64,000 nucleotides of DNA from Enteractinococcus coprophilus (lineage in GTDB: Bacteria; Actinomycetota; Actinomycetes; Actinomycetales; Micrococcaceae): positions 372,001 through 436,000 of the forward strand of contig NZ_VFOU01000003.1 in the NCBI RefSeq assembly GCF_006716305.1, written 5' to 3'. A model generated the notes under the pieces. That model saw nothing but the letters and a program-made list of their open reading frames with translations, made no database searches and was not told the origin of the DNA. This document shows, in pieces, positions 1 through 64,000 of the stretch (position 1 is its first letter; each line of letters opens with the position of its first letter). A program made the position numbers and the translations under genes.

Positions 1-1068
1 ATGGGAGGCATGTCGTCTGCAGCCCAGGCCAATGTGATTGTCAAAGACGGCGGCACCCTGGAACGACTCGCTCGCATTGAATCTGCTGCGTTCGATAAAA
101 CCGGTACGCTCACTCAGGGACGTCCCACCGTTGGACGCATTACCCCGGTACATGGCACTGTTAGGAAAACTCTGCAGCTGGCAGCTTCAGCTGAGCAATA
201 TTCTGTGCATGTTTTCGCTGGACCGATCATCGAACATGCCCACCAACACGGCGTTGAGCTCATCTCCATAGATCAGGCTCAGGAAGTGGCGACCAACGGT
301 GTCGAGGCAACGACCCATAGTGGAGAGCGCTTACGAGTCGGGAAATCAGCTTTCATCGCTGAAGTGGTGAAGCCATTTGAAGACTTAGAACTGACCGCGG
401 GCGAGACCGCGGTCTATGTCTCCTGCAATGATCAACTGGTCGGGATTATTGTGCTGACCGATCCGCTGCGAGCAACGACCACTGCCACTATTGAATGGTT
501 GGCTGATCAAGGTGTCGACCAGATGGTCATGGTCACCGGCGACATGGACAGTACAGCCCAAGCAATCGCCAAGGAAATTGGCTTTGCCCCAGATCAAGTC
601 CACTCTTCAATGACGCCCACCGACAAGGTCCAGGTTGTTCAGGCGATGCCGTCGCCAACGCTGATGGTCGGCGACGGCATCAATGACGCCCCGATCCTGG
701 CAGCCGCAGACATCGGCATCGCCATGGGGGCTCGAGGCTCGACAGCGGCTTCAGAATCAGCTGATGCTGTGATCACGTCGGAACGTTTTGCTCGGCTTGC
801 CGACGTCACGCATATTGCAAAACGTACGGTCTCCATTGCGTTGCAGTCCATCTGGTTTGGCATGGCTGTTTCTATCGGGCTGATGGCCATCGCAGCATTC
901 GGATACTTGCCGGCGACTTTCGGAGCTCTGATGCAAGAGGTTGTGGATATTGTCGCGATTGTGATCGCTTTGCGGGCGTTGAGACTCCACCGTCACCTGC
1001 CATCCGACCGACTTGGGAAATCATCTCGACGCCCAAGTCCAACACACGCGCCCAGTTCATCCCGATGA
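1..1068 (+). CDS. Heavy-metal-transporting P1B-type ATPase, C-terminal part (5' end outside window)
   Basis: Integral-membrane ATP-driven metal pump (Zn/Cd/Co or Cu class), of which only the catalytic half and C-terminal membrane segments are present. The phosphorylation motif DKTGTLT has its aspartate at residue 32 of the visible part. The hinge motif GDGINDAP lies near residue 224, followed by two hydrophobic helices and a basic Arg/Ser-rich tail. The reading frame is open at base 1, and family members have several hundred residues of N-terminal and transmembrane sequence before DKTGT. The ATG at base 1 is therefore an internal methionine, not the start. The metal-selective CPx motif is not in view, so the metal cannot be named. 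Its last 12 bases overlap the convergent CHY zinc-finger gene. Confidence 0.93.
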   Translation: MGGMSSAAQANVIVKDGGTLERLARIESAAFDKTGTLTQGRPTVGRITPVHGTVRKTLQLAASAEQYSVHVFAGPIIEHAHQHGVELISIDQAQEVATNGVEATTHSGERLRVGKSAFIAEVVKPFEDLELTAGETAVYVSCNDQLVGIIVLTDPLRATTTATIEWLADQGVDQMVMVTGDMDSTAQAIAKEIGFAPDQVHSSMTPTDKVQVVQAMPSPTLMVGDGINDAPILAAADIGIAMGARGSTAASESADAVITSERFARLADVTHIAKRTVSIALQSIWFGMAVSIGLMAIAAFGYLPATFGALMQEVVDIVAIVIALRALRLHRHLPSDRLGKSSRRPSPTHAPSSSR

Positions 1069-1392
1069 ATCCGGCTGTTCGAAATATAGGTCGTAGTGCG
1101 CACTACATCCTGGGTTAAAGGATGAACGACAAAATGGGCAGTGGTCTTGGTAAATATATTGAGCGATCAATAACTCGCGCTTGCAGACACCACACAGCAC
1201 AGCAGGTTCCCCAGCCCGGTCGTTCGGCCAGGGCTGCCGTCGGTGGTCGGCAGTTTCGTCGTGGCATTTATAACACGGATAGTAGCGTTCACAACACCCA
1301 AAACGAAGCGCCACAATATCGAGCACGGTGGCATAATGTTTGCAACGCGTCTGATCGTCCACCAGTGGCCCGTAAACTTTCGGCTCAGTCAT
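1057..1392 (-). CDS. CHY zinc-finger protein
   Basis: A 111-residue protein made almost entirely of a CHY-type zinc finger. The Cys/His ligands occur in the family order: C17-x-H19-Y, C33/C34, C40-x2-C43-H44, H50, C67-x2-C70, C85-x2-C88, C96 and H99. The fold binds up to three zinc ions. Family members include eukaryotic Hot13 and many uncharacterised bacterial proteins, and no bacterial role is established. The gene ends inside the 3' end of the convergent metal ATPase gene. The Shine-Dalgarno sequence before its ATG is weak. A role in metal handling with the neighbouring pump is only an inference from position. Confidence 0.85.
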   Translation of the reverse strand: MTEPKVYGPLVDDQTRCKHYATVLDIVALRFGCCERYYPCYKCHDETADHRRQPWPNDRAGEPAVLCGVCKRELLIAQYIYQDHCPFCRSSFNPGCSAHYDLYFEQPDSSG

Positions 1393-1432
1393 GACTCAAA
1401 CCTAGCAGTCGGGCGTAGAGATGGATGAAACG

Positions 1433-1470
1433 AAAAACCCCACCAAATCAACGATCTGGTGGGGTTTCAT
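1433..1470 (-). terminator. Rho-independent terminator, originally of tRNA-Ser
   Basis: An 11 bp perfect stem (1435-1445 with 1457-1467). Read on the minus strand it is followed by a T run (TTTTTC), so it terminates leftward transcription. It lay a few bases downstream of the tRNA-Ser(GGA) 3' end before the IS481 element was inserted between them. It may also stop transcripts leaving the IS in the leftward direction. Confidence 0.75.
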
Positions 1471-1486
1471 TCTGCGGAGGATGGGG
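1471..1486. repeat. Target-site duplication, left copy
   Basis: Sixteen bases identical to 2927-2942, flanking the two ends of the IS481-family element. They correspond to the 3' end of tRNA-Ser (discriminator, acceptor strand, first bases of the T stem) plus 4 bases beyond it. This is the left copy, a non-functional fragment of the tRNA gene. Confidence 0.9.
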
Positions 1487-1618
1487 TGTCTAGTGTCACG
1501 ACATCGTTGACAGGTTTTGACTGGACTGAACCCAAGAGACCGTTGACCGATGTGTCGGGACATCGTTGACATTTTGGGACAGTGATCGTTGACCGGTGAG
1601 TCGCGACATCGTTGACAG
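1487..1618. repeat. Left inverted repeat plus iterated subterminal repeats
   Basis: The left end has three copies of an 18-base motif, GTCrsGACATCGTTGACA, at 1495-1512, 1554-1571 and 1600-1617. Partial copies (cgttgacc) occur near 1541 and 1587. The first copy belongs to the terminal inverted repeat. Repeats of this kind are typical of transposase-binding sites; the last copy ends 22 bases before the transposase start and could also affect its promoter. Confidence 0.75.
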
Positions 1619-1639
1619 TGCTGCCGGCAATGATGAGCT

Positions 1640-2821
1640 ATGTCTAGCTCACAAAAGAATCTGGTTATTGCTCGCTCGGTGGTAGATCAAGGCTTGAGTA
1701 TTGCTCAGGCTGCAGCGAAGTTTGGAGTGTCCCGGCAATGGGTCCATCAGCTCGTGCAACGGTATCGATCCGGTGGGGTTGCGGCGGTCTTGCCGCAATC
1801 TAAGGCACCCAAATCCCGGCCGCAAACGACGACCGAGACGGTGCGGGCCCGGGTTATTGGCTTGCGTCAAACCCTAGTGGCTAACGGGGCCGATGCTGGC
1901 CCAGAGACCATTGCCTGGCATCTGGCCCGAGAGGGCTTCCACGTGCCATCGACCTCCACCATCCAACGCATCCTGCGCGCCGCCGGACTGGTGGTGGCCC
2001 AGCCGAAGAAGCGTCCGAAATCCTCGTATATCCGATTCCAAGCCGAACTACCCAATGGGTGCTGGCAAGCCGATATCACCTACTGGTTCTTAGTCGATGG
2101 CACCCGGGTGGAGATCCTAGATTTCTTAGATGATCATTCCAGGTTGCTATTGACCATCCAGGCCAAAGCCCTGTGGACCAGCGCCGATGTCGTGGCCGTG
2201 ATGGACCAGCTGATCACCACCTATGGGCCGCCAGCTGCCACGTTGACGGATAACGGGATGGTGTTCACTGCTCGATTCACCAGCCGGCCCGGGGCCAAAA
2301 ACGGGTTCGAAAAACTGCTAGCCGCCCATCACATCCAACAACGCAACGGGGCACCATCACATCCGCAAACCCAAGGCAAAATCGAACGCTTCCACCAAAC
2401 CCTCAAACGCTGGCTGGGCGCCCGCTCATTGCCGGCCTCCCTAGAACAACTGCAAATGCTCTTGGATACCTTTGCTACCTGGTATAACACCGAACGACCC
2501 CACCGAGCGATCAACCGGCGCACCCCAGCCCAGGCCTACACGGCCTTACCCAAAGCCACCCCGAACACCACCCATGACACCGAATACCGCACCCGCACCG
2601 ACCGGGTGGACAACAACGGGAAAGTCACACTGCGCTACGCCAGCAAAATCCGCCATCTGGGCATCGGCTCCGCGCACCGCGGCAAGCAAGTGCTGATGCT
2701 CATCCACAACGACCACGTCACTATCTCAGATGCGGCCACCGGCGAGATCCTCACCGAATATATCTTGGACGCCACCAAGGATTATCAGAAACCGACCTGG
2801 CGCAAACCCCTCAGTGAATGA
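1640..2821 (+). CDS. IS481-family transposase
   Basis: A 393-residue DDE transposase. Residues about 1-60 form a helix-turn-helix (IAQAAAKFGVSRQWVHQLVQ), followed by a second winged-helix-like stretch (about 85-120). The integrase-type catalytic core has D145 (WQADITYW), D204 (TDNGMV) and E249 (GKIERFHQ), so the triad is intact. The spacer between the second Asp and the Glu includes the family-typical block RPGAKNGFEKLL. The C-terminal about 80 residues form a small beta-rich domain. The single open frame shows no programmed frameshift, as is usual for IS481. The start is the ATG at 1640; no strong Shine-Dalgarno sequence is visible. Confidence 0.95.
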   Translation: MSSSQKNLVIARSVVDQGLSIAQAAAKFGVSRQWVHQLVQRYRSGGVAAVLPQSKAPKSRPQTTTETVRARVIGLRQTLVANGADAGPETIAWHLAREGFHVPSTSTIQRILRAAGLVVAQPKKRPKSSYIRFQAELPNGCWQADITYWFLVDGTRVEILDFLDDHSRLLLTIQAKALWTSADVVAVMDQLITTYGPPAATLTDNGMVFTARFTSRPGAKNGFEKLLAAHHIQQRNGAPSHPQTQGKIERFHQTLKRWLGARSLPASLEQLQMLLDTFATWYNTERPHRAINRRTPAQAYTALPKATPNTTHDTEYRTRTDRVDNNGKVTLRYASKIRHLGIGSAHRGKQVLMLIHNDHVTISDAATGEILTEYILDATKDYQKPTWRKPLSE

Positions 2822-2844
2822 ACCCATGAACAACCCCGGGAACG

Positions 2845-2880
2845 ACAAAAGCCGCAGAAAATACATTCTGCGGCTTTTGT
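2845..2880 (+). terminator. Terminator at 3' end of transposase gene
   Basis: A 15 bp perfect inverted repeat (2845-2859 with 2866-2880) whose right arm carries the run CTTTTG. It lies 24 bases downstream of the transposase stop and inside the IS. It contains the ten bases cattctgcgg, also present at the insertion target (1469-1478). Confidence 0.8.
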
Positions 2881-2899
2881 CATCCATGTCGCGACTCAT

Positions 2900-2926
2900 C
2901 TGTCAACGATGTCGCGACTCAGGACA
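2900..2926. repeat. Right terminal inverted repeat of the IS
   Basis: Complementary to the left terminal repeat with four mismatches in 27. It contains one inverted copy of the 18-base subterminal motif (2901-2918), and a partial copy follows inward at 2886-2895. The right end thus carries fewer copies than the left end. Confidence 0.85.
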
Positions 2927-2942
2927 TCTGCGGAGGATGGGG
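2927..2942. repeat. Target-site duplication, right copy
   Basis: Identical to 1471-1486. This copy still belongs to the functional tRNA-Ser gene: it supplies the discriminator base, the 3' acceptor strand and the start of the T stem. Confidence 0.9.
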
Positions 2943-3015
2943 GATTTGAACCCCCGAGGGCTTTCACCCAACACGCGTTCCAGGCGTGCGCACTAGGCCG
3001 CTATGCGAATCCTCC
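2931..3015 (-). tRNA. tRNA-Ser (anticodon GGA)
   Basis: An 85-nucleotide class II tRNA. The 7 bp acceptor stem is GGAGGAT/ATCCTCC with G discriminator. The anticodon stem-loop CACGC-CTGGAAC-GCGTG gives anticodon GGA (reads UCC and UCU). A long variable arm and a T arm with GTTCAAAT follow. The 3' CCA is not encoded (the next bases are CAG). The last 12 bases of the gene are duplicated at the other end of the IS481 element inserted immediately downstream. Confidence 0.95.
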
Positions 3016-3060
3016 TGAAGGAAACTTTACAAAGTGTTCACCTTGCAAAGACCAGATTTT

Positions 3061-3090
3061 AGCATAGCCCATTCTTTATTGAATAAGCAA
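3061..3090 (-). promoter_or_regulatory. Probable sigma-A promoter of tRNA-Ser
   Basis: On the minus strand, TTGCTT (3085-3090) and TATGCT (3061-3066) are separated by 18 bases and lie about 45 bases before the tRNA 5' end. An overlapping TAAAAT is an alternative -10. Confidence 0.5.
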
Positions 3091-3106
3091 AATAGCCAAG
3101 ACGGCG

Positions 3107-3832
3107 TTAGTCACACCCGTCGACACCGCAAGTCTGTCCCTCTGCGCCGAGGGTTTGAAGCGGAGCTGGATTCAGTTCGTCCCAAACTTGCTGAAGAGCC
3201 TGGCTGAATGTTTCAACCGATTGGGCACCTGGCAGCGCGTATTTCTCGGCCAACACGTATGTCGGCACAGCGGACACACCGAAAGCGCGGGCTTGATTAA
3301 CATCGGCTTGAGCTTCGGTGTCGAATTCATCTGATGCCAAGACTTCGCGCACACGGTCCTCATCGAGTCCTACTGAAACCGCTACCTGAGCGAGTTGATC
3401 ATGATCTGACAGATCCAGTCCGGTGCCAAAGTGGCCGGCGAGCAATTCGCGTTTGAGTGCCGGGGTCATCATCTGATCGTGATCGGTGACGTTTTGGTCG
3501 TGTTGTTTGGCCAGGTGCAGCAGACGGTGAGCGGTCCAGGAGTTGGCGACAACGACGTCGTCCATATTGAATTCCACCCCGGCTTCTTTACCGTGGGCTT
3601 TGACAGTTTCAAACATCTGATGAATCTGGTTAGCCGGCATGCCCTTAGTCTCAGAAAGGTACTGGGCCTCGCTGCGGTCGTCGCGCTCCGGCAGGGTGGG
3701 ATCCAGCTGGAACGTGCGATAGTGGACTTCGACGGCATCTTTGTGTGGGAAGGCTGCGAGCGCTTCCTCAAACCGGATGAGCCCGATGTAGCACCACGGG
3801 CAAGCAATGTCAGACCAGATATCGATTCTCAT
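3107..3832 (-). CDS. FrnE-like DsbA-family oxidoreductase
   Basis: A 241-residue thioredoxin-fold protein of the FrnE/2-hydroxychromene-2-carboxylate isomerase-like branch of the DsbA family. It is cytoplasmic (no signal peptide). The dithiol active site CPWC is at residues 11-14 directly after the first beta strand (MRIDIWSDIACPWC). A helical insertion follows, then the cis-Pro loop (SAVPTYV, about residue 180). The extreme C-terminus adds two cysteines (TCGVDGCD). Family members are thiol-disulfide oxidoreductases, often linked to stress or polyketide biosynthesis. The frame is open further upstream, but the ATG at 3832 starts exactly at the family N-terminus, so it was chosen although its Shine-Dalgarno sequence is weak. 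Confidence 0.88.
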   Translation of the reverse strand: MRIDIWSDIACPWCYIGLIRFEEALAAFPHKDAVEVHYRTFQLDPTLPERDDRSEAQYLSETKGMPANQIHQMFETVKAHGKEAGVEFNMDDVVVANSWTAHRLLHLAKQHDQNVTDHDQMMTPALKRELLAGHFGTGLDLSDHDQLAQVAVSVGLDEDRVREVLASDEFDTEAQADVNQARAFGVSAVPTYVLAEKYALPGAQSVETFSQALQQVWDELNPAPLQTLGAEGQTCGVDGCD

Positions 3833-3934
3833 GATTGCTACTCTGACACGCCTGTGCGCGCGTGAGCAATGTCGTTTCCCGGATAGCGTGGAATCGACAG
3901 CGACGATCACCGTCAGAGAACGGGTTCCCCCGAA

Positions 3935-3963
3935 TTCGCACTTTGGCAACGAATTGGTATGAT
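3935..3963 (+). promoter_or_regulatory. Promoter of the SRP RNA gene
   Basis: TTCGCA (3935-3940) and TATGAT (3958-3963) with a 17-base spacer. The predicted start near 3970-3972 coincides with the 5' end of the SRP RNA hairpin. Confidence 0.65.
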
Positions 3964-3971
3964 AGACCCTG

Positions 3972-4057
3972 GCCCCTCACGCGGTGCTATCTTACTCAAC
4001 TCCCCCAGGGCAGGAATGCAGCAAGGGTCGGTAGGCTCTGGCAGGTGCGTGAGGGGT
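3972..4057 (+). ncRNA. ffs: Small (4.5S-type) signal recognition particle RNA
   Basis: The closing helix CCCCTCACGC (3973-3982) pairs with GCGTGAGGGG (4047-4056). Between them is the conserved domain IV hairpin with the symmetric loop and tetraloop region (CCCCCAGGGCAGGAATGCAGCAAGGGTCGG..GGCTCTGG). This RNA binds Ffh and directs co-translational membrane targeting. It is the short form without an Alu domain, as usual in actinobacteria. The stop codon of the convergent asparagine-synthase-like gene lies 3 bases beyond the helix. Confidence 0.95.
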
Positions 4058-4059
4058 TC

Positions 4060-5571
4060 TTAGGTTAACTCCCCCAGTAGGTCGTCACGCAGCGTCGTGG
4101 TGTAGAGGTCATCTTCCGTGTTGATTCCGTAGGCCAGTAATTCTGGCCAGGCGTGGTGAATGAGATCCCGTTGTAGCTGCGCAGTCGGGCGGACCTGAAG
4201 CGGTTGGCTGATGAGCAGCTCATAGATGCGCCGAACGTTGACGGGGACGATCGAATCAAAGACCGTATCGGTTTCATTGGCGACTTCTGCGTACCAGCGA
4301 GATGACCGGTTCTCCCAATGATAGGCATCGGTATATTCGACGTTCTCGTGGAGCCGGTCGTATTCAAATTCCGTGAATTTGTGCCAAAAGAACTCGCGAT
4401 AACGACTGGCCGCTGGGCGTCGTCGTCGGATAATTTCTTCGGCGACTTGTGCAAAGCGGTCTTTTTTGTCTGGAATGTCGAGTCTGCCCCGGATCAGTCG
4501 GCCCATTTCGACGAAGTTACCGCGGACGTGGATGCTGTTCAGATTCGGGAAGAGGTCCTTATATTTGCGCACGTAAGGCCACCCGTGATTGCTGGTCGTG
4601 TTCCGCGCCAGAGTCTGGTGGTCGGCGTCAGTCAGGATGTCATCACCGGGTTTGATAATCACCGCGAAGTCTTCCGGGAGGTGGTCTTGCATTTGTGACA
4701 AGATGTTGTGATCGGTGACCATTGTGCGCTGCCAGAAGCTTGCTGGCGCTTTACCGGTGGCAATATTTGATGAGGTGTAGGTAAAGGCTCGAGTGCGTTC
4801 ACGGTAGGGGCGCATGTGTGCCAGCACGGTGCGAGAGTCCAGCCCGCCGGACAGTGACATACCCACGGGGCCATGCGGACTGTGGGCAAAAACCTGGGCA
4901 AGCTGTTCGTGCCATAGCTCGTGGATCATGTGGATCCGTTGGGTCCAGGTGAGTTCGATGAAGGGGTTGGGTTGCACCAGGCCGAAGCGCGGTTGGGTGC
5001 CGTGAGCTAGCTGGAGTCGGTGGTTGGGCAAGAGCGCGCGGATATCGGGATGATCGGTGAGGTCCCACATCCCGTCTGGTGAGGTCTCGGGGCGTTTGCT
5101 GCCCAGACTGCAGGTCAGTTCGCGGGGGTTGGTCAGTCGGTGCAGCATATCGAAATGCGACGCGATGCGCTGCTGGGCGTGGTTGAAGTGCACGGTGCGG
5201 TGACCTGCGGCATCGTTATAGGCGTAGATGTTCCCATTGGAACGCAGCAGGACCGCGTGGCGTCCACCAACGTCATATAGGGCGGTTTCGATTCCAGCAA
5301 AGCCATCGCGCTGCAGCTGCCGCAAGAGCTGCTCAGCATAATCGGGGCTGGAAGCGTCCAGGATACCGGTTGATAGGGGTAGTATTTTGCCCAGCGTTAC
5401 CACCCAGTCGTCACCGGCAGTTGCAATGCTCAGTTCGGTGATCTCATCTACGTAGAGGACGCCACCGGGCAGGTCGTGACGTTGGAAATGTTCGAGATCT
5501 TCCAGCAGCCCGACGGGCGCGGGTCCAAAGAAGAATCCTCGAGCATAGAGCCGTACCCAGGAAGTGGTCAT
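4060..5571 (-). CDS. Asparagine-synthase-like ATP-pyrophosphatase protein
   Basis: A 503-residue protein with the class B asparagine-synthetase layout. An N-terminal Ntn-like beta domain (about 1-180) precedes a synthetase domain with the PP-loop SGGLDSR at 241-247, which binds ATP and forms an acyl-adenylate. The N-terminal catalytic Cys2 needed for glutamine hydrolysis is absent (the protein begins MTTSW), so it should use ammonia or another amine, or form an amide or lactam as in lasso-peptide or beta-lactam cyclases. The start at 5571 was chosen because TAAGGA lies 10 bases upstream, overlapping the stop of the preceding gene; an upstream ATG at 5658 would overlap that gene by 74 bases. 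It is probably translationally coupled to the gene at 5585-6640. Substrate unknown. Confidence 0.8.
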   Translation of the reverse strand: MTTSWVRLYARGFFFGPAPVGLLEDLEHFQRHDLPGGVLYVDEITELSIATAGDDWVVTLGKILPLSTGILDASSPDYAEQLLRQLQRDGFAGIETALYDVGGRHAVLLRSNGNIYAYNDAAGHRTVHFNHAQQRIASHFDMLHRLTNPRELTCSLGSKRPETSPDGMWDLTDHPDIRALLPNHRLQLAHGTQPRFGLVQPNPFIELTWTQRIHMIHELWHEQLAQVFAHSPHGPVGMSLSGGLDSRTVLAHMRPYRERTRAFTYTSSNIATGKAPASFWQRTMVTDHNILSQMQDHLPEDFAVIIKPGDDILTDADHQTLARNTTSNHGWPYVRKYKDLFPNLNSIHVRGNFVEMGRLIRGRLDIPDKKDRFAQVAEEIIRRRRPAASRYREFFWHKFTEFEYDRLHENVEYTDAYHWENRSSRWYAEVANETDTVFDSIVPVNVRRIYELLISQPLQVRPTAQLQRDLIHHAWPELLAYGINTEDDLYTTTLRDDLLGELT

Positions 5572-5584
5572 GTGGTAAAAGTCC

Positions 5585-6640
5585 TTACTGGCGTCGGAAA
5601 GGTAGTCCGGCAACCCAAGTTCTGAATCTGGACAGTGTACTGGGCTGTGCGTGTGCACCGGGTGGGGAGATCGTCAGTCGTAGATCAATCACAGAGGCTT
5701 CTGGATGGTCCGAGGGCTCTCGCGTGACCATAACGACTGTTGTTAAGGAATCGCGCCCCCGTCTTCTGGGGAGCGTGACGTCCTGCTGCAGTTGACTTGA
5801 TGCGATATCGCTACAGTGCACCAGCTTGTGGTTCCGGTGCACTTGGAGCTGCAATCCCCCGTGATTACCTGAGTTCGTATTACAGTGCATCGTCACACCC
5901 GAGCCTGAATTGAAGACCTTGCCTAGCGGTGTGAGATCCAGTTCTAACCGGTTGCCGAGTTTCATCTCGTCGGGCTGCAGCTCCAGTGTTCCCACAAACT
6001 GCCGTCGGCTGATCACGGAACCATCGGACTCCACCAGTCGGCACCACAATTGCGGCAATGCTGCATCAAAGTCTTCCGGTGGGGTCAACCATTGCGGATA
6101 TTTGGATCGTTCATAGAGGTCAAGCGGGTTGAAGCGGTCGCCGAAAAAGTTCAGGAACCGGGCATGGTTGTCAATCGCATCGCGCAACACCAGCTCATGC
6201 AGCGGATGCCTTTGATCAGGCAGGTTGTCATCCAGCGCGTCGAAGCCGGTAAATAGCGGTGTCAACGTCGCATCTGGAAAACGCTCTTCGAGGGTAGCTC
6301 GAGTGTGCTGCTCAGTTCGCTCGCGATCGATGGCCCAAATCAGTGGACCCGAGGCAGCAGCGAGTTGGTGTGCACGAGAATGGTCTATCAGGTGCACTCC
6401 TGGGGCGTTTCGTACGGTTTCCAGAGCGGTTTTCAAGGCCCGAACATACGATGCGGTGGGCTCCTCGGTGACAATGTGCACGGTGAGCTGCGATCGATGC
6501 GCCCAGAGTACGGCGAGGACAGCCCGTCCGGTGAGATCGTTTTCCATCACGAGGTTGTAATGCAGCGCCTGGTCAAGTGGCGTTTTGTTTTGCAGTTCTG
6601 CGGTCAGATTGGCAGCGCGGTCATGCCCGGTGGTGCTCAC
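5585..6640 (-). CDS. Protein of unknown function, upstream partner of the asparagine-synthase-like gene
   Basis: A 351-residue soluble-looking protein that I do not recognise. It has no signal peptide or transmembrane segment. The N-terminal half reads as alternating alpha/beta (AVLAVLWAHRSQLTVHIVTEE; GPLIWAIDRE). The C-terminal half is beta-rich with several Cys and His residues (VTMHCNTNSGNHGG; KLVHCSDIAS), and the last 30 residues are basic. The GTG at 6640 was chosen because AGGGGA lies 4 bases before it and a TATACT -10 is 30 bases upstream; the ATG at 6712 would lie upstream of that promoter. The stop TAA is part of the next gene's ribosome-binding site, so the two products are probably made together and act on the same substrate. 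Confidence 0.6.
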   Translation of the reverse strand: MSTTGHDRAANLTAELQNKTPLDQALHYNLVMENDLTGRAVLAVLWAHRSQLTVHIVTEEPTASYVRALKTALETVRNAPGVHLIDHSRAHQLAAASGPLIWAIDRERTEQHTRATLEERFPDATLTPLFTGFDALDDNLPDQRHPLHELVLRDAIDNHARFLNFFGDRFNPLDLYERSKYPQWLTPPEDFDAALPQLWCRLVESDGSVISRRQFVGTLELQPDEMKLGNRLELDLTPLGKVFNSGSGVTMHCNTNSGNHGGLQLQVHRNHKLVHCSDIASSQLQQDVTLPRRRGRDSLTTVVMVTREPSDHPEASVIDLRLTISPPGAHAQPSTLSRFRTWVAGLPFRRQ

Positions 6641-6669
6641 GACGTCCCCTCTATATGGTGCATCTAGGC

Positions 6670-6696
6670 AGTATAGTCTCTGGTTTTTGGTTTCAA
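6670..6696 (-). promoter_or_regulatory. Probable promoter of the 6640-4060 unit
   Basis: On the minus strand, TTGAAA (6691-6696) and TATACT (6670-6675) with a short 15-base spacer lie about 30 bases before the chosen GTG start. Confidence 0.4.
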
Positions 6697-6789
6697 TTAA
6701 AGTTGTTCCCACTCAATCAATAGACCCTTGGACCTGCATGTGACTGGTGTTACCGTGGAACGACCTGCTCGCTTACACAGAGGAAAATT

Positions 6790-7704
6790 ATGCGCAACAC
6801 CGCTCAGAAAAAGTTCCAGATTTTTGGTCGTATGACTGCCATAGCAGCGGCGGCGGGGCTTGCTCTCACTGCCTGTGGCAACGGCGAGACCGCTGACACC
6901 GGTTCCGGCGAGGGCGGCGATGAAATTAACATTGCTATCAACCATGGTTGGGAAGAAGGCATTGCGGTAGCTGAACTGTGGTCTTTAATCCTGGAGGATG
7001 AAGGCTACACCGTCAATAAGACCTACATGGACCTGGCCCCTAGCTTCTCCGCGCTCTCAACCGGTGACATGGACTTCAACATGAACATCTGGCAGCCTGT
7101 CACCCACAAAGACTATCTCGAAGAATATGGCGACACTCTCGAAGAAGTTGGCGTCTGGAATAGTGACGCGAACCAGGTCATTGCTGTGAACGCTGATGCT
7201 CCATTTGATTCTCTGGAAGATTTAGCTGATCATGCTGAGGAGTATGACAGTCGCTTGGTTGGGATTGAGCCAGGTGCAGGGCTGACCGAACGTACTGAGC
7301 AGTATGTTATCCCTGAATACGGTCTTGAAGATTGGGAGTTTAGAACTTCTTCAACCCCTGCGATGTTGCAAGAAGTTAAAACCGCAACCACCGCCGGCGA
7401 GCCCATTGCTGTCACCCTGTGGCGTCCACACTGGGCGTTCAATAGCTATGACATCAAGGCTTTGGAAGATCCCAAGGAAGCACTTGGTCAAGAAGAGAAT
7501 ATGACCATTTATGCTCGGGAGGGCTTCTCCGAAGACCAGCCTGAGGTGAATGAATGGCTGGCGAACTTTGAGATTGATACCGAACGACTCCAAGATCTTG
7601 AAGTTGTCCTGTTCGAAGAAGAAGTTGAGCAAGACCAGTACGAAGAAGTCATTCGTGCGTGGATGGACGAAAACCAAGACTGGGTTGACTCGCTGACCTC
7701 ATAA
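6790..7704 (+). CDS. Glycine betaine/proline-betaine ABC transporter substrate-binding lipoprotein (OpuAC/ProX type)
   Basis: A 304-residue extracytoplasmic binding protein for quaternary-amine osmoprotectants. It has a basic N-terminus and a lipobox ending LTAC, with Cys29 as lipidation site. An acidic linker precedes the OpuAC domain (INIAINHGWEEGIAVAELWSLILE; FNMNIWQPVTHKDYL; LVGIEPGAGL). Tryptophans such as those in NIWQP and TLWRPHWAF are of the kind that form the aromatic betaine cage. AGAGGAAA precedes the ATG by 5 bases. No permease or ATPase gene of the family lies next to it, so it must work with a transporter encoded elsewhere or with a second binding-protein-dependent system. Confidence 0.9.
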   Translation: MRNTAQKKFQIFGRMTAIAAAAGLALTACGNGETADTGSGEGGDEINIAINHGWEEGIAVAELWSLILEDEGYTVNKTYMDLAPSFSALSTGDMDFNMNIWQPVTHKDYLEEYGDTLEEVGVWNSDANQVIAVNADAPFDSLEDLADHAEEYDSRLVGIEPGAGLTERTEQYVIPEYGLEDWEFRTSSTPAMLQEVKTATTAGEPIAVTLWRPHWAFNSYDIKALEDPKEALGQEENMTIYAREGFSEDQPEVNEWLANFEIDTERLQDLEVVLFEEEVEQDQYEEVIRAWMDENQDWVDSLTS

Positions 7705-7709
7705 GCCCC

Positions 7710-8330
7710 CTATACGATCTGACAGGCGTCGTCGAAGGATAATCGACCGGCCCGGGTTCGAATCGCTGCAGGATCATCGGCACTGGGTGCCCACCCGACG
7801 TTGATGATCACTTCAGTTTGCCACCCGGTATCGGCATGAAATTCCTCGTCGACGCCTGTTGCATTAAACCCCGTCATCGGGCCGACATGCAGCCCGTGGG
7901 CGCGCAGGCCCACAACCAGATATCCGATCTGCAAGTGTGCTGAGCGCTGCCCAATTTCGCGGCGCGCGCCCGGATCGTCTTCAAGTTTGTCTCGAGCGCC
8001 CGCTTTATGGGGCGCAAGCACTGATAACTGTCGATGCCAATAGGGATCCCAGGCAGCAAGAATTGTCAGGGGCGCCGCAAGGGTTTTGTCTCGATTGCCC
8101 TTACGCATGTGCGGAGCCAATCGTGCCCGAGACTCGACAGTGTGGACCAGGGTGAGGCGTAGCGGCTGGGAGTTCATCTGTGTTGGAGCCCAGCGAATGT
8201 CGTCGTAAACGGCCGCAATGGTCGCAGGGTCCACGGCGTCATCGGAAAAGGTGTGGGTGGTGTGCGCGTCAACGAATAACATATCGAGCAGATCGCGAGA
8301 AAGACCCGAGGTCGAACCAGTATGCGACAT
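7710..8330 (-). CDS. Nitroreductase-family protein (RutE/HadB-like malonic semialdehyde reductase)
   Basis: A 206-residue FMN-dependent reductase of the RutE/HadB subgroup. The family blocks THTFSDDAVDPATIAAVYDDIRWAPTQMNSQPLR (N-terminal FMN phosphate and dimer region, quoted only as an orientation), APHKAGARDKLEDDPGARR and GPMTGFNA are present in order. In E. coli RutE reduces toxic malonic semialdehyde from pyrimidine breakdown to 3-hydroxypropionate. No other rut genes are near, so the physiological substrate is uncertain; it may be a quinone or nitro compound. AGGAAA lies 6 bases before the ATG. The gene converges on the betaine-binding protein gene with a 5-base gap and is divergent from dnaX. 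Confidence 0.85.
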   Translation of the reverse strand: MSHTGSTSGLSRDLLDMLFVDAHTTHTFSDDAVDPATIAAVYDDIRWAPTQMNSQPLRLTLVHTVESRARLAPHMRKGNRDKTLAAPLTILAAWDPYWHRQLSVLAPHKAGARDKLEDDPGARREIGQRSAHLQIGYLVVGLRAHGLHVGPMTGFNATGVDEEFHADTGWQTEVIINVGWAPSADDPAAIRTRAGRLSFDDACQIV

Positions 8331-8434
8331 GAGTTTTCCTTTCCTGGGCGTGGCGGAATAAAGTCTAGTGGTACAGTTCGGCCAGCAGATAATGCTGGTG
8401 CCGAAGCAGCCGTCGCCACGCTAGGGTATTGAGA

Positions 8435-11353
8435 GTGACCACCGCTTTATATCGCCGCTACCGTCCGGATACGTTTGAAGAAGTTATTGGCCAGGAACAC
8501 GTGACCGTGCCACTGGCCAATGCGATCGACAAACACCGGATCAACCACGCCTACCTGTTTTCAGGCCCTCGCGGCTGCGGTAAGACCACCTCGGCACGCA
8601 TTCTGGCGCGCTGTCTGAACTGTGCCCAGGGCCCAACCGCCACCCCGTGTGGGACCTGTGATTCCTGCGTGGATTTAGCCACCGGTGGTCCGGGTTCGCT
8701 GGATGTTATTGAAATTGACGCGGCCTCGCACGGTGGTGTCGACGACGCGCGCGATCTGCGCGAGCGGGCAACCTTTGCTCCGACGCGCGATCGGTACAAG
8801 ATCTTCATTATTGACGAAGCGCACATGGTCACCTCGGCCGGGTTTAACGCGCTGCTGAAAATTGTTGAAGAACCACCCGAGCACATTAAGTTTATTTTTG
8901 CCACGACCGAGCCCGATAAAGTCATCGGGACCATCCGGTCGCGGACCCACCACTACCCATTCCGGTTGGTACCGCCCGAACCGCTCATGGAGCACCTGGA
9001 AGCGCTGGCTGCTGCCGAGCAAGTCACGATCGCACCGGGTGTACTGTCGCTGGTCATCCGTGCCGGTGGTGGCTCGGTCCGTGACACGCTGTCGGTATTG
9101 GATCAGCTCATTGCCGGTGCCACCGAAGATGGCGTCAGCTATGACCTGGCCGTGAACCTGTTGGGCTTCACGCCGGAGAACCTGTTGGACGACGTCGTCA
9201 ATGCGCTCGCCGCTGAGGACTCCAGCACCGTGTTCCACGTGGTTGATCAGGTCATTCAGTCCGGGCAGGATCCCGAGCGATTCGTCCAGGATCTACTGGA
9301 ACGCTTCCGCGACGTCGTCATTGTCAAAGCCGCACCCGAACAGGCCCCGGGAATTTTGCACGGCATGCCCGCCGATCAGCTGCGCCGACTCGAAGCTCAG
9401 GCACAGCAGCTGGGACCCGCCGAAGTCTCACGGGCTGCCGACATTACCGCCGCGGCCCTCACTCAGATGTCGGGGGCGACCTCACCGCGGTTACACCTGG
9501 AACTGCTGATGGCTCGGCTCATGCTGCCGGCCACCGATGAGACCGAACGCGGCCTGGCCGCACGCATCGACCGGTTGGAACGTCGCTTTGAATATGGCGG
9601 TCTACCTGAGTCTGCCACGGTTGAACAACCGGCTGCCAAACCCGTGATCGTGCGTTCGGAGGAGACCGGGTTGTCCGGTGCCGCCGCCGCACGGGCCGCA
9701 TTGGGTCGCGATTACGATGAAGATGAGCAGCCCGAAGATCTTGTACCAGAGCTTGCTCGTCCAGCCGACGCCGAGTCTCAACCTGCACCCACCCCTATTC
9801 CGCCGCAGCGCCAAGCACCGCAGCCAACGCAGACCTCAGAACCTGCACGACCTCGGGCTCAAGCGACACCACAGGCTCCGCAGCAGCCCGCCACATCCCA
9901 GCCAGTGACTCCGGACCAGACCGCGTCGACGCCGCCGCAACAGGATCCGCTCCAGCAGACCGCCCAGCAACCTGCTGCCCAGCAGCCATCTCAGGTGGAG
10001 ATGGCGCGTCGTGCGTGGCCGGAAGTGCTTGAGTTTTTGAAAAACGAGTCTCGGCTGATCTGGATGACCGTCAACGGCAACGCCCAAGTTGTTGGGTATG
10101 ACGGCAAACTGTTGACCATCGGGTTTGATAACGACGGCGCACGCAGCACTGTCCAACAACGTGGTGGCGAAAAACTGCTAGCCGCCGGTTTCAATCATGT
10201 GCTCGGGATCCAACCGGAGCTCGATCTGATTTCGGGTACCTCGGATGGTGGTTCCCCAAAAGCACCTAGCCGCCCGGCTCGGCCACAGCCTCAACAGGCT
10301 CCAGCCCAGAGGCAACCGCAACCACCAGCCCAACAGCCGCGAGGCCAGCAGGCACCGCCAGTTCGACCACAAGATCAGCAACCGGCATCCCCGGTTCCCC
10401 CGCAAGCTGCGGCCCCAACACCCGGCGCACAGCCGGTGGGGACCCCGCAATCACCGGTATCGCCCGCGTCTCCGCAGTCACCTCAGTCTCCGGCGTCGCC
10501 GTCCTCACCACAGCTCGACCCTCCGCAACCACAAGCCCCACAACCGGCCCAGCAGCGTCCGCAGCAGCCCTCGGCTGATCCGATTCATCCGACACCCCCG
10601 GCCACCGGTGTCGGAGGATGGGGCTCTGGTGAACCAAATCAGGCATGGGGCCAACCTGAACAACCCACCTGGGGTCAACCAGACGAAGCAGGTTGGGGCG
10701 CCTCCGATCCCAACTGGGGTCCACCCGAAGACGATTGGCTGCCACCGCCTGAAGACGACTGGCAACAGGGCCCACCGCCCCAACAACCGCCGGCCCAGCA
10801 ACAACCACCGGCACAGCAATCAGAACCTGGGGTCCAACCCGCACCGCCAGCTCAGCCGCAGCCAGGTTCATCAGCCGGTCCAACTCCGGGATCGGAAGCA
10901 ACCCCGGCACCAGAGCCGGAGCGGCCCACCGAACCGGATCCAGTGGCCGCCGACGGCTACGCCGGGTTTATCCCGCGGTCTGCCCCGGATGAGGAACCCT
11001 TTGTTCCGGCATTTGCGAAGTCTGAGGCCGAACTACGCGAAGAGTTCAAACGCCGCTTCAGCGACGTCATCCCCTCGAGCCCCGGGCCTACGAAGCCCCA
11101 GCGTGAACAAACTCAACCTGCCGGCTCGCGGTTTGCCGATATGGTCGCCCAATACGCGGGCGAACAGTCCGCAGAACAGGATGCCGAACCGACTGTTCAG
11201 AAGGATGAACCGACCGACGATGACGACGATTATGCCTCGGATGATGATGAGATCATCGAAGAATCGGGAATCGCCGGGCGGCGCGTCGTCGAAGAAGTCC
11301 TCAACGCGCGACTGATCGAAGAACGCAACCCCGACGGCACCCCCAAGGTTTAG
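8435..11353 (+). CDS. dnaX: DNA polymerase III subunit gamma/tau
   Basis: Clamp-loader ATPase of the replicative polymerase, 972 residues from the chosen GTG. The AAA+ core has Walker A GPRGCGKT (44-51), a zinc module with C63, C72, C75 and C78, Walker B (IFIIDEAHM) and the sensor/SRC motifs, and ends near residue 370. Residues about 510-590 form a folded domain that reads as the tau-specific region ([21 protein letters not shown]). The rest is low complexity: long Pro/Gln/Ala runs and a Trp-rich block (about 725-770, repeated W-G/D motifs). The end is acidic, followed by a conserved-looking tail ([19 protein letters not shown]). The gene is much longer than the enterobacterial form (about 640). 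A TTG two codons upstream is possible, but AGGG is better spaced for GTG. No slippery frameshift signal was seen. Confidence 0.95.
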
Positions 11354-11390
11354 CAACGCTGCCACCACCCGAACGAAAGAAGGCACCCAC

Positions 11391-11984
11391 GTGTACGACG
11401 GTGCGGTACAAACCCTCATCGATGAACTCGGCCGACTGCCGGGCATTGGCCCAAAATCTGCCCAACGCATCGCCTTCCACATCCTGGAGGCCTCCGAAGC
11501 CGACATGGTCGCCCTGGCCAATGCGATCACCGAGGTCAAATCCAAGATCCGGTTGTGCGAGATCTGCTTCAACGTGTCCGAACACGAAACGTGTGCGATC
11601 TGCCGCGACGAGCACCGCGACGCCGGGCTGTTATGCGTGGTTGAAGAATCCCAAGACGTCATCGCCATTGAACGGACCCGTACCTATAACGGGCGATACC
11701 ACGTGCTGGGCGGGGCCATCAACCCGATCGGGGGCATCGGTCCAGAACAGTTGCGCGTGCGCGAACTGCTCACCCGCTTACAAGACGATACGGTCACCGA
11801 AGTCATTCTCGCGACCAACCCGAACCTCGAGGGCGAAGCAACCGCAACCTATCTGACCCGCATGCTCTCGCCCGTGGGCATCACGCTTTCCCGTCTGGCC
11901 TCGGGCCTGCCGGTCGGCGGCGATCTGGAATACGCTGACGAAGTGACCCTGGGGCGGGCCTTTGAAGGACGACGCAAACTTTAG
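11391..11984 (+). CDS. recR: Recombination mediator protein RecR
   Basis: A 197-residue RecR, full length. Helix-hairpin-helix at 10-30 ([17 protein letters not shown]), C4 zinc finger C56-x2-C59 and C68-x2-C71, Toprim domain from about residue 80 ([16 protein letters not shown]), and a C-terminal Walker-B-like region. It acts with RecF/RecO to load RecA at gapped DNA. GTG start at 11391 with GAAAGAAGG 7 bases upstream. It lies 37 bases after dnaX, the usual dnaX-recR arrangement, and is probably cotranscribed with it. Confidence 0.97.
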
Positions 11985-12047
11985 CGAAGCCCAAGAGCCC
12001 AGCCATTACACTTAACCGCAGTCCCATGTTCTAACCAAAAGGTAGTT

Positions 12048-13334
12048 ATGAGCCTGATCATCCAAAAATACGGCGGTTCGTCCGTGGCCGACGCCGAAGG
12101 CATCCAACGCGTCGCCCGCCGAGTGGTCGCCACCCAACGCGCCGGGCACCAAGTGGTAGTCGTCGTCTCCGCAATGGGCGATACCACCGATGACCTGCTG
12201 GATTTGGCAGGTCAAGTCACCGACGACGCGCCAAAACGGGAAATGGACATTCTGCTGTCCTCGGGTGAACGTATCTCGATGGCCCTGTTGGCCATGGCCG
12301 TCAATGCCAACGGCTCCCGGGCCCGATCTTTTACCGGATCGCAGGCCGGCATGATGACCGACACCTACCACGGCCAAGCCCGCATCACCCGGGTCTCCCC
12401 CACCAGAATTAAAGAAGCCATCGACGACGGCAACGTGGCCATCGTTGCGGGCTTCCAGGGCATGTCGCCCGAATCCAAGGACATCACCACCATGGGTCGT
12501 GGCGGATCCGACACCACCGCCGTCGCACTGGCCGCAGCACTGGACGCTGACGCCTGCGAAATCTACACCGACGTCGACGGCATTTATACCGCTGACCCGC
12601 GTTTGGTACCCTCGGCCTCAAGAATCTCGGAAATTACCTCGGAAGAAATGCTGGAACTGGCTGCTTCCGGTTCTAAGATCCTGCACCTACGTGCGGTGGA
12701 ATACGCCCGCCGATTCGGGGTCAAACTTCACGTCCGGTCGTCCTTCACCGATGAAGAAGGCACCTGGGTTATCCCAGATGAGCAAGACACCATCCAACTA
12801 CCAGAAGGCCAACCCATGGAACAGCCAATCGTCGCCGGTGTCGCACACGACACCTCCGAAGCCAAAGTGACCATCGTCGGGGTCCCAGATATTCCGGGCA
12901 AAGCCGCCGAGATCTTCAAAGTCATCGCCGATGCGCACGCGAATATCGACATGATCGTCCAAAACCCGTCACGGGCCGGTGCTGGGGCAACCGATATTTC
13001 CTTTACCGTCCCGTTGAACCAGGGTAAAGACACGATCGCAGCACTGCGTGCAGCCCAGGAACGCATCGGCTTTGAAGACGTCGCTCACCAGCGCAACATC
13101 GGCAAGATCTCACTGATCGGTGCTGGCATGCGGTCCAATCCTGGCGTTTCGGCCACTTTCTTCGACGCGCTGCACAAAGCTGGCGCCAATATTGATCTGA
13201 TTTCCACCTCCGAGATTCGCATCTCTGTAGTCACCGCAGAAGACAAACTGCAAGACGCCGTCCGCGAGATTCATACGGCCTTCGGTCTCGACGCCGAAGA
13301 AGTAGCCAAGGTCCACGGCGGTACCGGCCGCTAA
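12048..13334 (+). CDS. lysC: Aspartate kinase
   Basis: First enzyme of the aspartate pathway (lysine, threonine, methionine, diaminopimelate): phosphorylates aspartate to aspartyl phosphate. 428 residues. The N-terminal kinase domain begins with the nucleotide-binding motif KYGGSS (6-11); further motifs are [23 protein letters not shown] (substrate loop, about 140-160) and the [15 protein letters not shown] block. Two ACT domains follow (about 265-330 and 345-420) and are expected to bind lysine/threonine for feedback control. AAAGG lies 6 bases before the ATG. Many actinobacteria have asd directly downstream; here a strong terminator follows and asd is absent. Confidence 0.97.
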
Positions 13335-13354
13335 CGGCCACCGACCCCAACGTT

Positions 13355-13405
13355 AAACCCCAGAGCCATCGCAGGATTTCGCTGCGATGGCTCTGGGGTT
13401 TCTTG
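13355..13405 (+). terminator. Strong terminator after aspartate kinase
   Basis: A perfect 20 bp stem (13355-13374 with 13382-13401), 7-base loop, right arm ending in GGGGTTTCTT. Its left arm begins with AAA, so it could act in both directions. Confidence 0.85.
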
Positions 13406-13581
13406 GTGCTTCAGGTTATTGCTTATCCCACTGCCCGGGCACGCGACGGTCGCTTCCCCTAATTTCCCCAATTCGGACCGATATGCTACACATTCGCAAA
13501 CATCGCCGGTGTGCTCGACCTGACGCACTAGTGTGGGAGCTAGACGGCGCCAAGGCCGTTATGCGGTGGGAGGAGGTAAGG

Positions 13582-15117
13582 TTGCTGGATTCCGACTTCG
13601 ACGTGACAGGAACTGAAACCGTGCGTCAAACCGGCCAAGCCTTCTTAGAAAAACTCCGTCCCAGTGCCAAAGCAGATCCAGCAGAACAAGGTGCCACCCC
13701 GTTTCCAGAAGCCAGTGATATCACCGGACTCGCGCTGCGCTATCATCCAGGATCGGAGATCGACTTCTTAGAACCCTGCGTGGGCACCGGCATCTTTTTC
13801 TCCGCCCTGTTGCACCACGTCGCGGACCGACACGGAACGCTCAATATTCACACCGCCCACGGCGTCGAACGCGATGACCAGTTTGCCGCACTTGCCCATG
13901 ATCTGTGGGCACCGGCCGGTTTAGAAGTTCTCCTACGCGACTTCTTACGCCTGTCGTCCAGTGATCTGCCGCAGGCAAGCATGGTGCTATCTCGACCACC
14001 GGCCACCTTTCATCACCGGTTGTCATCCGATGCCAAAGTTCGTGCCGCTGACGCCGCCGAGACATCCTCTGGGATTCGACCTACCGGAATGGCCGATCTG
14101 TATAGCCACTTCGTGTTAGCAACCCACAAATTCTTGGCTCCAAAGGCTGTGTCAGCCTGGGTGCTGCCCACAAAGTTCTTACGCCATTCATCTGGTCGAG
14201 CACTGCGACTTTATTTGGCCAAACATGTCACACTGCATCGGATTCATGCCTACGATGCACGTGCTTTCGATGTCACCCGGTTGGAAGAAACGATTGATGA
14301 ATGGTCCGTTGTGGTCTTCACGAACGAATTGCCACACGCCTCGGATGCATTCGAGTTTTCTGTTGGCGGGGATCTTTTCGATCCCAATGAAACAACGCAC
14401 ATGCCCTATGCGCGGTTGAGTCCCGAGATAAACTGGCTTCAACTGGCTGACCTTGACGAAGACAACAGTCCGACGAAGTCGTACACCCTTGAAGACTTCT
14501 TTTTCATTCGCAGTGGTTGGGAAGTGCCAGCGCCCAAATTCTTCGTCCAACCGGAAACTCGTGCCTGGGCTTTAGGTATCCAACCCATGCACATGCACCC
14601 ATTACTACCCCACCCAACAGCGGTAACTGGCAAAACGATCACCGCAGATGAGTGGGGATGGCCTGCAAGTAAGCACCGCCACGTGGTGCTCGCCTCAAAT
14701 AAAGACGAATACACTCTGGCCGAACTTGACCCAGCCTTTCTGCGGTATCTCGATGCAGCAAATGGAGATACGCGGCAAGCAGCGCAGCGTTCTCACGACG
14801 CCCTCTGGTACAACTTGCACCTTCGTCGGCCCGCACCCATAGTGGTCAAAGCAGCCACCGAAGCTGATGATGGACTCTTCCGGTTCATTCTCAACCAATC
14901 TGATGGCATCGCCGGCCCCGGCTGGATCACCATGTCACCAAGTCTAGGATTCGCGAAACCCTGGTTTTTGAATAACGACGTGAATTGGTCTGAAGTCATC
15001 GAGATCTTAGAATCCATCCGACTTCCGGACGAGGCCGCCAAGCCCACGTTTTCACCTGATGCGCTGGCTTCATTAGACGCCACACCGCTTGTCGAATACT
15101 TAGCCAATTTCGATTAG
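13582..15117 (+). CDS. Eco57I/TaqI-like N6-adenine methyltransferase-related protein with degenerate motif IV
   Basis: About 511 residues. The SAM-binding motif I is recognisable (FLEPCVGTG, residues 62-70), followed by an acidic motif II region (THGVERDD). Motif IV, normally N-P-P-[YF] for adenine-N6 transfer, reads S-R-P-P-A-T (137-142), so the base-contacting Asn and aromatic residues are lost. Downstream sequence follows the Eco57I pattern (GMADLYSHFV; AVSAWVLPTKFLRHSSGRALRLYLA), then a C-terminal target-recognition-like domain. The start TTG at 13582 was chosen because GGAGGAGG sits 5 bases before it; in-frame ATGs at 13483 and 13561 lack ribosome-binding sites. No restriction enzyme gene adjoins. 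It could be a solo methyltransferase, a DNA-binding pseudo-methyltransferase, or an enzyme with another substrate. Confidence 0.65.
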   Translation: MLDSDFDVTGTETVRQTGQAFLEKLRPSAKADPAEQGATPFPEASDITGLALRYHPGSEIDFLEPCVGTGIFFSALLHHVADRHGTLNIHTAHGVERDDQFAALAHDLWAPAGLEVLLRDFLRLSSSDLPQASMVLSRPPATFHHRLSSDAKVRAADAAETSSGIRPTGMADLYSHFVLATHKFLAPKAVSAWVLPTKFLRHSSGRALRLYLAKHVTLHRIHAYDARAFDVTRLEETIDEWSVVVFTNELPHASDAFEFSVGGDLFDPNETTHMPYARLSPEINWLQLADLDEDNSPTKSYTLEDFFFIRSGWEVPAPKFFVQPETRAWALGIQPMHMHPLLPHPTAVTGKTITADEWGWPASKHRHVVLASNKDEYTLAELDPAFLRYLDAANGDTRQAAQRSHDALWYNLHLRRPAPIVVKAATEADDGLFRFILNQSDGIAGPGWITMSPSLGFAKPWFLNNDVNWSEVIEILESIRLPDEAAKPTFSPDALASLDATPLVEYLANFD

Positions 15118-15234
15118 CCGGCTAATCATTTTCGGCCCGAGAGATTCGTCCAGCTCAAAACACTGCCCCTACGTTAGCTAGGATATGAAGCATACCGCGT
15201 ATGCTCACTCGACCATCTTCAAGGCGCCCTCACC

Positions 15235-16554
15235 ATGTCATCACACCGTATCCGAACTACAAACGAGCCACCGAAGCCGGAAACGTTTGTGCGGAGGCTT
15301 CCGGAAAACTGGTTGCGGACGGACGTCATTCTGGCAGTGGTAGTCGCATTCGTTTCAGTGCTGAGCCTGCAGGCTTTGCGGTTGACGGATATTTATACGG
15401 GCTCTGGTCTCGACCTCGTGCTAACGCAGGTGTTCTCCTTGGTGATTTCGTTTCTGTTGGTGCTCTACCGACGCTTCCCGATTACTATCGCGGCGATATA
15501 TACGCTGTTGATCGTTGCCCTGGCATTTATCTCGTTGTCGTTGAATATCTCCTCCGAGTCGTACTCACTACTGTTCGTTGGGTTCATGACGATCTATTCA
15601 GTGGGTGCGTGGGTATCGAACCGCAGAGTGGCATTCTGGGTCAGACTATTCTTCGTGTTGGCGCAATGGAGCGGATCGATAGCCATTACCGTCATTGTTG
15701 GTTTTGACGAGGCGGTAGATCCCAAAGGGGCGATGCCAGACTTATCGACTGGAGATATGGCCTATGTGCTGGGGACGACCCTGGTTATCTCGCTGGGCTA
15801 TTACGCTTCGGCTTGGTATTTCGGCGGACGGGCATGGAACCGCGCCAGGGAACGCTGGAAATTGGAAACCGCACACGATCAGCTCGCCCAGGCCAATGCG
15901 AAAATCGCCGACGCAGCGGTCCAGGCCGAACGTTTACACATTGCCCGTGAACTGCACGACGTCATTGCCCACCACGTGACGGTGATGGGAGTCCATGCTT
16001 CGGCAGCCCGACGGTTGGTCGAAGCCCAGCGTGATCCAACGGCCGTGGTTGACCAGCTGGAACATATCGAAGCATCCTCGGCCCAGGCGGTCCATGAACT
16101 GCAAACAATGGTGTACACACTGCGGGATCAGGACGGCTCAACCGAACCACTGCCGGATCTAAGCCAACTCCCCGAGCTCGTTCGACAGGCTGATTCGACG
16201 ACCCAGACGGTAACCTGTGAAGTAGTCGGTGAGCCGATTGAAGTGTCGGCCGCCGTGGAACTCACCCTCTATCGGGTAGCACAAGAGGCGCTATCGAATG
16301 CGCGCAAACATGCCGGCGACGACGTCGAGGTACAGGTAAAATTGGATTACACGGATCAAGACATCACCTTGTCCGTGACAGATAACGGCAAAGCCTATGA
16401 TCCGGTCCTCAACGGCACCGGGACCGGGATTCAGGGCATGAAAGAACGCGTGCACGCGGTAGACGGCACGTTAGAATATGGTCCCCGCGCCCCGTATGGC
16501 TGGAAGGTCATTGTTCGAGTGCCGTGTGCACGATCCATGGAAAGAGTCTCATGA
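15235..16554 (+). CDS. NarL-type sensor histidine kinase (HisKA_3)
   Basis: A 439-residue membrane sensor kinase. Residues about 25-200 hold five or six hydrophobic segments with little extracytoplasmic sequence, so it probably senses a membrane or intracellular signal, as DesK-like kinases do. A coiled-coil linker (about 205-235) leads into the dimerisation box with phospho-acceptor H241 (ARELHDVIAHH). The ATPase domain has the N-box (RVAQEALSNARKHA) and G-box (GTGTGIQGMKERV). The stop overlaps the start of the response-regulator gene (ATGA), so the two form a two-component system. The signal and target genes are not evident; such systems in actinobacteria often respond to envelope stress or antibiotics. 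Confidence 0.93.
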   Translation: MSSHRIRTTNEPPKPETFVRRLPENWLRTDVILAVVVAFVSVLSLQALRLTDIYTGSGLDLVLTQVFSLVISFLLVLYRRFPITIAAIYTLLIVALAFISLSLNISSESYSLLFVGFMTIYSVGAWVSNRRVAFWVRLFFVLAQWSGSIAITVIVGFDEAVDPKGAMPDLSTGDMAYVLGTTLVISLGYYASAWYFGGRAWNRARERWKLETAHDQLAQANAKIADAAVQAERLHIARELHDVIAHHVTVMGVHASAARRLVEAQRDPTAVVDQLEHIEASSAQAVHELQTMVYTLRDQDGSTEPLPDLSQLPELVRQADSTTQTVTCEVVGEPIEVSAAVELTLYRVAQEALSNARKHAGDDVEVQVKLDYTDQDITLSVTDNGKAYDPVLNGTGTGIQGMKERVHAVDGTLEYGPRAPYGWKVIVRVPCARSMERVS

Positions 16555-17234
16555 CCCAAGAAGCAATTCGCGTGTTGCTAGTAGATGACCAGCCGCTATT
16601 GCGGACCGGGTTAGCCACCATTTTGTCCACCGAACCCGGTCTCGAGGTGGTCGGTGAGGCCTCGGATGGTCGCGAGGCGTTAGCGCAGGTCGAGCTGTTG
16701 GATCCCGACGTGGTGTGCATGGACGTGCAGATGCCGCACATGGATGGAATTGAAGCGACTAAAGCGTTGACCGCGTTCGAAGCCAGGGCGGCAATTTTGA
16801 TCCTGACAACTTTTGATCGGGATGACTTTTTATTCGAAACACTCAGGGCCGGCGCTTCGGGTTTCTTACTCAAAACGGCTGGGCCTGAAGAATTGATTCA
16901 CGCCATCCAGGTGTTAGCTGGCGGGGAGTCACTGTTAGCGCCAGAAGTAACCGGCCGAGTGTTAGATCGGATGTTCACCGAATCTGCCGTTGAACCAGCG
17001 GTGGTTTCGCCACCGGTTCCAGAATTTGCCGTGCCCTTGACCCGGCGTGAGGATGAGATCCTATCGATGCTGGTTAAGGGGAAATCAAATGCAGCTATCG
17101 CTAAAGAATTATTCGTCGGACCGGCCACAGTGAAAACCCACGTGTCGAATATTTTAATGAAACTCGACGTCAAGGATCGTATCCATGCGGTGATCTGGGC
17201 ATATGAACACGGTTACGTGAATTCCACGAGGTGA
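16551..17234 (+). CDS. NarL/LuxR-family response regulator
   Basis: A 227-residue partner of the preceding kinase. Receiver domain at 1-125 with the acidic pair D12/D13 and phospho-acceptor D58 (VVCMDVQMPHMDG); Thr and Lys of the switch are in LILTTFDRDD and GFLLKTAG. A 35-residue linker follows, then a LuxR-type helix-turn-helix (about 165-225, LTRREDEILSMLVKGKSNAAIAK region). It begins at the ATG overlapping the kinase stop; an upstream in-frame GTG at 16524 is less likely because the four-base overlap gives coupling. Confidence 0.95.
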   Translation: MTQEAIRVLLVDDQPLLRTGLATILSTEPGLEVVGEASDGREALAQVELLDPDVVCMDVQMPHMDGIEATKALTAFEARAAILILTTFDRDDFLFETLRAGASGFLLKTAGPEELIHAIQVLAGGESLLAPEVTGRVLDRMFTESAVEPAVVSPPVPEFAVPLTRREDEILSMLVKGKSNAAIAKELFVGPATVKTHVSNILMKLDVKDRIHAVIWAYEHGYVNSTR

Positions 17235-17335
17235 AGTCACGCCGTCGTTGGGCGTTTCGACCCATTGATTTAAGGGCTGCGTTTTTTCGATAAAATCGGG
17301 GGTGCCAATTGGTAGATTCCAGATCAGGAGCAATC

Positions 17336-17584
17336 ATGCCCACAATCGTCGTTGAAGTCATGCCGAAGCCAGAGGTGCTTGACCCACAAGGGAAAGCCAT
17401 CGATGCTCGGCTGCCCGAACTCGGTTTCCGCGAGTTTTCATCCGTACGCCAAGGAAAGCGTTTTGAACTCACTGTGGAGGGTGAGGCCACCGCGGAGGTT
17501 CTGGATCGTGCCAAAGAACTGGCGGCTCAATTGCTGGCCAACCCATCGACCGAATACATTGCCAACGTTGAGGTGGCTAAATGA
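17336..17584 (+). CDS. purS: Phosphoribosylformylglycinamidine synthase subunit PurS
   Basis: 82-residue small subunit that bridges PurL and PurQ in the FGAM synthase complex of purine biosynthesis. Beta-strand pattern and family blocks VEVMPKPEVLDPQGKAI, REFSSVRQGKRFEL and ANPSTEYIANVEV. AGGAG lies 6 bases before the ATG. An in-frame upstream ATG is outside the family N-terminus. A TAAAAT -10-like sequence is at 17291-17296, without a convincing -35. The last four bases overlap purQ (ATGA). Confidence 0.95.
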   Translation: MPTIVVEVMPKPEVLDPQGKAIDARLPELGFREFSSVRQGKRFELTVEGEATAEVLDRAKELAAQLLANPSTEYIANVEVAK

Positions 17585-18318
17585 GCAAACCGAAAATCGG
17601 CGTCGTGATGTTCGACGCGGCAACGGATGCGGCCTCAGTGATCCGCGCCGTGGAGTTAGCCGGTGGACAACCGGTGAAGCTGCACCCCAAAACAACCACC
17701 GCACCTGATGTAGCTGATCTGAGGGTCGTGATTTTGCCTGGTGGTTTCTCCTACGGAGACTATCTGCGTCCCGGTGCACTTGCTGCGACCCAGCCGATTA
17801 TGAGCGTGTTGGAAGATGCAGTCAAGGCTAAAGAGCTCACCGTTGTTGGTCTGGGCAATGGGTTTCAGGTGCTCACCGAAGCCGGGATGCTTCCCGGCGG
17901 GTTTATCGCCAATACCACCCCCGGTTACCACCACGCCGAGGTGGAATTCATGGTCGAAAACACTGTTTCGGCGCTCACGAATGCTTACGAAGCCGCCGAT
18001 GTGATTCGACTACCGCAAAAGGCTGCGTTTGGTTCCTACACCGCCACCGAGACCGAGCTGGAAGCACTTGAGGCCAATGGGAATGTCATTGTGCGTTCCA
18101 AGGATTCCTCGTCGGGCTCAGCCCGCGACATCGCAGGCATTAGCTCCGATGACGGGCTGGTATTAGGACTGATGGCCAACCCGGAATACGCGATCGAAGA
18201 AGGCTTTGGTACCGATCATCCAGATGGCCCCGGATTGGGCGTCGATGGTCAGGGCCTGTTTATTTCCGTGGTGCGCGCCGCAGGTGCAACCAATGCTGAA
18301 GGAGTTGTCGGTGCATAA
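17581..18318 (+). CDS. purQ: PurQ-like glutaminase subunit lacking catalytic Cys and His
   Basis: 245 residues in the purQ position, overlapping both neighbours. The class I glutaminase fold is clear (VVILPGGFSYGDYLRPGA, 49-66; NGFQVLTEAGMLPGG, 93-107; ARDIAGI). The nucleophile elbow, usually G-I-C-N-G, reads G-L-G-N-G, with glycine 92 where the catalytic Cys belongs. The catalytic His-Pro-Glu motif reads Asn200-Pro-Glu202. Only the Glu of the triad remains, and the segment after the elbow also differs from the family pattern. The subunit should therefore be unable to hydrolyse glutamine but may keep a structural role in the PurS-PurQ-PurL complex. The reading frame is intact, so this is not ordinary gene decay. 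Confidence 0.9.
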   Translation: MSKPKIGVVMFDAATDAASVIRAVELAGGQPVKLHPKTTTAPDVADLRVVILPGGFSYGDYLRPGALAATQPIMSVLEDAVKAKELTVVGLGNGFQVLTEAGMLPGGFIANTTPGYHHAEVEFMVENTVSALTNAYEAADVIRLPQKAAFGSYTATETELEALEANGNVIVRSKDSSSGSARDIAGISSDDGLVLGLMANPEYAIEEGFGTDHPDGPGLGVDGQGLFISVVRAAGATNAEGVVGA

Positions 18319-20611
18319 CACTCAACTAGATACGGTCGCTCACGCCGGAAAAACCCCCGAGGTTGAGCAACCCTGGGCTGCTCTCGGGTTGAATGCTGAA
18401 GAATACGGTCGCATTCGAGACATCCTCGGCCGCCGTCCGACCGAAGCCGAGTTGGCCATGTATTCGTCGATGTGGTCCGAGCACACCTCGTATAAGTCCT
18501 CGAAAGTCCACCTGCGCCAGTTCGGTGAGAAAACGACCGAAGAAATGCAGCAGCACATGCTGGTGGGCCTGGGTGAAAACGCCGGTGTGGTCGATCTGGG
18601 TGACGGTTGGGCGGTGACCTTCAAGGTCGAATCGCACAACTCGCCGTCCTATCTGGAACCGTTCCAGGGCGCTGCAACCGGTATTGGTGGTGTGGTGCGT
18701 GACATTATCTCGATGGGTGCCCGCCCGGTGGCCGTGTTGGATTCGCTGCGCGTGGGCCATGAGGATCACGAAGATACCGCTCGCATTGTCAAAGGGGCCG
18801 TGGCCGGTGTTGGGCACTACGGCAACATCTTAGGGGTACCAAATATTGCGGGAGAAACCGCGTTTGATGCGGTGTTCCAAGGCAACCCGTTAGTCAACGC
18901 TGGCGCGGTGGGCGTGCTGCGCCACGAGGATTTACGCCTGGCCCAGGCTTCGGGGACCGGTAACAAAATTGTGCTGTTCGGTGCGCGCACCGGTGGCGAC
19001 GGCATCGGTGGCGCGGCCATGAGCTCGGCTGCGTTCGACGACGAGGGTGCCGCCAACACGCCGGTGGTCCAAGCCGGGGACCCGCTGCAGGAAAACGTAA
19101 TCATCGAAGCCACGCTGGAACTATTTGCCACATCGCTGGTCGAGGGCATCCAGGACCTGGGGGCCGCCGGAATCGCCTGTGCGACGTCCGAGCTGGCTGC
19201 CGGTGGCGACGGCGGAATGCACGTCGAACTGACCAACGTGCTGCTGCGCGACGAGGGCCTTTCAGCCGGTGACATTTTGATGTCCGAGTCCCAAGAACGC
19301 ATGATGGCCGTGGTCACCCCGGAGAACCAGACCGCATTCGAGCAGATCATGGAAAAATACGGGGTCGAGTACTCCTGGCTTGGCGAGGTCAACGACTCGG
19401 GTCGGTTGACCATCGACTGGAACGGCGAACGCATCGTCGATGTCGACCCCACCACGGTTGCCGATGGCGGACCCGTCTACGAGCGCCCATATGCGCGCCC
19501 TGAGTGGTTGGACACGGTCCAGGCCGACACGTTCCGTGCCTCGGATGCGGCTGCCAGCCTCCCGGAAACCGGTGAAGAGCTCAAGGCCGCCGTCATCGAG
19601 CTGATGGCTAGCGCCAATATGGCAGATCGCTCGTGGCTCACCTCCCAAACCGATACCTCGGTGGGTGGCAACACCCGGCAAGCGGCCCCGAATGACTCGG
19701 GCGTGCTGCGCGTGGATGAGGAAACCGGCATGGGCATTGGTCTGGCAATTGATTGCAACTCGCGTTACGTTTATCTGGATCCGTACGTGGGTTCCCAGTT
19801 GGCCGTGGCCGAGTCCTACCGCAATGTGGCCACCTCGGGTGCGACCCCGTTGGGGATTTCCGATGGTCTGAACTTTGGCTCACCGGAAGATCCGGGTGTC
19901 ATGTGGCAGTTCGCCGAGTCGACCCGCGGGATTGCCGATGCCTGCATGGAGCTGGGTATTCCGGTGACCGGTGGCAACGTGTCACTGTACAACCAAACCG
20001 TGGACACCCCGATCCACCCGACCCCGATGATCGTGACCCTGGGGCGTTATGACGACGTCGCGACCGCGGTGCCATCCTGGCTCCACCCGGCATTTGATGG
20101 TTCGGCTATCTACCTGCTGGGTGAAACTTTCGATGAGCTCGACGGTTCCGAATTCGCGCACCTGCGCGGTCACCTGGGCGGTGTCCCACCGAAAGTTAAT
20201 TTGGCCAAAGAACAACAATTAGCCGGGTTATTGTCCAATGCCTCGCGCACGCACATGTTGGATGCCGCACACGACCTGTCCGATGGTGGACTGGCCGGTG
20301 CACTGTCCGACATGGTGCTAGCGGCCGGGGTTGGCGTGCGCATTAACCTGGACTACATCACCGAACGCGACGGTATCGACGCGTTCACTGCGCTGTTCTC
20401 CGAATCGCAGGGCCGTGCGCTCGTGGCTGTGCCATTATCCGAGGAAGTACGCTTCCGCGGGATCGCCGAGTCGCGAAACTACCCATCGCTGCGTATCGGC
20501 GTGGTGGATGCTAGCTCGCAGGCTCTGGAACTGCAGGACCTGTTCGCCATCACCATTGATGAGTTGCGCGAAGGCTGGGCTACCGCCTTGCCGAAACGCT
20601 TCGGCAACTAA
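18311..20611 (+). CDS. purL: Phosphoribosylformylglycinamidine synthase subunit PurL
   Basis: 766-residue small-type PurL, the ATP-dependent synthetase subunit that converts FGAR to FGAM using ammonia from PurQ. It has two AIRS-like halves. Catalytic and ATP-binding blocks are intact: SEHTSYKSSKVHLRQF, HNSPSYLEPFQGAATG with the following GGVVRDI, and DLGAAGIACATSELA in the first half; NFGSPEDP and AHDLSDGGLAGAL in the second. The GTG at 18311 was chosen because AAGGAG sits 6 bases before it; it overlaps the purQ stop by 8 bases. A terminator follows, so purS-purQ-purL forms a tight three-gene operon. Confidence 0.96.
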   Translation: MHNTQLDTVAHAGKTPEVEQPWAALGLNAEEYGRIRDILGRRPTEAELAMYSSMWSEHTSYKSSKVHLRQFGEKTTEEMQQHMLVGLGENAGVVDLGDGWAVTFKVESHNSPSYLEPFQGAATGIGGVVRDIISMGARPVAVLDSLRVGHEDHEDTARIVKGAVAGVGHYGNILGVPNIAGETAFDAVFQGNPLVNAGAVGVLRHEDLRLAQASGTGNKIVLFGARTGGDGIGGAAMSSAAFDDEGAANTPVVQAGDPLQENVIIEATLELFATSLVEGIQDLGAAGIACATSELAAGGDGGMHVELTNVLLRDEGLSAGDILMSESQERMMAVVTPENQTAFEQIMEKYGVEYSWLGEVNDSGRLTIDWNGERIVDVDPTTVADGGPVYERPYARPEWLDTVQADTFRASDAAASLPETGEELKAAVIELMASANMADRSWLTSQTDTSVGGNTRQAAPNDSGVLRVDEETGMGIGLAIDCNSRYVYLDPYVGSQLAVAESYRNVATSGATPLGISDGLNFGSPEDPGVMWQFAESTRGIADACMELGIPVTGGNVSLYNQTVDTPIHPTPMIVTLGRYDDVATAVPSWLHPAFDGSAIYLLGETFDELDGSEFAHLRGHLGGVPPKVNLAKEQQLAGLLSNASRTHMLDAAHDLSDGGLAGALSDMVLAAGVGVRINLDYITERDGIDAFTALFSESQGRALVAVPLSEEVRFRGIAESRNYPSLRIGVVDASSQALELQDLFAITIDELREGWATALPKRFGN

Positions 20612-20620
20612 CTTCAGTAA

Positions 20621-20656
20621 ACAACGGGTGGGGTGAGGGATCATCCCACCCGTTGT
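20621..20656 (+). terminator. Terminator after purL
   Basis: A 12 bp stem (20621-20632 with 20645-20656) around a 12-base loop, 10 bases after the purL stop; followed by GTTG rather than a long T run. Confidence 0.65.
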
Positions 20657-20754
20657 GTTGTGCACAGCCAAATTCCACCTTCCGGACGAGTTCAGTTCAC
20701 CAAGTACTCGCTAAAATTGAAGGGGCAACAGCGTTTTGAGGTAGGTAGTTCTTT

Positions 20755-23388
20755 TTGTCCGATTCCATCCCGCTGCGTCACAGCGCGGCATCGACCAACC
20801 CCGAACCATCCCAGGTGGATGTCTCATCGGAGTATCGCCACACGCTGTTGACCGCTCGCGGTGTTGGGGACCCAGGAATGATCTCCGACGACGTCCTGCT
20901 AGCATCCGGCCTCACCGAGACTCAAGTGACGGCCCGCAAAAACGCCGGGTTGATCAACACTCAGCCGGATGAATCTTCGCGCTCACTGGCCACTATTCTG
21001 CGCACCCACATTCTGACCTTATTCAATTTGGTCCTGTTTATCTGTGCGTTGGGCATTATCATCATGGGCCGCTGGCTCGATTTACTGTTCGCCATTGCCG
21101 GGGTGTCCAATGTGATCATCGGCGTGGTCCAGGAGTACTCGGCCAAACGCAAACTTGATCGCATCGCGCTGTTGCACCAAGACGGCATTATCGTCCAGCG
21201 CAACGGGACACACACCGAAATCCACCTTCATGAGGCCGTGTTGGACGACGTTGTCTTCCTACGTGCCGGTGACCAGGTCCCCGCAGATGGCCTCGTGTTA
21301 GCCTCCGAGAGCCTGGATGTTGATGAATCCCTGATCACCGGCGAAGCAGATCCCGTCTATAAACCCACCGGTGCCACCGTGCTATCGGGCACCTCGGTCG
21401 TGGCCGGGAACGGCTACTTTCGCATTACCGGGGTGGGCTCCGACTCGCACGCGGCCAGACTGACCAAACGTGCCCGCAAATTTACGAAAATTAATTCGGA
21501 GCTGCGCACCGCCTTAGACAAGGTGGCCAGCTGGATCACCATCGCGCTCATCCCGCTGATTGCGGTGGTCGCCTGGGGACAGATCAATGCCCTGGGCGGT
21601 TGGGATCAGGTGGTCGCTGACGGCACCATGAACTGGGCGCTGATCGCCACAATCTCTGGTATCACGACCATGATCCCACAAGGGCTGGCGTTGATGACCA
21701 CCATCTCATTTGCTATGGCTGCCCTGACCCTGAGCAGCAAGAAGGTACTCATCCAGGAACAGCCGGCCGTGGAGATCCTGGCTCGGGTCGATACCGTGTG
21801 CCTGGATAAAACTGGCACGCTTACCGAAGGGATCATGCAGTTCTCCGAAGCCAAACAGCTTGCCGTCACGGATCGCGGCTGGCGACTCGTGTTGGGCCAT
21901 ATCGGAGCGGATCCGAACGCCAATATCACGGCCTCGGCCCTGCGCGAGCCGTTTCCCGACACTCCTGAGCTGCCGCAAACCGATGCGATCTCCTTTGCTT
22001 CGGAACGCCGTTGGTCGGCCTTTGCCTTCGGGCAACCCGGCGCAACAGTCCCGGCCGCTGGGGCCTGGGTGCTGGGTGCGCCTGAGTCAATTATTCCGGC
22101 ACTTGGTGTTGATGACTCCACCAAAGACCGCTACCATCAGCGTGCCAAAGACCTCTCGTCAACCGGTAAGCGGACCATGATGCTTGCGCACTCAATGACG
22201 CCCTCGGTTGCGGCCACCGCGCAGCAGCCCTGGTTCGGCGACCAGGTGGCCTTACCGCCAAACCTCTCCCCCGCCGCAATCCTGACCTTTGAGGAAAAAG
22301 TTCGAGACGACGCCCGCGAGACGCTGGAATACTTCCAGGAACAAGGCGTCGGGCTAAAGGTCATTTCCGGGGACTCCCCGCACACCGTGGCCGCAGTGGC
22401 TCGGCAGATCGGTTGGGAGCACCCCGGCCCCGGCTACGATGCTCGCGAGCTGCCCGATAGCATTGAAGGGATGGCCAAGGTCATGGATCAACACTCGGTC
22501 TTTGGTCGGGTCTCACCGGATCAAAAAGAGCAAATGGTCAAAGCGTTGCAATACCGCGGCCACGTGGTGGCCATGACCGGGGACGGCGTCAACGACGCAC
22601 TAGCTGTTAAAACTGCCGATCTAGGTATCGCGATGGGTGACGCAGCTGCTGCGACCAAGGCTGTGTCGCGCATGGTCCTGCTAGATTCCAAATTCTCGCG
22701 ACTGCCGCATGTTCTAGCTGAGGGCCGCAAGGTCATCGCTAATATGGAACGCCTGGCGCACTTGTTTTTGGCCAAGACTTCCTACGCATTTCTCTTCGTG
22801 TTGTTCTTCTCGCTACTGGCCTGGCAATACCCGGCTCTACCCCGACAGATGTCGACCGCAGACTTCCTGTTCATCGGGATCGCTTCATTTATTCTGGCGC
22901 TGATGCCCAACCCGAGACGCTACGTGCCAGGGTTCTTGTCGCGTGCTTTGAAGTTCGCCATCCCCTCGGGCGTCGTTTTGATGGCAGCCCTATGGGGTAT
23001 CAATTGGTACGCCCGAGTCTGGGCGGGTGATTTCAGTGGCGTGCTGCCGCTTGCCGCAGAAGATCCCACCGCTCCGCTGGTCATGGAACAGCTGCAAACC
23101 GCCACCTTCATCACGCTGACCCTGACGGGCCTGTGGCTGCTCAACGTCATCTCACGGCCACTGAACTGGCAGAAAATTGCCATGCTCATTGGGCTGTACG
23201 TGGTGTTCATCCTCGTACTCACCGTGCCGGTCTTACTGTGGTATCACCAGTTCATCCTGCCTCCGGCGCCGATTATTATCGCAGCCGTAGCGATCGCTGT
23301 CCTGGGATCCGTCGGGATCGAGATCATCCACCGTATTCACGATGCGCGCATGGGCGTGGCACCTATCGATCCGCGCCCGAAAGCCTAG
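20755..23388 (+). CDS. HAD-IC family P-type ATPase (CtpE-like cation pump)
   Basis: 877-residue complete P-type ATPase without heavy-metal-binding domain or CPx motif. It resembles CtpE-type and other P2-like pumps, which carry Ca2+ or related cations. The first membrane pair is at about 80-125, and the actuator domain has the variant TGEADPV (TGES in most pumps). The second membrane pair includes ITTMIPQGLAL. Phosphorylation motif DKTGTLTEG with D351, hinge GDGVNDALAVKTADLGIAMG, and five or six C-terminal helices. The start is the TTG at 20755, with GAGGTAGG about 8 bases upstream. A TAAAAT (20712-20717) may be its -10. The substrate ion cannot be decided from the sequence alone. Confidence 0.9.
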   Translation: MSDSIPLRHSAASTNPEPSQVDVSSEYRHTLLTARGVGDPGMISDDVLLASGLTETQVTARKNAGLINTQPDESSRSLATILRTHILTLFNLVLFICALGIIIMGRWLDLLFAIAGVSNVIIGVVQEYSAKRKLDRIALLHQDGIIVQRNGTHTEIHLHEAVLDDVVFLRAGDQVPADGLVLASESLDVDESLITGEADPVYKPTGATVLSGTSVVAGNGYFRITGVGSDSHAARLTKRARKFTKINSELRTALDKVASWITIALIPLIAVVAWGQINALGGWDQVVADGTMNWALIATISGITTMIPQGLALMTTISFAMAALTLSSKKVLIQEQPAVEILARVDTVCLDKTGTLTEGIMQFSEAKQLAVTDRGWRLVLGHIGADPNANITASALREPFPDTPELPQTDAISFASERRWSAFAFGQPGATVPAAGAWVLGAPESIIPALGVDDSTKDRYHQRAKDLSSTGKRTMMLAHSMTPSVAATAQQPWFGDQVALPPNLSPAAILTFEEKVRDDARETLEYFQEQGVGLKVISGDSPHTVAAVARQIGWEHPGPGYDARELPDSIEGMAKVMDQHSVFGRVSPDQKEQMVKALQYRGHVVAMTGDGVNDALAVKTADLGIAMGDAAAATKAVSRMVLLDSKFSRLPHVLAEGRKVIANMERLAHLFLAKTSYAFLFVLFFSLLAWQYPALPRQMSTADFLFIGIASFILALMPNPRRYVPGFLSRALKFAIPSGVVLMAALWGINWYARVWAGDFSGVLPLAAEDPTAPLVMEQLQTATFITLTLTGLWLLNVISRPLNWQKIAMLIGLYVVFILVLTVPVLLWYHQFILPPAPIIIAAVAIAVLGSVGIEIIHRIHDARMGVAPIDPRPKA

Positions 23389-23396
23389 GCACGAGC

Positions 23397-23427
23397 AAGG
23401 CCCGGGGTCAGAACCTCCCCGGGCCTT
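23397..23427 (+). terminator. Hairpin terminator after the P-type ATPase
   Basis: An 11 bp perfect GC-rich stem (23397-23407 with 23417-23427) 9 bases after the stop; no T run, so efficiency is uncertain. The remaining 238 bases up to the P450 gene hold no gene that I can recognise. Confidence 0.6.
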
Positions 23428-23665
23428 GGTACCGCAACCACAGAACCTCAGCGGTACAGCAGGAGTAGAATTTCCCGCCTCATATAACCACACAGGAACA
23501 ACACATCTGCGTCTTCGGTAGTGCCGCAAGTCATCTCGACGTTCAAGCGACTACCAGATGGTTTCCATCGTGAGACCATTATGCATGTGACAACAATCAC
23601 AGTCAAGCTTTGTTCTCACGTTGTTCCCTTGCGCAACCATCAGGTAGGATGCCGGTTACCCTCAG

Positions 23666-26600
23666 CTAGCTGGCCACGACAACATCGGCCGCGTCGGCTT
23701 GCACGAGCTCCTCGATGACGGTGGTGACCCACGCGATCGTTTCATCAGTTGCCAACGTGCCCCCACCGGCGTCGTGCCGCCCGATTTCTCCGACGCGTCG
23801 GGCGCCTAACTCTTGGAAAGCTGCATCCACCAGGGTTGCGCCTTTGGCAAAGAATTCATACGAGCTATCGCCGAGTCCAAACAGCGCGTAGTACAACGAT
23901 GTGAGATCCGTACCCTCGGCTAACAATTGGGCATACAGGTCACGAATGCCGGTGGGCAGTTCGCCCTCGTCATAACTGGAGGTGATGACCAGCATGGGGG
24001 TGTCCGTCTGGAAGTCGCCCGGTTGCATGGTCGACATATCGACCGCCGTGGCGTTGGCACGGTCTGCGAGCGCCCGGACCAGTTCTTCGGAGACCAATTC
24101 GGCATTGCCCGATTCGGTGGCATAGGCGATGGTCAGCGGTGGCAGGTGCTCGTTGTTGAGCTCAACCTCGTGTTGCGGTTGCTGCGCGCGCGGCAGAGCT
24201 GTCGCAGAGGCCGCAATGAAACGGCGTTTTTGCGTATCGGTCAGTTTGGTGCGTGGTCGCAGGTCGGTTGTATTGGACTTTTCGTACGCATCGATCATCA
24301 ACCAACCGTCCCAGGTGGTGGACCGGGCCAGGTGATGACGTAGGGCAGGCAAACCCGCGACCTGCTTGATTCGCGGGGCAGCGAGATCGGTTGCGATGAC
24401 CTCTGCCAATTCACGTGCATCGGTGCGCTGAGACGGAATGGTGCCAACCGGTCCGCGGCGTAGCCAACCAGCAGCATAGAGACCCTCGGTGATCCGGCCG
24501 GTGCTGCGCGCCTCGTCACTGACCTGCAGCAGTTGTTCGGTTTGGTCACCGTGGAACCCGATCGCGGTGATAACCGAGGTCGTTGCGATCTTGTACGTCG
24601 TGGTCGTCGAGGACATCATCAGCGCTTCGACCTTACCGTCGGTAGTGACTACTTCATCAGGGGTATGGCCGAAGTACCAGTTGATCTTCATGCGCGCAGC
24701 CGGGTCTGCTGGGCGAGCTGCGAGTTCGGCCACGAGTTTTGCGCGAGCATCATGAGGTGCTGCTTCGGGGTCGAACCCGGTCACGGTGTGGGTGATGCCG
24801 GGTAGGTCAGCGATTTCACGCAGCATGACGGTATCGAATTTTGCTGCGGTAACGTCAGACCGGCCGATGACATTGATCGCGTGCAAGTGCTCGGTCAACG
24901 CTGCGTGAGTGGGTTCATCAATATCCGTTGCCGCCAACTGCTCTGCAGTGGAGGCCAGCAGCCGAATCATGTCCATGGCCACGTTGCCATTGCCCACGAC
25001 CGTGGTCGTAGTTCCCAACGTTGGCAGCTGGGTGGTGGTCCGGTGTTGTTGAGCATCAGCGTTGAGCAGTCGCGCGAGCTGTCCTGCCCCATAAACTTGG
25101 GGTGCATCCGCACCGTCAATGGCCAGGGTGTTATCGGCGCTCAGGCCCGTGGCGACGACGACGACGTCGTGGGTGTCGCGCAGCTGCTGCAGAGTGATTT
25201 CGGCGCCATCGGAGTGCATCGTGGAGACCTTCGGCGCGTGGAAGGATGGGCGGCCGTGGATGGCGACGTCGTCGAGTGGCTGGCCGGTGGTCACCGTGGT
25301 GGAGCCGATGAATTCGACGCCGTGGCGTTCAAAGAGCTGACTGAATTGGACTTCTACATCCTTGGTGCCCTGGTGATCGGCGGCCACACCCGAGCGTACG
25401 AGCCCAAAGGGGGTTGGGGATTTATCGAAGACGGTCACCCGAGCATCCGGCAGACGGCGTGTGATGGCCTGAGCCGTATAACAGCCCGCTGGTCCGGAGC
25501 CCACGATGGCAACATGTGCTGGCTGCATCTCAGACTCGACAGCTGACACTTCGGCGTCCCAGCGTACGGGCAGCAGATCCATACCGCGGAAGACCCAGCC
25601 ACCGGCTTCTGCCGGCCGATCTGGAATCAGCCCGAGGTTTGGGAGCTCGGAGAACAGTTTTGGCAGGGCCGCGGCGAACTGTGCGCGGGCAACCCAGGCG
25701 CCCAAGCACACGTGCACGCCCTTACCAAAGGCGAGGTGAGCGCCTTCGCCGGTTCGGGTCAGGTCGAAGCGCTCTGGGCTCTTCCAATAGTTTTCATCTC
25801 GGTTTGCTGACAACAGCGAGATGCCAAGTTTTGCGCCGGCCGGTAGGAACGTGCCCTGCAGTACGACGTCGCGGGTGGTTTGCCGCGAGTACATGCCAAT
25901 CGGTGCGACCCAGCGGATTGCTTCATCAAATACCGCATCCCACAGGGCGGGGTCGGCTTGGACCATAGCCAGCTGATCTGGGTTTTGCATCAGCGCCCAG
26001 GCGGCCACGCCGATCGCATCGCGCGGTTCATTGAGTCCCCCACCGATGGTCATTTTCAGATTGGCTCGAATCGATTCCACCGGCATCTGATAGTCCGGCA
26101 ACCGAACCAGAGCGGACAGCATCGAATCGTCCTGGTGGATTTTATGCCAGGCCAGCATCTCATCGAGGGCTTCATCGACTTCGTTATACGAGGCCTCACC
26201 TTTTGCCCACACCACTGGATCATCTGCATAATTACCGGTGGCATCGATCATGGTCTGGGACCAGCGCTGCAGATCCTGTTGAGTCACGTTGTGTAACCCC
26301 GTAACGGCGCGCAGGTTTTCCCCAGCATAGGGCGCAGCAAAGTCCCACACGAGATCCGCCCCGGGGCCTTTGGCTTTGAGTTCATTGAGGTACCGCTGGG
26401 CGTTGCGTTCAAAAATAGGTGCCCAGGTTTTCTTCACGACAGACGGACGCATGACCGGCTGCCAGGCTTGTCGTTCGACCCGGTGCTCAGGGTCGTCTTT
26501 ACGCAGCATGGAATGGCCCATGGCTCGGATCATCAGGGAACCTTCTTCGTTGGCCGAAAAGGTTTCTTGATCCAGCTCGGTGTCGTGCACGGCATCATAA

Positions 26601-26755
26601 GAGGTGATCAGATACCGACCGATTGCTGGGATCCAGTGTACTCCGCCTTCGGCGCGGAGACGTTCGAAGGTTGGGAACGGATCGCGGTAGAGTTCTTCGA
26701 TCGTCACCCAATCCGCAACTGGAGCGGGTTTGCCGTGGCCATGTGTTGTCGTCAT
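23666..26755 (-). CDS. Three-domain fusion: cytochrome P450 - adrenodoxin-reductase-like - flavodoxin
   Basis: A 1029-residue, apparently self-sufficient cytosolic monooxygenase. Residues about 1-405 are a complete P450: ExxR at E278-R281, haem loop FGKGVHVCLG with ligand C350. The I-helix reads GGGLNEP (238-244), with Pro where the usual oxygen-activating Thr stands. Residues about 412-850 are an FprA/adrenodoxin-reductase-like module: FAD motif VGSGPAG (418-424), NADPH motif VVGNGNVAMD (586-595), FAD C-terminal block GWLRRGPVGTIP (763-774). Residues about 873-1020 are a flavodoxin: FMN loop YATESGNAE (878-886), SSYDEGELP (926-934), FGLGDSSYEFF (959-969). Electrons would pass NAD(P)H-FAD-FMN-haem in one chain. 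AAAGGA precedes the ATG by 9 bases, and the start overlaps the upstream gene's stop (ATGA). Substrate unknown. Confidence 0.92.
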   Translation of the reverse strand: MTTTHGHGKPAPVADWVTIEELYRDPFPTFERLRAEGGVHWIPAIGRYLITSYDAVHDTELDQETFSANEEGSLMIRAMGHSMLRKDDPEHRVERQAWQPVMRPSVVKKTWAPIFERNAQRYLNELKAKGPGADLVWDFAAPYAGENLRAVTGLHNVTQQDLQRWSQTMIDATGNYADDPVVWAKGEASYNEVDEALDEMLAWHKIHQDDSMLSALVRLPDYQMPVESIRANLKMTIGGGLNEPRDAIGVAAWALMQNPDQLAMVQADPALWDAVFDEAIRWVAPIGMYSRQTTRDVVLQGTFLPAGAKLGISLLSANRDENYWKSPERFDLTRTGEGAHLAFGKGVHVCLGAWVARAQFAAALPKLFSELPNLGLIPDRPAEAGGWVFRGMDLLPVRWDAEVSAVESEMQPAHVAIVGSGPAGCYTAQAITRRLPDARVTVFDKSPTPFGLVRSGVAADHQGTKDVEVQFSQLFERHGVEFIGSTTVTTGQPLDDVAIHGRPSFHAPKVSTMHSDGAEITLQQLRDTHDVVVVATGLSADNTLAIDGADAPQVYGAGQLARLLNADAQQHRTTTQLPTLGTTTTVVGNGNVAMDMIRLLASTAEQLAATDIDEPTHAALTEHLHAINVIGRSDVTAAKFDTVMLREIADLPGITHTVTGFDPEAAPHDARAKLVAELAARPADPAARMKINWYFGHTPDEVVTTDGKVEALMMSSTTTTYKIATTSVITAIGFHGDQTEQLLQVSDEARSTGRITEGLYAAGWLRRGPVGTIPSQRTDARELAEVIATDLAAPRIKQVAGLPALRHHLARSTTWDGWLMIDAYEKSNTTDLRPRTKLTDTQKRRFIAASATALPRAQQPQHEVELNNEHLPPLTIAYATESGNAELVSEELVRALADRANATAVDMSTMQPGDFQTDTPMLVITSSYDEGELPTGIRDLYAQLLAEGTDLTSLYYALFGLGDSSYEFFAKGATLVDAAFQELGARRVGEIGRHDAGGGTLATDETIAWVTTVIEELVQADAADVVVAS

Positions 26756-27228
26756 TTGTGTGCGTCCTTTTCTTTCCAGACAATTCGTATCGGGTCAAAG
26801 ACCGTGCTGTCGGTGTAGTTGCCCATGAACAGATCTGTTCCGGATTCGGTCAGTCGAGTGATGCCGGTTGCGTCGTCCTGGAACACAACCTCCACGATCG
26901 ACATCCGGGCGCCGGGTTCAAATGGATCGGCGATGGTTAACCACCAGCGTTCACCTTCGCGTTGAAGCCTGGGATGGGCCACGGTGACAGCCATCATGCC
27001 CTGGTGACCGCGAAATTCCAGACTGCCGGCAAACGGCAGCTCGCGCGGAGCTGCCGATTCGACATCCAATGGAAACAACGTCTCGCCCGATTCCAACATC
27101 TGTGCACCATCATGCACCGCGACGTGGCCGTCCGCTAGGCGGTGGATGTATTCCCGGAAAGGGCGGTGAACACCCCATGCCAGCCCGGCGATGCGGTCAA
27201 TACGTGCAAAGAGCGTGTTGTCGTTCAC
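26752..27228 (-). CDS. Cytosolic HtaA-like (haem-binding-domain) protein
   Basis: A 158-residue protein matching the pattern of one HtaA domain, the haemin-binding domain of corynebacterial HtaA/HtaB. Visible blocks: LAWGVHRPFREYI (16-28, with Y27), GHVAVHDGA (34-42), GSLEFRGHQGMMAVTVAHPRL (68-88, with H75) and GNYTDSTVFDPI (136-147, with Y138). Y27, H75 and Y138 fall where HtaA domains carry their conserved Tyr, His and Tyr haem-interacting residues. Unlike secreted HtaA proteins it has no signal peptide or membrane anchor. GTG start at 27228. Its stop overlaps the start of the P450 fusion gene, so a link with that haem enzyme (haem supply or sensing, or substrate binding) is likely but inferred. 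Confidence 0.75.
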   Translation of the reverse strand: MNDNTLFARIDRIAGLAWGVHRPFREYIHRLADGHVAVHDGAQMLESGETLFPLDVESAAPRELPFAGSLEFRGHQGMMAVTVAHPRLQREGERWWLTIADPFEPGARMSIVEVVFQDDATGITRLTESGTDLFMGNYTDSTVFDPIRIVWKEKDAHK

Positions 27229-27303
27229 ACCATTAACTGTGACCTAGACAATAGTGAAGTGCAAGTGAGAGCAATGTTGTTATATGTGCACTAAAATCTA
27301 GCT
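27229..27303. promoter_or_regulatory. Divergent regulatory region between HtaA-like/P450 unit and LysR gene
   Basis: 75 bases. A TAAAAT at 27292-27297 ends 6 bases before the LysR ATG, suggesting a leaderless transcript. Inverted repeats AGTGCA (27258-27263) and TGCACT (27287-27292), 23 bases apart, are a candidate LysR operator; the right arm touches the -10. A matching promoter for the minus-strand unit is not clear. Confidence 0.4.
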
Positions 27304-28224
27304 ATGACTTCTCCCAGCACCCAACCCACACTGCGCCAGCTTGAGCTGTTTATTGCAGCAGCGCACTACGGGTCGTTTGTGGCAGCCGCCGACATCAAGT
27401 ACGTCACTCCAAACGCGGTGTCGTCGGCGGTCACTGAACTCGAATCCATCTTCAACACGCAACTGTTTATTCGGCGTCGTGCCAAGGGACTGATTACGAC
27501 GACGGCGGGCCATGATCTCATCGCACACGCGGAGCGCCTACTGGCCCAGGCCGAAGAACTGACACTATTGATCGGCAACCGTGACGATACACCGCGGGGT
27601 TCGGTGAAGATCGGCTGTTACGCGACCTTGGCGGCCACAATCATTCCTGAACTCTGGGCGCGCACCAGCCACCAGCTGCCCCTGATTACCTTGGACATTG
27701 AAGAAGGTCCCGTCGAGCAGCTGAGCCAAAAGCTTCTCGAGGGACGTTTGGATATGATGATTTCCTACCAGATCGGCTTGCCCACCGGCGTCGTCTCCAA
27801 TGAGCTTTTCCACGCCACGCCACACGTATCTCTACCAGACAATCATCCACTGGCATCCCAGCGACCCGTGGCACTCAAAGCGCTAGAAGACGAGCCGCTT
27901 ATCCTGTTGGACTTACCACCGGCCGGAGATAACACGCTTCGATTACTCCACAGTCAGGGCCTGCACCCCAATGTCATTCACCGCTCCACCAGTTACGAAA
28001 CCGTGCGCTCCATGGTGGCCCGCGGCTTTGGCTACTCGCTATTCTTTCAAGAAACGCATACCGAACTGTCCTATGAGGGCTTGCGCATTGTCGATCTGCC
28101 AATCGATCCGCCCCTCGAAACGGAGCCCGTGGTACTGTCTTACGATCGCGAAGCTCGGGCCACGCATCGAGCAAAGGCCGTCCGGGACCTTATGCTCGAC
28201 ATGTTCGATCTTTCGCGACAATGA
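27304..28224 (+). CDS. LysR-family transcriptional regulator
   Basis: A 306-residue regulator. Winged helix-turn-helix at about 8-67 (LRQLELFIAAAHYGSFVAAADIK region; NAVSSAVTELE recognition helix). The two-lobed effector domain runs from about 95 to 300 (GSVKIGCYATLAATIIPELW; LDMMISYQIGLP; LPDNHPLASQRP). It is transcribed divergently from the HtaA-like/P450 operon, the classic arrangement in which a LysR protein controls the divergent operon in response to a pathway metabolite. No other metabolic genes adjoin, so the inducer is probably the P450 substrate or product (inference). Confidence 0.93.
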   Translation: MTSPSTQPTLRQLELFIAAAHYGSFVAAADIKYVTPNAVSSAVTELESIFNTQLFIRRRAKGLITTTAGHDLIAHAERLLAQAEELTLLIGNRDDTPRGSVKIGCYATLAATIIPELWARTSHQLPLITLDIEEGPVEQLSQKLLEGRLDMMISYQIGLPTGVVSNELFHATPHVSLPDNHPLASQRPVALKALEDEPLILLDLPPAGDNTLRLLHSQGLHPNVIHRSTSYETVRSMVARGFGYSLFFQETHTELSYEGLRIVDLPIDPPLETEPVVLSYDREARATHRAKAVRDLMLDMFDLSRQ

Positions 28225-28281
28225 GGCATGAGCACGACAAACGGTGCAGCTCACATTGGGCCGCGACTACGCTAAGGCCTT

Positions 28282-29217
28282 ATGAGCTTCGGTAAACAAC
28301 TTAATCTGTTTCTTGTAGATGGTAAACCCGGTGGCCTTTTAACCGCCGAGGTGCGCGGCTGGACAGGTCACATAACGGCTGCGCCCAGGACACGGATAAA
28401 GGAACTGCTGGAACGCGAAGAAGCATCGCGAACCGGGGTTTACATCCTATTAGGCGAAGACCCAGAGGCTCCGGAGAGTATCCGAGCATATATCGGTGAG
28501 GGCGATGAGATAGGCATTCGTCTAAAATCCCACACCCAGCCGCCCGAAAAAGGCGGGAAGGACTTTTGGGATCGCGCGATACTCATGACCAGCAAGGATG
28601 CGAACCTCACGAAAGCACATGTACTGTATCTGGAATCGCGCCTCATTCAGCTGGCAAAAAGAGCTCAACGCAGTCAAGTGGAAAACACACAATCATCTGA
28701 TCGAAGTCAACGACTCCCCGAAGCCGACATCGCGGTCATGGAGTCATATTTAGCAGAGCTAGAAATCGTGCTGCCAATGTTGGGAGTCAATATCTTTCGC
28801 CAACCCCGGCAGCAAATCGATCGCTCAACGCAAGTGACCACCGCGGTTACTAGCTCAGACGCTCCAATTTTTTATTTAGAGCATAAGCCCTCGGATCGAA
28901 GAGCTCGAGCCCAAGAATACGACGGCCAGTTCACCGTTTTAGAAGGTTCCCAGGCCGCCAGTGCCTGGACCGGGGTTCGGCGGGGATACCGCCAATTGCT
29001 TGAAAACCTCCACAAAGACGGGACGTTACGACCTGTGCCCACAAAGGACTATTCTGTATTTACTCGAGATCGAGTCATGAGCTCTGTCTCCGCAGCGGGG
29101 GCTATGATAACTGGTCGCGCTACAAACGGCCGGACGGAATGGCGGATAGAAGACTCAGAGATGACTTACGCCGAGTGGCAAAACTTCTCCTTAGGGGAAG
29201 ACCACACTTCCGCTTAG
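28282..29217 (+). CDS. GIY-YIG nuclease-domain protein with C-terminal DUF4357
   Basis: 311 residues. GIY-YIG module at about 48-125: GVYILLG (52-58), AYIGEGDEIGIRLKSH (69-84, with YIG 70-72, R80, H84) and metal-binding E118 (YLESRLI). Catalytic residues appear intact. The C-terminal part (about 200-300) matches the DUF4357 pattern (FTVLEGSQAASAW, then LLENLHKDGTL). Proteins with this pair are uncharacterised; DUF4357 is often found in restriction- or phage-defence-related proteins, so a DNA-cleaving role is plausible but not shown. It is a lone gene; a TACGCT 8 bases before the ATG could be a -10 for a leaderless message. Confidence 0.85.
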   Translation: MSFGKQLNLFLVDGKPGGLLTAEVRGWTGHITAAPRTRIKELLEREEASRTGVYILLGEDPEAPESIRAYIGEGDEIGIRLKSHTQPPEKGGKDFWDRAILMTSKDANLTKAHVLYLESRLIQLAKRAQRSQVENTQSSDRSQRLPEADIAVMESYLAELEIVLPMLGVNIFRQPRQQIDRSTQVTTAVTSSDAPIFYLEHKPSDRRARAQEYDGQFTVLEGSQAASAWTGVRRGYRQLLENLHKDGTLRPVPTKDYSVFTRDRVMSSVSAAGAMITGRATNGRTEWRIEDSEMTYAEWQNFSLGEDHTSA

Positions 29218-29255
29218 TCCCGACGTCTAGGAAAGCCAACTGAACCTCACAGGGC

Positions 29256-29708
29256 TTACATTCGCCAACCAAGTGAGCGCATGCGCCCCTCGATGGACGG
29301 ACACGTGTCCACGACGACGTTCATGCCGGCTTTCAGGGCCGCATCGACCGCCTCGGCACCGTCGACGTCTTTTTGAAACCAGATCGTTTTAATGCCCTTA
29401 CGGATCACCTCGGCCACGACGCCAACTGCTGCGGCTCCGTTAACGAAAACATGCACGACATCGACGTCAAACGGGATTTCTGCAATGCGCCCAAACGCCC
29501 TATCGCCATTGACCGGTTCGCGGCGCAGATTCACCGGGACGACGTTCATGCCGAGTTCGGATTTCAAAAAAGAAGCAATGGGCTTGGCAACACGGTCGGG
29601 GCTGTCGGTCAGTCCTACGACGGCCCAAGTGGCACCCGCATCACCCAAAAGAGACGCAATAAACTCAGGATCATTAGTGGTTTGTGGACGATTCGAAAGC
29701 TGTGTCAT
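29256..29708 (-). CDS. CoA-binding (YccU-like) protein
   Basis: A 150-residue single Rossmann-fold CoA-binding protein. Blocks typical of the family: WAVVGLTDSPDRVAKPIASFL, VVPVNLR, FGRIAEIPFDVDVVHVFVN, KTIWFQKDV (usual W.Q.G region) and VDTCPSIE (the catalytic-domain His of succinyl-CoA synthetase is absent in this family). Members bind CoA in vitro and their physiological role is unknown. The ATG is preceded only 6 bases upstream by TATAGT on the minus strand, so the message is probably leaderless. Confidence 0.9.
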   Translation of the reverse strand: MTQLSNRPQTTNDPEFIASLLGDAGATWAVVGLTDSPDRVAKPIASFLKSELGMNVVPVNLRREPVNGDRAFGRIAEIPFDVDVVHVFVNGAAAVGVVAEVIRKGIKTIWFQKDVDGAEAVDAALKAGMNVVVDTCPSIEGRMRSLGWRM

Positions 29709-29714
29709 GGCACC

Positions 29715-29720
29715 ACTATA
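29715..29720 (-). promoter_or_regulatory. -10 element of a leaderless promoter
   Basis: TATAGT on the minus strand ends 6 bases before the ATG at 29708, which places the transcript start at or next to the A of the ATG. No convincing -35. Confidence 0.45.
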
Positions 29721-29810
29721 AAGTTGTGGCGCACATCACGTCTAGGTCGGTGATTTACCTGACGTGATTCAAACCGTATCCTTAGAGTTGATTATTCTTC
29801 AGGAGGTAGC

Positions 29811-31352
29811 GTGGCCCAAGTGGTGTATTCGACTCGGTTAGCTCAGTTATGTGCAGCTACCGGTGTGGAAACCGTGTTTATTCCAAGACAGTTATGGAAT
29901 ACACAGCTCAGCGATGCGTTTGAGAACGCCGAAGGTAATATCGCAACTGCTGACGGTATTACGGAGATTGATCTTCGGCCCGTCCGCACGGGAACACCAG
30001 ACGGCGCGGTGATGGCCGCAGCTGGGTACCGCCACGCTGGTGGACCGCCCGCTGCTGTGGTGCTGGATGCGTCGCAGGATTTTTTGACCACGCTGGACAA
30101 AATTGGCCAAGCGGTCCGCGACAAACTGTCGATGGTCATTATTCTGGTCGAACCCGATGAACGGTTTAACGGCATTAGCGCGAACTGGGCGAGCCTGGTA
30201 ACCGGGGTCGGGGCGATTGCTGTACCAGCAGGTGAAGCGGAGAACGTTTCGCAGGCCATGGTCGATGTCATTGAGGGCCTAAACAAACAGCTTCCGGCAG
30301 TCCTGATTGTCAAGCCCGAAAACCTCGAGGCTGAGATTACCGACGAAGCCGAACCAGAGTTCGCCGCCCCACGCACCGGCGCCGTGCCCCAAACTTCCCA
30401 GGTGGTTCGTGCTGCAAAATCACTCGCGCAAGCCCGGTGGCCCCTCATCATTGCCGGCCGCGGCGCCCGCCACGCTAAATCGACGATCGTGGATCTGGCC
30501 AACACCACTGGAGCACTGCTAGCCACCTCGGCCGGAGCGCACGGGTTATTCGAAGACCAAGAGTTCAATATTGGTGTCCTGGGACGTATCTCGACACCGG
30601 CCACCGCCGAGCTGGCCCGCAATGCGGATGTGATCGTTGCATTTGGCTGCGCGCTTGATGATTGGACCACCCGAGACGGCAAGCTCATCGGCCCCAATAC
30701 CCTGTTGATCCAGGTCGACACATCGCCCTGGGCGGTGGGACGCTTCGCTGCGGTGTCACAGTCGCTGATCGCCGACGCCCAAGCGGTAGCGATTGCGTTG
30801 GATCTGGAGGTCAACAAGCTGCTGGCCGAACCCAAAGTCGGGTATCGGACCCAAGAAACGGTCGAACACTTGCAGTCCAAGTACTGGAACTCCCGGCCAA
30901 TTCCAGAACACCAGCTACGCGAAGATACGGTAGATGCCCGAGCATTCTTAAATCGACTCGAAGAGGTTCTCCCCACCCAACGCACGGTCATCGTGGATCA
31001 GTCACCCCAGGCAGGGTATGCCACCAGTTACCTGCGGGTACTCGATCACCGGGGCTACATGTTTTTTCCATCCGGTGCCGTGGTCGCCGGGATGGGTGCA
31101 TCGATCGCACGCGATGACCGGCTGATCGTCGTCGTGACCGATGAATCCGGGCTGATGGATGCGCTCACCGATTTCCGCACGGCTGTCGAAAATCTGCAAC
31201 GCGGCGTTTTCGTGGTTTTCCAGCAGGAAGCGCCGGTGGTTGAAATGGCCCGCTACTACGGGCTACCGGTTCATGAGATCACCGGCCTGGAGCAACTGAC
31301 TGCGGATATGTTCATTTCCGGTGTGGTGGTCTTAGCCGTGCAACAACAGTAG
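29811..31352 (+). CDS. Acetolactate-synthase-like thiamine-diphosphate protein with degenerate cofactor motif
   Basis: 513 residues in the three-domain order of ThDP decarboxylases: PYR-like (about 1-165), central Rossmann-like (about 190-330, RWPLIIAGRGARHAKSTIVDLA), and PP-like (about 365-510). The PP domain should carry G-D-G-x(about 25)-N-N for Mg-ThDP binding. It reads T-D-E (VVVVTDESGLMDAL), and the NN is replaced by Q-Q (VVFQQEAPVVEMA). The loop after it is shortened, joining almost at once to the MARYYGLPV helix. The N-terminal activating Glu region (usually H-E-G/H-E-x-x-A) is also unrecognisable. Probably it no longer binds ThDP: a structural or regulatory paralogue. GTG start with AGGAGG 5 bases upstream. 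Confidence 0.75.
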   Translation: MAQVVYSTRLAQLCAATGVETVFIPRQLWNTQLSDAFENAEGNIATADGITEIDLRPVRTGTPDGAVMAAAGYRHAGGPPAAVVLDASQDFLTTLDKIGQAVRDKLSMVIILVEPDERFNGISANWASLVTGVGAIAVPAGEAENVSQAMVDVIEGLNKQLPAVLIVKPENLEAEITDEAEPEFAAPRTGAVPQTSQVVRAAKSLAQARWPLIIAGRGARHAKSTIVDLANTTGALLATSAGAHGLFEDQEFNIGVLGRISTPATAELARNADVIVAFGCALDDWTTRDGKLIGPNTLLIQVDTSPWAVGRFAAVSQSLIADAQAVAIALDLEVNKLLAEPKVGYRTQETVEHLQSKYWNSRPIPEHQLREDTVDARAFLNRLEEVLPTQRTVIVDQSPQAGYATSYLRVLDHRGYMFFPSGAVVAGMGASIARDDRLIVVVTDESGLMDALTDFRTAVENLQRGVFVVFQQEAPVVEMARYYGLPVHEITGLEQLTADMFISGVVVLAVQQQ

Positions 31353-31407
31353 AGCCCCGTCAGCGAAGGTATTTGCACACCACAGGTGAACATGCTGAGC
31401 TGAGACT

Positions 31408-32430
31408 ATGAGCACCGTTGCACTGTCGATTCTTGACCGCGCCAATACTCGGATCGTTGACGGCCACACCGTTAGCGCACGACAAATATTTGCCGAGGTC
31501 ACCGCGCGGGCCCAAGCCGCCGAACAGCTGGGCTATCACCGCTTCTGGGTCGCCGAACACCACTCGGTTCCGGGTATTGCAGGCTCAGCACCCACCTTGC
31601 TAATCCCCCATGTGGCGGCGGCCACGTCGCACATTCGTCTGGGCACCGGGGGCATCATGGTGCCCGGTCACCAGCCTTTAGTGATTGCCGAGCAGATCGG
31701 TACCTTGCAGGCGCTGCTGGGCTCTCGATTCGATGCCGGGTTGGGCGCGTCGGTGGGATTCACCAAACCCGTACGTGCCGCATTACGTCAGCCCGATAAC
31801 GCCAAAAACTCTTATCCCGACGACGTCGATCAACTCATCGCCTATTTAGATGGCACCGGCCAGATCACCGCCTACCCGCAGGATGATTCACAGACCGATC
31901 TGTTTGTGCTCACGGGTGGCGGCTCGGCCGAGTTCGCCGCACAACGCGGCATGGGCCTGGTACTGGGTGGACCGGCCGTGACCAGCGGGCTCAAGGCCAC
32001 CCCAGACACCAATGCGTCCGTTGCGGCCTATCGAGAAAACTTTGCGACCTCACCGCAGCGCCAGCAGCCACCCCATGTCATCGCCTCGGTCAATATTGCC
32101 GTGGCAGAAAGCCACGAGGCCGCCAAAGACCTGGTGTTATCCGAGGCCTGGGCGCTCACCAGATCCCGCAGTGTCGGGGTTTTCCAGCCGCTCGAGGACC
32201 CTGCCAGCATCCGATTGACACACCCCTCACAGCAAGAACAGCGCCGACTCGACCGAGCACTCGCCACCACCATCTACGGGACCCCGAACGATGTCGTCGA
32301 ACAAATCCACCAGGTGCTGGCCTATACGCAGGCTGATGAGGTGATGGTCACCGGCAATATTTGGGATCCAAAGAAACAGCTTGCGTCAGATCAGTTACTT
32401 ATAGAAGCCTGGCGTGCTGCGGCAGGCTAA
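31408..32430 (+). CDS. Luciferase-like (LLM class) flavin-dependent oxidoreductase, MsnO8-type
   Basis: 340-residue TIM-barrel flavoprotein of the MsnO8-type LLM oxidoreductase subgroup. Family blocks: LSILDRANTRIVDGH at the N-terminus, AEQLGYHRFWVAEHHSVPG, IRLGTGGIMVPGHQPLVIAEQIGTL and FDAGLGAS. It is predicted to use FMNH2 or F420H2 with O2; the substrate is not known. It ends in a 4-base overlap with the convergent MarR-type gene, and lies 55 bases after the degenerate ThDP gene in the same direction, so the two may be cotranscribed. Confidence 0.9.
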   Translation: MSTVALSILDRANTRIVDGHTVSARQIFAEVTARAQAAEQLGYHRFWVAEHHSVPGIAGSAPTLLIPHVAAATSHIRLGTGGIMVPGHQPLVIAEQIGTLQALLGSRFDAGLGASVGFTKPVRAALRQPDNAKNSYPDDVDQLIAYLDGTGQITAYPQDDSQTDLFVLTGGGSAEFAAQRGMGLVLGGPAVTSGLKATPDTNASVAAYRENFATSPQRQQPPHVIASVNIAVAESHEAAKDLVLSEAWALTRSRSVGVFQPLEDPASIRLTHPSQQEQRRLDRALATTIYGTPNDVVEQIHQVLAYTQADEVMVTGNIWDPKKQLASDQLLIEAWRAAAG

Positions 32431-32924
32431 CGGGTTTTCGGCCGATCGGTGACTTCACCGGTCGGTGAGACGGCTTCGGCAATTCGGGCCGCAGCCTCCC
32501 CCAGTGCACGGGATTGTTCCTCGGTCAGCTGGTCAAAGATCGCCTGGTGGACGGCCTCGACGTGGCCGGGAGCCATCTCGACAACTTTCTGCATACCTGC
32601 ATCGGTGAGTTTGCCCAGGGTATACCGACCGTCTTCTGGATCTGGGATGCGTTCGACCCAGCCGGATTTCATCATCCGGGAGATGACGCGCGATAAGTGC
32701 GACAGCGTCATATTGGTGATGCTGGCCAGCTCAGACAAGCGGATCTGGCGATCCGGGGCTTCAGAGATCTGCGACAGCGCGTAGTACTCGTAGAGACTCA
32801 AACCAGTATCCTCGCGCAATTGGGCGTCGAGCTTGACCGGAAGCCAGGTCATCAGCGACCACACAGCACGCCATGTATAGTCTTGATCTTCGGTCAACCA
32901 GCGGGTTTCGGGTGTGTCAGACAT
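32427..32924 (-). CDS. MarR-family transcriptional regulator
   Basis: 165-residue winged-helix dimer-type regulator. Central wHTH at about 60-125 (IRLSELASITNMTLSHLSRVISRMMKSGWVERI, wing DPEDGRYTLGKLT), flanked by dimerisation helices (VKLDAQLREDTGLSLYEYYALSQI). MarR proteins typically repress neighbouring stress or efflux genes until a phenolic ligand binds. It is convergent with the luciferase-like gene, so the target is not obvious; autoregulation is likely. Confidence 0.93.
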   Translation of the reverse strand: MSDTPETRWLTEDQDYTWRAVWSLMTWLPVKLDAQLREDTGLSLYEYYALSQISEAPDRQIRLSELASITNMTLSHLSRVISRMMKSGWVERIPDPEDGRYTLGKLTDAGMQKVVEMAPGHVEAVHQAIFDQLTEEQSRALGEAAARIAEAVSPTGEVTDRPKTR

Positions 32925-33123
32925 GACACCAACCCTACATTACTTGACGCAGAAAGTTACGGCGGTCAGGTGGGCCTACATAGCGCGAAGTTGATTGACC
33001 TTGCACACGATTTTGATGCCGCTTGTGGATCACCACGGGTGTGCACTGGTAGCGAACGATAGGCGGTGTCTGAGCAAGCTTGCCTTGACCTTGCTCCGGT
33101 TGACTCGCAATACTGGTGTGCAA

Positions 33124-33891
33124 ATGAGTGAAACCAAAGGTCTAGAAATTAACTGGCTCGGGGCAACAGGTTCCGCCCTCGGGTCTGTCACGTCAGCTGT
33201 CCTGCTGTCCACGCTCGGGGCCTCCGGTACGGTCATCGGAGCGGGGCTCGGAACGCTCATCATTGGTGTGGGCGGCAGTATCTACGCCTACTATCTCCAG
33301 CGAGCGAAATCCAATATTGAAAAAACGGCGGACAAGGCCAAACGCACTCGTCGGTTCTCGAAACGCCCAAAGGACCAGCTCGCGGACAACGCACCGATCA
33401 CCGCTCAGAAGGATGCTACCCACGCTATTGGTGCAGCCCGTGCACAGTCTGCAAAACCCGGGTTGAAAGACGTGCTGCGGGACATGCCGTGGAAGCGTGT
33501 CGCATGGTGGGTTGCTGGGCTCTTTGTTGTGACGATGGCGATCATCTTGGTATTCGAACTTGCAACCGGCCGTCCGGTATCGTCCTACACCGGTGGGACC
33601 AGCCCGGCTAGCAGCGGCACGTCATTCACCGGGGTCACCGATCCGGCTCGCGACGATCCCGAATGGACACCAGATCAACAGCACCAGCCGGGGATCCAAG
33701 ACCAGTCTGAGATACCGCAGCCCACGCAAGCACCGACCGACGGCGAGGAAGACTCTGTTGTTCCGGAAAATGAACCCACAGCAGCACCAGAAGCGCCTCG
33801 TGAGCTGCCCCAGCAACAACCCGAGCAGGCCCCACAACAGGCACCCCAGCAGGCGCCTGTGCAGGAAGAACCTGCCGAGCCAGTTGACTAA
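33124..33891 (+). CDS. Membrane protein of unknown function with Pro/Gln-rich tail
   Basis: 255 residues from the ATG at 33124 (the frame is open further upstream but without coding character). A glycine/alanine-rich hydrophobic segment lies at about 10-50 and is followed by a basic region. A clear transmembrane helix is at about 125-148 (VAWWVAGLFVVTMAIILVF). The outer part is Ser/Thr/Pro-rich, then acidic with repeated APQQ/EQAPQQ units up to the C-terminus. Architecture suggests a small envelope protein with a wall-spanning flexible tail. I do not recognise a family. A terminator lies about 50 bases downstream. Confidence 0.6.
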   Translation: MSETKGLEINWLGATGSALGSVTSAVLLSTLGASGTVIGAGLGTLIIGVGGSIYAYYLQRAKSNIEKTADKAKRTRRFSKRPKDQLADNAPITAQKDATHAIGAARAQSAKPGLKDVLRDMPWKRVAWWVAGLFVVTMAIILVFELATGRPVSSYTGGTSPASSGTSFTGVTDPARDDPEWTPDQQHQPGIQDQSEIPQPTQAPTDGEEDSVVPENEPTAAPEAPRELPQQQPEQAPQQAPQQAPVQEEPAEPVD

Positions 33892-33941
33892 CGTGGGCTG
33901 GTCCGTCTAGCACTATCTGCCACGTCAGCAGCTTCCAGATA

Positions 33942-33984
33942 CATCGACCCCAGTGCCACAATGACCAGGCAACTGGGGTCGATG
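33942..33984 (+). terminator. Terminator between convergent genes
   Basis: A 13 bp perfect stem (33942-33954 with 33972-33984) with a 17-base loop; right arm followed by CATTTA. Placed between the plus-strand membrane protein gene and the minus-strand monooxygenase gene, it may serve both. Confidence 0.7.
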
Positions 33985-34002
33985 CATTTACGAGGTTGAA
34001 CG

Positions 34003-35391
34003 CTAGACTGCGGCGTTGGCGCCGAGTTTATAGCCGGCACCGATGTGGTTTTCTGGGAGACGGTCGCCACGGCCAAAGAGTTTGTGGCGTAGCGTGCCGT
34101 CGGAGTATTCGGTCTTGTAGCGACCGCGCTCTTGCAGCTCCGGGACAACGTATTCTACGATGTCTTCAAATGTGCCCGGAGTGATGTGGTAGGCCAGGTT
34201 GAAACCATCAACATCCGTCTCATCCTGAATCTTGATCAATTCTTCAGCGACCGTTGCACCGGATCCAATGAGCACCGGACCGAAGCCACCCACGCCGGTC
34301 CATTCGGCAAGCTTGCGAACAGTCCACTCCTCGCCGTCACCGGAGGCTTTCCGGAAGGTTTCGGCAGCAGACTGGATGGCGTTGGATTCGATATGACCGA
34401 TCGGGGCATCGAGATCATATTTTGCAAAGTCCGTACCCATCCACCCGGACATCAGTGCCAGCGCGCCTTCAACATCTGCGTATTGGGCTAGCTCGCGGTA
34501 TTTCTCTTGGGCTTCTTCATCGGTGGCTCCGGTGATAATGGTTTGCATGCCAAAGACCCGAATATCATAGGGGTCACGGCCTACTTCAACCAGTGCCTGA
34601 CGGGTCTTGGCGATCGAACCCGCCAACAGCTCATAGGTCGGTGAGTTCAAGAACGTGGCTTCAGCGTGCTTCGCGCTGAACGCGCGCCCACGAGTGGAGG
34701 CACCGGCCTGGTAAATGACCGGGGTGCGCTGTGGCGATGGTTCAGTCACCGCTGCTCCTGGCACCTTGAAGAATTCACCATCATGTTCAATGTTGTGCAC
34801 TTTGGTGTGGTCCGTGAAGACGCCGGTCTCACGGTTGAACTGTACGGCGTCGTCTTCCCACGAACCTTCCAACAGCTTATAGATGACTTCTAAGTACTCA
34901 TCGGCATGATCGTAGCGACGGTCGTGTTCCATCTGGTCATCGTTGCCCATGTTGCGGGCCGCCGATGGTAGATACCCGGTGACGACATTCCACCCCACGC
35001 GGCCGTTGGTCAGATGATCCAGGGTGGCCAGACGACGGGAGAACGGGAAGGGGTGTTCATAAGCCGTACCGGCGGTGACGCCGAAACCAAGATGCTCGGT
35101 CACGGCTGCCATCGCTGAGACCAACAAGAAAGGGTCATTGACGGGTACCTGAGCGCCGGATTGCAGCGCAGCATTCGCGTTGCCACCGTAGACGTCATAG
35201 GGGCCCAAGACATCAGCAATGAACAGGCCATCAAACAGGCCCTTTTCTAGCGTCTGCGCCAGGTTCATCCAGTAGGACAGTTTGTTGTAATCGCGTGATT
35301 GGTCCCGCGGGTGACGCCAGAGACCTGGTGATTGGTGGCCGACACAGTTCATGTCGAAGGCGTTAAAGAGGATTTGACGTTGTGATGACAC
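34003..35391 (-). CDS. NtaA/SnaA/DszA-family FMNH2-dependent monooxygenase
   Basis: 462-residue luciferase-like monooxygenase of the large NtaA/SnaA/DszA/SoxA group. Blocks: NAFDMNCVGHQSPGLWRHP, LEKGLFDGLFIADVLGPYDVYGG, HPFPFSRRLATLDHLTNGRVGWNVVTGY and VIYQAGASTRGRAFSAKHAE. Members oxidise nitrilotriacetate, dibenzothiophene sulfone or related C-N/C-S compounds with FMNH2 from a separate reductase. The GTG at 35391 was chosen (AAGGAG 8 bases upstream); an ATG at 35409 would lie within the riboswitch. A SAM-I riboswitch directly upstream means it is shut off when SAM is plentiful, which points to release of sulfur from an organosulfur compound (inference). Confidence 0.9.
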   Translation of the reverse strand: MSSQRQILFNAFDMNCVGHQSPGLWRHPRDQSRDYNKLSYWMNLAQTLEKGLFDGLFIADVLGPYDVYGGNANAALQSGAQVPVNDPFLLVSAMAAVTEHLGFGVTAGTAYEHPFPFSRRLATLDHLTNGRVGWNVVTGYLPSAARNMGNDDQMEHDRRYDHADEYLEVIYKLLEGSWEDDAVQFNRETGVFTDHTKVHNIEHDGEFFKVPGAAVTEPSPQRTPVIYQAGASTRGRAFSAKHAEATFLNSPTYELLAGSIAKTRQALVEVGRDPYDIRVFGMQTIITGATDEEAQEKYRELAQYADVEGALALMSGWMGTDFAKYDLDAPIGHIESNAIQSAAETFRKASGDGEEWTVRKLAEWTGVGGFGPVLIGSGATVAEELIKIQDETDVDGFNLAYHITPGTFEDIVEYVVPELQERGRYKTEYSDGTLRHKLFGRGDRLPENHIGAGYKLGANAAV

Positions 35392-35402
35392 GATGAGTTC
35401 TC

Positions 35403-35492
35403 CTTCCATCGGTTCTGGCGGTAGCACCTTCCCCTACAGGGTGGTTGCTGCGGCGTCGTCGAGCCAGATCTCTTAGCCGCTCTGGATGGTTT
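35403..35492 (-). promoter_or_regulatory. SAM-I (S-box) riboswitch 1
   Basis: On the minus strand, P1 5' strand CCATC (35485-35489) pairs with GATGG near 35406-35410. Inside are the conserved elements AGAGCGGCTAAGAGATCTGG, CTCGACGACGCCGCAGCAACC (two neighbouring segments) and GGTGCTACCGCCAGA. No terminator follows: the 3' strand of P1 runs directly into the Shine-Dalgarno sequence (GATGGAAGGAG), so SAM binding should block translation of the monooxygenase. Closely similar to the copy at 45447. Confidence 0.88.
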
Positions 35493-35612
35493 CCACTACC
35501 GATTCAAACACATGTGTGACCAACATTGCCAGTCGCATCGTCACATTGTTGCGCAGCACATGGTGCCGCGGTCGTATACTCAGTCGGGTCAATTTGTACG
35601 AAAGGTAACAAC

Positions 35613-37073
35613 ATGTCAACGCAAACCACAGGTCAGCAGCCGGTTAAACTGGCCAAAACGCTGACCAATATCGACGCGCTGGCCTTAGGCTTTGGCGCCA
35701 TGATCGGTTTCGGTTGGGTTGTCCTCACGGGCGGCTGGATTGAAAACGCCGGCACCATGGGGGCCGTGGTGGCCATCCTGGTCGGTGGCGCGATCATGGC
35801 CGCCGTCGGGCTGGTTTACTCGGAACTCACCTCGGCCATGCCATTGGCCGGCGGCGTGCATCAGTACGTGTTGCGCGGCTTGGGTCCGCGTTTCGCGTTC
35901 ATCGGTTCGTGGGCGCTGGTGGGCGGCTACGTCACGATCGTCGCCTTCGAAGCCGTCGCGTTCCCACGCACCGTGGCCTATATTTTTCCCGAAATTAACG
36001 CGATTCCACTGTGGGACGTGGCCGGTCATACGGTGCATCTGACGTGGGCGATGATTGGCGTGATCGGCGGCCTGGTGATTACCTGGCTCAACGTGCGCGG
36101 CGTCAAACAGGCCTCAATTGCCCAAAACTTTACGGTCATCTTCCTGCTGGTCGTCGGTGTCCTGATGATCTTCGGCTCGACCACCCGCGGCCAAGTGTCA
36201 AACATGGAGCCGTTGTTCACCCCGGGTACCGCCGGGTTCTTCACCGTGCTGATCGCCATCCCGTTCCTCTTCATCGGTTTCGATGTCATCCCGCAATCGG
36301 CGGAAGAAGTCAACGTCCCGGCGCGCAAAATCGGCCGCCTGGTGATCATCTCGGTTGCGATGGCCACCGCCTGGTACATCATGGTCGTGGTGACGACGTC
36401 GTCGGCAATGGGTGTCGAAGAACTGGCACAAACCGATATCGCCGTCGCCGATGCGTTCGGTACGCTGTTCAATTCCCAGGTGATGGCCAATATTCTCATT
36501 GCCGGTGGGATTGCCGGGATCTTGACCTCGTGGAACTCGCTGTTGCTCGGCGCTTCCCGCCTGGTGTACTCGATGGCCAATACCGGCATGCTGCCAGCCT
36601 GGTTTGGCACACTGCACCCGAAGTACAAAACCCCGGCCAACGCCCTGTATTTCCTTGGGGGCCTGTCGCTGCTGGCACCATTCTTCGGCGAAAACATGCT
36701 GACTTGGCTCGTGGACTCGGGCGCACCATCGATCATTATCGCTTACTTTATGGTCTCGGTGATCTTCATCGTGCTGCGTCGTCGCGACCCTGACATGTCC
36801 CGTCCACTACGGATCGGTGGCGCCGGCCGAGGCGGCGAGATCATCGGCTGGGCTTCGATCATCCTGACCGGCGTGCTATTTAGTGTGTACCTACCCGGCA
36901 TGCCATCAGCACTGGGGTGGCAGCCGTGGCTAATCTTTGCGATCTGGTGGGGCATCGGCGCACTGTTCTTCTTCAAAGTGCCCACGGGTGTCACACCCGG
37001 CCCGGATGCCGGTCAGCGCGTCCTGGAAATCGTGCAAGAACGACGGCGAGCGAAACAAAACTCAGAGCGCTAA
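35613..37073 (+). CDS. APC-family amino acid/amine permease
   Basis: 486-residue integral membrane protein with about 12 hydrophobic helices. APC signatures: LGFGAMIGFGWVVLTGGW (helix 1 substrate site), SAMPLAGGVHQYVLRGLG, and FIGFDVIPQSAEEVN (the FIGFD.I...AEE motif). A charged C-terminal tail follows. The ATG at 35613 has GAAAGG 7 bases upstream; the frame is open for 29 more codons but over a TATACT -10 (35575-35580). It is divergent from the SAM-controlled monooxygenase and could import that enzyme's substrate, an amine or amino-acid-like compound; this is inferred from position only. Confidence 0.9.
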   Translation: MSTQTTGQQPVKLAKTLTNIDALALGFGAMIGFGWVVLTGGWIENAGTMGAVVAILVGGAIMAAVGLVYSELTSAMPLAGGVHQYVLRGLGPRFAFIGSWALVGGYVTIVAFEAVAFPRTVAYIFPEINAIPLWDVAGHTVHLTWAMIGVIGGLVITWLNVRGVKQASIAQNFTVIFLLVVGVLMIFGSTTRGQVSNMEPLFTPGTAGFFTVLIAIPFLFIGFDVIPQSAEEVNVPARKIGRLVIISVAMATAWYIMVVVTTSSAMGVEELAQTDIAVADAFGTLFNSQVMANILIAGGIAGILTSWNSLLLGASRLVYSMANTGMLPAWFGTLHPKYKTPANALYFLGGLSLLAPFFGENMLTWLVDSGAPSIIIAYFMVSVIFIVLRRRDPDMSRPLRIGGAGRGGEIIGWASIILTGVLFSVYLPGMPSALGWQPWLIFAIWWGIGALFFFKVPTGVTPGPDAGQRVLEIVQERRRAKQNSER

Positions 37074-37095
37074 CGGGCTGAACCTACGTTGAACC

Positions 37096-37141
37096 GGCGT
37101 GGTGCCCTAGCCTGTTTTCAGGTAGGCACCACGCCATTTTT
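37096..37141 (+). terminator. Strong terminator after the APC permease
   Basis: Stem GGCGTGGTGCC/GGCACCACGCC (37096-37106 with 37125-37135), extended inward by CCTG/CAGG, followed by ATTTTT. Confidence 0.9.
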
Positions 37142-37212
37142 ACATCCTATGACGCCTCGCAGCATGGCCGTATTTTCACTTTGGCTTGCACTATGACTAT
37201 GCTAGATGCGGT

Positions 37213-37300
37213 AACCATCCAGAGCGACTGAGAGACTTGGCTCGTTGACGTCGCAGCAACCACCCGCACGGGCAGGTGCTAACGCCAAGAGTCGATGGAG
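37213..37300 (+). promoter_or_regulatory. SAM-I (S-box) riboswitch 2
   Basis: P1 5' strand CCATC (37215-37219) pairs with GATGG (37294-37298). The S-box core is present (CAGAGCGACTGAGAGACTTGG, CTCGTTGACGTCGCAGCAACC as adjacent segments, then GGTGCTAACGCCAAGAG). The Shine-Dalgarno GGAGTG is formed by the last P1 bases, so ligand binding hides it: translational control without a terminator. A possible promoter upstream is TTCACT (37175-37180) - 17 bases - TATGCT (37198-37203). Confidence 0.88.
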
Positions 37301-37310
37301 TGAATTTTTC

Positions 37311-38102
37311 ATGACTCATGCAAATACCTCTGCCGTGGTGTGCCGCAATGTTGGCCGTGCTTTCGGGACCAATGGCACCAGCCGTCAGATCCTGACCAAC
37401 ATTGACCTGGAGATCGCCGCCGGGGAGATCATCTCGATTATTGGGGCTTCCGGCTCCGGGAAGTCGACGTTATTGCGCGCCCTGGGCGGGCTCGATGTGG
37501 GATTCACCGGCGAAGTGCTCATCGATGGCACCGCGGTCGCGGCCTACGATCCGCGCTGTGCGATCGGTTTCCAAGAGCCACGTTTACTGCCGTGGGCAAC
37601 CGTGACCGATAATGTCGCGATCGGCCTGCCCGAAGGCACACCCAAATCAACGGCTACCGCTCGCGTGGCCGAACTCCTTGACCTCGTCGGTCTCGCGGAG
37701 GCCGCCGATCACCGGCCGCGTGAGATCTCCGGTGGGATGGCCCAGCGCGCTTCCCTGGCTCGGGCCATGGCACGCGACCCAGAGATCCTGCTGCTTGATG
37801 AACCCTTCGGCGCGCTTGACGCGCTCACCCGCATCAAGATGCAGCAACTCCTACTCGACGTCCACGCCCAAACCGGCACCACCACCGTGATGGTCACCCA
37901 CGACGTCGACGAAGCCCTGCTGCTCTCCGACCGGATCGTGTTACTCGACGCCTCACCCCACACTGAAGGCGCCACCATCGCCAACATTTTTACACCGCCC
38001 GCACCTCGCCCACGCGCCAGCCACGACCCGGCTCTGGTCGTGCTGCGCGAAGCACTCCTTGCTGGCCTTGGTGTTGAACCACTTGCATCCTCGAAAGGTT
38101 AA
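37311..38102 (+). CDS. ssuB: Sulfonate/taurine-type ABC transporter ATPase
   Basis: 263-residue ATP-binding subunit. Walker A GASGSGKST (45-53), Q-loop FQEPRLLPW, signature ISGGMAQRA, Walker B ILLLDEPFGALD, switch His in VTHDVDEAL. The Q-loop and D-loop blocks are those of the nitrate/sulfonate/taurine (SsuB/TauB) subfamily. The ATG at 37311 was chosen, just after the riboswitch; an in-frame upstream ATG at 37245 lies inside the aptamer. First gene of a three-gene operon (ATPase, binding protein, permease) under SAM control, fitting uptake of an organosulfur compound for methionine/SAM synthesis. Confidence 0.9.
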   Translation: MTHANTSAVVCRNVGRAFGTNGTSRQILTNIDLEIAAGEIISIIGASGSGKSTLLRALGGLDVGFTGEVLIDGTAVAAYDPRCAIGFQEPRLLPWATVTDNVAIGLPEGTPKSTATARVAELLDLVGLAEAADHRPREISGGMAQRASLARAMARDPEILLLDEPFGALDALTRIKMQQLLLDVHAQTGTTTVMVTHDVDEALLLSDRIVLLDASPHTEGATIANIFTPPAPRPRASHDPALVVLREALLAGLGVEPLASSKG

Positions 38103-38104
38103 TC

Positions 38105-39094
38105 ATGTCACTTCCACGTAAAGCGCTCACCTCAGCCATCCTCGCTGCAGCACTGGCGCTGACCGCGTGCGCTGGAGAAAATGCCGACGCCGATACCAAC
38201 GCGGCTGACGCCGAGACCCTGCGCATCGATTACGCAACCTACAACCCGCTGTCGCTGATCATCAAGGAGCAGGGCTGGTTGGAAGACGAACTCGACGGCG
38301 ACGTCGAATGGGTCTTCTCCGCAGGCTCCAATAAGGCCAACGAAAACCTCCGTGCCAACGCGATCGACGTGGGCTCCACCGCAGGCTCGGCAGCTCTGCT
38401 TGCCCGGTCGACCGGCACCCCGATCCAGACGATCAGCGTGGTCGGCAACGTGGAATGGACCGCCCTGGTGGTGCCGAAGGATTCGGATATTGAATCCGTA
38501 GCAGACCTCGAAGGCCGTTCGGTTGCTGCGACCCGCGGCACCGACCCATACTTCTTTCTGGTCCAAGCCGTAGAAGAAGCCGGTCTGGACCTATCGGATG
38601 TTGAGGTTCAAAACGTACAGCACGCCGACGGTTTTAGCGCGCTGAATAACGGCTCGGTCGACGCCTGGTCCGGTCTGGACCCCATCATGGCCGGTGGTGA
38701 GGCCGACACCGAATTCCTCTACCGCAATGTGGATCTGAACACCTACTCATTCCTCAACGCCACCGAAGAGTTCATCGAAGAATCCCCCGACGTCGCCCAA
38801 GTTGTCGTCGACACCTACGAGCGAGCACGCACCTGGGCGCTGGAAAACCCAGAAGAAACCGCCCAGCTACTAGCCGACGAAGCCGATATCGAACTCGACG
38901 TCGCAAAGATCGTGATCGAAGAACGTTCCGGTTTTGACATCAGCCCTGTCCCAGGTGATGAACAAGCCGGCGTCCTGGCCGCTATTGCCCCAATCTTTGT
39001 CACCTCAGGCGATGTTGACAGCCAAGAAGATGTCGACGCCGCCCTGGAAACGCTCTTTGCCCCACAATTTGCTGAACAGGCCAGTGCGGAGTAA
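38105..39094 (+). CDS. ssuA: Aliphatic-sulfonate-type ABC transporter substrate-binding lipoprotein
   Basis: 329-residue periplasmic-type binding protein anchored by a lipobox (LTAC, Cys22). It has the SsuA/TauA-like fold: LRIDYATYNPLSLIIKEQGWLE, VFSAGSNKANENLRANAIDVGSTAG, DLEGRSVAATRGTDPYFFL and SALNNGSVDAWSGLDP. It lies 2 bases after the ATPase gene and 3 before the permease gene. The exact ligand (alkanesulfonate, taurine or another sulfur ester) cannot be read from the sequence, but SAM-riboswitch control favours a sulfur source over nitrate or thiamine precursors. Confidence 0.88.
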   Translation: MSLPRKALTSAILAAALALTACAGENADADTNAADAETLRIDYATYNPLSLIIKEQGWLEDELDGDVEWVFSAGSNKANENLRANAIDVGSTAGSAALLARSTGTPIQTISVVGNVEWTALVVPKDSDIESVADLEGRSVAATRGTDPYFFLVQAVEEAGLDLSDVEVQNVQHADGFSALNNGSVDAWSGLDPIMAGGEADTEFLYRNVDLNTYSFLNATEEFIEESPDVAQVVVDTYERARTWALENPEETAQLLADEADIELDVAKIVIEERSGFDISPVPGDEQAGVLAAIAPIFVTSGDVDSQEDVDAALETLFAPQFAEQASAE

Positions 39095-39097
39095 CCC

Positions 39098-39973
39098 ATG
39101 ACAACGCTTGAACAAACGGAACGTCTTCTCGAGACCACGTCACCAGCAACCCCACCCGACACAGACGGGACAGGCACAGCCCTGAACACCACGAACCCGG
39201 CCGATACAACCCGATTCATCGATCGCAAAGGCGTCAAGCCGGCCGTCGGTTTCCTCGTACCGGTTGTGCTGCTGGTCGCCTGGTGGGTCGTCGCCGCAGC
39301 CGAAGTCTTCACCGCCGTCCAGCTGCCCCCACCGGTCGCCGTATTCGAAGCCGCCGTCGGTCTTATCCAGCGCGGGGACCTGTGGTCACACATCGGCATC
39401 TCCGTCCAACGCGTGCTACTTGGTTTTGGTATCGGTGCCGTCCTGGGCATGATCTTCGGCGCCATCCTTGGACTATCTCGCTGGGCTGATGCCCTGCTGA
39501 CTCCCCTGCTGGGGGCCCTGCGCGCCGTGCCATCGCTGGCCTGGGTCCCGCTGCTGATCCTGTGGATGCAAATCGGTGAAGACTCCAAGGTCACGCTGAT
39601 CGCCATCGGCGCGTTCTTCCCGGTGTTCACCACGCTCTACGCCGGTTTGCAGCACGTCGACCCGCACCTGGTCGAAGCCGGCCGCGCGTTCGGGTATAAG
39701 GGCTTCCGCCTATTCAAAACCGTCCAGCTGCCCGCCGTCGTCCCATCTATTTTCTCGGGCCTACGTCTAGCACTGGCCCAAGCGTGGCTGTTCCTGGTGG
39801 CCGCCGAACTCATCGCCTCATCCATGGGACTGGGCTTCCTGCTGACCGACTCCCAAAATAACGGCCGCACCGACCGCCTCATCCTGGCGATCATCTTGTT
39901 GGCCGTGCTCGGCAAGATCACCGACACCCTGCTGGGCCTAGCAGAAAAACGTGCCATCGCCCGCTGGACCTAA
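39098..39973 (+). CDS. ssuC: Sulfonate-type ABC transporter permease
   Basis: 291-residue inner-membrane permease with six helices from about residue 48 on. The ATPase-contacting EAA loop is visible (VEAGRAFGYKGFRLFKTVQLPA). Another family block is LTPLLGALRAVPSLAWVPLLILW. The N-terminal about 45 residues are Thr/Pro-rich and hydrophilic, longer than in E. coli SsuC. Completes the riboswitch-controlled transporter operon; a terminator follows. Confidence 0.92.
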   Translation: MTTLEQTERLLETTSPATPPDTDGTGTALNTTNPADTTRFIDRKGVKPAVGFLVPVVLLVAWWVVAAAEVFTAVQLPPPVAVFEAAVGLIQRGDLWSHIGISVQRVLLGFGIGAVLGMIFGAILGLSRWADALLTPLLGALRAVPSLAWVPLLILWMQIGEDSKVTLIAIGAFFPVFTTLYAGLQHVDPHLVEAGRAFGYKGFRLFKTVQLPAVVPSIFSGLRLALAQAWLFLVAAELIASSMGLGFLLTDSQNNGRTDRLILAIILLAVLGKITDTLLGLAEKRAIARWT

Positions 39974-39992
39974 ACTCGGCCATTATTAACCA

Positions 39993-40026
39993 ACGACGCC
40001 GTCCGGAGTTTTCCGGACGGCGTCGT
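39993..40026 (+). terminator. Terminator of the ABC transporter operon
   Basis: A 15 bp perfect stem (39993-40007 with 40012-40026) with a TTTT loop, 20 bases after the permease stop; no long T tract downstream. Confidence 0.75.
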
Positions 40027-40281
40027 CGTACTTTGTGTCGGGGCCGTCATGCGGCAGGGAGTTAACCGTTGACGGCGACGGTATTGGCCACCGCAGACTT
40101 CACGCGGCTCGGTGCGGTTTCTTTCAGCCGGATTATACCGTCTGAGGTATCCGTGGGGTCGTATTATCCACAGGTCACTTCGCTGGACCGTATCTGTCCA
40201 CATCCCGCAGGCTACCGCCCAGCCGAACTGCGCCCCTGTCTAGGCTGAATATCACAGCATCACCCGCGAACTGCTCAGTAG
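40027..40281. other. Intergenic region before the DUF222 gene
   Basis: 255 bases without a recognisable gene. It holds several GC-rich imperfect repeats and -10-like ATTATA/TATTAT sequences near 40131 and 40164, one of which may drive the downstream gene. No riboswitch pattern was seen here. Confidence 0.3.
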
Positions 40282-42444
40282 GTGAACACGGTGGTAACCA
40301 AGATGCCTGACACACAAGAGCTCTTATCTGATGACCAATTGAACGAGCTATCCATAGGTCAGATACAGGCCCTTCACTTGCGACTAGCCCAAGCTCAGCA
40401 GGCCAGGTTGGCCGATCCCCATGCCTATGAGCACTTCGCACGGCATGCTGTAGCAACCGGAGCCGATTGGAATACCACCTGGGCAGCGGAGGAGTCCGTA
40501 CAACAGGATAGCGCAGACCATGAAACGAGCGCGTCGCAGCCTGTCTCAAAAGGTAAGTTCGCAGGCCCTACCCCGGTCGCGCCCGAAGCGTTTTACGATA
40601 CTTTGCCGGGGCTCGTCGATAACTTCGTGACCACTATGCGACTGTTCGATGCCATGCTGATCGATGTGTCGCGAATCGTCGAGCATGCGTATCGACTCGA
40701 TCGCGATACCATGCTTGGCATTCCCGCAAGCGTCGACTTATTCAAAACTGGTAAACGCTGGTTGGCCCACCGCTTTGGCGTTGATACTCGCAATATCACC
40801 AAGTACTTCAACCGCGCCGAACTGGTGACCGGGAAACAAGCGCGCTTTGACGGCGTCACAAAGGATCCGCTCTTTCCAAAGATGGCCCAAGCCTATGCTG
40901 CTGGGACAATTCCATCCGAGAATATGGATCGCATGTCACAGGTTGCCAACCAGTTCTACGATTTCTATCACGCGGTGGGATTAGATAAAAGCAACGCGAC
41001 CGATATCTTACAGACCATGGATCCGATCTTTACCGATGCAGCCCAGCAGATGACGCCTCAGGAACTGTCACGGCAATCCACAAAGTGGCTGCAGCAGATC
41101 GCTCACATCGTTGACCCCGATGGTCCCCCACCAGAGCAACGTCTCACCAAGACCAAGAACTCGCTAACGACTCGAATAGTCAGCGGAAAACTTCGCATCA
41201 ACATCGTCACGGATGTGGTCAACCTAGAGCTCATTGAAGCGCTGATCTTGGCCGGGCTCAACTTCAAGTCCAATCAGCATAAATTCCGTTCAAACACCAG
41301 CGAGCAGCATGACGCTTCGAATGGTACAAACGATCCGTCGTCAACCGAACACCATGATGACGCCGCCCAAGAAAGCGCCCCAGAACCGGAGCCAAGCGCT
41401 GCCTCAGCTAGCAATGACGGACGCTTTGGTGATTTCGATTCCGACGGCTCTACCTCGTTTGAGGATACGGTCTCCGCTGAAGAACGGCTAGGGCAATTTC
41501 ACCAGCACATGGATGATGCGGTTGACGACGCTGAAACCTTTATGGAAACTCAAGATGGCGAAAAGGTCTCTCGGGAGCAGGTACGCACGCTCGATCCGCG
41601 CAGCCGCGAGGAGAAAGCTCACGATATTTTCTTCACCATCCTGAAGGCCCAGGGCAAACGCTCCCCTGGAGCCGAAGGAATGGCCGAATATAAACGTGCA
41701 CCATCGATTCTATGGACCGTCATGGATTACCAGACCCTCATCGATATGCTCCGCGACACCCTCCCAGAAACTTATCGTCTCGATGATGACTACCGGCGAA
41801 ACCCGGGGATGGCTGGTTTCAATCCGAAACCACCGCCACGCTTCGAACCGTGGCAGGCACTCATTAACGACAACCTTCCGCCTGACACCAATGACCCTGA
41901 AGCATTCTTTGGAGCAGATCCACTGTTAGGTAGGTACTGGTCGAATACCGCAGACCCTCCAGACGACCAGCCGGACAGTTCCCTTGAACCGACACCTCCG
42001 CACGCACAACAGCGCGGTCACCCGTATGTGTCGCATCGCTACCAGACGGGCAGCATCTCACCCAGCGCAGTACTCAAGGATCTATGCGACGCGAAAGTTA
42101 TCCCCGCCGTTTTCGACCAAGCTGGCGTGCCATTATTCCTCGGCAAAGGAAAGCGACTCTTCAGCGATTATCAAATCCTAGCGGCCGCAATGCTCGGTGG
42201 CTGTCGAGGCCCTGGGTGCCGTGTCCCTCCCGTATGGACGGAAGGCCACCATGCCATCTATTGGGGCGACGGCGGTGGCACCAATACCACCAACCTCATT
42301 TTGTTATGTAATGCCTGTCACGACCACGTCCACCAAGGGGTCTGGTCACCAACGTGGGATGACCACGGTGTCCTCTATTGGATCCCCGCCCCGTGGCTTG
42401 ACCCAAGCCAGACACCGATACGAAACACTTACTGGGATGACTAA
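40282..42444 (+). CDS. DUF222/13E12-type protein with C-terminal HNH nuclease domain
   Basis: 720 residues. The N-terminal and middle part (about 95-330 and 440-540) is the DUF222 helical region, interrupted by a low-complexity acidic Ser/Asp/Glu insert (about 335-410). The C-terminal HNH motif is complete: CRGPGCRVPPVWTEGHHAIYW with GGTNTTNLILLCNACHDHVH (the zinc-binding Cys residues, the HH and the second N/H). This family is strongly expanded in actinobacteria and its role is unknown; links to mobile DNA have been suggested. A GTG at 40282 is used as start; an ATG at 40303 is an alternative, neither with a strong ribosome-binding site. Confidence 0.85.
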   Translation: MNTVVTKMPDTQELLSDDQLNELSIGQIQALHLRLAQAQQARLADPHAYEHFARHAVATGADWNTTWAAEESVQQDSADHETSASQPVSKGKFAGPTPVAPEAFYDTLPGLVDNFVTTMRLFDAMLIDVSRIVEHAYRLDRDTMLGIPASVDLFKTGKRWLAHRFGVDTRNITKYFNRAELVTGKQARFDGVTKDPLFPKMAQAYAAGTIPSENMDRMSQVANQFYDFYHAVGLDKSNATDILQTMDPIFTDAAQQMTPQELSRQSTKWLQQIAHIVDPDGPPPEQRLTKTKNSLTTRIVSGKLRINIVTDVVNLELIEALILAGLNFKSNQHKFRSNTSEQHDASNGTNDPSSTEHHDDAAQESAPEPEPSAASASNDGRFGDFDSDGSTSFEDTVSAEERLGQFHQHMDDAVDDAETFMETQDGEKVSREQVRTLDPRSREEKAHDIFFTILKAQGKRSPGAEGMAEYKRAPSILWTVMDYQTLIDMLRDTLPETYRLDDDYRRNPGMAGFNPKPPPRFEPWQALINDNLPPDTNDPEAFFGADPLLGRYWSNTADPPDDQPDSSLEPTPPHAQQRGHPYVSHRYQTGSISPSAVLKDLCDAKVIPAVFDQAGVPLFLGKGKRLFSDYQILAAAMLGGCRGPGCRVPPVWTEGHHAIYWGDGGGTNTTNLILLCNACHDHVHQGVWSPTWDDHGVLYWIPAPWLDPSQTPIRNTYWDD

Positions 42445-42630
42445 CTGCCACCACTGACAGCGTCCGTAGAATTGCCGGTAACCTTCGAACTTGGGCACAA
42501 GTTGGTTGTTGAACCATCGAAGAACGGCCCATCGGAAGATAAGCACGATGCGCTGCTACCGTTCGTCAGAACAACTCGTAGAGGCGGAGCGATGGACTGC
42601 TGGAACACTTACTTTCGCTCCCGCCGCCCA

Positions 42631-42643
42631 TATACTTTTAACC
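42631..42643 (+). promoter_or_regulatory. -10 element of a leaderless promoter
   Basis: TATACT at 42631-42636 ends 7 bases before the ATG at 42644, so transcription should begin at or within a base of the start codon. No Shine-Dalgarno sequence precedes that ATG. Confidence 0.55.
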
Positions 42644-44074
42644 ATGGTTGATTCGACCGCTTCCCCTGATGTGCTGGTCGTGGGTGCTGGCCCCACGGGC
42701 CTGACGGCAGCCCTTGCGGCCATCCAAGCGGGCATGACCGTGCGAATCATCGATCAACGAATCGAACGCACGCAGTATTCCAAAGCGCTGGTCACCCACG
42801 CACGCACCATGGAAATTTTTGCCGCGTTGGGCATAGCCGACGACGTCGCCGCTGCCGGTCGCGAGTTGAAAGCCCTCAATCTCCGTGGTTCATTCGGCGT
42901 CCGCGGCCGGGTTGCACTGGACGAGTTGGACTGGGGCGATACCGCCTATCCGCACTGGCTCATCATCCCCCAATTCGAGGTGGAAAACCTATTAGAACAG
43001 GCCTTGGCCCGCCATCAGGTCGCGGTGGAATGGGGAACTCAGCTCACTGGCCTGCAGCAATCGGCTGCGTCGGCGACGGCGAAAGTATCGACACATGACC
43101 AGCCCAAGACCGTCACCTCATCATGGGTTGTCGGTGCCGACGGCGGCCACAGCACGGTGCGCGCCAACATTGGTTCTAAATTCAAACGCGCCGAGGCCGA
43201 AGCGTCATTCATTCTCGCGGATGCCTATACCACCGCACACCTACCCGACCGAGAAGCCCAAGCTGTCCTCGCCCCTGAGGGCTTCCTCTTGCTCATCCCG
43301 TTGCCGACGCACGGGTTGTGGCGTATCGTGGCGCATCTGCCGTATGTCTCTGAAGATTCGGCCGAGCCGATTAGCCCAGAGCTACTCGATGGGCTCATTG
43401 CGTCGCGCGCCCGCATTCACTTTGGCGCCCACGATATCGAATGGACCTCGCGATTCTCGCCCTCCTACGGCATTGCTTCCCCGTTGCGCTCAGGCAGGGT
43501 ATTTCTGGCCGGCGACGCTGCCCACGTCCACAGTCCCGTCGGCGGGCAAGGCATGAACTTTGGGGTCCATGATGCGCACAATATGATGTGGAAACTGGCT
43601 CTGGCACACCGCCTGGAGTCAAAAGATGCCGCAAAACTGCTTGACAGCTACGAATCTGAACGGCGTCCGGTGATCGAGCGCATGGTGGCTCGGGTACAAC
43701 GAATCACGACCCTGGTCACGGATTCCCGACGCGCCGGACGTCGCGTTTTAGGAACCGCGGCGCCCACGCTGTTGCCGCGCACTGCGGCCCGGCAATTCCT
43801 GGGTCAAACCATGGCCGGGCTCAATATCGCCTACCAGCACGGACCACTGGTGCTGGGTCGTGACAAGCTCTCCGGCAAACGTGCGGCCAGTGCCATCACC
43901 CGCCACCAGCCACCCGGCACCTGGTATTGGTATACCGACAACAACGCAGTCCAACTGATTCGGCCCGACGGCGTCGTCGCAGTTTCTGGCGCGACACGCC
44001 AGGAGGTCAACAAACGCATCGACCGCAATGCCCTACTCAAAACCATTCTTGACGTCGTGGCACCGACAAGCTGA
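42644..44074 (+). CDS. FAD-dependent monooxygenase (PheA/TfdB-like)
   Basis: 476-residue flavoprotein aromatic hydroxylase-like enzyme. N-terminal dinucleotide-binding motif VVGAGPTGL (12-20), DG motif VVGADGGHSTVR, and the FAD ribityl motif FLAGDAAHVHSPVGGQGMN. Members hydroxylate phenols or polyketide-like rings with NAD(P)H and O2; the substrate here is unknown. The ATG at 42644 was chosen because a TATACT -10 lies just upstream, making the transcript leaderless; the frame extends 51 codons further but over the promoter. Followed after 49 bases by a gene with the same orientation. Confidence 0.88.
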   Translation: MVDSTASPDVLVVGAGPTGLTAALAAIQAGMTVRIIDQRIERTQYSKALVTHARTMEIFAALGIADDVAAAGRELKALNLRGSFGVRGRVALDELDWGDTAYPHWLIIPQFEVENLLEQALARHQVAVEWGTQLTGLQQSAASATAKVSTHDQPKTVTSSWVVGADGGHSTVRANIGSKFKRAEAEASFILADAYTTAHLPDREAQAVLAPEGFLLLIPLPTHGLWRIVAHLPYVSEDSAEPISPELLDGLIASRARIHFGAHDIEWTSRFSPSYGIASPLRSGRVFLAGDAAHVHSPVGGQGMNFGVHDAHNMMWKLALAHRLESKDAAKLLDSYESERRPVIERMVARVQRITTLVTDSRRAGRRVLGTAAPTLLPRTAARQFLGQTMAGLNIAYQHGPLVLGRDKLSGKRAASAITRHQPPGTWYWYTDNNAVQLIRPDGVVAVSGATRQEVNKRIDRNALLKTILDVVAPTS

Positions 44075-44123
44075 GCGACTCTGAATCGCTAACGTGTCCT
44101 ACCTGTGCGCGTAGGATCGAGCC

Positions 44124-45377
44124 ATGGCTTCATTAGGATCTCGCATCGCAACGCAGCGCCACACCGCTGTGGAACAGCTCGCTCCGGCGCTCACCGACAC
44201 CACACCCGTGTTGGGTGTGATCGATTACAACATCCTGGACCAACTGATTGAACTCGTCCACCAGACGTATTCCGAAGAATGGTTCCGGCCAGCTGTTTCT
44301 GTCGGAACGATCGGCATACCCGGGGTCCTAGAACATTTCCGCGCGCGTGGCATCGGCGTCTTAACAAGCTCGGCCGTCGAGCTCGAAATCGCTCGGCACA
44401 GTGGCTACCCGCTGGTAGACGTCATCCACAACGCCCCGGTCAAGACGCACACTCAGCTCCAAGATGTCACAGACGGTGCCGTGAGCTTCAGCATCAGTAA
44501 CTTCGCCGAATTGGCCAGGGTGGATCAGCTGCTGCAGGACACCGAAAACTATGCGGGCACGATCGGGTTGCAGATCACCCCGCAAGCCTCAGCAGATGAT
44601 AATGCCACGACCTTCGCACACGTAGGGATCGGGCTGCGGGATCACCGCAAAGATCTCATCGAAGTCTTCCTCGAACGGCCCTGGTTGACGCAATTACACG
44701 TGAGCTTTGATACGCCGCCCACCAGTCTGCAACAAACCGCTGAACAGGTTGCGGCGATCTATCAGTTCGCCGAAGATATTGAACACGCGGTCGGCGGCCC
44801 CCGCATCCAAGGACTACATTTTGGTGCGGGCGCGTCCATGCAGTCCGGTGACGAGGAACAGGATCCCGCACTGGATAATCATCGCTTCGTACACCAAGCG
44901 ATGATCCCGGACCTGATGTACGGAAAATATCAGTTCACCATCGATTTCAGCGAATTTCTGACCGCCAGGGCCGGGATGATCCTGGCCCGGGTGGAATACA
45001 CTAAAGACCTCGACGGCCGGATGATCGCTGTGGTGCACGCCGATGCTCAGCCACATCCCGAAACCAGTCGCATCATCGTCTTCGATGAACATGGCAACCA
45101 CAAAGACGACTTCCAACAGTACTATTACGACGTCGCTGGTCCCAACGGGCTGGTCGCCCAGAGCGTGCCGCTACCCGCAGTTCAAGAAGGCGATGTGTTA
45201 GCGCTCCTCGATATCGGTGCTGCCGCATTTGGGCCACGCTCACACTTTACCGCGCCCATCTACGGCATTCGCGCCGACGGATTACTAACCGAATCCAGCG
45301 TGCTGTCCGCTGGCCGATCGACTCATGACCTCACGGAAGCCGCTGGGATTTATCAGCCCGAGAAGCTACTGCACTAA
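44124..45377 (+). CDS. Type III PLP-fold (decarboxylase/racemase-like) protein lacking the PLP lysine
   Basis: 417 residues with the layout of diaminopimelate/ornithine decarboxylases: an alanine-racemase-like barrel (about 30-280) and a C-terminal beta domain. Alignable blocks are GIGVLTSSAVELEIARHSGYP, QGLHFGAGAS, FLTARAGMILARVEYTKD and EGDVLALLDIGAAAFG. At the position of the PLP-binding Lys (family pattern Y-A-[VL]-K-A-N), it has A57-V58-S59-V60. The conserved GPxCxSxD cysteine loop also reads GPNGLVAQ. It probably cannot form the usual Schiff base. A TAGGAT ends 6 bases before the ATG (possible leaderless promoter), and there is no strong Shine-Dalgarno. Function unknown. Confidence 0.65.
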   Translation: MASLGSRIATQRHTAVEQLAPALTDTTPVLGVIDYNILDQLIELVHQTYSEEWFRPAVSVGTIGIPGVLEHFRARGIGVLTSSAVELEIARHSGYPLVDVIHNAPVKTHTQLQDVTDGAVSFSISNFAELARVDQLLQDTENYAGTIGLQITPQASADDNATTFAHVGIGLRDHRKDLIEVFLERPWLTQLHVSFDTPPTSLQQTAEQVAAIYQFAEDIEHAVGGPRIQGLHFGAGASMQSGDEEQDPALDNHRFVHQAMIPDLMYGKYQFTIDFSEFLTARAGMILARVEYTKDLDGRMIAVVHADAQPHPETSRIIVFDEHGNHKDDFQQYYYDVAGPNGLVAQSVPLPAVQEGDVLALLDIGAAAFGPRSHFTAPIYGIRADGLLTESSVLSAGRSTHDLTEAAGIYQPEKLLH

Positions 45378-45446
45378 GCTCCGCGGCGCAATGTGACGGC
45401 GTCGTTTTTCAAATTCCATCGGAATTGCCTAAAGTAATGGGCGTAA

Positions 45447-45531
45447 CCCATCCAGAGCGGCTAAGAGATCTGGCTCGACGACGCCGCAGCAACCACACAT
45501 TGTGCAGGTGCTACCGCCAGAACCGATGGAA
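45447..45531 (+). promoter_or_regulatory. SAM-I (S-box) riboswitch 3
   Basis: P1 CCATC (45448-45452) pairs with GATGG (45525-45529). The core is nearly identical to riboswitch 1 (CAGAGCGGCTAAGAGATCTGG, CTCGACGACGCCGCAGCAACC as adjacent segments, GGTGCTACCGCCAGAACC). The Shine-Dalgarno (GGAAAGG) starts within P1, so control should be translational. A possible -10 is TAAAGT at 45430-45435. The controlled gene is acetyl-CoA synthetase, which is unexpected for an S-box. Confidence 0.88.
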
Positions 45532-45542
45532 AGGTTAAATTC

Positions 45543-47657
45543 TTGACGCAATCCACCACCGCCCCCACCAACACGACCATTGTGCACCGCACCGGACTGG
45601 CCGCCAAACTGTTCGACGAACAATACGCGCCACTGCCCAATGGCCTACCCGGCCCCCTCCCCCGGGCCATTGTGGACGCCGCCGACCCAGACGTAAATCC
45701 CGGTCGCGCACCAGGCCTGGCACACCACCGCGACGACGCAACCGGCCAGCAGGTCGATGAGCATCACCGGATGGCCTACTGGGAAGCCGCCGGCCAACGC
45801 CTCACCTGGGACACCCCGTTTTCCACAATCCACTCCTGGACAAAACCCGACCCGGAAGCTGAAGCAGGCCCGGTGGCCCGCTGGTATGAAGACGGTACTT
45901 TGAATGTTTCGGTCAACTGCTTAGACCGTCACGTCGCTGCCGGTCACGGTGACAAAGTCGCACTGTATTTTGAAGGCGAACCCAGCGACCGCCGCGCCGT
46001 CACCTACCAAGACCTACTCGAAGAAGTGTCCCAGACCGCCCATGCCCTCACCGAGCTGGGTATCAAACCCGGCGACCGCGTGGTCGTCTACCTGCCGGTG
46101 ATTGTCGAAACCGTGGTCATCGCTCTGGCCTGCGCCCGCATCGGTGCCGTCCATTCACTGGTCTTCGGCGGGTTTTCGGCCGATGCGTTGAAGTTCCGGG
46201 TCGAAGACACCGGCGCCAAACTGCTGGTCACCTCCGACGGCCAATTCCGCCGCGGCAAAGCCGTGCCCGTCAAGCGTGCCGCCGACGAAGCCGTGGCAGG
46301 TGAAAACAACATCGAACACGTGCTGGTGGTCAACCGCACCGGCCACACCGACATCCCCTGGACCCCAGGCCGCGATGTTTGGTGGGACGATATCGTCGCC
46401 AAGCAACCCACAACTCACGAGCCGGAATTTTTCGACGCCGAGCATCCGCTGTTCATCATGTACACCTCGGGCACGACCGGCCAGCCCAAGGGCCTGGTGC
46501 ACACCTCCGCCGGTTACCTGGCCCACGCCTCGATCACCTACGACTATTTATTCTCGAATCCTGATGTGACCAAACGTGCCGACGACGTCCACTGGTGCAC
46601 CGCCGATCTAGCCTGGGTCACCGCGCACACCTACGAAATGTACGGCCCGCTATCCAACGGCGCGACCCAAGTGATCTACGAGGGCGTACCCAACGCCCCG
46701 CACACCTCGCGCCACTTTGAGATCATCGAACGCTACGGGGTCACCAGCTACTACACTGCGCCCACCCTGTTGCGCTCGCTCATGGGCTGGCACGAATCCG
46801 GCCCCTCCGAGGAATACGATCTTTCCTCCATCCGGCTGATCGGTACCGTCGGCGAGGCCGTCAACCCCGAGGCCTGGACCTGGGCGCGCAACCACATCGG
46901 CCGCGACACCCCCGAGGGCGTGCCGATGGTCGATACCTGGTGGCAATCGGAAACCGGCTCGACCATCATTTCCCCGCGCCAGACCGACACCACGTTCAAA
47001 CCTGGTTCCGGCTCACGTCCATTGCCCGGCGTCAACGTTGCCGTCGTCGACGACGCCGGCAACCCGTCGGAAGCCAACGAACAAGGCGTCATTGTCGTCA
47101 CCCGGCCCGGCCCCGGCGCGGCACGCACCGTGTGGGGCAACCCGGCACGCTTCTACCATTCCTACTGGGATACCTACCACTGGGCAGAAACCGGTCGCGG
47201 CTGGTTTTTGGCCGGCGACGGTGCTAAAACCGACGACGACGGCGATATCTGGATTCTGGGGCGCATCGATGACGTCATCAATATCTCAGGACACCGCCTG
47301 TCGACCATCGAGATCGAGTCCGCGCTGGTGTCGCACCCGAACGTCATCGAAGCCGGCGTTACTCCGGTCCCCCATTCAAAAACCGGACACTGCGCGATTG
47401 CGTTCGTAGTGCCGCGCGGGGATTTCACCGACGACGCTGCCAAAGCCGAACTCACCCAGCTAGTCGCCAAGCAGATCGGTCCCGTGGCGAAACCAGCTGA
47501 CATTGTATTTGTACCGGATGTCCCCAAGACCCGCTCGGGCAAAATCATGCGACGATTGCTTACCCAGCTCTACACCGGTGACACACTCGGCGATACGACC
47601 TCACTGCAAAACGAACCAGCCGTTGCCAAAATCGCTGAGGTACTCAAAAACCGTTAA
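45543..47657 (+). CDS. acs: Acetyl-CoA synthetase (AMP-forming acetate-CoA ligase)
   Basis: 704-residue adenylate-forming enzyme converting acetate, ATP and CoA to acetyl-CoA. N-terminal ACAS_N region (about 60-115), adenylation motifs YTSGTTGQPKG (P-loop), WWQSETGS, GWFLAGDG and ILGRIDDVINISGHR, and the catalytic/acetylatable lysine motif PKTRSGKIMRR near the C-terminus. Its length and motifs fit Acs rather than medium-chain or propionyl ligases. It begins at a TTG (45543) with AAAGG 8 bases upstream and partly inside the SAM riboswitch. Regulation by SAM is unusual; the role may be reuse of acetate released during O-acetylhomoserine-based methionine synthesis (inference). Confidence 0.93.
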   Translation: MTQSTTAPTNTTIVHRTGLAAKLFDEQYAPLPNGLPGPLPRAIVDAADPDVNPGRAPGLAHHRDDATGQQVDEHHRMAYWEAAGQRLTWDTPFSTIHSWTKPDPEAEAGPVARWYEDGTLNVSVNCLDRHVAAGHGDKVALYFEGEPSDRRAVTYQDLLEEVSQTAHALTELGIKPGDRVVVYLPVIVETVVIALACARIGAVHSLVFGGFSADALKFRVEDTGAKLLVTSDGQFRRGKAVPVKRAADEAVAGENNIEHVLVVNRTGHTDIPWTPGRDVWWDDIVAKQPTTHEPEFFDAEHPLFIMYTSGTTGQPKGLVHTSAGYLAHASITYDYLFSNPDVTKRADDVHWCTADLAWVTAHTYEMYGPLSNGATQVIYEGVPNAPHTSRHFEIIERYGVTSYYTAPTLLRSLMGWHESGPSEEYDLSSIRLIGTVGEAVNPEAWTWARNHIGRDTPEGVPMVDTWWQSETGSTIISPRQTDTTFKPGSGSRPLPGVNVAVVDDAGNPSEANEQGVIVVTRPGPGAARTVWGNPARFYHSYWDTYHWAETGRGWFLAGDGAKTDDDGDIWILGRIDDVINISGHRLSTIEIESALVSHPNVIEAGVTPVPHSKTGHCAIAFVVPRGDFTDDAAKAELTQLVAKQIGPVAKPADIVFVPDVPKTRSGKIMRRLLTQLYTGDTLGDTTSLQNEPAVAKIAEVLKNR

Positions 47658-47684
47658 GTTCAGGGCGTGGTGGCCGCGCGACCG

Positions 47685-48926
47685 TCACACCATGACAGCT
47701 TTGAGCGGTCCCACCAGGTCGCCGTGGGCGTCGTCGGCAAGCACCACGTTGTTGACTCCAAGCCATTGGGCCAGGACGTGCAGTTCGGCGCCCAGCTCGT
47801 TGACGACGGTGGACTCGTCCGGCCGGGTTGAATCCACAACCTGCGGGCCGGGTTGCTCTGCGTAGGCGGACGCCACGACGAGCGCTCCTCTGACGCGGTC
47901 ATGTTTGAGATCGACGCGAGCCATCAAGTGTTCGCCTAGCAGAAACGGCAACACGTAGTAGCCATATACGCGCTTCGGTGCGGGCGTATAGATCTCCAGC
48001 CGGTAGTGCATGCCGAAGAGTTCAAATACACGACGCCGTTCAAACACCAACGGATCAAACGGCGCCAACAACGCCCGCGCCTGGACTTGCCGGGGCACCC
48101 GGGCTGCAACATGCATCCACATTGGCCGGTCCCACCCGGGCACCGTGACCGGGATGACTTCGCCGATGGTCTCCAGTGCTGCGATAGCTCGCCGGGTTTC
48201 GTCGTGTTTCAGTCGGAAGTAGTCGGCAAAACACCGGACCGTACCAATGCCGTGGGCTCGAGCTGCGATTCGGATCAGCTCGGTGATCGCGGCTTCTCGC
48301 GCTATCGGCGACTGGGCGCGCACCGCAGGCGGCAGGACTCGCTCGGTCAGGTCATACACTCGTTCAAACTGAGCGTTGCGACGGGCCGGGGTGAGTCTTG
48401 CCGTGTCGAATAAGATTTCCAAGGCGGTTTTGGCCGGTGTCCAGGACCAGCCCCAGTGGTGGCGCGGTCGATGGCTATGTTCCGGGTCCAGGTGGGCTTG
48501 GATGTCTCGACTCGTCAGTGGCCCGTGCTCGGCCACTACACTGTGCACCCGATCCAGTAGCCCCGGTTGTGCATCTTTGAAGCGTTCGATGTCCATGCGG
48601 CCCCAGCCCCGACGATTCCAGGTCAACAATGGGAAGGTAGTGGCGGGCACGTAAGAAGCTTCGTGGGCCCAGGTCTCTACTATCCGTCGCGGTGCGCGAC
48701 CCGTTGCGCGATCCACCAGGGCAGTGTCATATGGTCCAAGCCGTGCAAACAACGGCAACAGGTGTGCTCGTGCCAGGACATTGACCGAATCAATTTGTAC
48801 GACTCCGAGGCGTTTTACCGTATCGGTGATGTGCCGCAGTGTGACAGTTTCGGGCCGCTGACGATCCAGTCCTTGCGCTGCGATAGCGACACGACGGGCC
48901 TGGGCCAGGCTGAGTCTTCGCACCAT
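47685..48926 (-). CDS. YcaQ-type winged-helix DNA glycosylase (HTH_42)
   Basis: 413-residue protein of the HTH_42/YcaQ (AlkX) family, which unhooks DNA interstrand crosslinks or removes bulky alkyl adducts. Catalytic QxD motif present as Q44-I-D46 (VVQIDSVNVL). Further family blocks: RIVETWAHEASYVP, HHWGWSWTPAKTALEILF and LLAPFDPLVFERRR with FELFGMHYRLEIY, then a long C-terminal helix. QxD, rather than QxQ as in AlkZ, places it with YcaQ. It starts one base into the stop of the upstream gene (TAATG), so translation is coupled to that unknown protein. Confidence 0.9.
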   Translation of the reverse strand: MVRRLSLAQARRVAIAAQGLDRQRPETVTLRHITDTVKRLGVVQIDSVNVLARAHLLPLFARLGPYDTALVDRATGRAPRRIVETWAHEASYVPATTFPLLTWNRRGWGRMDIERFKDAQPGLLDRVHSVVAEHGPLTSRDIQAHLDPEHSHRPRHHWGWSWTPAKTALEILFDTARLTPARRNAQFERVYDLTERVLPPAVRAQSPIAREAAITELIRIAARAHGIGTVRCFADYFRLKHDETRRAIAALETIGEVIPVTVPGWDRPMWMHVAARVPRQVQARALLAPFDPLVFERRRVFELFGMHYRLEIYTPAPKRVYGYYVLPFLLGEHLMARVDLKHDRVRGALVVASAYAEQPGPQVVDSTRPDESTVVNELGAELHVLAQWLGVNNVVLADDAHGDLVGPLKAVMV

Positions 48927-49735
48927 TAGAACCCCGCCAACAAGGCAAACATATCATCGACGCTCACCCGCCGGAATGATTCGGTACGCACGAGTCGTTC
49001 TCCTTGTCGCCGTAGGCGTTGTGCAGCCTGCAAGCGAACCGCCTCACGGTCGACCTCGTCTTTGCGCTCCAAGACAGATTCAACCCACCGATCGATGTCA
49101 GCGGCAACCGAGGGGCCTGCACGGCCCATGGAGTCTGGTGCTGCTCGATATTTTTCTAAAATAGCTTCGCGGTCGAGGGTCCGAGGAATATTGGCTTCGA
49201 AAGATGGATGGTCAGATGACAAGACGACCTCGGCACCGGCACAACGACCGCTGGCGTGATAGACGAAGCACGAGGCTAGAAGGTTTCGGGCCGAGCCGAT
49301 GTCTGCAAAAGTATTGGCACTGTCTTTGAGCAGTTCAGGATCACCCGGCGGACTGTCTGGCACCGCTAAACGTGTGATGCCGCGATCTACTATCGCTGCC
49401 AACAGGTCGGCCGGACGCGATGCATCACAGAAGACTTCTTTGCGTGGGGGCCAGAAATCGAACGAACTATGATCCCCGAATCGACCTCCGACGTGGAACA
49501 TGTAAATTTCTGGGTACATCGGCTCGGCATCTCGGCGTGCGGGGTGGATGTCATAGAAATGCACAATGGCCGCTTGGATGAGCAGGCTCGCGCCGAAACT
49601 TCCGTACGGTTCGGTGATCAAGAATCCGTATCGGTCATGTTTATGGCCCTCGGGAAACAGCGCCTCGAGGTCAGCCCCCTGCTGGTGAATCGAGATCTGC
49701 AAGTTTTCTGGTCTGAGCTGATGTGCGACGTGCAC
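48926..49735 (-). CDS. Protein of unknown function coupled to the YcaQ-type gene
   Basis: 269 residues with no signal peptide or membrane segment. I do not recognise the family. The N-terminal half looks like a compact alpha/beta domain (GFLITEPYGSFGASLLIQAAIVHFYDI; EIYMFHVGGRFGDHSSFDFWPP), followed by a Rossmann-like stretch (ADLLAAIVDRGITRLAVPD). The C-terminus is helical and highly charged (SVLERKDEVDREAVRLQAAQ). GTG start at 49735 with GGGAGG 6 bases upstream. Its stop codon overlaps the YcaQ start, suggesting joint function, possibly in DNA damage (inference). Confidence 0.6.
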   Translation of the reverse strand: MHVAHQLRPENLQISIHQQGADLEALFPEGHKHDRYGFLITEPYGSFGASLLIQAAIVHFYDIHPARRDAEPMYPEIYMFHVGGRFGDHSSFDFWPPRKEVFCDASRPADLLAAIVDRGITRLAVPDSPPGDPELLKDSANTFADIGSARNLLASCFVYHASGRCAGAEVVLSSDHPSFEANIPRTLDREAILEKYRAAPDSMGRAGPSVAADIDRWVESVLERKDEVDREAVRLQAAQRLRRQGERLVRTESFRRVSVDDMFALLAGF

Positions 49736-49884
49736 GGTGTTCCTCCCAGCCCTCGAAGTCGACTATGAGTTGTGAGTCTAGGGACCGAAGGCAGATCATT
49801 CAATATGCAGCGGATGGTCCTCAGGAGACTCGACCACCGTGCGCGATCGATTCAAGTAAGGCTCTACGTCACGTCCGCAGTGGG

Positions 49885-50778
49885 TCAGGCGTGGGCAAGG
49901 GACCGGCGCAGAAATGCGAGCTGGGATTTGATGACTTCGTCAAAACGCTCCAAGAATCCGTCGAAATGGCCGGCCGAAAAGGTGCGCAGCTCAGCAATCG
50001 GCGCGCGTTGCGCTAATCGACGCATGGGCGATGAGGGCACCATAGTGTCGTGGGTAGCGAGTCCGATCCACAGCGGACAGGTGATGTATTTAGCATGCCG
50101 GATCGGGCGGATCCGAAACGGCGGCTGAGTCGGTTTGACGAGAATATCGTTGCGCCATAACGACTCTTCGGCACGTAAGGCCTCAAATCCTAGCGCAGCC
50201 TCTTGTTGATTGAACAAGGCCAATTGGCGAGATGGCGCGGTCACCGGCATCCGAATCGGTTCACGAATCCACGAGGCCCGAGCCGCTGCAGCCATACGGC
50301 GCAAGGAATTCCCTACGCCCGAGGCGGCAGAGAATTGCAAGCCGTCCAGAAATGGGCACAACGTCAGTACTGCTGCCACCTGTTTATCCTCAGCAGCCAC
50401 GTTGATGACGTGTCCACCGCCAAAAGAAAACCCCCACAGGATGATCTGTGCGGGATCAATGCCCTGCACCGAACGCGCGAAGGCCACGGCGGCATGAATA
50501 TCTTCGCGTTGCTGTTGGTAGTCAACCAGCTGACGGGGTTCACCCTCGCTATCGCCAAGGTAGCGGTAGTCAAACAACAGGGCGGCATAACCTGCAGTTG
50601 CGAATCGTTCAGCAAATCGAGGATATGCATCTTTCCGCGTCAGGTTCACACTCGGGGCCAATACGACGCAGGGCACCGCCTTCCGTGTGCTGAGCGGGCG
50701 ATACAATGTCGCCGCACACCTCACGCCTTTAGAGGTGAAGGTTCGTTCTTCTGTTTGAAAATCGGCGTGCCGTTTCAT
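49885..50778 (-). CDS. Alpha/beta hydrolase (DUF1100/dienelactone-hydrolase-like)
   Basis: 297-residue serine hydrolase. Nucleophile elbow G-F-S-F-G in IILWGFSFGGGH, oxyanion-side motif VVLAPSVNLTRKDAYPRFAERF, acid region WIGLATHDTMVPS and catalytic His in FSAGHFDGFLERF. Such proteins are cytosolic esterases or peptidase-like hydrolases acting on small acyl substrates. The ATG at 50778 was chosen (CAGGAG 6 bases upstream) in place of an in-frame ATG at 50808. Convergent or divergent partners are absent; it is probably monocistronic. Confidence 0.87.
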   Translation of the reverse strand: MKRHADFQTEERTFTSKGVRCAATLYRPLSTRKAVPCVVLAPSVNLTRKDAYPRFAERFATAGYAALLFDYRYLGDSEGEPRQLVDYQQQREDIHAAVAFARSVQGIDPAQIILWGFSFGGGHVINVAAEDKQVAAVLTLCPFLDGLQFSAASGVGNSLRRMAAAARASWIREPIRMPVTAPSRQLALFNQQEAALGFEALRAEESLWRNDILVKPTQPPFRIRPIRHAKYITCPLWIGLATHDTMVPSSPMRRLAQRAPIAELRTFSAGHFDGFLERFDEVIKSQLAFLRRSLAHA

Positions 50779-50873
50779 GGGCGACTCCTGTCGGTTCCCA
50801 GATGCCAACCGGTGCGGTTCACCGATTGCGCCACAACGTCGAAGTTATCCTCATCTTACCTTGCACGAAATAC

Positions 50874-50912
50874 GATAATGACGGGACCCGTCAGCAGGAT
50901 CCCGTCATCATC
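50874..50912 (-). terminator. Terminator downstream of the 51772-50966 gene
   Basis: A 13-position stem with one mismatch (50874-50886 with 50900-50912) and 13-base loop. On the minus strand it is followed by a short T-rich stretch (TATTTCG). Lies about 50 bases past the stop at 50966. Confidence 0.65.
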
Positions 50913-50965
50913 GTGTGCAGTTTTCTATTTCGTCATGTTGTAGCTGTTGATTCCAGTCTGTGAGG

Positions 50966-51772
50966 TTAGCGAACTACGTCACGCTCATCGCGGTGTTTTG
51001 TATGCACACTGCGCGAGCCTGCGGCACCGGTCAGACCGGCAACCACTGCACCTACGAGTAGACCTCCAACAGCCCACCATGCACTGGCTGCAACATCGTC
51101 TTGAGCTTGCTGAGTGGTATCTTCAAGCTGCTGTTGCGTTTGATCCAGCTGCTGCTGATCCACTGGTGGGTCCTCGGCGGCTGCACCGAGATCCTCGGTG
51201 GTTACTGCACCACCTTCCACCGCGCCCTGGACGACGTTGCCTACCGCACCACCAAGGGTGCCAAGCACGCTGGTACCTAACCAACCGATGAGCACCAGGA
51301 TCGCGACGATCGACGTGGCCCAGGTGCCAATCCCGTGGAGGAAACCAGCACGGACTGCGAGCGTTCCCGCTACGAAACCGGCGAGGGCTAGCGCTACTAA
51401 CAGCGCTACCGCACTCCAGATGCCCACGGCCATGCCGCCGACTCCCTGGAATCCCAGGCCAATACTGACCAGTCCGAAGACGAACATCAGCGCGATAAAG
51501 GTGACGACACCTGCAAAGATTGCACCCCAGGAGACATTTGCACTGCCATGAACGCGCTCATCGGTGCCGATAAATGCATCACGGGCAGTATGGTCCGGGA
51601 CGGGATCATGAGCGGTGGTGTACTCCCGAGTCGTGTGCTCACGAGGAGAACGTTCCTGATCGGGTTGGTGAGACACTGCCGATGCACCAGCAGCCTGCGC
51701 AGCGTGCTCACCACGTTCAGCTTCTGATCGCCTTCGAGGTTCGTCGCTACCGGGTGGATTGGTCTGAGTCAT
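50966..51772 (-). CDS. Small multi-pass membrane protein of unknown function
   Basis: 268 residues. A long hydrophilic, charged N-terminus (1-75) precedes about four glycine-rich hydrophobic helices (about 80-175: WGAIFAGVVTFIALMFVFGLVSIGLGF; AVALLVALALAGFVAGTLAV; WATSIVAILVLIGWLGTSVLG). A Gln/Asp-rich coiled-coil-like segment follows (205-225), then a last helix (WWAVGGLLVGAVVAGLTG) and a charged end. It lies 70 bases after the PRC-barrel/DUF2382 gene in the same direction and is probably part of the same stress/envelope cluster. Confidence 0.7.
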   Translation of the reverse strand: MTQTNPPGSDEPRRRSEAERGEHAAQAAGASAVSHQPDQERSPREHTTREYTTAHDPVPDHTARDAFIGTDERVHGSANVSWGAIFAGVVTFIALMFVFGLVSIGLGFQGVGGMAVGIWSAVALLVALALAGFVAGTLAVRAGFLHGIGTWATSIVAILVLIGWLGTSVLGTLGGAVGNVVQGAVEGGAVTTEDLGAAAEDPPVDQQQLDQTQQQLEDTTQQAQDDVAASAWWAVGGLLVGAVVAGLTGAAGSRSVHTKHRDERDVVR

Positions 51773-51842
51773 GATGACCCCTTTCCGTTCCAGGACCCTG
51801 TTTCAGGTCGATGTGAATCTTACGAACTTCCCAGTCCACCAA

Positions 51843-52652
51843 TTAGCGAGTGGTACCACGACGATCAGTGTCACCGTCAGTTTCGACGTCAATTTCTTCC
51901 TTACGGACGTCGCCTTCAACAGTTTCGGTATCTACAACCTTGCGTTTGCCGACGTTGACCTTTTCGGTGGCAACGGTTTCTTTGCCAACGACCGGGCGTT
52001 CTTCATGCAGGGTGATAGTTTCTTCTACTTCCCCGGTATCGTCGATCGTCCCGGCGCGTGCCGCAGGTGAGCTTTCGTCAATTTGTTCGCGTTCAACGAC
52101 GAGCTCTTCGCGTTCTACTGGGACCTCAACTTGTTGGCGTTCGGTTACGACGCGTTTGCGCAATCGAGCTTGACCAACGACACGCTCTTCTTTACCTACT
52201 ACCAGGTGCTCTTCGTGAGCGACAGCTTGCTCGCCGACATCCTGGCCAGCTGCAACGCCTTGAGTATCGGCGGCTGGGGCGCCAGCGATGCCTTCTGTAT
52301 CGCGAGTCGGAGCGGCAGTACGGTCGGCTCCGAAGTCGAGGCTGTAGTATTCAAAAATCTGGCGCTCTTCGGATGGTTCGATGTGACCGTCCGGATCAAC
52401 ATTTGGAGCGTCTTTGATGAAGTCCTTGGTGTATGGGACCTTCAGATCGCCATCGGCAATCCGGTTTGCGGCCTCAAGCGGGACAAACGTCTCCTTCATG
52501 CCAAACAGTCCGGTAGCGACAGTGATAAACCGCGGTTCTCCGGTCTGATCATCGAGGTAAACCTCTTTGACGTCTCCCACCTTGTCGTTGTTCTGGTCGT
52601 AAACGGTGGCACCGTCGATGTTCTCTAGATTGAAGTTGTTAGTCATTGTCAT
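51843..52652 (-). CDS. PRC-barrel and DUF2382 (YsnF-like) stress protein
   Basis: 269 residues, cytosolic. N-terminal PRC-barrel (about 5-75: DGATVYDQNNDKVGDVKEVYLDD, GEPRFITVATGLFGMKETFVPL). A Gly/Ala/Asp linker follows, and the C-terminal DUF2382 (about 145-255) has repeated short strands (VGKEERVVGQARLRKRV, VVGKETVATEKVNVGKRKV), the pattern of YsnF general-stress proteins. Such proteins are induced by sigma-B-type stress responses; biochemical function unknown. AAGGA lies 5 bases before the ATG at 52652; a second ATG two codons later is possible. Confidence 0.88.
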   Translation of the reverse strand: MTMTNNFNLENIDGATVYDQNNDKVGDVKEVYLDDQTGEPRFITVATGLFGMKETFVPLEAANRIADGDLKVPYTKDFIKDAPNVDPDGHIEPSEERQIFEYYSLDFGADRTAAPTRDTEGIAGAPAADTQGVAAGQDVGEQAVAHEEHLVVGKEERVVGQARLRKRVVTERQQVEVPVEREELVVEREQIDESSPAARAGTIDDTGEVEETITLHEERPVVGKETVATEKVNVGKRKVVDTETVEGDVRKEEIDVETDGDTDRRGTTR

Positions 52653-52863
52653 GCACTTCCTTTCTGAGATGCTGGGCCAATGCGGATCACGATTGGCCCT
52701 TGGTTGCGACTCTAACGGCCGAGTTTTTCACTGACAACAGCCGTTTGCCTCTTGGTTTTCGCAGCGATGAATCGTGTGTTACCGCCACGGATAGCCTGAT
52801 AATGCGCTGTGCATCGCGCGGAGTCGCTGGGGCTACGAGATAAAATCATTCCAGGTGTGAACC

Positions 52864-53484
52864 CTAGGATTCGCTGGCGGTATCTTTGACATGGCGTGCA
52901 GCTCGTTGTGAATCGTCTTTGAGGTCTTGAGCGTGGCTTTGGCCTTCCTCTTTGACGTTTTGTACACTCTGGGAAGCAGTGTCCTTCACTGCTTGTGCAG
53001 CCTGCTGAGCCTGTGGTTTCAGGTGCTCACCAGCCTCCTGCGCAACGGACTTCGCTTCATCAACCAGTGGTTGTGCGCGATCTTTGACCTTTTCAGCAGC
53101 GTCTTGCTCTGTGCGAGACGCCGGGATGAGCGAGGCGGCTAGCCAACCTGCCCCAAAGGCAATGAGCCCGGCGGCCAAGGGGTTACCACGGGTCCCAGAA
53201 CTGATTTTGTCTGGGAGAGTTTGGACGGCTTCACCCGCCTGGTGCGCCATATCTTGCGCTCGTTCACCGGCTTGCTGCAGTGCACCAGAGTCACTGCCGG
53301 CGTCCTCATCGGGTGTGCCCATGATCGACTCGCGAACATTTCTGACACGGTCTCGAACGCGATCTTTTTGACGTTCTACCACTTTTGTCGGATCGACCTT
53401 TTCGGCGAGCGCATCAACATCTTGGCCAAGTGCGGCTCGGGTCTGTTCAATATCGGTTCGAATTTGCTCAGGATTGTTACTCAT
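52864..53484 (-). CDS. DUF3618 domain protein
   Basis: 206 residues. N-terminal DUF3618 helix (IRTDIEQTRAALGQDVDALAEKVDPTKVVERQK region, about 7-45). One amphipathic/hydrophobic segment sits at about 105-122 (NPLAAGLIAFGAGWLAASLIP). The C-terminal half is long, Ala/Gln/Lys-rich and helical like LEA or apolipoprotein repeats (QEAGEHLKPQAQQAAQAVKDT). Members accompany Holin-X genes in actinobacteria and are thought to associate with the membrane. Last gene of a three-gene operon with four-base overlaps. Confidence 0.85.
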   Translation of the reverse strand: MSNNPEQIRTDIEQTRAALGQDVDALAEKVDPTKVVERQKDRVRDRVRNVRESIMGTPDEDAGSDSGALQQAGERAQDMAHQAGEAVQTLPDKISSGTRGNPLAAGLIAFGAGWLAASLIPASRTEQDAAEKVKDRAQPLVDEAKSVAQEAGEHLKPQAQQAAQAVKDTASQSVQNVKEEGQSHAQDLKDDSQRAARHVKDTASES

Positions 53485-53966
53485 GGGGTCTCCTTCCTGG
53501 GATCAATGGTCGCAGGGATCTCTTCGAGGGTCTCCTGTGTCTTCGGCAGACCTTTGATCTGTTCGAGTTTCTTCTTGCCAACCATCACCAGAATTGCCGC
53601 GATAATGGCCCATACGACGGCGACGATAAGTGCCGCCCAACCGAGGTGCATGACGCTACCAAGGGCCCACATCAGGGCCGTCGAGAGGAACAGCAGCACA
53701 AAGATCGCTCCGATGGCTGCTCCAACTAGCATGCCGATACCGGCGCCTGCCTGTTTGGCAGACTCGGTGGCTTCGGCTTTAGCTAACTGGATTTCTTGGC
53801 GAACCAGGGTGCTGAGGTCTTTGGATAACCGGGCGAACATTTCGCCTAGTGATTCGTTTTCGGCCCGGCGTTCGGCCCTGGTATCGGGTGCTTCAGTGGC
53901 ACCTGTGGTGATATCACGTGCGGCTCGATCCGGATGGCCGGCATCAGATACGTGCCGGGAATTCAT
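53481..53966 (-). CDS. Putative actinobacterial Holin-X family protein
   Basis: 161 residues with two closely spaced transmembrane helices (about 73-98 and 106-128: GMLVGAAIGAIFVLLFLSTALMWALG; LGWAALIVAVVWAIIAAILVMVG). They are preceded by the family motif SLGEMFARLSKDLSTLVRQEIQLAKAEATE and followed by a short charged tail. Despite the name, chromosomal members are not phage holins; they are membrane proteins of unknown role. Overlaps its upstream and downstream neighbours by 4 bases each. Confidence 0.88.
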   Translation of the reverse strand: MNSRHVSDAGHPDRAARDITTGATEAPDTRAERRAENESLGEMFARLSKDLSTLVRQEIQLAKAEATESAKQAGAGIGMLVGAAIGAIFVLLFLSTALMWALGSVMHLGWAALIVAVVWAIIAAILVMVGKKKLEQIKGLPKTQETLEEIPATIDPRKETP

Positions 53967-54625
53967 AGGCGACCTCCCAAATCTGTACGTGGGTGTTCTA
54001 CATCTGGTTGAACACCGAGTGTTTCAGTCCCGCGCACCGGCTGGGTTGCCGAAGGGCGCGGAAGGTGGCGATCGGTGGTGCCACGGTGTTGGGGCGTTGA
54101 GTTGTCTTCGGAGCCGGTATCCCGAAGTCCGCGAGTGAGTCGACCGGCCAACAGCCCGGCACCGGCGGCCAGAAGTAAGAAGGTACCGGGACGGCGCGAG
54201 GCAAATCGACGGACGTCGTCCAACAGATCCGCAGGTTCTTTGGTCTCCAGATGCCGGGTCAATGCTTCGGCGCGATCGGCCACGGTAGAGACCGCACGAA
54301 GTACCATGTCCGACTGCGGGCTTTCGCCGCGGCTGATGCGCTGCAGGTCGTCAGTCACGGTGCGGGACTGCTCGGCTAAGCGTTGTTGCTGCGTCGAAGC
54401 TTGCACGCCGACTTCATCCTGAACCGACTTGCCCAATGATTTTGCCTGGGTCATCGCTTCGTCTTGTACAGCGTGAGCCTCGTCCTTGGCGGTGCCAGCC
54501 AAGTCACTGGCTGCCGACTGCGCGTGATCTTTGAGTCGATCCGCTTCTTGTCGGGTGGCCTCTTTGGGATCCTTACCGGTCCCGGTCGAAGCCAGGGGAT
54601 TTGATGCTTCCGGATTCGTTGTCAT
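53963..54625 (-). CDS. Helical LEA/YtxH-like envelope-stress protein
   Basis: 220 residues. The N-terminal 100 residues are an uninterrupted charged helix pattern rich in Ala/Gln/Asp/Lys (AQSAASDLAGTAKDEAHAVQ). A middle segment (about 100-140) resembles the nearby DUF3618 protein in style (DMVLRAVSTVADRAEALTRH). A short hydrophobic stretch lies at about 148-166 (GTFLLLAAGAGLLAGRLTRG), and the tail is polar. No family is firmly recognised. GGAGGAACACTT precedes the ATG. First gene of the three-gene operon. Confidence 0.7.
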   Translation of the reverse strand: MTTNPEASNPLASTGTGKDPKEATRQEADRLKDHAQSAASDLAGTAKDEAHAVQDEAMTQAKSLGKSVQDEVGVQASTQQQRLAEQSRTVTDDLQRISRGESPQSDMVLRAVSTVADRAEALTRHLETKEPADLLDDVRRFASRRPGTFLLLAAGAGLLAGRLTRGLRDTGSEDNSTPQHRGTTDRHLPRPSATQPVRGTETLGVQPDVEHPRTDLGGRL

Positions 54626-54904
54626 AAGTGTTCCTCCGTTCTGATTCCGACGGCGTCTCCGTCGGTACCGTTGGGGTCACGAACAAACCGTGAATGTATC
54701 GCTTCCATTTTCGACACTAACGAAACGACTGTGCGTCCAAAACAGCTGTTGACCGACATTTTCTTAACTTCTTTGGATTCCGTCTGCAATTTTTCGACAT
54801 TTCCCATGCTGGCATGGGTTTTCCGCATAATTCTCGAGAGCATTTTGCTCGTCCAAATCGTCAACATTTGTGCAATATTTGAGCGTATCCTGGGAGGTCA
54901 AGAC
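54626..54904. other. Divergent intergenic region (stress operon / MFS exporter)
   Basis: 279 bases, more AT-rich than its surroundings. Contains the inverted repeat CCGACGG-N5-CCGTCGG (54647-54665), close to the stress-operon start, and the near-perfect palindrome CCCATGCTGGCATGGG (54803-54818) followed by TTTT. They could be operators for the two divergent promoters or, for the second, a weak terminator. No convincing small gene. Confidence 0.4.
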
Positions 54905-56230
54905 TTGTTTCCCTCATACAGCGTAAAAGTTAGCTTAGAAAGCAGCATGTCAGACCAGCCCCGAACGACGAAACCTTTTGCCAATGCGTTCCAAATTTAT
55001 GCGCCATCGCTTATCTATGCGATCGGACTGGGCGCGATCATGCCGGCCATCGCGGGAGCCTCAAGTCGATTTGGCGTCTCACTTGCCGTCGCAGCTAGTA
55101 CTGTCACGCTGATTGGTATCGGCTCACTGATTGCTAATGCCCCGGCCGCTCAATTAGCTTCCCGCGCCGGAGAACGTCTGACCATGATCTTCTCAGCGCT
55201 AGTCGGCACGCTGGGCGTCACGCTCGCGTGGGCGATGGTGGCCGGCTGGTTTCCGCTTCAGCCCCCATCTGATTTCGTCGGCTATATGGTTGGCATTTTA
55301 ATGATCGGGATGGCCGGGGCCGGCTTCAATCTGGCGCGGCAGTCCTATCTGGCGGTCGCGGTGCCCGTATCCCATCGAGCTCGAGCGATGTCGCTGCTGG
55401 GCGGCATGTTGCGCATCGGGTCATTCGTCGGACCATTTCTTGGCGCCCTGGTGCAGAGCTTTATGGGCATGCAGGGCGCGTTTGCCGTGGGGGCAGCATG
55501 CATGGGCATCGCCGTCGTCGTGTCATTATTCATTGAAGAGCTCGTGGAACCCAACACACCGTCGCACCTGGAATCGACGACGACCAACCCGATCGAGATC
55601 ATCACGAACCCCACGATGACGTCACTGGCCAAACAACACTGGCGAGTACTGCTGTCCACGGGGCTCGGCGTGCTGTGTCTGGCAGCAATGCGAGCCTCGC
55701 GGACCGCGGTGATCCCGCTGTGGGCCGGGCATCTGGGGCTCAGTCCCGCTCACGCTTCGTTGATTTACGGGGTCGCCGGAGCAATCGACCTGGTGATGTT
55801 CTACCCGTCCGGGCTGCTCATGGACCGCAAAGGTCGCCGGGTGGTGGCCATATCCTGTTTAGCCGGGCTGGCGATCGGCACGGCAGTCGTGCCATTTACC
55901 GGCACCGCCGGCTGGCTCATGGTGGCCGCAGTGCTCATCGGGTTGGGCAACGGCTTTGGCGCCGGGATCGTGATGACGCTGGGTGCCGACTACTCCCCCG
56001 ACATTGGACGACCGAAATTCCTGGCCCTGTGGCGGCTGCTATCCGACACCGGCACTCTCTCTGGTCCCCTGCTGATTTCGGCGGTTACCGCCGTCTCGAC
56101 GCTCGCTTTTGGCATCTGGTCGATTGCAGTTCTGGGGTTTGTGGGTGCCGGCATCTTCGCGAAATCCCTGCCACCCGGGCCGGGATCGGTCGCCCGACAA
56201 ACCGAGGCACCCACCAAACCTGGGAACTAG
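54905..56230 (+). CDS. MFS transporter (drug-exporter-like)
   Basis: 441-residue permease with about 12 helices in two six-helix halves. The inter-helix motif between TM2 and TM3 is weak (AQLASRAGERL), and the second-half motif is DRKGRRVV (LMDRKGRRVVAISCL). TM1 begins at FQIYAPSLIYAIGLGAIMP. It fits the 12-TM drug:H+ antiporter or sugar-efflux-like group, with substrate unknown. The TTG at 54905 was chosen because a full GGAGGT lies 6 bases upstream; the first in-frame ATG (54947) has no such site. It ends in a 4-base overlap with the convergent alcohol dehydrogenase gene. Confidence 0.85.
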   Translation: MFPSYSVKVSLESSMSDQPRTTKPFANAFQIYAPSLIYAIGLGAIMPAIAGASSRFGVSLAVAASTVTLIGIGSLIANAPAAQLASRAGERLTMIFSALVGTLGVTLAWAMVAGWFPLQPPSDFVGYMVGILMIGMAGAGFNLARQSYLAVAVPVSHRARAMSLLGGMLRIGSFVGPFLGALVQSFMGMQGAFAVGAACMGIAVVVSLFIEELVEPNTPSHLESTTTNPIEIITNPTMTSLAKQHWRVLLSTGLGVLCLAAMRASRTAVIPLWAGHLGLSPAHASLIYGVAGAIDLVMFYPSGLLMDRKGRRVVAISCLAGLAIGTAVVPFTGTAGWLMVAAVLIGLGNGFGAGIVMTLGADYSPDIGRPKFLALWRLLSDTGTLSGPLLISAVTAVSTLAFGIWSIAVLGFVGAGIFAKSLPPGPGSVARQTEAPTKPGN

Positions 56231-57324
56231 GAGAAGTCAGTGATGACGACGCGATTCACTTTCGGGTCGCGAATCATCTCGTAGCCTTGATTGACCTCGC
56301 TGAGTTTAATTTCTGCCGATACGAGATCGTCGAGGTTCAGACGCCCTGCTTGGTATTGCTCCACGAGCATCGCCATGTCACGCTTCGGCACGCCCGATCC
56401 CATAAACACACCTTGTACGGCCTTACGTCCGAAAGCGTTGTGCATAGGGACCGTGTCAAGCGTATCGGTAGGTGAACCCATACCGATCTGATAGAGCGTT
56501 CCACCGCGGTCTAACATGTCATAACCCTGCTGTGCCGTAGCGCCAATACCGACGACGTCGAAAACCGTACGCACACCGTATCCACCGGTCAATTCCTGAA
56601 CGGCAGCCACGGGATCAGTTTCTGCAGAGTTGATCGTATGCGTTGCACCGAAAGCCTGAGCGGCATCGAGCGATTCTTGATTGACGTCGATCGAGATAAT
56701 CTTGCCGGCACTGGCGAGTTTCGCACCCGAGACAACGTTCAGTCCGACGCCGCCAGCGCCGATAATGACAACGTCTTCACCGGGTCGAACTTTGGCAGCG
56801 TTCAGCACGGCGCCAGTTCCGGTGATCACTCCACAACCCAGTACCGCAGCTTGAGCGAACGGCATATCGTCCGGCAGTTTGACCAACATATTTTCGTGAA
56901 TCAATGCCTCCTGCGCGAACCCGCCCAGTGCCATGCCTTGAGTCAGTGGCTGACCCTCAGCATCGGTCAACCGGGGTGCGTCGTCGGCACCGCGGACCGT
57001 GAGTTCTGGTGAACGACATAGTCCAGGCTCACCATCGAGACACTGTTCACATTTACCGCAAAATTGCACAAGGCAGGCTGCGACATGGTCACCAACAGCG
57101 AATTCGGTGACATTTGGGCCAATCGAGGTAACAACGCCCGCGACTTCGTGCCCGAGCACTGCCGGAGGCGGGTAGTTGACCGCTAGGCTCATCTCCATGT
57201 GGTCTGAGCCGCATAGGCCCGAGGCTTTCACCTCGATACGTACTTCTTGATCGATCGGATCGGCGATCTGGATGTCTTCTTCAACCCAGCCGGCGCCGAG
57301 TTCTCGCACAACCATTGCTTTCAT
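56227..57324 (-). CDS. Zinc-dependent alcohol dehydrogenase (class III-like MDR)
   Basis: 365-residue medium-chain dehydrogenase. Catalytic zinc ligands C38, H59 and E60; structural zinc C89, C92, C95 and C103; cofactor motif GAGGVG with an Asp (SIDVNQ) at the end of beta-2, which favours NAD. An insert near 106-135 (TVRGADDAPRLTDAEGQPL) is typical of the class III/AdhD-like branch. It oxidises primary alcohols or the reverse. GGAGG lies 8 bases before the ATG. It is divergent from the aldehyde dehydrogenase gene, so the pair can take an alcohol to its acid. Confidence 0.92.
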   Translation of the reverse strand: MKAMVVRELGAGWVEEDIQIADPIDQEVRIEVKASGLCGSDHMEMSLAVNYPPPAVLGHEVAGVVTSIGPNVTEFAVGDHVAACLVQFCGKCEQCLDGEPGLCRSPELTVRGADDAPRLTDAEGQPLTQGMALGGFAQEALIHENMLVKLPDDMPFAQAAVLGCGVITGTGAVLNAAKVRPGEDVVIIGAGGVGLNVVSGAKLASAGKIISIDVNQESLDAAQAFGATHTINSAETDPVAAVQELTGGYGVRTVFDVVGIGATAQQGYDMLDRGGTLYQIGMGSPTDTLDTVPMHNAFGRKAVQGVFMGSGVPKRDMAMLVEQYQAGRLNLDDLVSAEIKLSEVNQGYEMIRDPKVNRVVITDFS

Positions 57325-57547
57325 GGCAAGATACCTCCATATTCATGCAAACGTGGTGTAGTCCACGTAACGTCACTGTAACGAACCTCTCTTCTCCTGC
57401 GCGTCCGGAATGCCGGCCCGTCAACAGGCTTGCACAGAATTCCAACAATCCTGCACGGGAGTGCTACTTAACCCAGGTCACATTCTGGCAATCTGGAATA
57501 ATGAACAGGTCCCTCGGTGGACTACCAGACAAAATACGGAGGAATGC
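57325..57547. promoter_or_regulatory. Divergent promoter region of the alcohol/aldehyde dehydrogenase pair
   Basis: 223 bases with no gene. AATAAT at 57499-57504 may be a -10 for the aldehyde dehydrogenase. The nearby AraC-type regulator is the obvious candidate to bind here, but I could not pick out an operator with confidence. Confidence 0.3.
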
Positions 57548-58963
57548 ATGCCCACAACGCTGACGACACACGAAAACTTACTGGATGCCATCACTGTGGA
57601 CGACGGTCACCCCATCTACGATCCTGCCAACGGCGAATTGATCGGCAAGACAAAAATGTCAAAACCGCAAGACGTCGATGCCGCCGTCGCGAAAGCCAAA
57701 GCGGCACAGCAATCGTGGGGTGCCCTCTCCCCTGCCGAACGTTCCGAATACCTCCACAAAGCCGCCGACGCGGTCAAGGCATCCGCTGAAGCTCTCGCAC
57801 AGATCCTGGCCCGCGAAGTGGGTAAGCCACTGAACGGCCCGAATGCTCGTTTTGAAGCTGGCGCGTGTGAAGCCTGGCTGCGCGCCAACGCTGATTTCTC
57901 ACTCGAAGACGAAGTTTTGGTCGATGATGAATCGGGCAAAGCAGTGTTGAGCTATGTTCCGCTGGGCGTCGTTGGAGCCATCGGTCCGTGGAACTGGCCG
58001 ATGATGATTTCGGTCTGGCAATTGGCTCCATCGCTGCGGATGGGGAACACTGTGATTTTAAAGCCGTCCGAACATACTCCATTGTCTGTCCAGGCCTTAG
58101 TCGCGGTGCTGAACCAAGTCCTGCCCGAAGATGTTCTGCAAGTCGTACCCGGTGCCGGCGATATCGGTCAGGCGGTTTCGGAGCACCCTGACATCGACAA
58201 GATCATGTTCACCGGCTCGACCACAACCGGTCAAGCGATCATGCGAAGCGCCGCTGCAGATCTGAAGCGCCTGACTCTGGAACTGGGCGGCAACGATGCC
58301 GGTATCGTCCTGGACGACATCAATATCGAGGAAATGGCTGAAGACATTTTCTGGGGTGCGTTTATCAACACCGGCCAGACCTGTGCGGCACTGAAGCGTC
58401 TCTACGTTCCTGCCGCAATCTATGATGAACTCGTCCAGGCGCTTGGCAAAATTGCCGCCGAAACCCCGATGGGACAAGGTGTCTCCGAAGAAAATGTGTT
58501 GGGCCCGTTGCAGAACGAAGCCCAACGGAATATCGTGGCCGACCTTGTCGAAGAAGCCCGCAAAGCTGGAGCAACCATCGTCACCGGCGGTAATCCAACA
58601 GCCGATGAGGCAGGCTACTTCTACCCGGCAACTATCGTGGCCGATATTGACCAACAGAACCCGTTGGTGCAAATCGAACAGTTCGGGCCCGCCTTGCCGA
58701 TCGTCAAATACGATAACCTCGATCAGGCCATTGAATGGGCTAACGAACTTGAAGTGGGCCTCGGTTCCTCGGTGTGGTCGTCCGATGAACAGCGTGCTCG
58801 TGAAGTCGCCAACCGTCTCATCGCTGGTACGACCTGGATCAATAAGCACGGTGCAGTCGATCCCCGTGTCCCATTTGGCGGGGTCAAGAAATCCGGCATG
58901 GGCCTTGAATTCGGTGTGGAAGGCTTGAAGCAAGTCGCCCAACCGAAAGTCACTTCGTACTAA
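57548..58963 (+). CDS. NAD(P)-dependent aldehyde dehydrogenase
   Basis: 471-residue enzyme oxidising an aldehyde to the acid. Cofactor region PWNWPMMISVWQLAPSLRMGNTVILKPSEHTP, NAD-binding FTGSTTTGQ, general base E245 (LELGGNDAG) and nucleophile C279 (NTGQTCAALKRLYV), with the normal 34-residue spacing. C-terminal motif KHGAVDPRVPFGGVKKSGMG (last block of the family). The ATG at 57548 has GGAGG 6 bases upstream; the frame is open for 46 more codons without coding character. The substrate is unclear; the branch resembles betaine/aromatic aldehyde dehydrogenases. A strong terminator separates it from the AraC regulator. Confidence 0.93.
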   Translation: MPTTLTTHENLLDAITVDDGHPIYDPANGELIGKTKMSKPQDVDAAVAKAKAAQQSWGALSPAERSEYLHKAADAVKASAEALAQILAREVGKPLNGPNARFEAGACEAWLRANADFSLEDEVLVDDESGKAVLSYVPLGVVGAIGPWNWPMMISVWQLAPSLRMGNTVILKPSEHTPLSVQALVAVLNQVLPEDVLQVVPGAGDIGQAVSEHPDIDKIMFTGSTTTGQAIMRSAAADLKRLTLELGGNDAGIVLDDINIEEMAEDIFWGAFINTGQTCAALKRLYVPAAIYDELVQALGKIAAETPMGQGVSEENVLGPLQNEAQRNIVADLVEEARKAGATIVTGGNPTADEAGYFYPATIVADIDQQNPLVQIEQFGPALPIVKYDNLDQAIEWANELEVGLGSSVWSSDEQRAREVANRLIAGTTWINKHGAVDPRVPFGGVKKSGMGLEFGVEGLKQVAQPKVTSY

Positions 58964-58980
58964 CGCAAGCCACTCTTACT

Positions 58981-59034
58981 ACAACAAAGCGCTGTTTCGA
59001 ACGTCGGTCGAGGTTCGAAACAGCGCTTTGTTGT
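58981..59034 (+). terminator. Long perfect hairpin terminator
   Basis: A 22 bp perfect stem (58981-59002 with 59013-59034), 10-base loop, followed by TCGTTC. One of the longest perfect hairpins in the window; probably terminates the aldehyde dehydrogenase transcript. Confidence 0.85.
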
Positions 59035-59140
59035 TCGTTCTGTGCGACGAGAGTCCCGCATCGCCCGCCTACCTGGCTAGAATGTCGAAGGTAGAGTGCT
59101 CAAGCTGAACACTCATATGTACTCCACTAAAGAGTAGGAC

Positions 59141-60112
59141 ATGACGAGGCGCTTCGACGATGATTCATCTGTAACTATCGCGCCCATGCCGGAACGGAAT
59201 CTAGATTTTCTCGCGTGGACGGCGCTCGTGCATGAAAATTTCCCACACATTGACCTGACCACATCAATTCCTGATAATTTCAGAGCTGGTCAACACTACG
59301 TCGCCCTCGATGACATTCAGCTGTTCGATATGGCCACTGGCCCGCACACAGTAGAACAGCAAAGGGTACTAACAGACTCCGCAGGACCGCAGCTATGCAA
59401 GCTATCCCTGCAATTTTCGGGCACTACTGAGCTCACACAAGACGGAAGAAGCTGCATATTAGCGCCTGGCGACTTAGCACTCTATGTTGCGCATCGCCCC
59501 TATCAGCTTGACTATCTAGAAGATCAACGAAGCTTAATTATCCAGTTTCCACAGGATGCGTTACACCTAGTTCAGCAGCAGGTCGCCGAGGTCACGGCCA
59601 TCCCGATCAACGCTAATACCGGACTTGGTAGAGTCGCTGTTCCTCTCTTTGAACAGCTGGCTGCTAACCTGCATATCTTGCAGGGTCCACACGCGCTACG
59701 GCTGGTCCGCTCCGCATTGGAAATGCTAGTGACTGTCCTCCATGAAGCGTCTCGGCCAGGGGAAACTACGAGCCGAGAAAATCCGCTATTCGACCAAGCA
59801 GTGGCATTTATTGCCGATCACCTCTATGACCCAGAGCTGGGACCGCAAATGATCGCCGACTACTTTTATGTCTCGGTCCGACAGCTGCACAGTAAGTTCG
59901 CTGAAGAAGGCGAGACTGTAGGTACGTTTATACGGAATGAACGCTTAGGACGCATCAGAGAAGATTTGGCAGATCCAACTCGACAGAACGAAACTGTCCA
60001 AGCGATCAGCGCACGCTACGGGCTAACGGATGCCTCATACGTGTCGAAACTCTTTAAACAGGCCTACGGACAGACACCATCCCACTATCGGCACAGTATC
60101 TTCGGGAATTAA
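59141..60112 (+). CDS. AraC-family transcriptional regulator (FeaR-like)
   Basis: 323 residues. An N-terminal cupin-like AraC_binding_2 domain (about 20-190) includes LSLQFSGTTELTQDGRSCILAPGDLALYVAHRPYQLDY (centre of the domain). A C-terminal AraC DNA-binding domain has two helix-turn-helices (about 215-320: MIADYFYVSVRQLHSKFAEEG; AISARYGLTDASYVSKLFKQAYGQTP). The layout resembles FeaR, which activates an aldehyde dehydrogenase gene in amine catabolism. Position next to the aldehyde/alcohol dehydrogenase pair supports the same logic. Lower-GC codon use than its neighbours is apparent by eye. Confidence 0.9.
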   Translation: MTRRFDDDSSVTIAPMPERNLDFLAWTALVHENFPHIDLTTSIPDNFRAGQHYVALDDIQLFDMATGPHTVEQQRVLTDSAGPQLCKLSLQFSGTTELTQDGRSCILAPGDLALYVAHRPYQLDYLEDQRSLIIQFPQDALHLVQQQVAEVTAIPINANTGLGRVAVPLFEQLAANLHILQGPHALRLVRSALEMLVTVLHEASRPGETTSRENPLFDQAVAFIADHLYDPELGPQMIADYFYVSVRQLHSKFAEEGETVGTFIRNERLGRIREDLADPTRQNETVQAISARYGLTDASYVSKLFKQAYGQTPSHYRHSIFGN

Positions 60113-60113
60113 C

Positions 60114-60404
60114 TCAGTCGCCTTCGTCAGGGGCCCAGCGATAGCGCTTCATATCGATTTTGTCCCCTGGGATCTCCAGACCTTCGTCCCGCAGCATCGG
60201 AAGTTGTTGGGGTTTCGCTACGGTACCGTCGGTGCGCACGATGCGCTGCCATGGAAGGTCCCCGCCATCCTCTTTTAATACCCAGCCAACGATCCGCGGG
60301 CTGGGGGCATCCGTCATGGCCGCGATGTCGCCGTACGAAGCCACCCGTCCGCGCGGCACGCGCGCAATGGCCGCACGGATGCGCTCATGTGTTTCCTCAT
60401 CCAT
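60114..60404 (-). CDS. Alkyltransferase-like (ATL) protein, MGMT family
   Basis: 96-residue DNA-binding protein corresponding to the C-terminal domain of O6-alkylguanine transferases. Helix-turn-helix and Arg-finger region IPRGRVASYGDIAAM type (VPRGRVASYGDIAAMTDAPSPR, 16-37). At the place of the alkyl-acceptor Cys (P-C-H-R-V) it has P51-W52-Q-R-I, the ATL signature. ATLs bind O6-alkylguanine without repairing it and hand it to nucleotide-excision repair; a UvrA paralogue is encoded 2 kb away. Confidence 0.92.
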   Translation of the reverse strand: MDEETHERIRAAIARVPRGRVASYGDIAAMTDAPSPRIVGWVLKEDGGDLPWQRIVRTDGTVAKPQQLPMLRDEGLEIPGDKIDMKRYRWAPDEGD

Positions 60405-60724
60405 ATCCCTATTGTCACACGGATGACTAAAACCATCATCGAGGAAAATCCGACCAAGTGGCGACAGGATTTGGGCGACATTGCTCTACGATTTTTCGCA
60501 GACCCCCGCATGACCATGCCGAAGCTTCGACGTTCAAATTGCTCACCAGTATGGCCGGACCGGCCCAAAACGTGAGGACCACACACGAGATCTGTGGCCT
60601 GCGGCGCACATCGGGGGATGTCAAAACCGCCTGTCAAAAGCTAAAGTGGCGGTACTACGACCGCTACACCATATTGGTGAACAGCAGCTGATCTATCATC
60701 TGTTTGAAGAAAGAGGAACAGCGC
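60405..60724. other. 320-base region without a confident gene
   Basis: A short frame at 60423-60575 (50 codons: MTKTIIEENPTKWRQDLG at its start) continues in character into another frame (to about 60691: SGDVKTACQKLKWRYYDR). That could mean a small frameshifted or decayed gene, but no family is recognised and codon use is not convincing. The last 25 bases hold the ribosome-binding site of the Rieske gene. Confidence 0.3.
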
Positions 60725-61576
60725 ATGTTTGGGATATCACGTGTCGTCAAACGTATCGAAGAAGAAAAATCTTTAGACCAAATCTCTGAACCAGTCTCGA
60801 AGGTGGTCTCAAAACTTACCGACCCGGATGCGATCAAATATCTGCTGTCCGGTTCCTGGTTAGGTCATCAACTGCACCCGATGCTCACGGACTTACCAAT
60901 TGGTGCGTGGATGATGGCGAGCACACTGGATATGACCGGTGGCAAAAAAATGCAGCCGGCGAGTCAACGGCTCGTAGCGCTGGGGATATTGTCCTCCATT
61001 CCAACCGCAATGACAGGAGCCTCCGATTGGGCGGACTCCTACGGTAAAGAACGTCGCGTCGGGATGGCGCACATCCTGGGCAATGTCTGGGGCACTGCTT
61101 TCCAAACTCTGTCTTGGGTGGCTCGCAAGAACGACCGACACAAACTCGGGGCGGGGTTGTCGCTGCTTGGGTTAGGGTTCACCGGCAGCGCGGCTTATCT
61201 TGGCGGACATCTCACCCTGGATATGGGCGTTGGTGTCAGCCATGCCGCATTTGAACAGCGCACTAAAAAATGGACGGATGTTGCTGCCGAAGAGGATGTA
61301 CAAGAGGGCCAGCTCATTCGCGTGACCGCCAATAAAACCCCTGTGGTGTTGACTCGTCACAAAGGCGAACTGCGTGCGCTCTCTGCCACGTGCGTTCACG
61401 CCGGTGGACCGCTGGATAAAGGCCGCATCGAAGGCGATTGTATTGTGTGCCCATGGCATCACAGTAAATTCCGTATCTCCGACGGCAGCCCGATGCGCGG
61501 TCCTGCAGCAGCGAACCAACCTAGTTGGGAAATACGCGCCCAAGAAGGTCGCGTCCTAGTGAAAGCAGCCAACTAA
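60725..61576 (+). CDS. DUF2231 membrane domain fused to Rieske [2Fe-2S] ferredoxin
   Basis: 283 residues. Residues about 40-175 are a DUF2231-type four-helix membrane domain (GHQLHPMLTDLPIGAWMMASTLDM; ALGILSSIPTAMTGASDWAD; LGAGLSLLGLGFTGSAAYLGGHL). The cytosolic Rieske domain follows (about 190-283), with complete cluster ligands C223-x-H225 and C242-x2-H245. It is probably a membrane-bound electron carrier; partners unknown. The ATG at 60725 has GAGGA 7 bases upstream. Confidence 0.92.
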   Translation: MFGISRVVKRIEEEKSLDQISEPVSKVVSKLTDPDAIKYLLSGSWLGHQLHPMLTDLPIGAWMMASTLDMTGGKKMQPASQRLVALGILSSIPTAMTGASDWADSYGKERRVGMAHILGNVWGTAFQTLSWVARKNDRHKLGAGLSLLGLGFTGSAAYLGGHLTLDMGVGVSHAAFEQRTKKWTDVAAEEDVQEGQLIRVTANKTPVVLTRHKGELRALSATCVHAGGPLDKGRIEGDCIVCPWHHSKFRISDGSPMRGPAAANQPSWEIRAQEGRVLVKAAN

Positions 61577-61656
61577 CGCGACATCGTGGGTGACGCATCG
61601 GAACATCGTGCTCGTGTGCTTCCGGTGCGTCCCGTGTTTTTAGTGAAGGATCATTT

Positions 61657-62184
61657 GTGAACCCAGTGTTCTATACGATTGGGCATTCGAACCGTACAAT
61701 CGAAGAGTTCCTCGAGCTACTGCAGGAACACCATATTGAACACGTGGTAGATGTGCGGAAGCTTCCCGGCTCGAAACGCTATCCCCACTTTAACGCCGAT
61801 ACTCTTGGTGAGTTCTTAGCAGAACATGACATTGGATTTTCGCGCAGTGCAGGACTCACCGGACGACGCAACGTCAGCAAAGAGATCCCTTTCGAGGTCA
61901 ATGCCTGGTGGCAGAATCGCAGTTTTCATAACTACGCTGACCACGCCTTAGCTGATGAATTCCAGAACGCACTGACAGACCTAGAAAGCTTGGGGTTACA
62001 AGTAGCTACGGCAACCATGTGCTCTGAAGCGGTCTGGTGGCGTTGTCACCGTCGGATCATCGCCGATTATCTCCTGATCAACGACCACCACGTTGAACAC
62101 ATTATGGGGCCCGGCCAGCTCATGAGCGCCAAGCTGAGTGACGGTGCCGTTGCGCAAGATGACGGCACAATCCACTATGCATGA
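61657..62184 (+). CDS. DUF488 domain protein
   Basis: 175 residues. Family blocks YTIGHSNRTIEEFLELLQEH (N-terminal), VVDVRKLPGSKRYPHFN, and ATMCSEAVWWRCHRRIIADYL (usually L.C.E..p..CHR..ia). DUF488 proteins are conserved, uncharacterised and often near DNA-repair or stress genes. GTG start at 61657 with GAAGGA 7 bases upstream. Confidence 0.93.
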   Translation: MNPVFYTIGHSNRTIEEFLELLQEHHIEHVVDVRKLPGSKRYPHFNADTLGEFLAEHDIGFSRSAGLTGRRNVSKEIPFEVNAWWQNRSFHNYADHALADEFQNALTDLESLGLQVATATMCSEAVWWRCHRRIIADYLLINDHHVEHIMGPGQLMSAKLSDGAVAQDDGTIHYA

Positions 62185-62228
62185 GGCAAGGACCGCTAGC
62201 GTGGAAGGATCACAAGTGAAGGGTGGCC

Positions 62229-64000
62229 ATGACAACATCTAGTGACACTGACGTCGTGCGCGTGGTGGATGCCAAGCTGCACAACCTCAAAAATGTTTCG
62301 GTCGAATTCCCGCGCGGCGCGGTTGTCGCTTTCACCGGGGTCTCAGGTTCTGGAAAATCCTCTTTGGCGTTCGGCACGATTCACGGCGAAGCACAACGCA
62401 AATATTTGGAGTCAGTGGCACCCTTTGCGCGGCGCCTCATCGGCTCGGCAGTCGACCCGCAGGTCGAACTCGTCGAGGGTATGCCACCCACGGTTGCACT
62501 AGAACAACGCACCTCGGCTGGTGGGGCTCGCTCCGACGTCGGTACCGTCTCGGCGCTATCGAACTCGCTGCGTTTGCTGTTTTCTCGATCCGGTGACCAC
62601 CCCGACGACATCCTGGACCGCACACATGGCATTGCCGGTGGCCGCCTGACGGCCGGACATTTTTCGCCCTACACGACCGAGGGCATGTGTCCGGACTGTC
62701 AGGGCGTGGGCAAACAATACGAACCGACCGAAGAACTCATGGTGCCGGATCCTAATGTGAGCATCCTGGACGGCGCGATCGCAGCATGGCCCGGGGCGTG
62801 GTTAGGTAAAAACTTCCGGGAAATCCTTGAAACACTCGGCGTCGATACTGCTCGTCCCTGGCGAGAGCTGGATCAGGCCACCCGAGATTGGATCCTCTAC
62901 ACGGACGAAACGCCAATTATCACGGTCCTCCCGGTTCGAGAGGCCGGTCGAACCCAGGGCCCATATGAGGGCAAATGGGAATCGGTCTCTGGGTATCTGC
63001 GGCGCACTGTTGCTGCGACCCAATCGGATAAGAACCGGGCGCGAGCGCTCGCTTTCTTTACCTCTCGCACGTGCCCAACCTGTCATGGCCACCGTTTGAA
63101 CCCCGCTGCACTGCAGGTCCGCTACTTGGATGCTGCTATCTGGGAGCTGACACAGCTGGATCTCAACGCGCTGCTAGACCTCTTGCAAGGGCGTTATGAC
63201 CACATTACGTCGCTGGATCCACGCAACGACGGCCCAGAAATCGGGGCCGAACGCATCCTGCTGCCAACAACCCTTGCTATCCTGAATGCGGTCACGGAAC
63301 TTGGGCTGGGGCATCTCACGATGGATCGCCCAGCCAATACCCTGTCTACCGGCGAATTACAGCGTCTCCGGCTCGCATCGCAAGTCCATGAGGGACTCTT
63401 CGGTGTGGCCTATGTCTTAGACGAACCCTCTGCGGGACTGCACCCGGCCGAAAAACATACCCTGTCAAAACTCTTTGCGCGCTTTATCGCCGACGGCAAC
63501 TCCGTATTGTTGGTCGAACATGACATGTCGTTGGTGGCTCAGGCTGACTGGATCGTCGACGTCGGGCCCAAGGCCGGGGTTCGCGGTGGTCGGATTGTGT
63601 ATTCGGGACCGACGCACGGGCTGGGCAATGTTGAAGAGTCTGTCACGGCCCGCTTTGTACACCCCGAACCGCTACGGCTCAATGATTCGGCACGTCATGC
63701 CGCCCGGGGTGCGTTGCACCTCACGGGTATTACAGCTCGCAACATCGTGGACCAGGACGTGACCATCCCGTTGGGTCAGCTCACCGCGGTCACCGGCGTG
63801 TCCGGGGCGGGCAAATCGACCTTGGTGACCCACGTTATCGGCGGGTTGGTCCAAGAGGCCGTCTCCACGACCGTCACCGATGAACCGACCGAAGAAGATG
63901 CATCGACTGAAGACGCCATTTCGGTTGCGTCGGTGGAAGGGCTCGAGCAGATTAAACGGCTGGTGCATATCACCCAGCGGCCCATCGGTCGCACGCCGAG
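62229..64000 (+). CDS. UvrA paralogue (class II UvrA/UvrA2), 3' end outside window
   Basis: At least 590 residues of an excinuclease-ABC-subunit-A-like double ABC ATPase; the frame is still open at 64000. First Walker A GVSGSGKSS (37-45). The segment after it passes directly to the signature region without the UvrB-binding insertion, as in UvrA2-type proteins. Zinc motifs CPDCQGVG and CPTCHGHRLNP, first signature LSTGELQRLRLASQ, Walker B VLDEPSAGLHP, and second Walker A GVSGAGKST near residue 525. Class II members take part in tolerance to DNA-damaging drugs rather than standard excision repair. Start ATG at 62229 with GAAGGG upstream; 44 bases after the DUF488 gene. Confidence 0.92.
   Translation, partial: MTTSSDTDVVRVVDAKLHNLKNVSVEFPRGAVVAFTGVSGSGKSSLAFGTIHGEAQRKYLESVAPFARRLIGSAVDPQVELVEGMPPTVALEQRTSAGGARSDVGTVSALSNSLRLLFSRSGDHPDDILDRTHGIAGGRLTAGHFSPYTTEGMCPDCQGVGKQYEPTEELMVPDPNVSILDGAIAAWPGAWLGKNFREILETLGVDTARPWRELDQATRDWILYTDETPIITVLPVREAGRTQGPYEGKWESVSGYLRRTVAATQSDKNRARALAFFTSRTCPTCHGHRLNPAALQVRYLDAAIWELTQLDLNALLDLLQGRYDHITSLDPRNDGPEIGAERILLPTTLAILNAVTELGLGHLTMDRPANTLSTGELQRLRLASQVHEGLFGVAYVLDEPSAGLHPAEKHTLSKLFARFIADGNSVLLVEHDMSLVAQADWIVDVGPKAGVRGGRIVYSGPTHGLGNVEESVTARFVHPEPLRLNDSARHAARGALHLTGITARNIVDQDVTIPLGQLTAVTGVSGAGKSTLVTHVIGGLVQEAVSTTVTDEPTEEDASTEDAISVASVEGLEQIKRLVHITQRPIGRTP

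Follow-up and report, generated by a model that had tools for sequence, protein, structure and literature searches.

The window (the whole 64,000-nucleotide stretch of Enteractinococcus coprophilus DNA that was analysed) carries a gene that joins, in a single open reading frame, a cytochrome P450, an adrenodoxin-reductase/FprA-type FAD and NAD(P)H module and a flavodoxin. The product is probably a self-sufficient flavocytochrome P450, which would have arisen from a switch of electron carrier, ferredoxin to flavodoxin, followed by fusion. The observations beneath this reading are an intact open reading frame, the identities of its domains, their cofactor motifs, purifying selection, the membership of the fused proteins in one clade and the ferredoxin systems of unfused kin.

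One reading frame for a P450, a reductase and a flavodoxin

The original prediction placed a single uninterrupted frame at positions 23666-26755 and left its strand unstated. The frame is present on the minus strand, where it runs for 1029 amino acids with zero internal stops (Table 1); the plus-strand reading of the interval is interrupted by stops. The residues and motifs that had been named are all correct: C350 and E278/R281 in the P450, GSGPAG (419-424), GNGNVAMD (588-595) and GWLRRGP (763-769) in the FAD/NADPH part, and YATESGNAE (878-886) and GLGDSSYEFF (960-969) in the flavodoxin. Pfam and PDB sequence searches agree on the proposed order of P450 (residues 1-405), FprA-like FAD module (about 410-852) and flavodoxin (874-1017), with the core cofactor motifs intact. 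The Pfam matches are p450 (8.8e-19), Pyr_redox_2 (1.3e-11) and Flavodoxin_1 (5.7e-21); against PDB sequences, the best match of the P450 part is 6g71 (4.9e-157 to 4.2e-158), and the reductase part matches adrenodoxin reductase (1cjc, 1.6e-31 to 1.1e-32) and FprA (1lqt, 8.6e-30 to 6.2e-31). Among the NCBIfam matches listed (25 of 38 families) every score is far under the curated cut-off, and the fusion protein is therefore unnamed by a curated family there. A promoter and terminator scan returned three promoter-like sites against 1.4 expected, and no terminators against 2.9 expected.

Table 1. Features of the fusion gene and its neighbours in the window.
Feature	Position	Strand	Basis
P450-reductase-flavodoxin fusion gene	23666..26755	minus	one open frame, 1029 aa, ATG start, stop codon 23668-23666
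P450 domain, residues 1-405	25541..26755	minus	Pfam p450, 6g71_A match, motif counts
Cys350 (haem-ligand) codon	25706..25708	minus	Cys in 24/24 full-length fused proteins
Adrenodoxin-reductase/FprA-type FAD and NAD(P)H module with linkers, residues 406-860	24176..25540	minus	PDB sequence matches
Flavodoxin domain, residues 874-1017	23705..24136	minus	Flavodoxin_1, FMN-loop residues
HtaA-domain gene, 158 aa	26752..27228	minus	Pfam HtaA 2.9e-15
LysR-type regulator gene, divergent	27304..28224	plus	Pfam LysR_substrate 2.9e-37

The P450 domain has both hallmarks of a cytochrome P450, the FxxGxxxCxG loop with its cysteine haem ligand and the ExxR motif; C350, E278, R281, F343, G346 and G352 are each kept in all 24 full-length fused proteins, and position 344 is Gly in 13 of these and Ser in 11. 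The I-helix of the window protein reads GGGLNEPRD (238-246). GGGLNEPR is present in 24/24 full-length fused proteins, with identical letters in 6g71, and a GcoA-type PDB entry has GAMQEP at the corresponding place. The usual P450 I-helix residues are an acid-alcohol pair, which is thus replaced in the fused proteins and in 6g71.

Homology across the FAD and NAD(P) domains, together with GxGxxG and GxGxxA, identifies the second module as of the adrenodoxin-reductase/FprA type (G419, G421, G424, G588, G590 and A593 are kept in 24/24 full-length fused proteins). In every one of the 24 full-length fused reductases, Arg-Ser (R632, S633) stands where both housekeeping FprA sequences (2/2) have Arg-Arg, as do adrenodoxin reductase and FprA sequences of the PDB. 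The second Arg is also absent from all 17 unfused flavodoxin-linked reductases, 15 of which have Arg-Ser. By its Arg-Ser, its KFD-type signature and its flavodoxin partner the fused reductase belongs with XplB-like flavodoxin reductases, a signature defined here from aligned rows and with no published source. The second Arg of the Arg-Arg pair aids binding of the 2'-phosphate of NADPH, so the choice of cofactor may differ in the Arg-Ser proteins. In the flavodoxin, core FMN-loop residues are conserved across the fused proteins, with minor changes elsewhere (N884, for example, is Gly in 2/24).

Measured between alignment landmarks in the 24 full-length fused proteins, the join of P450 to reductase spans 12-74 residues and that of reductase to flavodoxin 21-60 (21-28 in 22/24). 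The dN/dS ratios against E. helveticum are 0.024 for the P450, 0.107 for the reductase and 0.117 for the flavodoxin; two more distant kin give 0.044-0.045 in the P450 and, in one case, 0.166 in the reductase, their other values being saturated at synonymous sites. All three parts of the fusion are under purifying selection.

AlphaFold models from 11 sequences, of the full chain (mean pLDDT 61.5, pTM 0.41) and of the redox half (65.9 and 0.46), are too weak for geometry. A Foldseek search with the weak redox-half model placed adrenodoxin reductase and FprA at ranks 1-7 (E 7.6e-28 to 2.9e-26, TM-scores 0.45-0.61), with no flavodoxin entry among the best 50 matches listed; these ranks support an adrenodoxin-reductase/FprA fold for the reductase module, and no more than the fold.

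Distribution of the fusion and electron supply of its unfused kin

A search for the same domain order elsewhere, as the original prediction had proposed, found it in 24 other sampled genomes. With the source genome, the fused three-domain ORF is thus present in 25 distinct sampled genomes from four families of one order, seven of them from one genus of another family. With matches admitted at E up to 1e-60 and a few top candidates scored in each genome, mostly the best two, the fused ORF occurred in 6/9 genomes of the genus sample, 16/395 of the family, 10/396 of the order and 2/394 of the class, the source genome being counted each time. One copy (genome G149) ends inside the reductase part at a contig end. 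No stop or frameshift was seen at the junctions: the frame is open across the P450-reductase join in 25 genomes and across the reductase-flavodoxin join in 24. A scan of contigs returned ten relatives, from Enteractinococcus helveticum (88%), two Candidatus Yaniella, Yaniella halotolerans, a Micrococcaceae MAG, two Citricoccus, Kocuria marina and two Tersicoccus; nine align nearly full length, and one Citricoccus copy stops at a contig end. The fusion is a conserved clade and no lone oddity.

The fused proteins form one clade in each of three trees: 25 fused rows among 61 for the P450 (support 100/100), 24 full-length fused rows among 43 for the reductase (99/99), and 24 fused rows among 41 for the flavodoxin (99/98). 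The latter two trees include 17 unfused FprA/flavodoxin pairs, and their unfused rows include what are presumably XplB and the flavodoxin part of XplA; several long branches were flagged by the program. The recovery of one fused clade in every tree suggests that a single origin of the fusion is likely. Median identity of the window protein to the other 23 full-length copies is 70% for the P450, 47% for the reductase and 43% for the flavodoxin; judged from the sequences compared, the redox half has changed more rapidly than the P450.

The genes surrounding fused and unfused P450s were compared at 23 fused loci (all fused genomes minus the source genome and G149; stretches of 8-15 kb) and at 19 chosen split loci (12.6-14.9 kb), the latter drawn from 15 of the 56 family genomes that had a match but no fused ORF and from four farther genomes. 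A ferredoxin gene is present at 0/23 fused and 19/19 split loci, and a ferredoxin reductase gene at 0/23 and 18/19, respectively (Fer2 and Reductase_C by Pfam), whereas FprA and flavodoxin are present at 23/23 fused and 0/19 split loci. A divergent LysR gene is found at 22/23 fused and 16/19 split loci, and a same-strand transporter relative (metabolite/H+ symporter subfamily, score under cut-off) at 10/23 and 14/19. The remaining unfused P450s with identities of 54% or more, viewed with flanks of 1.5 kb, likewise adjoin a ferredoxin gene; unfused kin with neighbouring ferredoxin genes have P450 identities of 54-63%. One P450 subfamily, with a related regulator and often a related transporter, is therefore fed by two different chains. 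The P450s themselves differ at 19 positions that separate the 25 fused from 22 ferredoxin-type rows, a chosen subset of the split rows. At one of these, in the haem loop, fused P450s have K345 and 22/22 ferredoxin-type rows have Gly; others include W98-Q99, which is Y-G in the ferredoxin-type. These positions may lie on the face at which the redox partner docks.

A link between the two arrangements is provided by the crystallised P450 6g71, which we take to be CYP1232A24 of Arthrobacter, the subject of an activity paper reportedly by Klenk et al. (2019). The P450 domain of the fusion is 59.9% identical to 6g71 over 394 residues. Subfamily nomenclature asks for more than 55% identity; by this rule and that name the domain falls within CYP1232A. 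In a tree that omits five rows of the 61-row P450 tree (two outgroups and the long branches L086, L113 and L072), 6g71 and the fused rows form a single group (26 rows, 100/97). It stands outside the fused rows, and the fused clade without it is only moderately supported (95/79). Of the 19 separating positions, 15 carry the fused-type letter in 6g71, two the split-type letter and two a different one. CYP1232A24 thus resembles the fusion in a 60% identical P450, in its I-helix letters and in its grouping, but it is a free 405-residue P450 and its partners are separate proteins. Passages of the review PMC9687028 credit Klenk et al. with finding, in Arthrobacter, two P450s with a flavodoxin and a flavodoxin reductase in a potential cluster; the CYP1232A24 cluster would in this respect be like the redox half of the fusion (PMC9687028).

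Free FprA and flavodoxin genes next to a 6g71-like P450 were not found in the sampled genomes (genus, family and plasmid records). Unfused matches to 6g71 reached 56% among 10 genomes of a single genus and 57% among 394 sampled family genomes (E up to 1e-146), a sample that appears to overlap largely with the 395-genome family sample; in plasmids they reached 46.5% among the 15 records listed of 166, all 166 being below 60%. The history may have run from a ferredoxin chain through a free flavodoxin chain to the fusion.

Proposed electron path, possible haem supply and probable substrate

If the protein is self-sufficient, then NAD(P)H would reduce the FAD of the adrenodoxin-reductase-type module, from which electrons would go one at a time to FMN in the C-terminal flavodoxin. 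To activate O2, the flavodoxin would then dock on the N-terminal P450, of its own chain or of a partner chain, at the side where the haem lies. Loading of the cofactors is presumed here, as would be any preference between NADH and NADPH.

It is possible, though rather unlikely, that the fusion acts in trans, either as an obligate dimer in which each haem receives its electrons from the flavodoxin of the partner chain, or with a redox half that serves other acceptors such as other P450s. The FMN sits at the chain end, far from the haem, which weighs against a self-sufficient flavocytochrome. Its position also favours action in trans, as do the variation of the P450-reductase landmark distance from 12 to 74 residues and the presence in the source genome of four P450 matches in all, three of them besides the fusion. 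However, fused P450s and fused reductases each form one clade, which speaks for a dedicated pair, and a dimer acting in trans would still be a self-sufficient enzyme. We consider it highly improbable that a separate ferredoxin still reduces the haem and that the fused redox half has another or minor role. Unfused kin of 54-63% identity do have adjoining ferredoxin genes, but no such gene lies near any of the 23 fused loci, the FAD, NAD(P) and FMN motifs are retained under purifying selection, and K345 and 18 other letters differ from ferredoxin-type P450s. The idea that separate P450, reductase and flavodoxin genes were merged by an assembly join, a frameshift or faulty annotation can be dismissed, because the same fused ORF recurs in 25 sampled genomes from four families and has diverged among them as a clade would; nothing was found in favour of an artefact, yet Rhodococcus pyridinivorans, for one, does have P450, FprA and flavodoxin in an unfused three-gene cluster.

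The fused P450 may also have a haem donor of its own. The stop codon of the HtaA-domain gene overlaps the P450 start codon (ATGA), and this gene upstream of the fusion is the only HtaA match in the source genome. HtaA matches occur at 12/23 other fused loci versus 0/19 split loci; in 10 of the 12 the match is upstream and shares the strand of the fusion. By eye, the HtaA protein has no obvious signal sequence. Its PDB matches are weak, the best at 2e-4, and one is labelled HtaA. In HtaA domains a Tyr and a His lie at the haem; the putative haem-binding Tyr and His, which align with the weak PDB matches, are kept in 14/14 and 13/14 HtaA relatives, 13 of which adjoin fused genes and one (L115) an unfused FprA/flavodoxin pair. 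According to passages of PMC8027190, a Dietzia HtaA acquired the haem of a P450 in vitro; the two folds may therefore exchange haem, although the transfer there runs the opposite way. The HtaA-domain protein might load haem into the P450.

The substrate is probably a small (methoxy-)aromatic acid, which would undergo O-demethylation or hydroxylation. The next solved kin of the P450 after 6g71 match at about 5e-45 to 6e-41, many of them under the label GcoA or aromatic O-demethylase. In Rhodococcus opacus, a P450 of 50% identity adjoins genes for a ferredoxin, a reductase, protocatechuate 3,4-dioxygenase and fumarylacetoacetate (FAA) hydrolase, and an FAA hydrolase gene lies near one split locus. 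No ring-cleavage or FAA hydrolase gene was recognised beside the fusion among the ORFs listed for part of the window, some of them domain-scanned.

Relation to known P450 systems

The original prediction likened the fusion to an XplA/XplB chain. This holds for the redox half, which is XplB- and flavodoxin-like, but not for the P450 half: its nearest solved P450 is 6g71 (60% identity), and kinship with XplA was rejected. In XplA/XplB (class VI) of RDX-degrading Rhodococcus and Gordonia, which we take to be records NZ_CP133331 and NC_018580, there is likewise an FAD reductase with the Arg-Ser signature and a flavodoxin as electron carrier; there, however, the flavodoxin is N-terminal to a different P450 and the reductase is a separate gene. 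Class VI was rejected on the C-terminal flavodoxin and the reductase within the chain. GcoA (PDB 5ncb and kin) is next among solved P450 relatives, at about 3e-41 to 6e-41, but far more distant than 6g71. Its reductase, GcoB, is a separate protein.

In CYP102 the FMN precedes the FAD and is adjacent to the haem domain. Like the fusion, CYP102/P450 BM3 (class VIII) has haem, FAD and FMN in one chain with the P450 first (passages of PMC9687028, PMC11173547 and PMC9112060), but its reductase is a CPR-type diflavin reductase, whereas the fusion has an adrenodoxin-reductase-type module ahead of a flavodoxin; class VIII was rejected, the matches being to Pyr_redox_2 and adrenodoxin reductase and not to a CPR-type FAD domain. 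Class VIII is loosely characterised in PMC9112060 by its haem, FAD and FMN, and at that coarse level the fusion is kin to it, although reductase type and domain order differ. CYP116B (class VII) also joins a P450 and all redox parts in one chain but carries a ferredoxin part instead of a flavodoxin, according to passages of PMC11173547 and PMC9112060; class VII, which is marked by a phthalate-dioxygenase-type reductase with a [2Fe-2S] domain, was rejected on zero ferredoxin domains among the Pfam matches of the fusion protein. LumU, as portrayed in part of PMC12746152, is a single-chain P450 with, again, a ferredoxin and not a flavodoxin. The P450cin, cindoxin and cindoxin reductase system (class III, passages of PMC9687028) follows the same course from FAD reductase through FMN flavodoxin to P450, but in three separate proteins.

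The architecture had been put forward as undescribed, and classes I-X, as set out in passages of two reviews, PMC11173547 and PMC9112060, hold no haem-FAD-FMN arrangement with an adrenodoxin-reductase-type module. No description of it was found among the matches listed from open-licence literature, which is weak evidence of absence. The fusion would be filed among self-sufficient P450s as a variant with a domain order unlisted in those passages (PMC11173547, PMC9112060). We lean towards a further natural self-sufficient class, haem-FAD (adrenodoxin-reductase type)-FMN (flavodoxin), with a single origin among these actinobacteria by a swap of [2Fe-2S] ferredoxin for flavodoxin and then fusion of both partners, perhaps with a co-made HtaA haem donor in part of the clade.

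With FMN at the distal end of the chain, the fusion raises the question of how this cofactor gets to the haem. Close single-domain kin use a ferredoxin or, from what passages of the literature report, a free flavodoxin. Together with the fusion they give a single P450 subfamily three electron supplies, a matched set that allows direct tests of partner switching and of fusion. Aromatic O-demethylation is of interest for the use of lignin, and the fusion may serve, as it stands, as a self-sufficient catalyst of that reaction.

Genes near the fused gene in the window

Two further genes near the P450–FprA-type–flavodoxin fusion are listed in the table. For the thiamine-pyrophosphate-type enzyme the C-terminal Pfam domain gave no match at E up to 1e-5; several loci of the Yaniella type have relatives of this enzyme close to their fused gene.

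Features in the window and in stretches (L) of other genomes and plasmids
Feature	Location	Coordinates	Strand	Remarks
311-aa protein	window	28282-29217	+	DUF4357 domain at C-terminal end; adjoins LysR gene
Thiamine-pyrophosphate-type enzyme	window	29811-31352	+	Pfam N-terminal and central domains matched
HtaA-domain, FprA-like and flavodoxin genes	L115 (G144:C9:14000-26000)	about 5348-7770	-	side by side, not fused
Dioxygenase alpha subunit gene, FprA-like/flavodoxin pair	L127 (Palleronia plasmid)	1404-5637
Two P450 genes, redox pair	L111 (G1087:C7:97000-111900)	4884-8900	-

Unfused FprA-like and flavodoxin genes

On plasmids of Pseudosulfitobacter, Nitratireductor and Paracoccus (L119, L124 and L125), FprA-like and flavodoxin genes lie downstream of genes for a TPP enzyme, an aspartate dehydrogenase and an aldehyde dehydrogenase; these stretches contain no annotated P450. 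In L127 such a pair is close to an aromatic ring-hydroxylating dioxygenase gene, and a Rieske oxygenase may be its client. No relative of the fused gene's P450 was matched at L115, where the HtaA-domain gene adjoins unfused FprA-like and flavodoxin genes; the HtaA association thus extends to a free FprA/flavodoxin pair.

Two P450s around one redox pair

In L111, one ferredoxin gene and one ferredoxin reductase gene lie between two P450s, both kin of the fused gene's P450 (at 56% and 50%), which apparently have this single pair in common.
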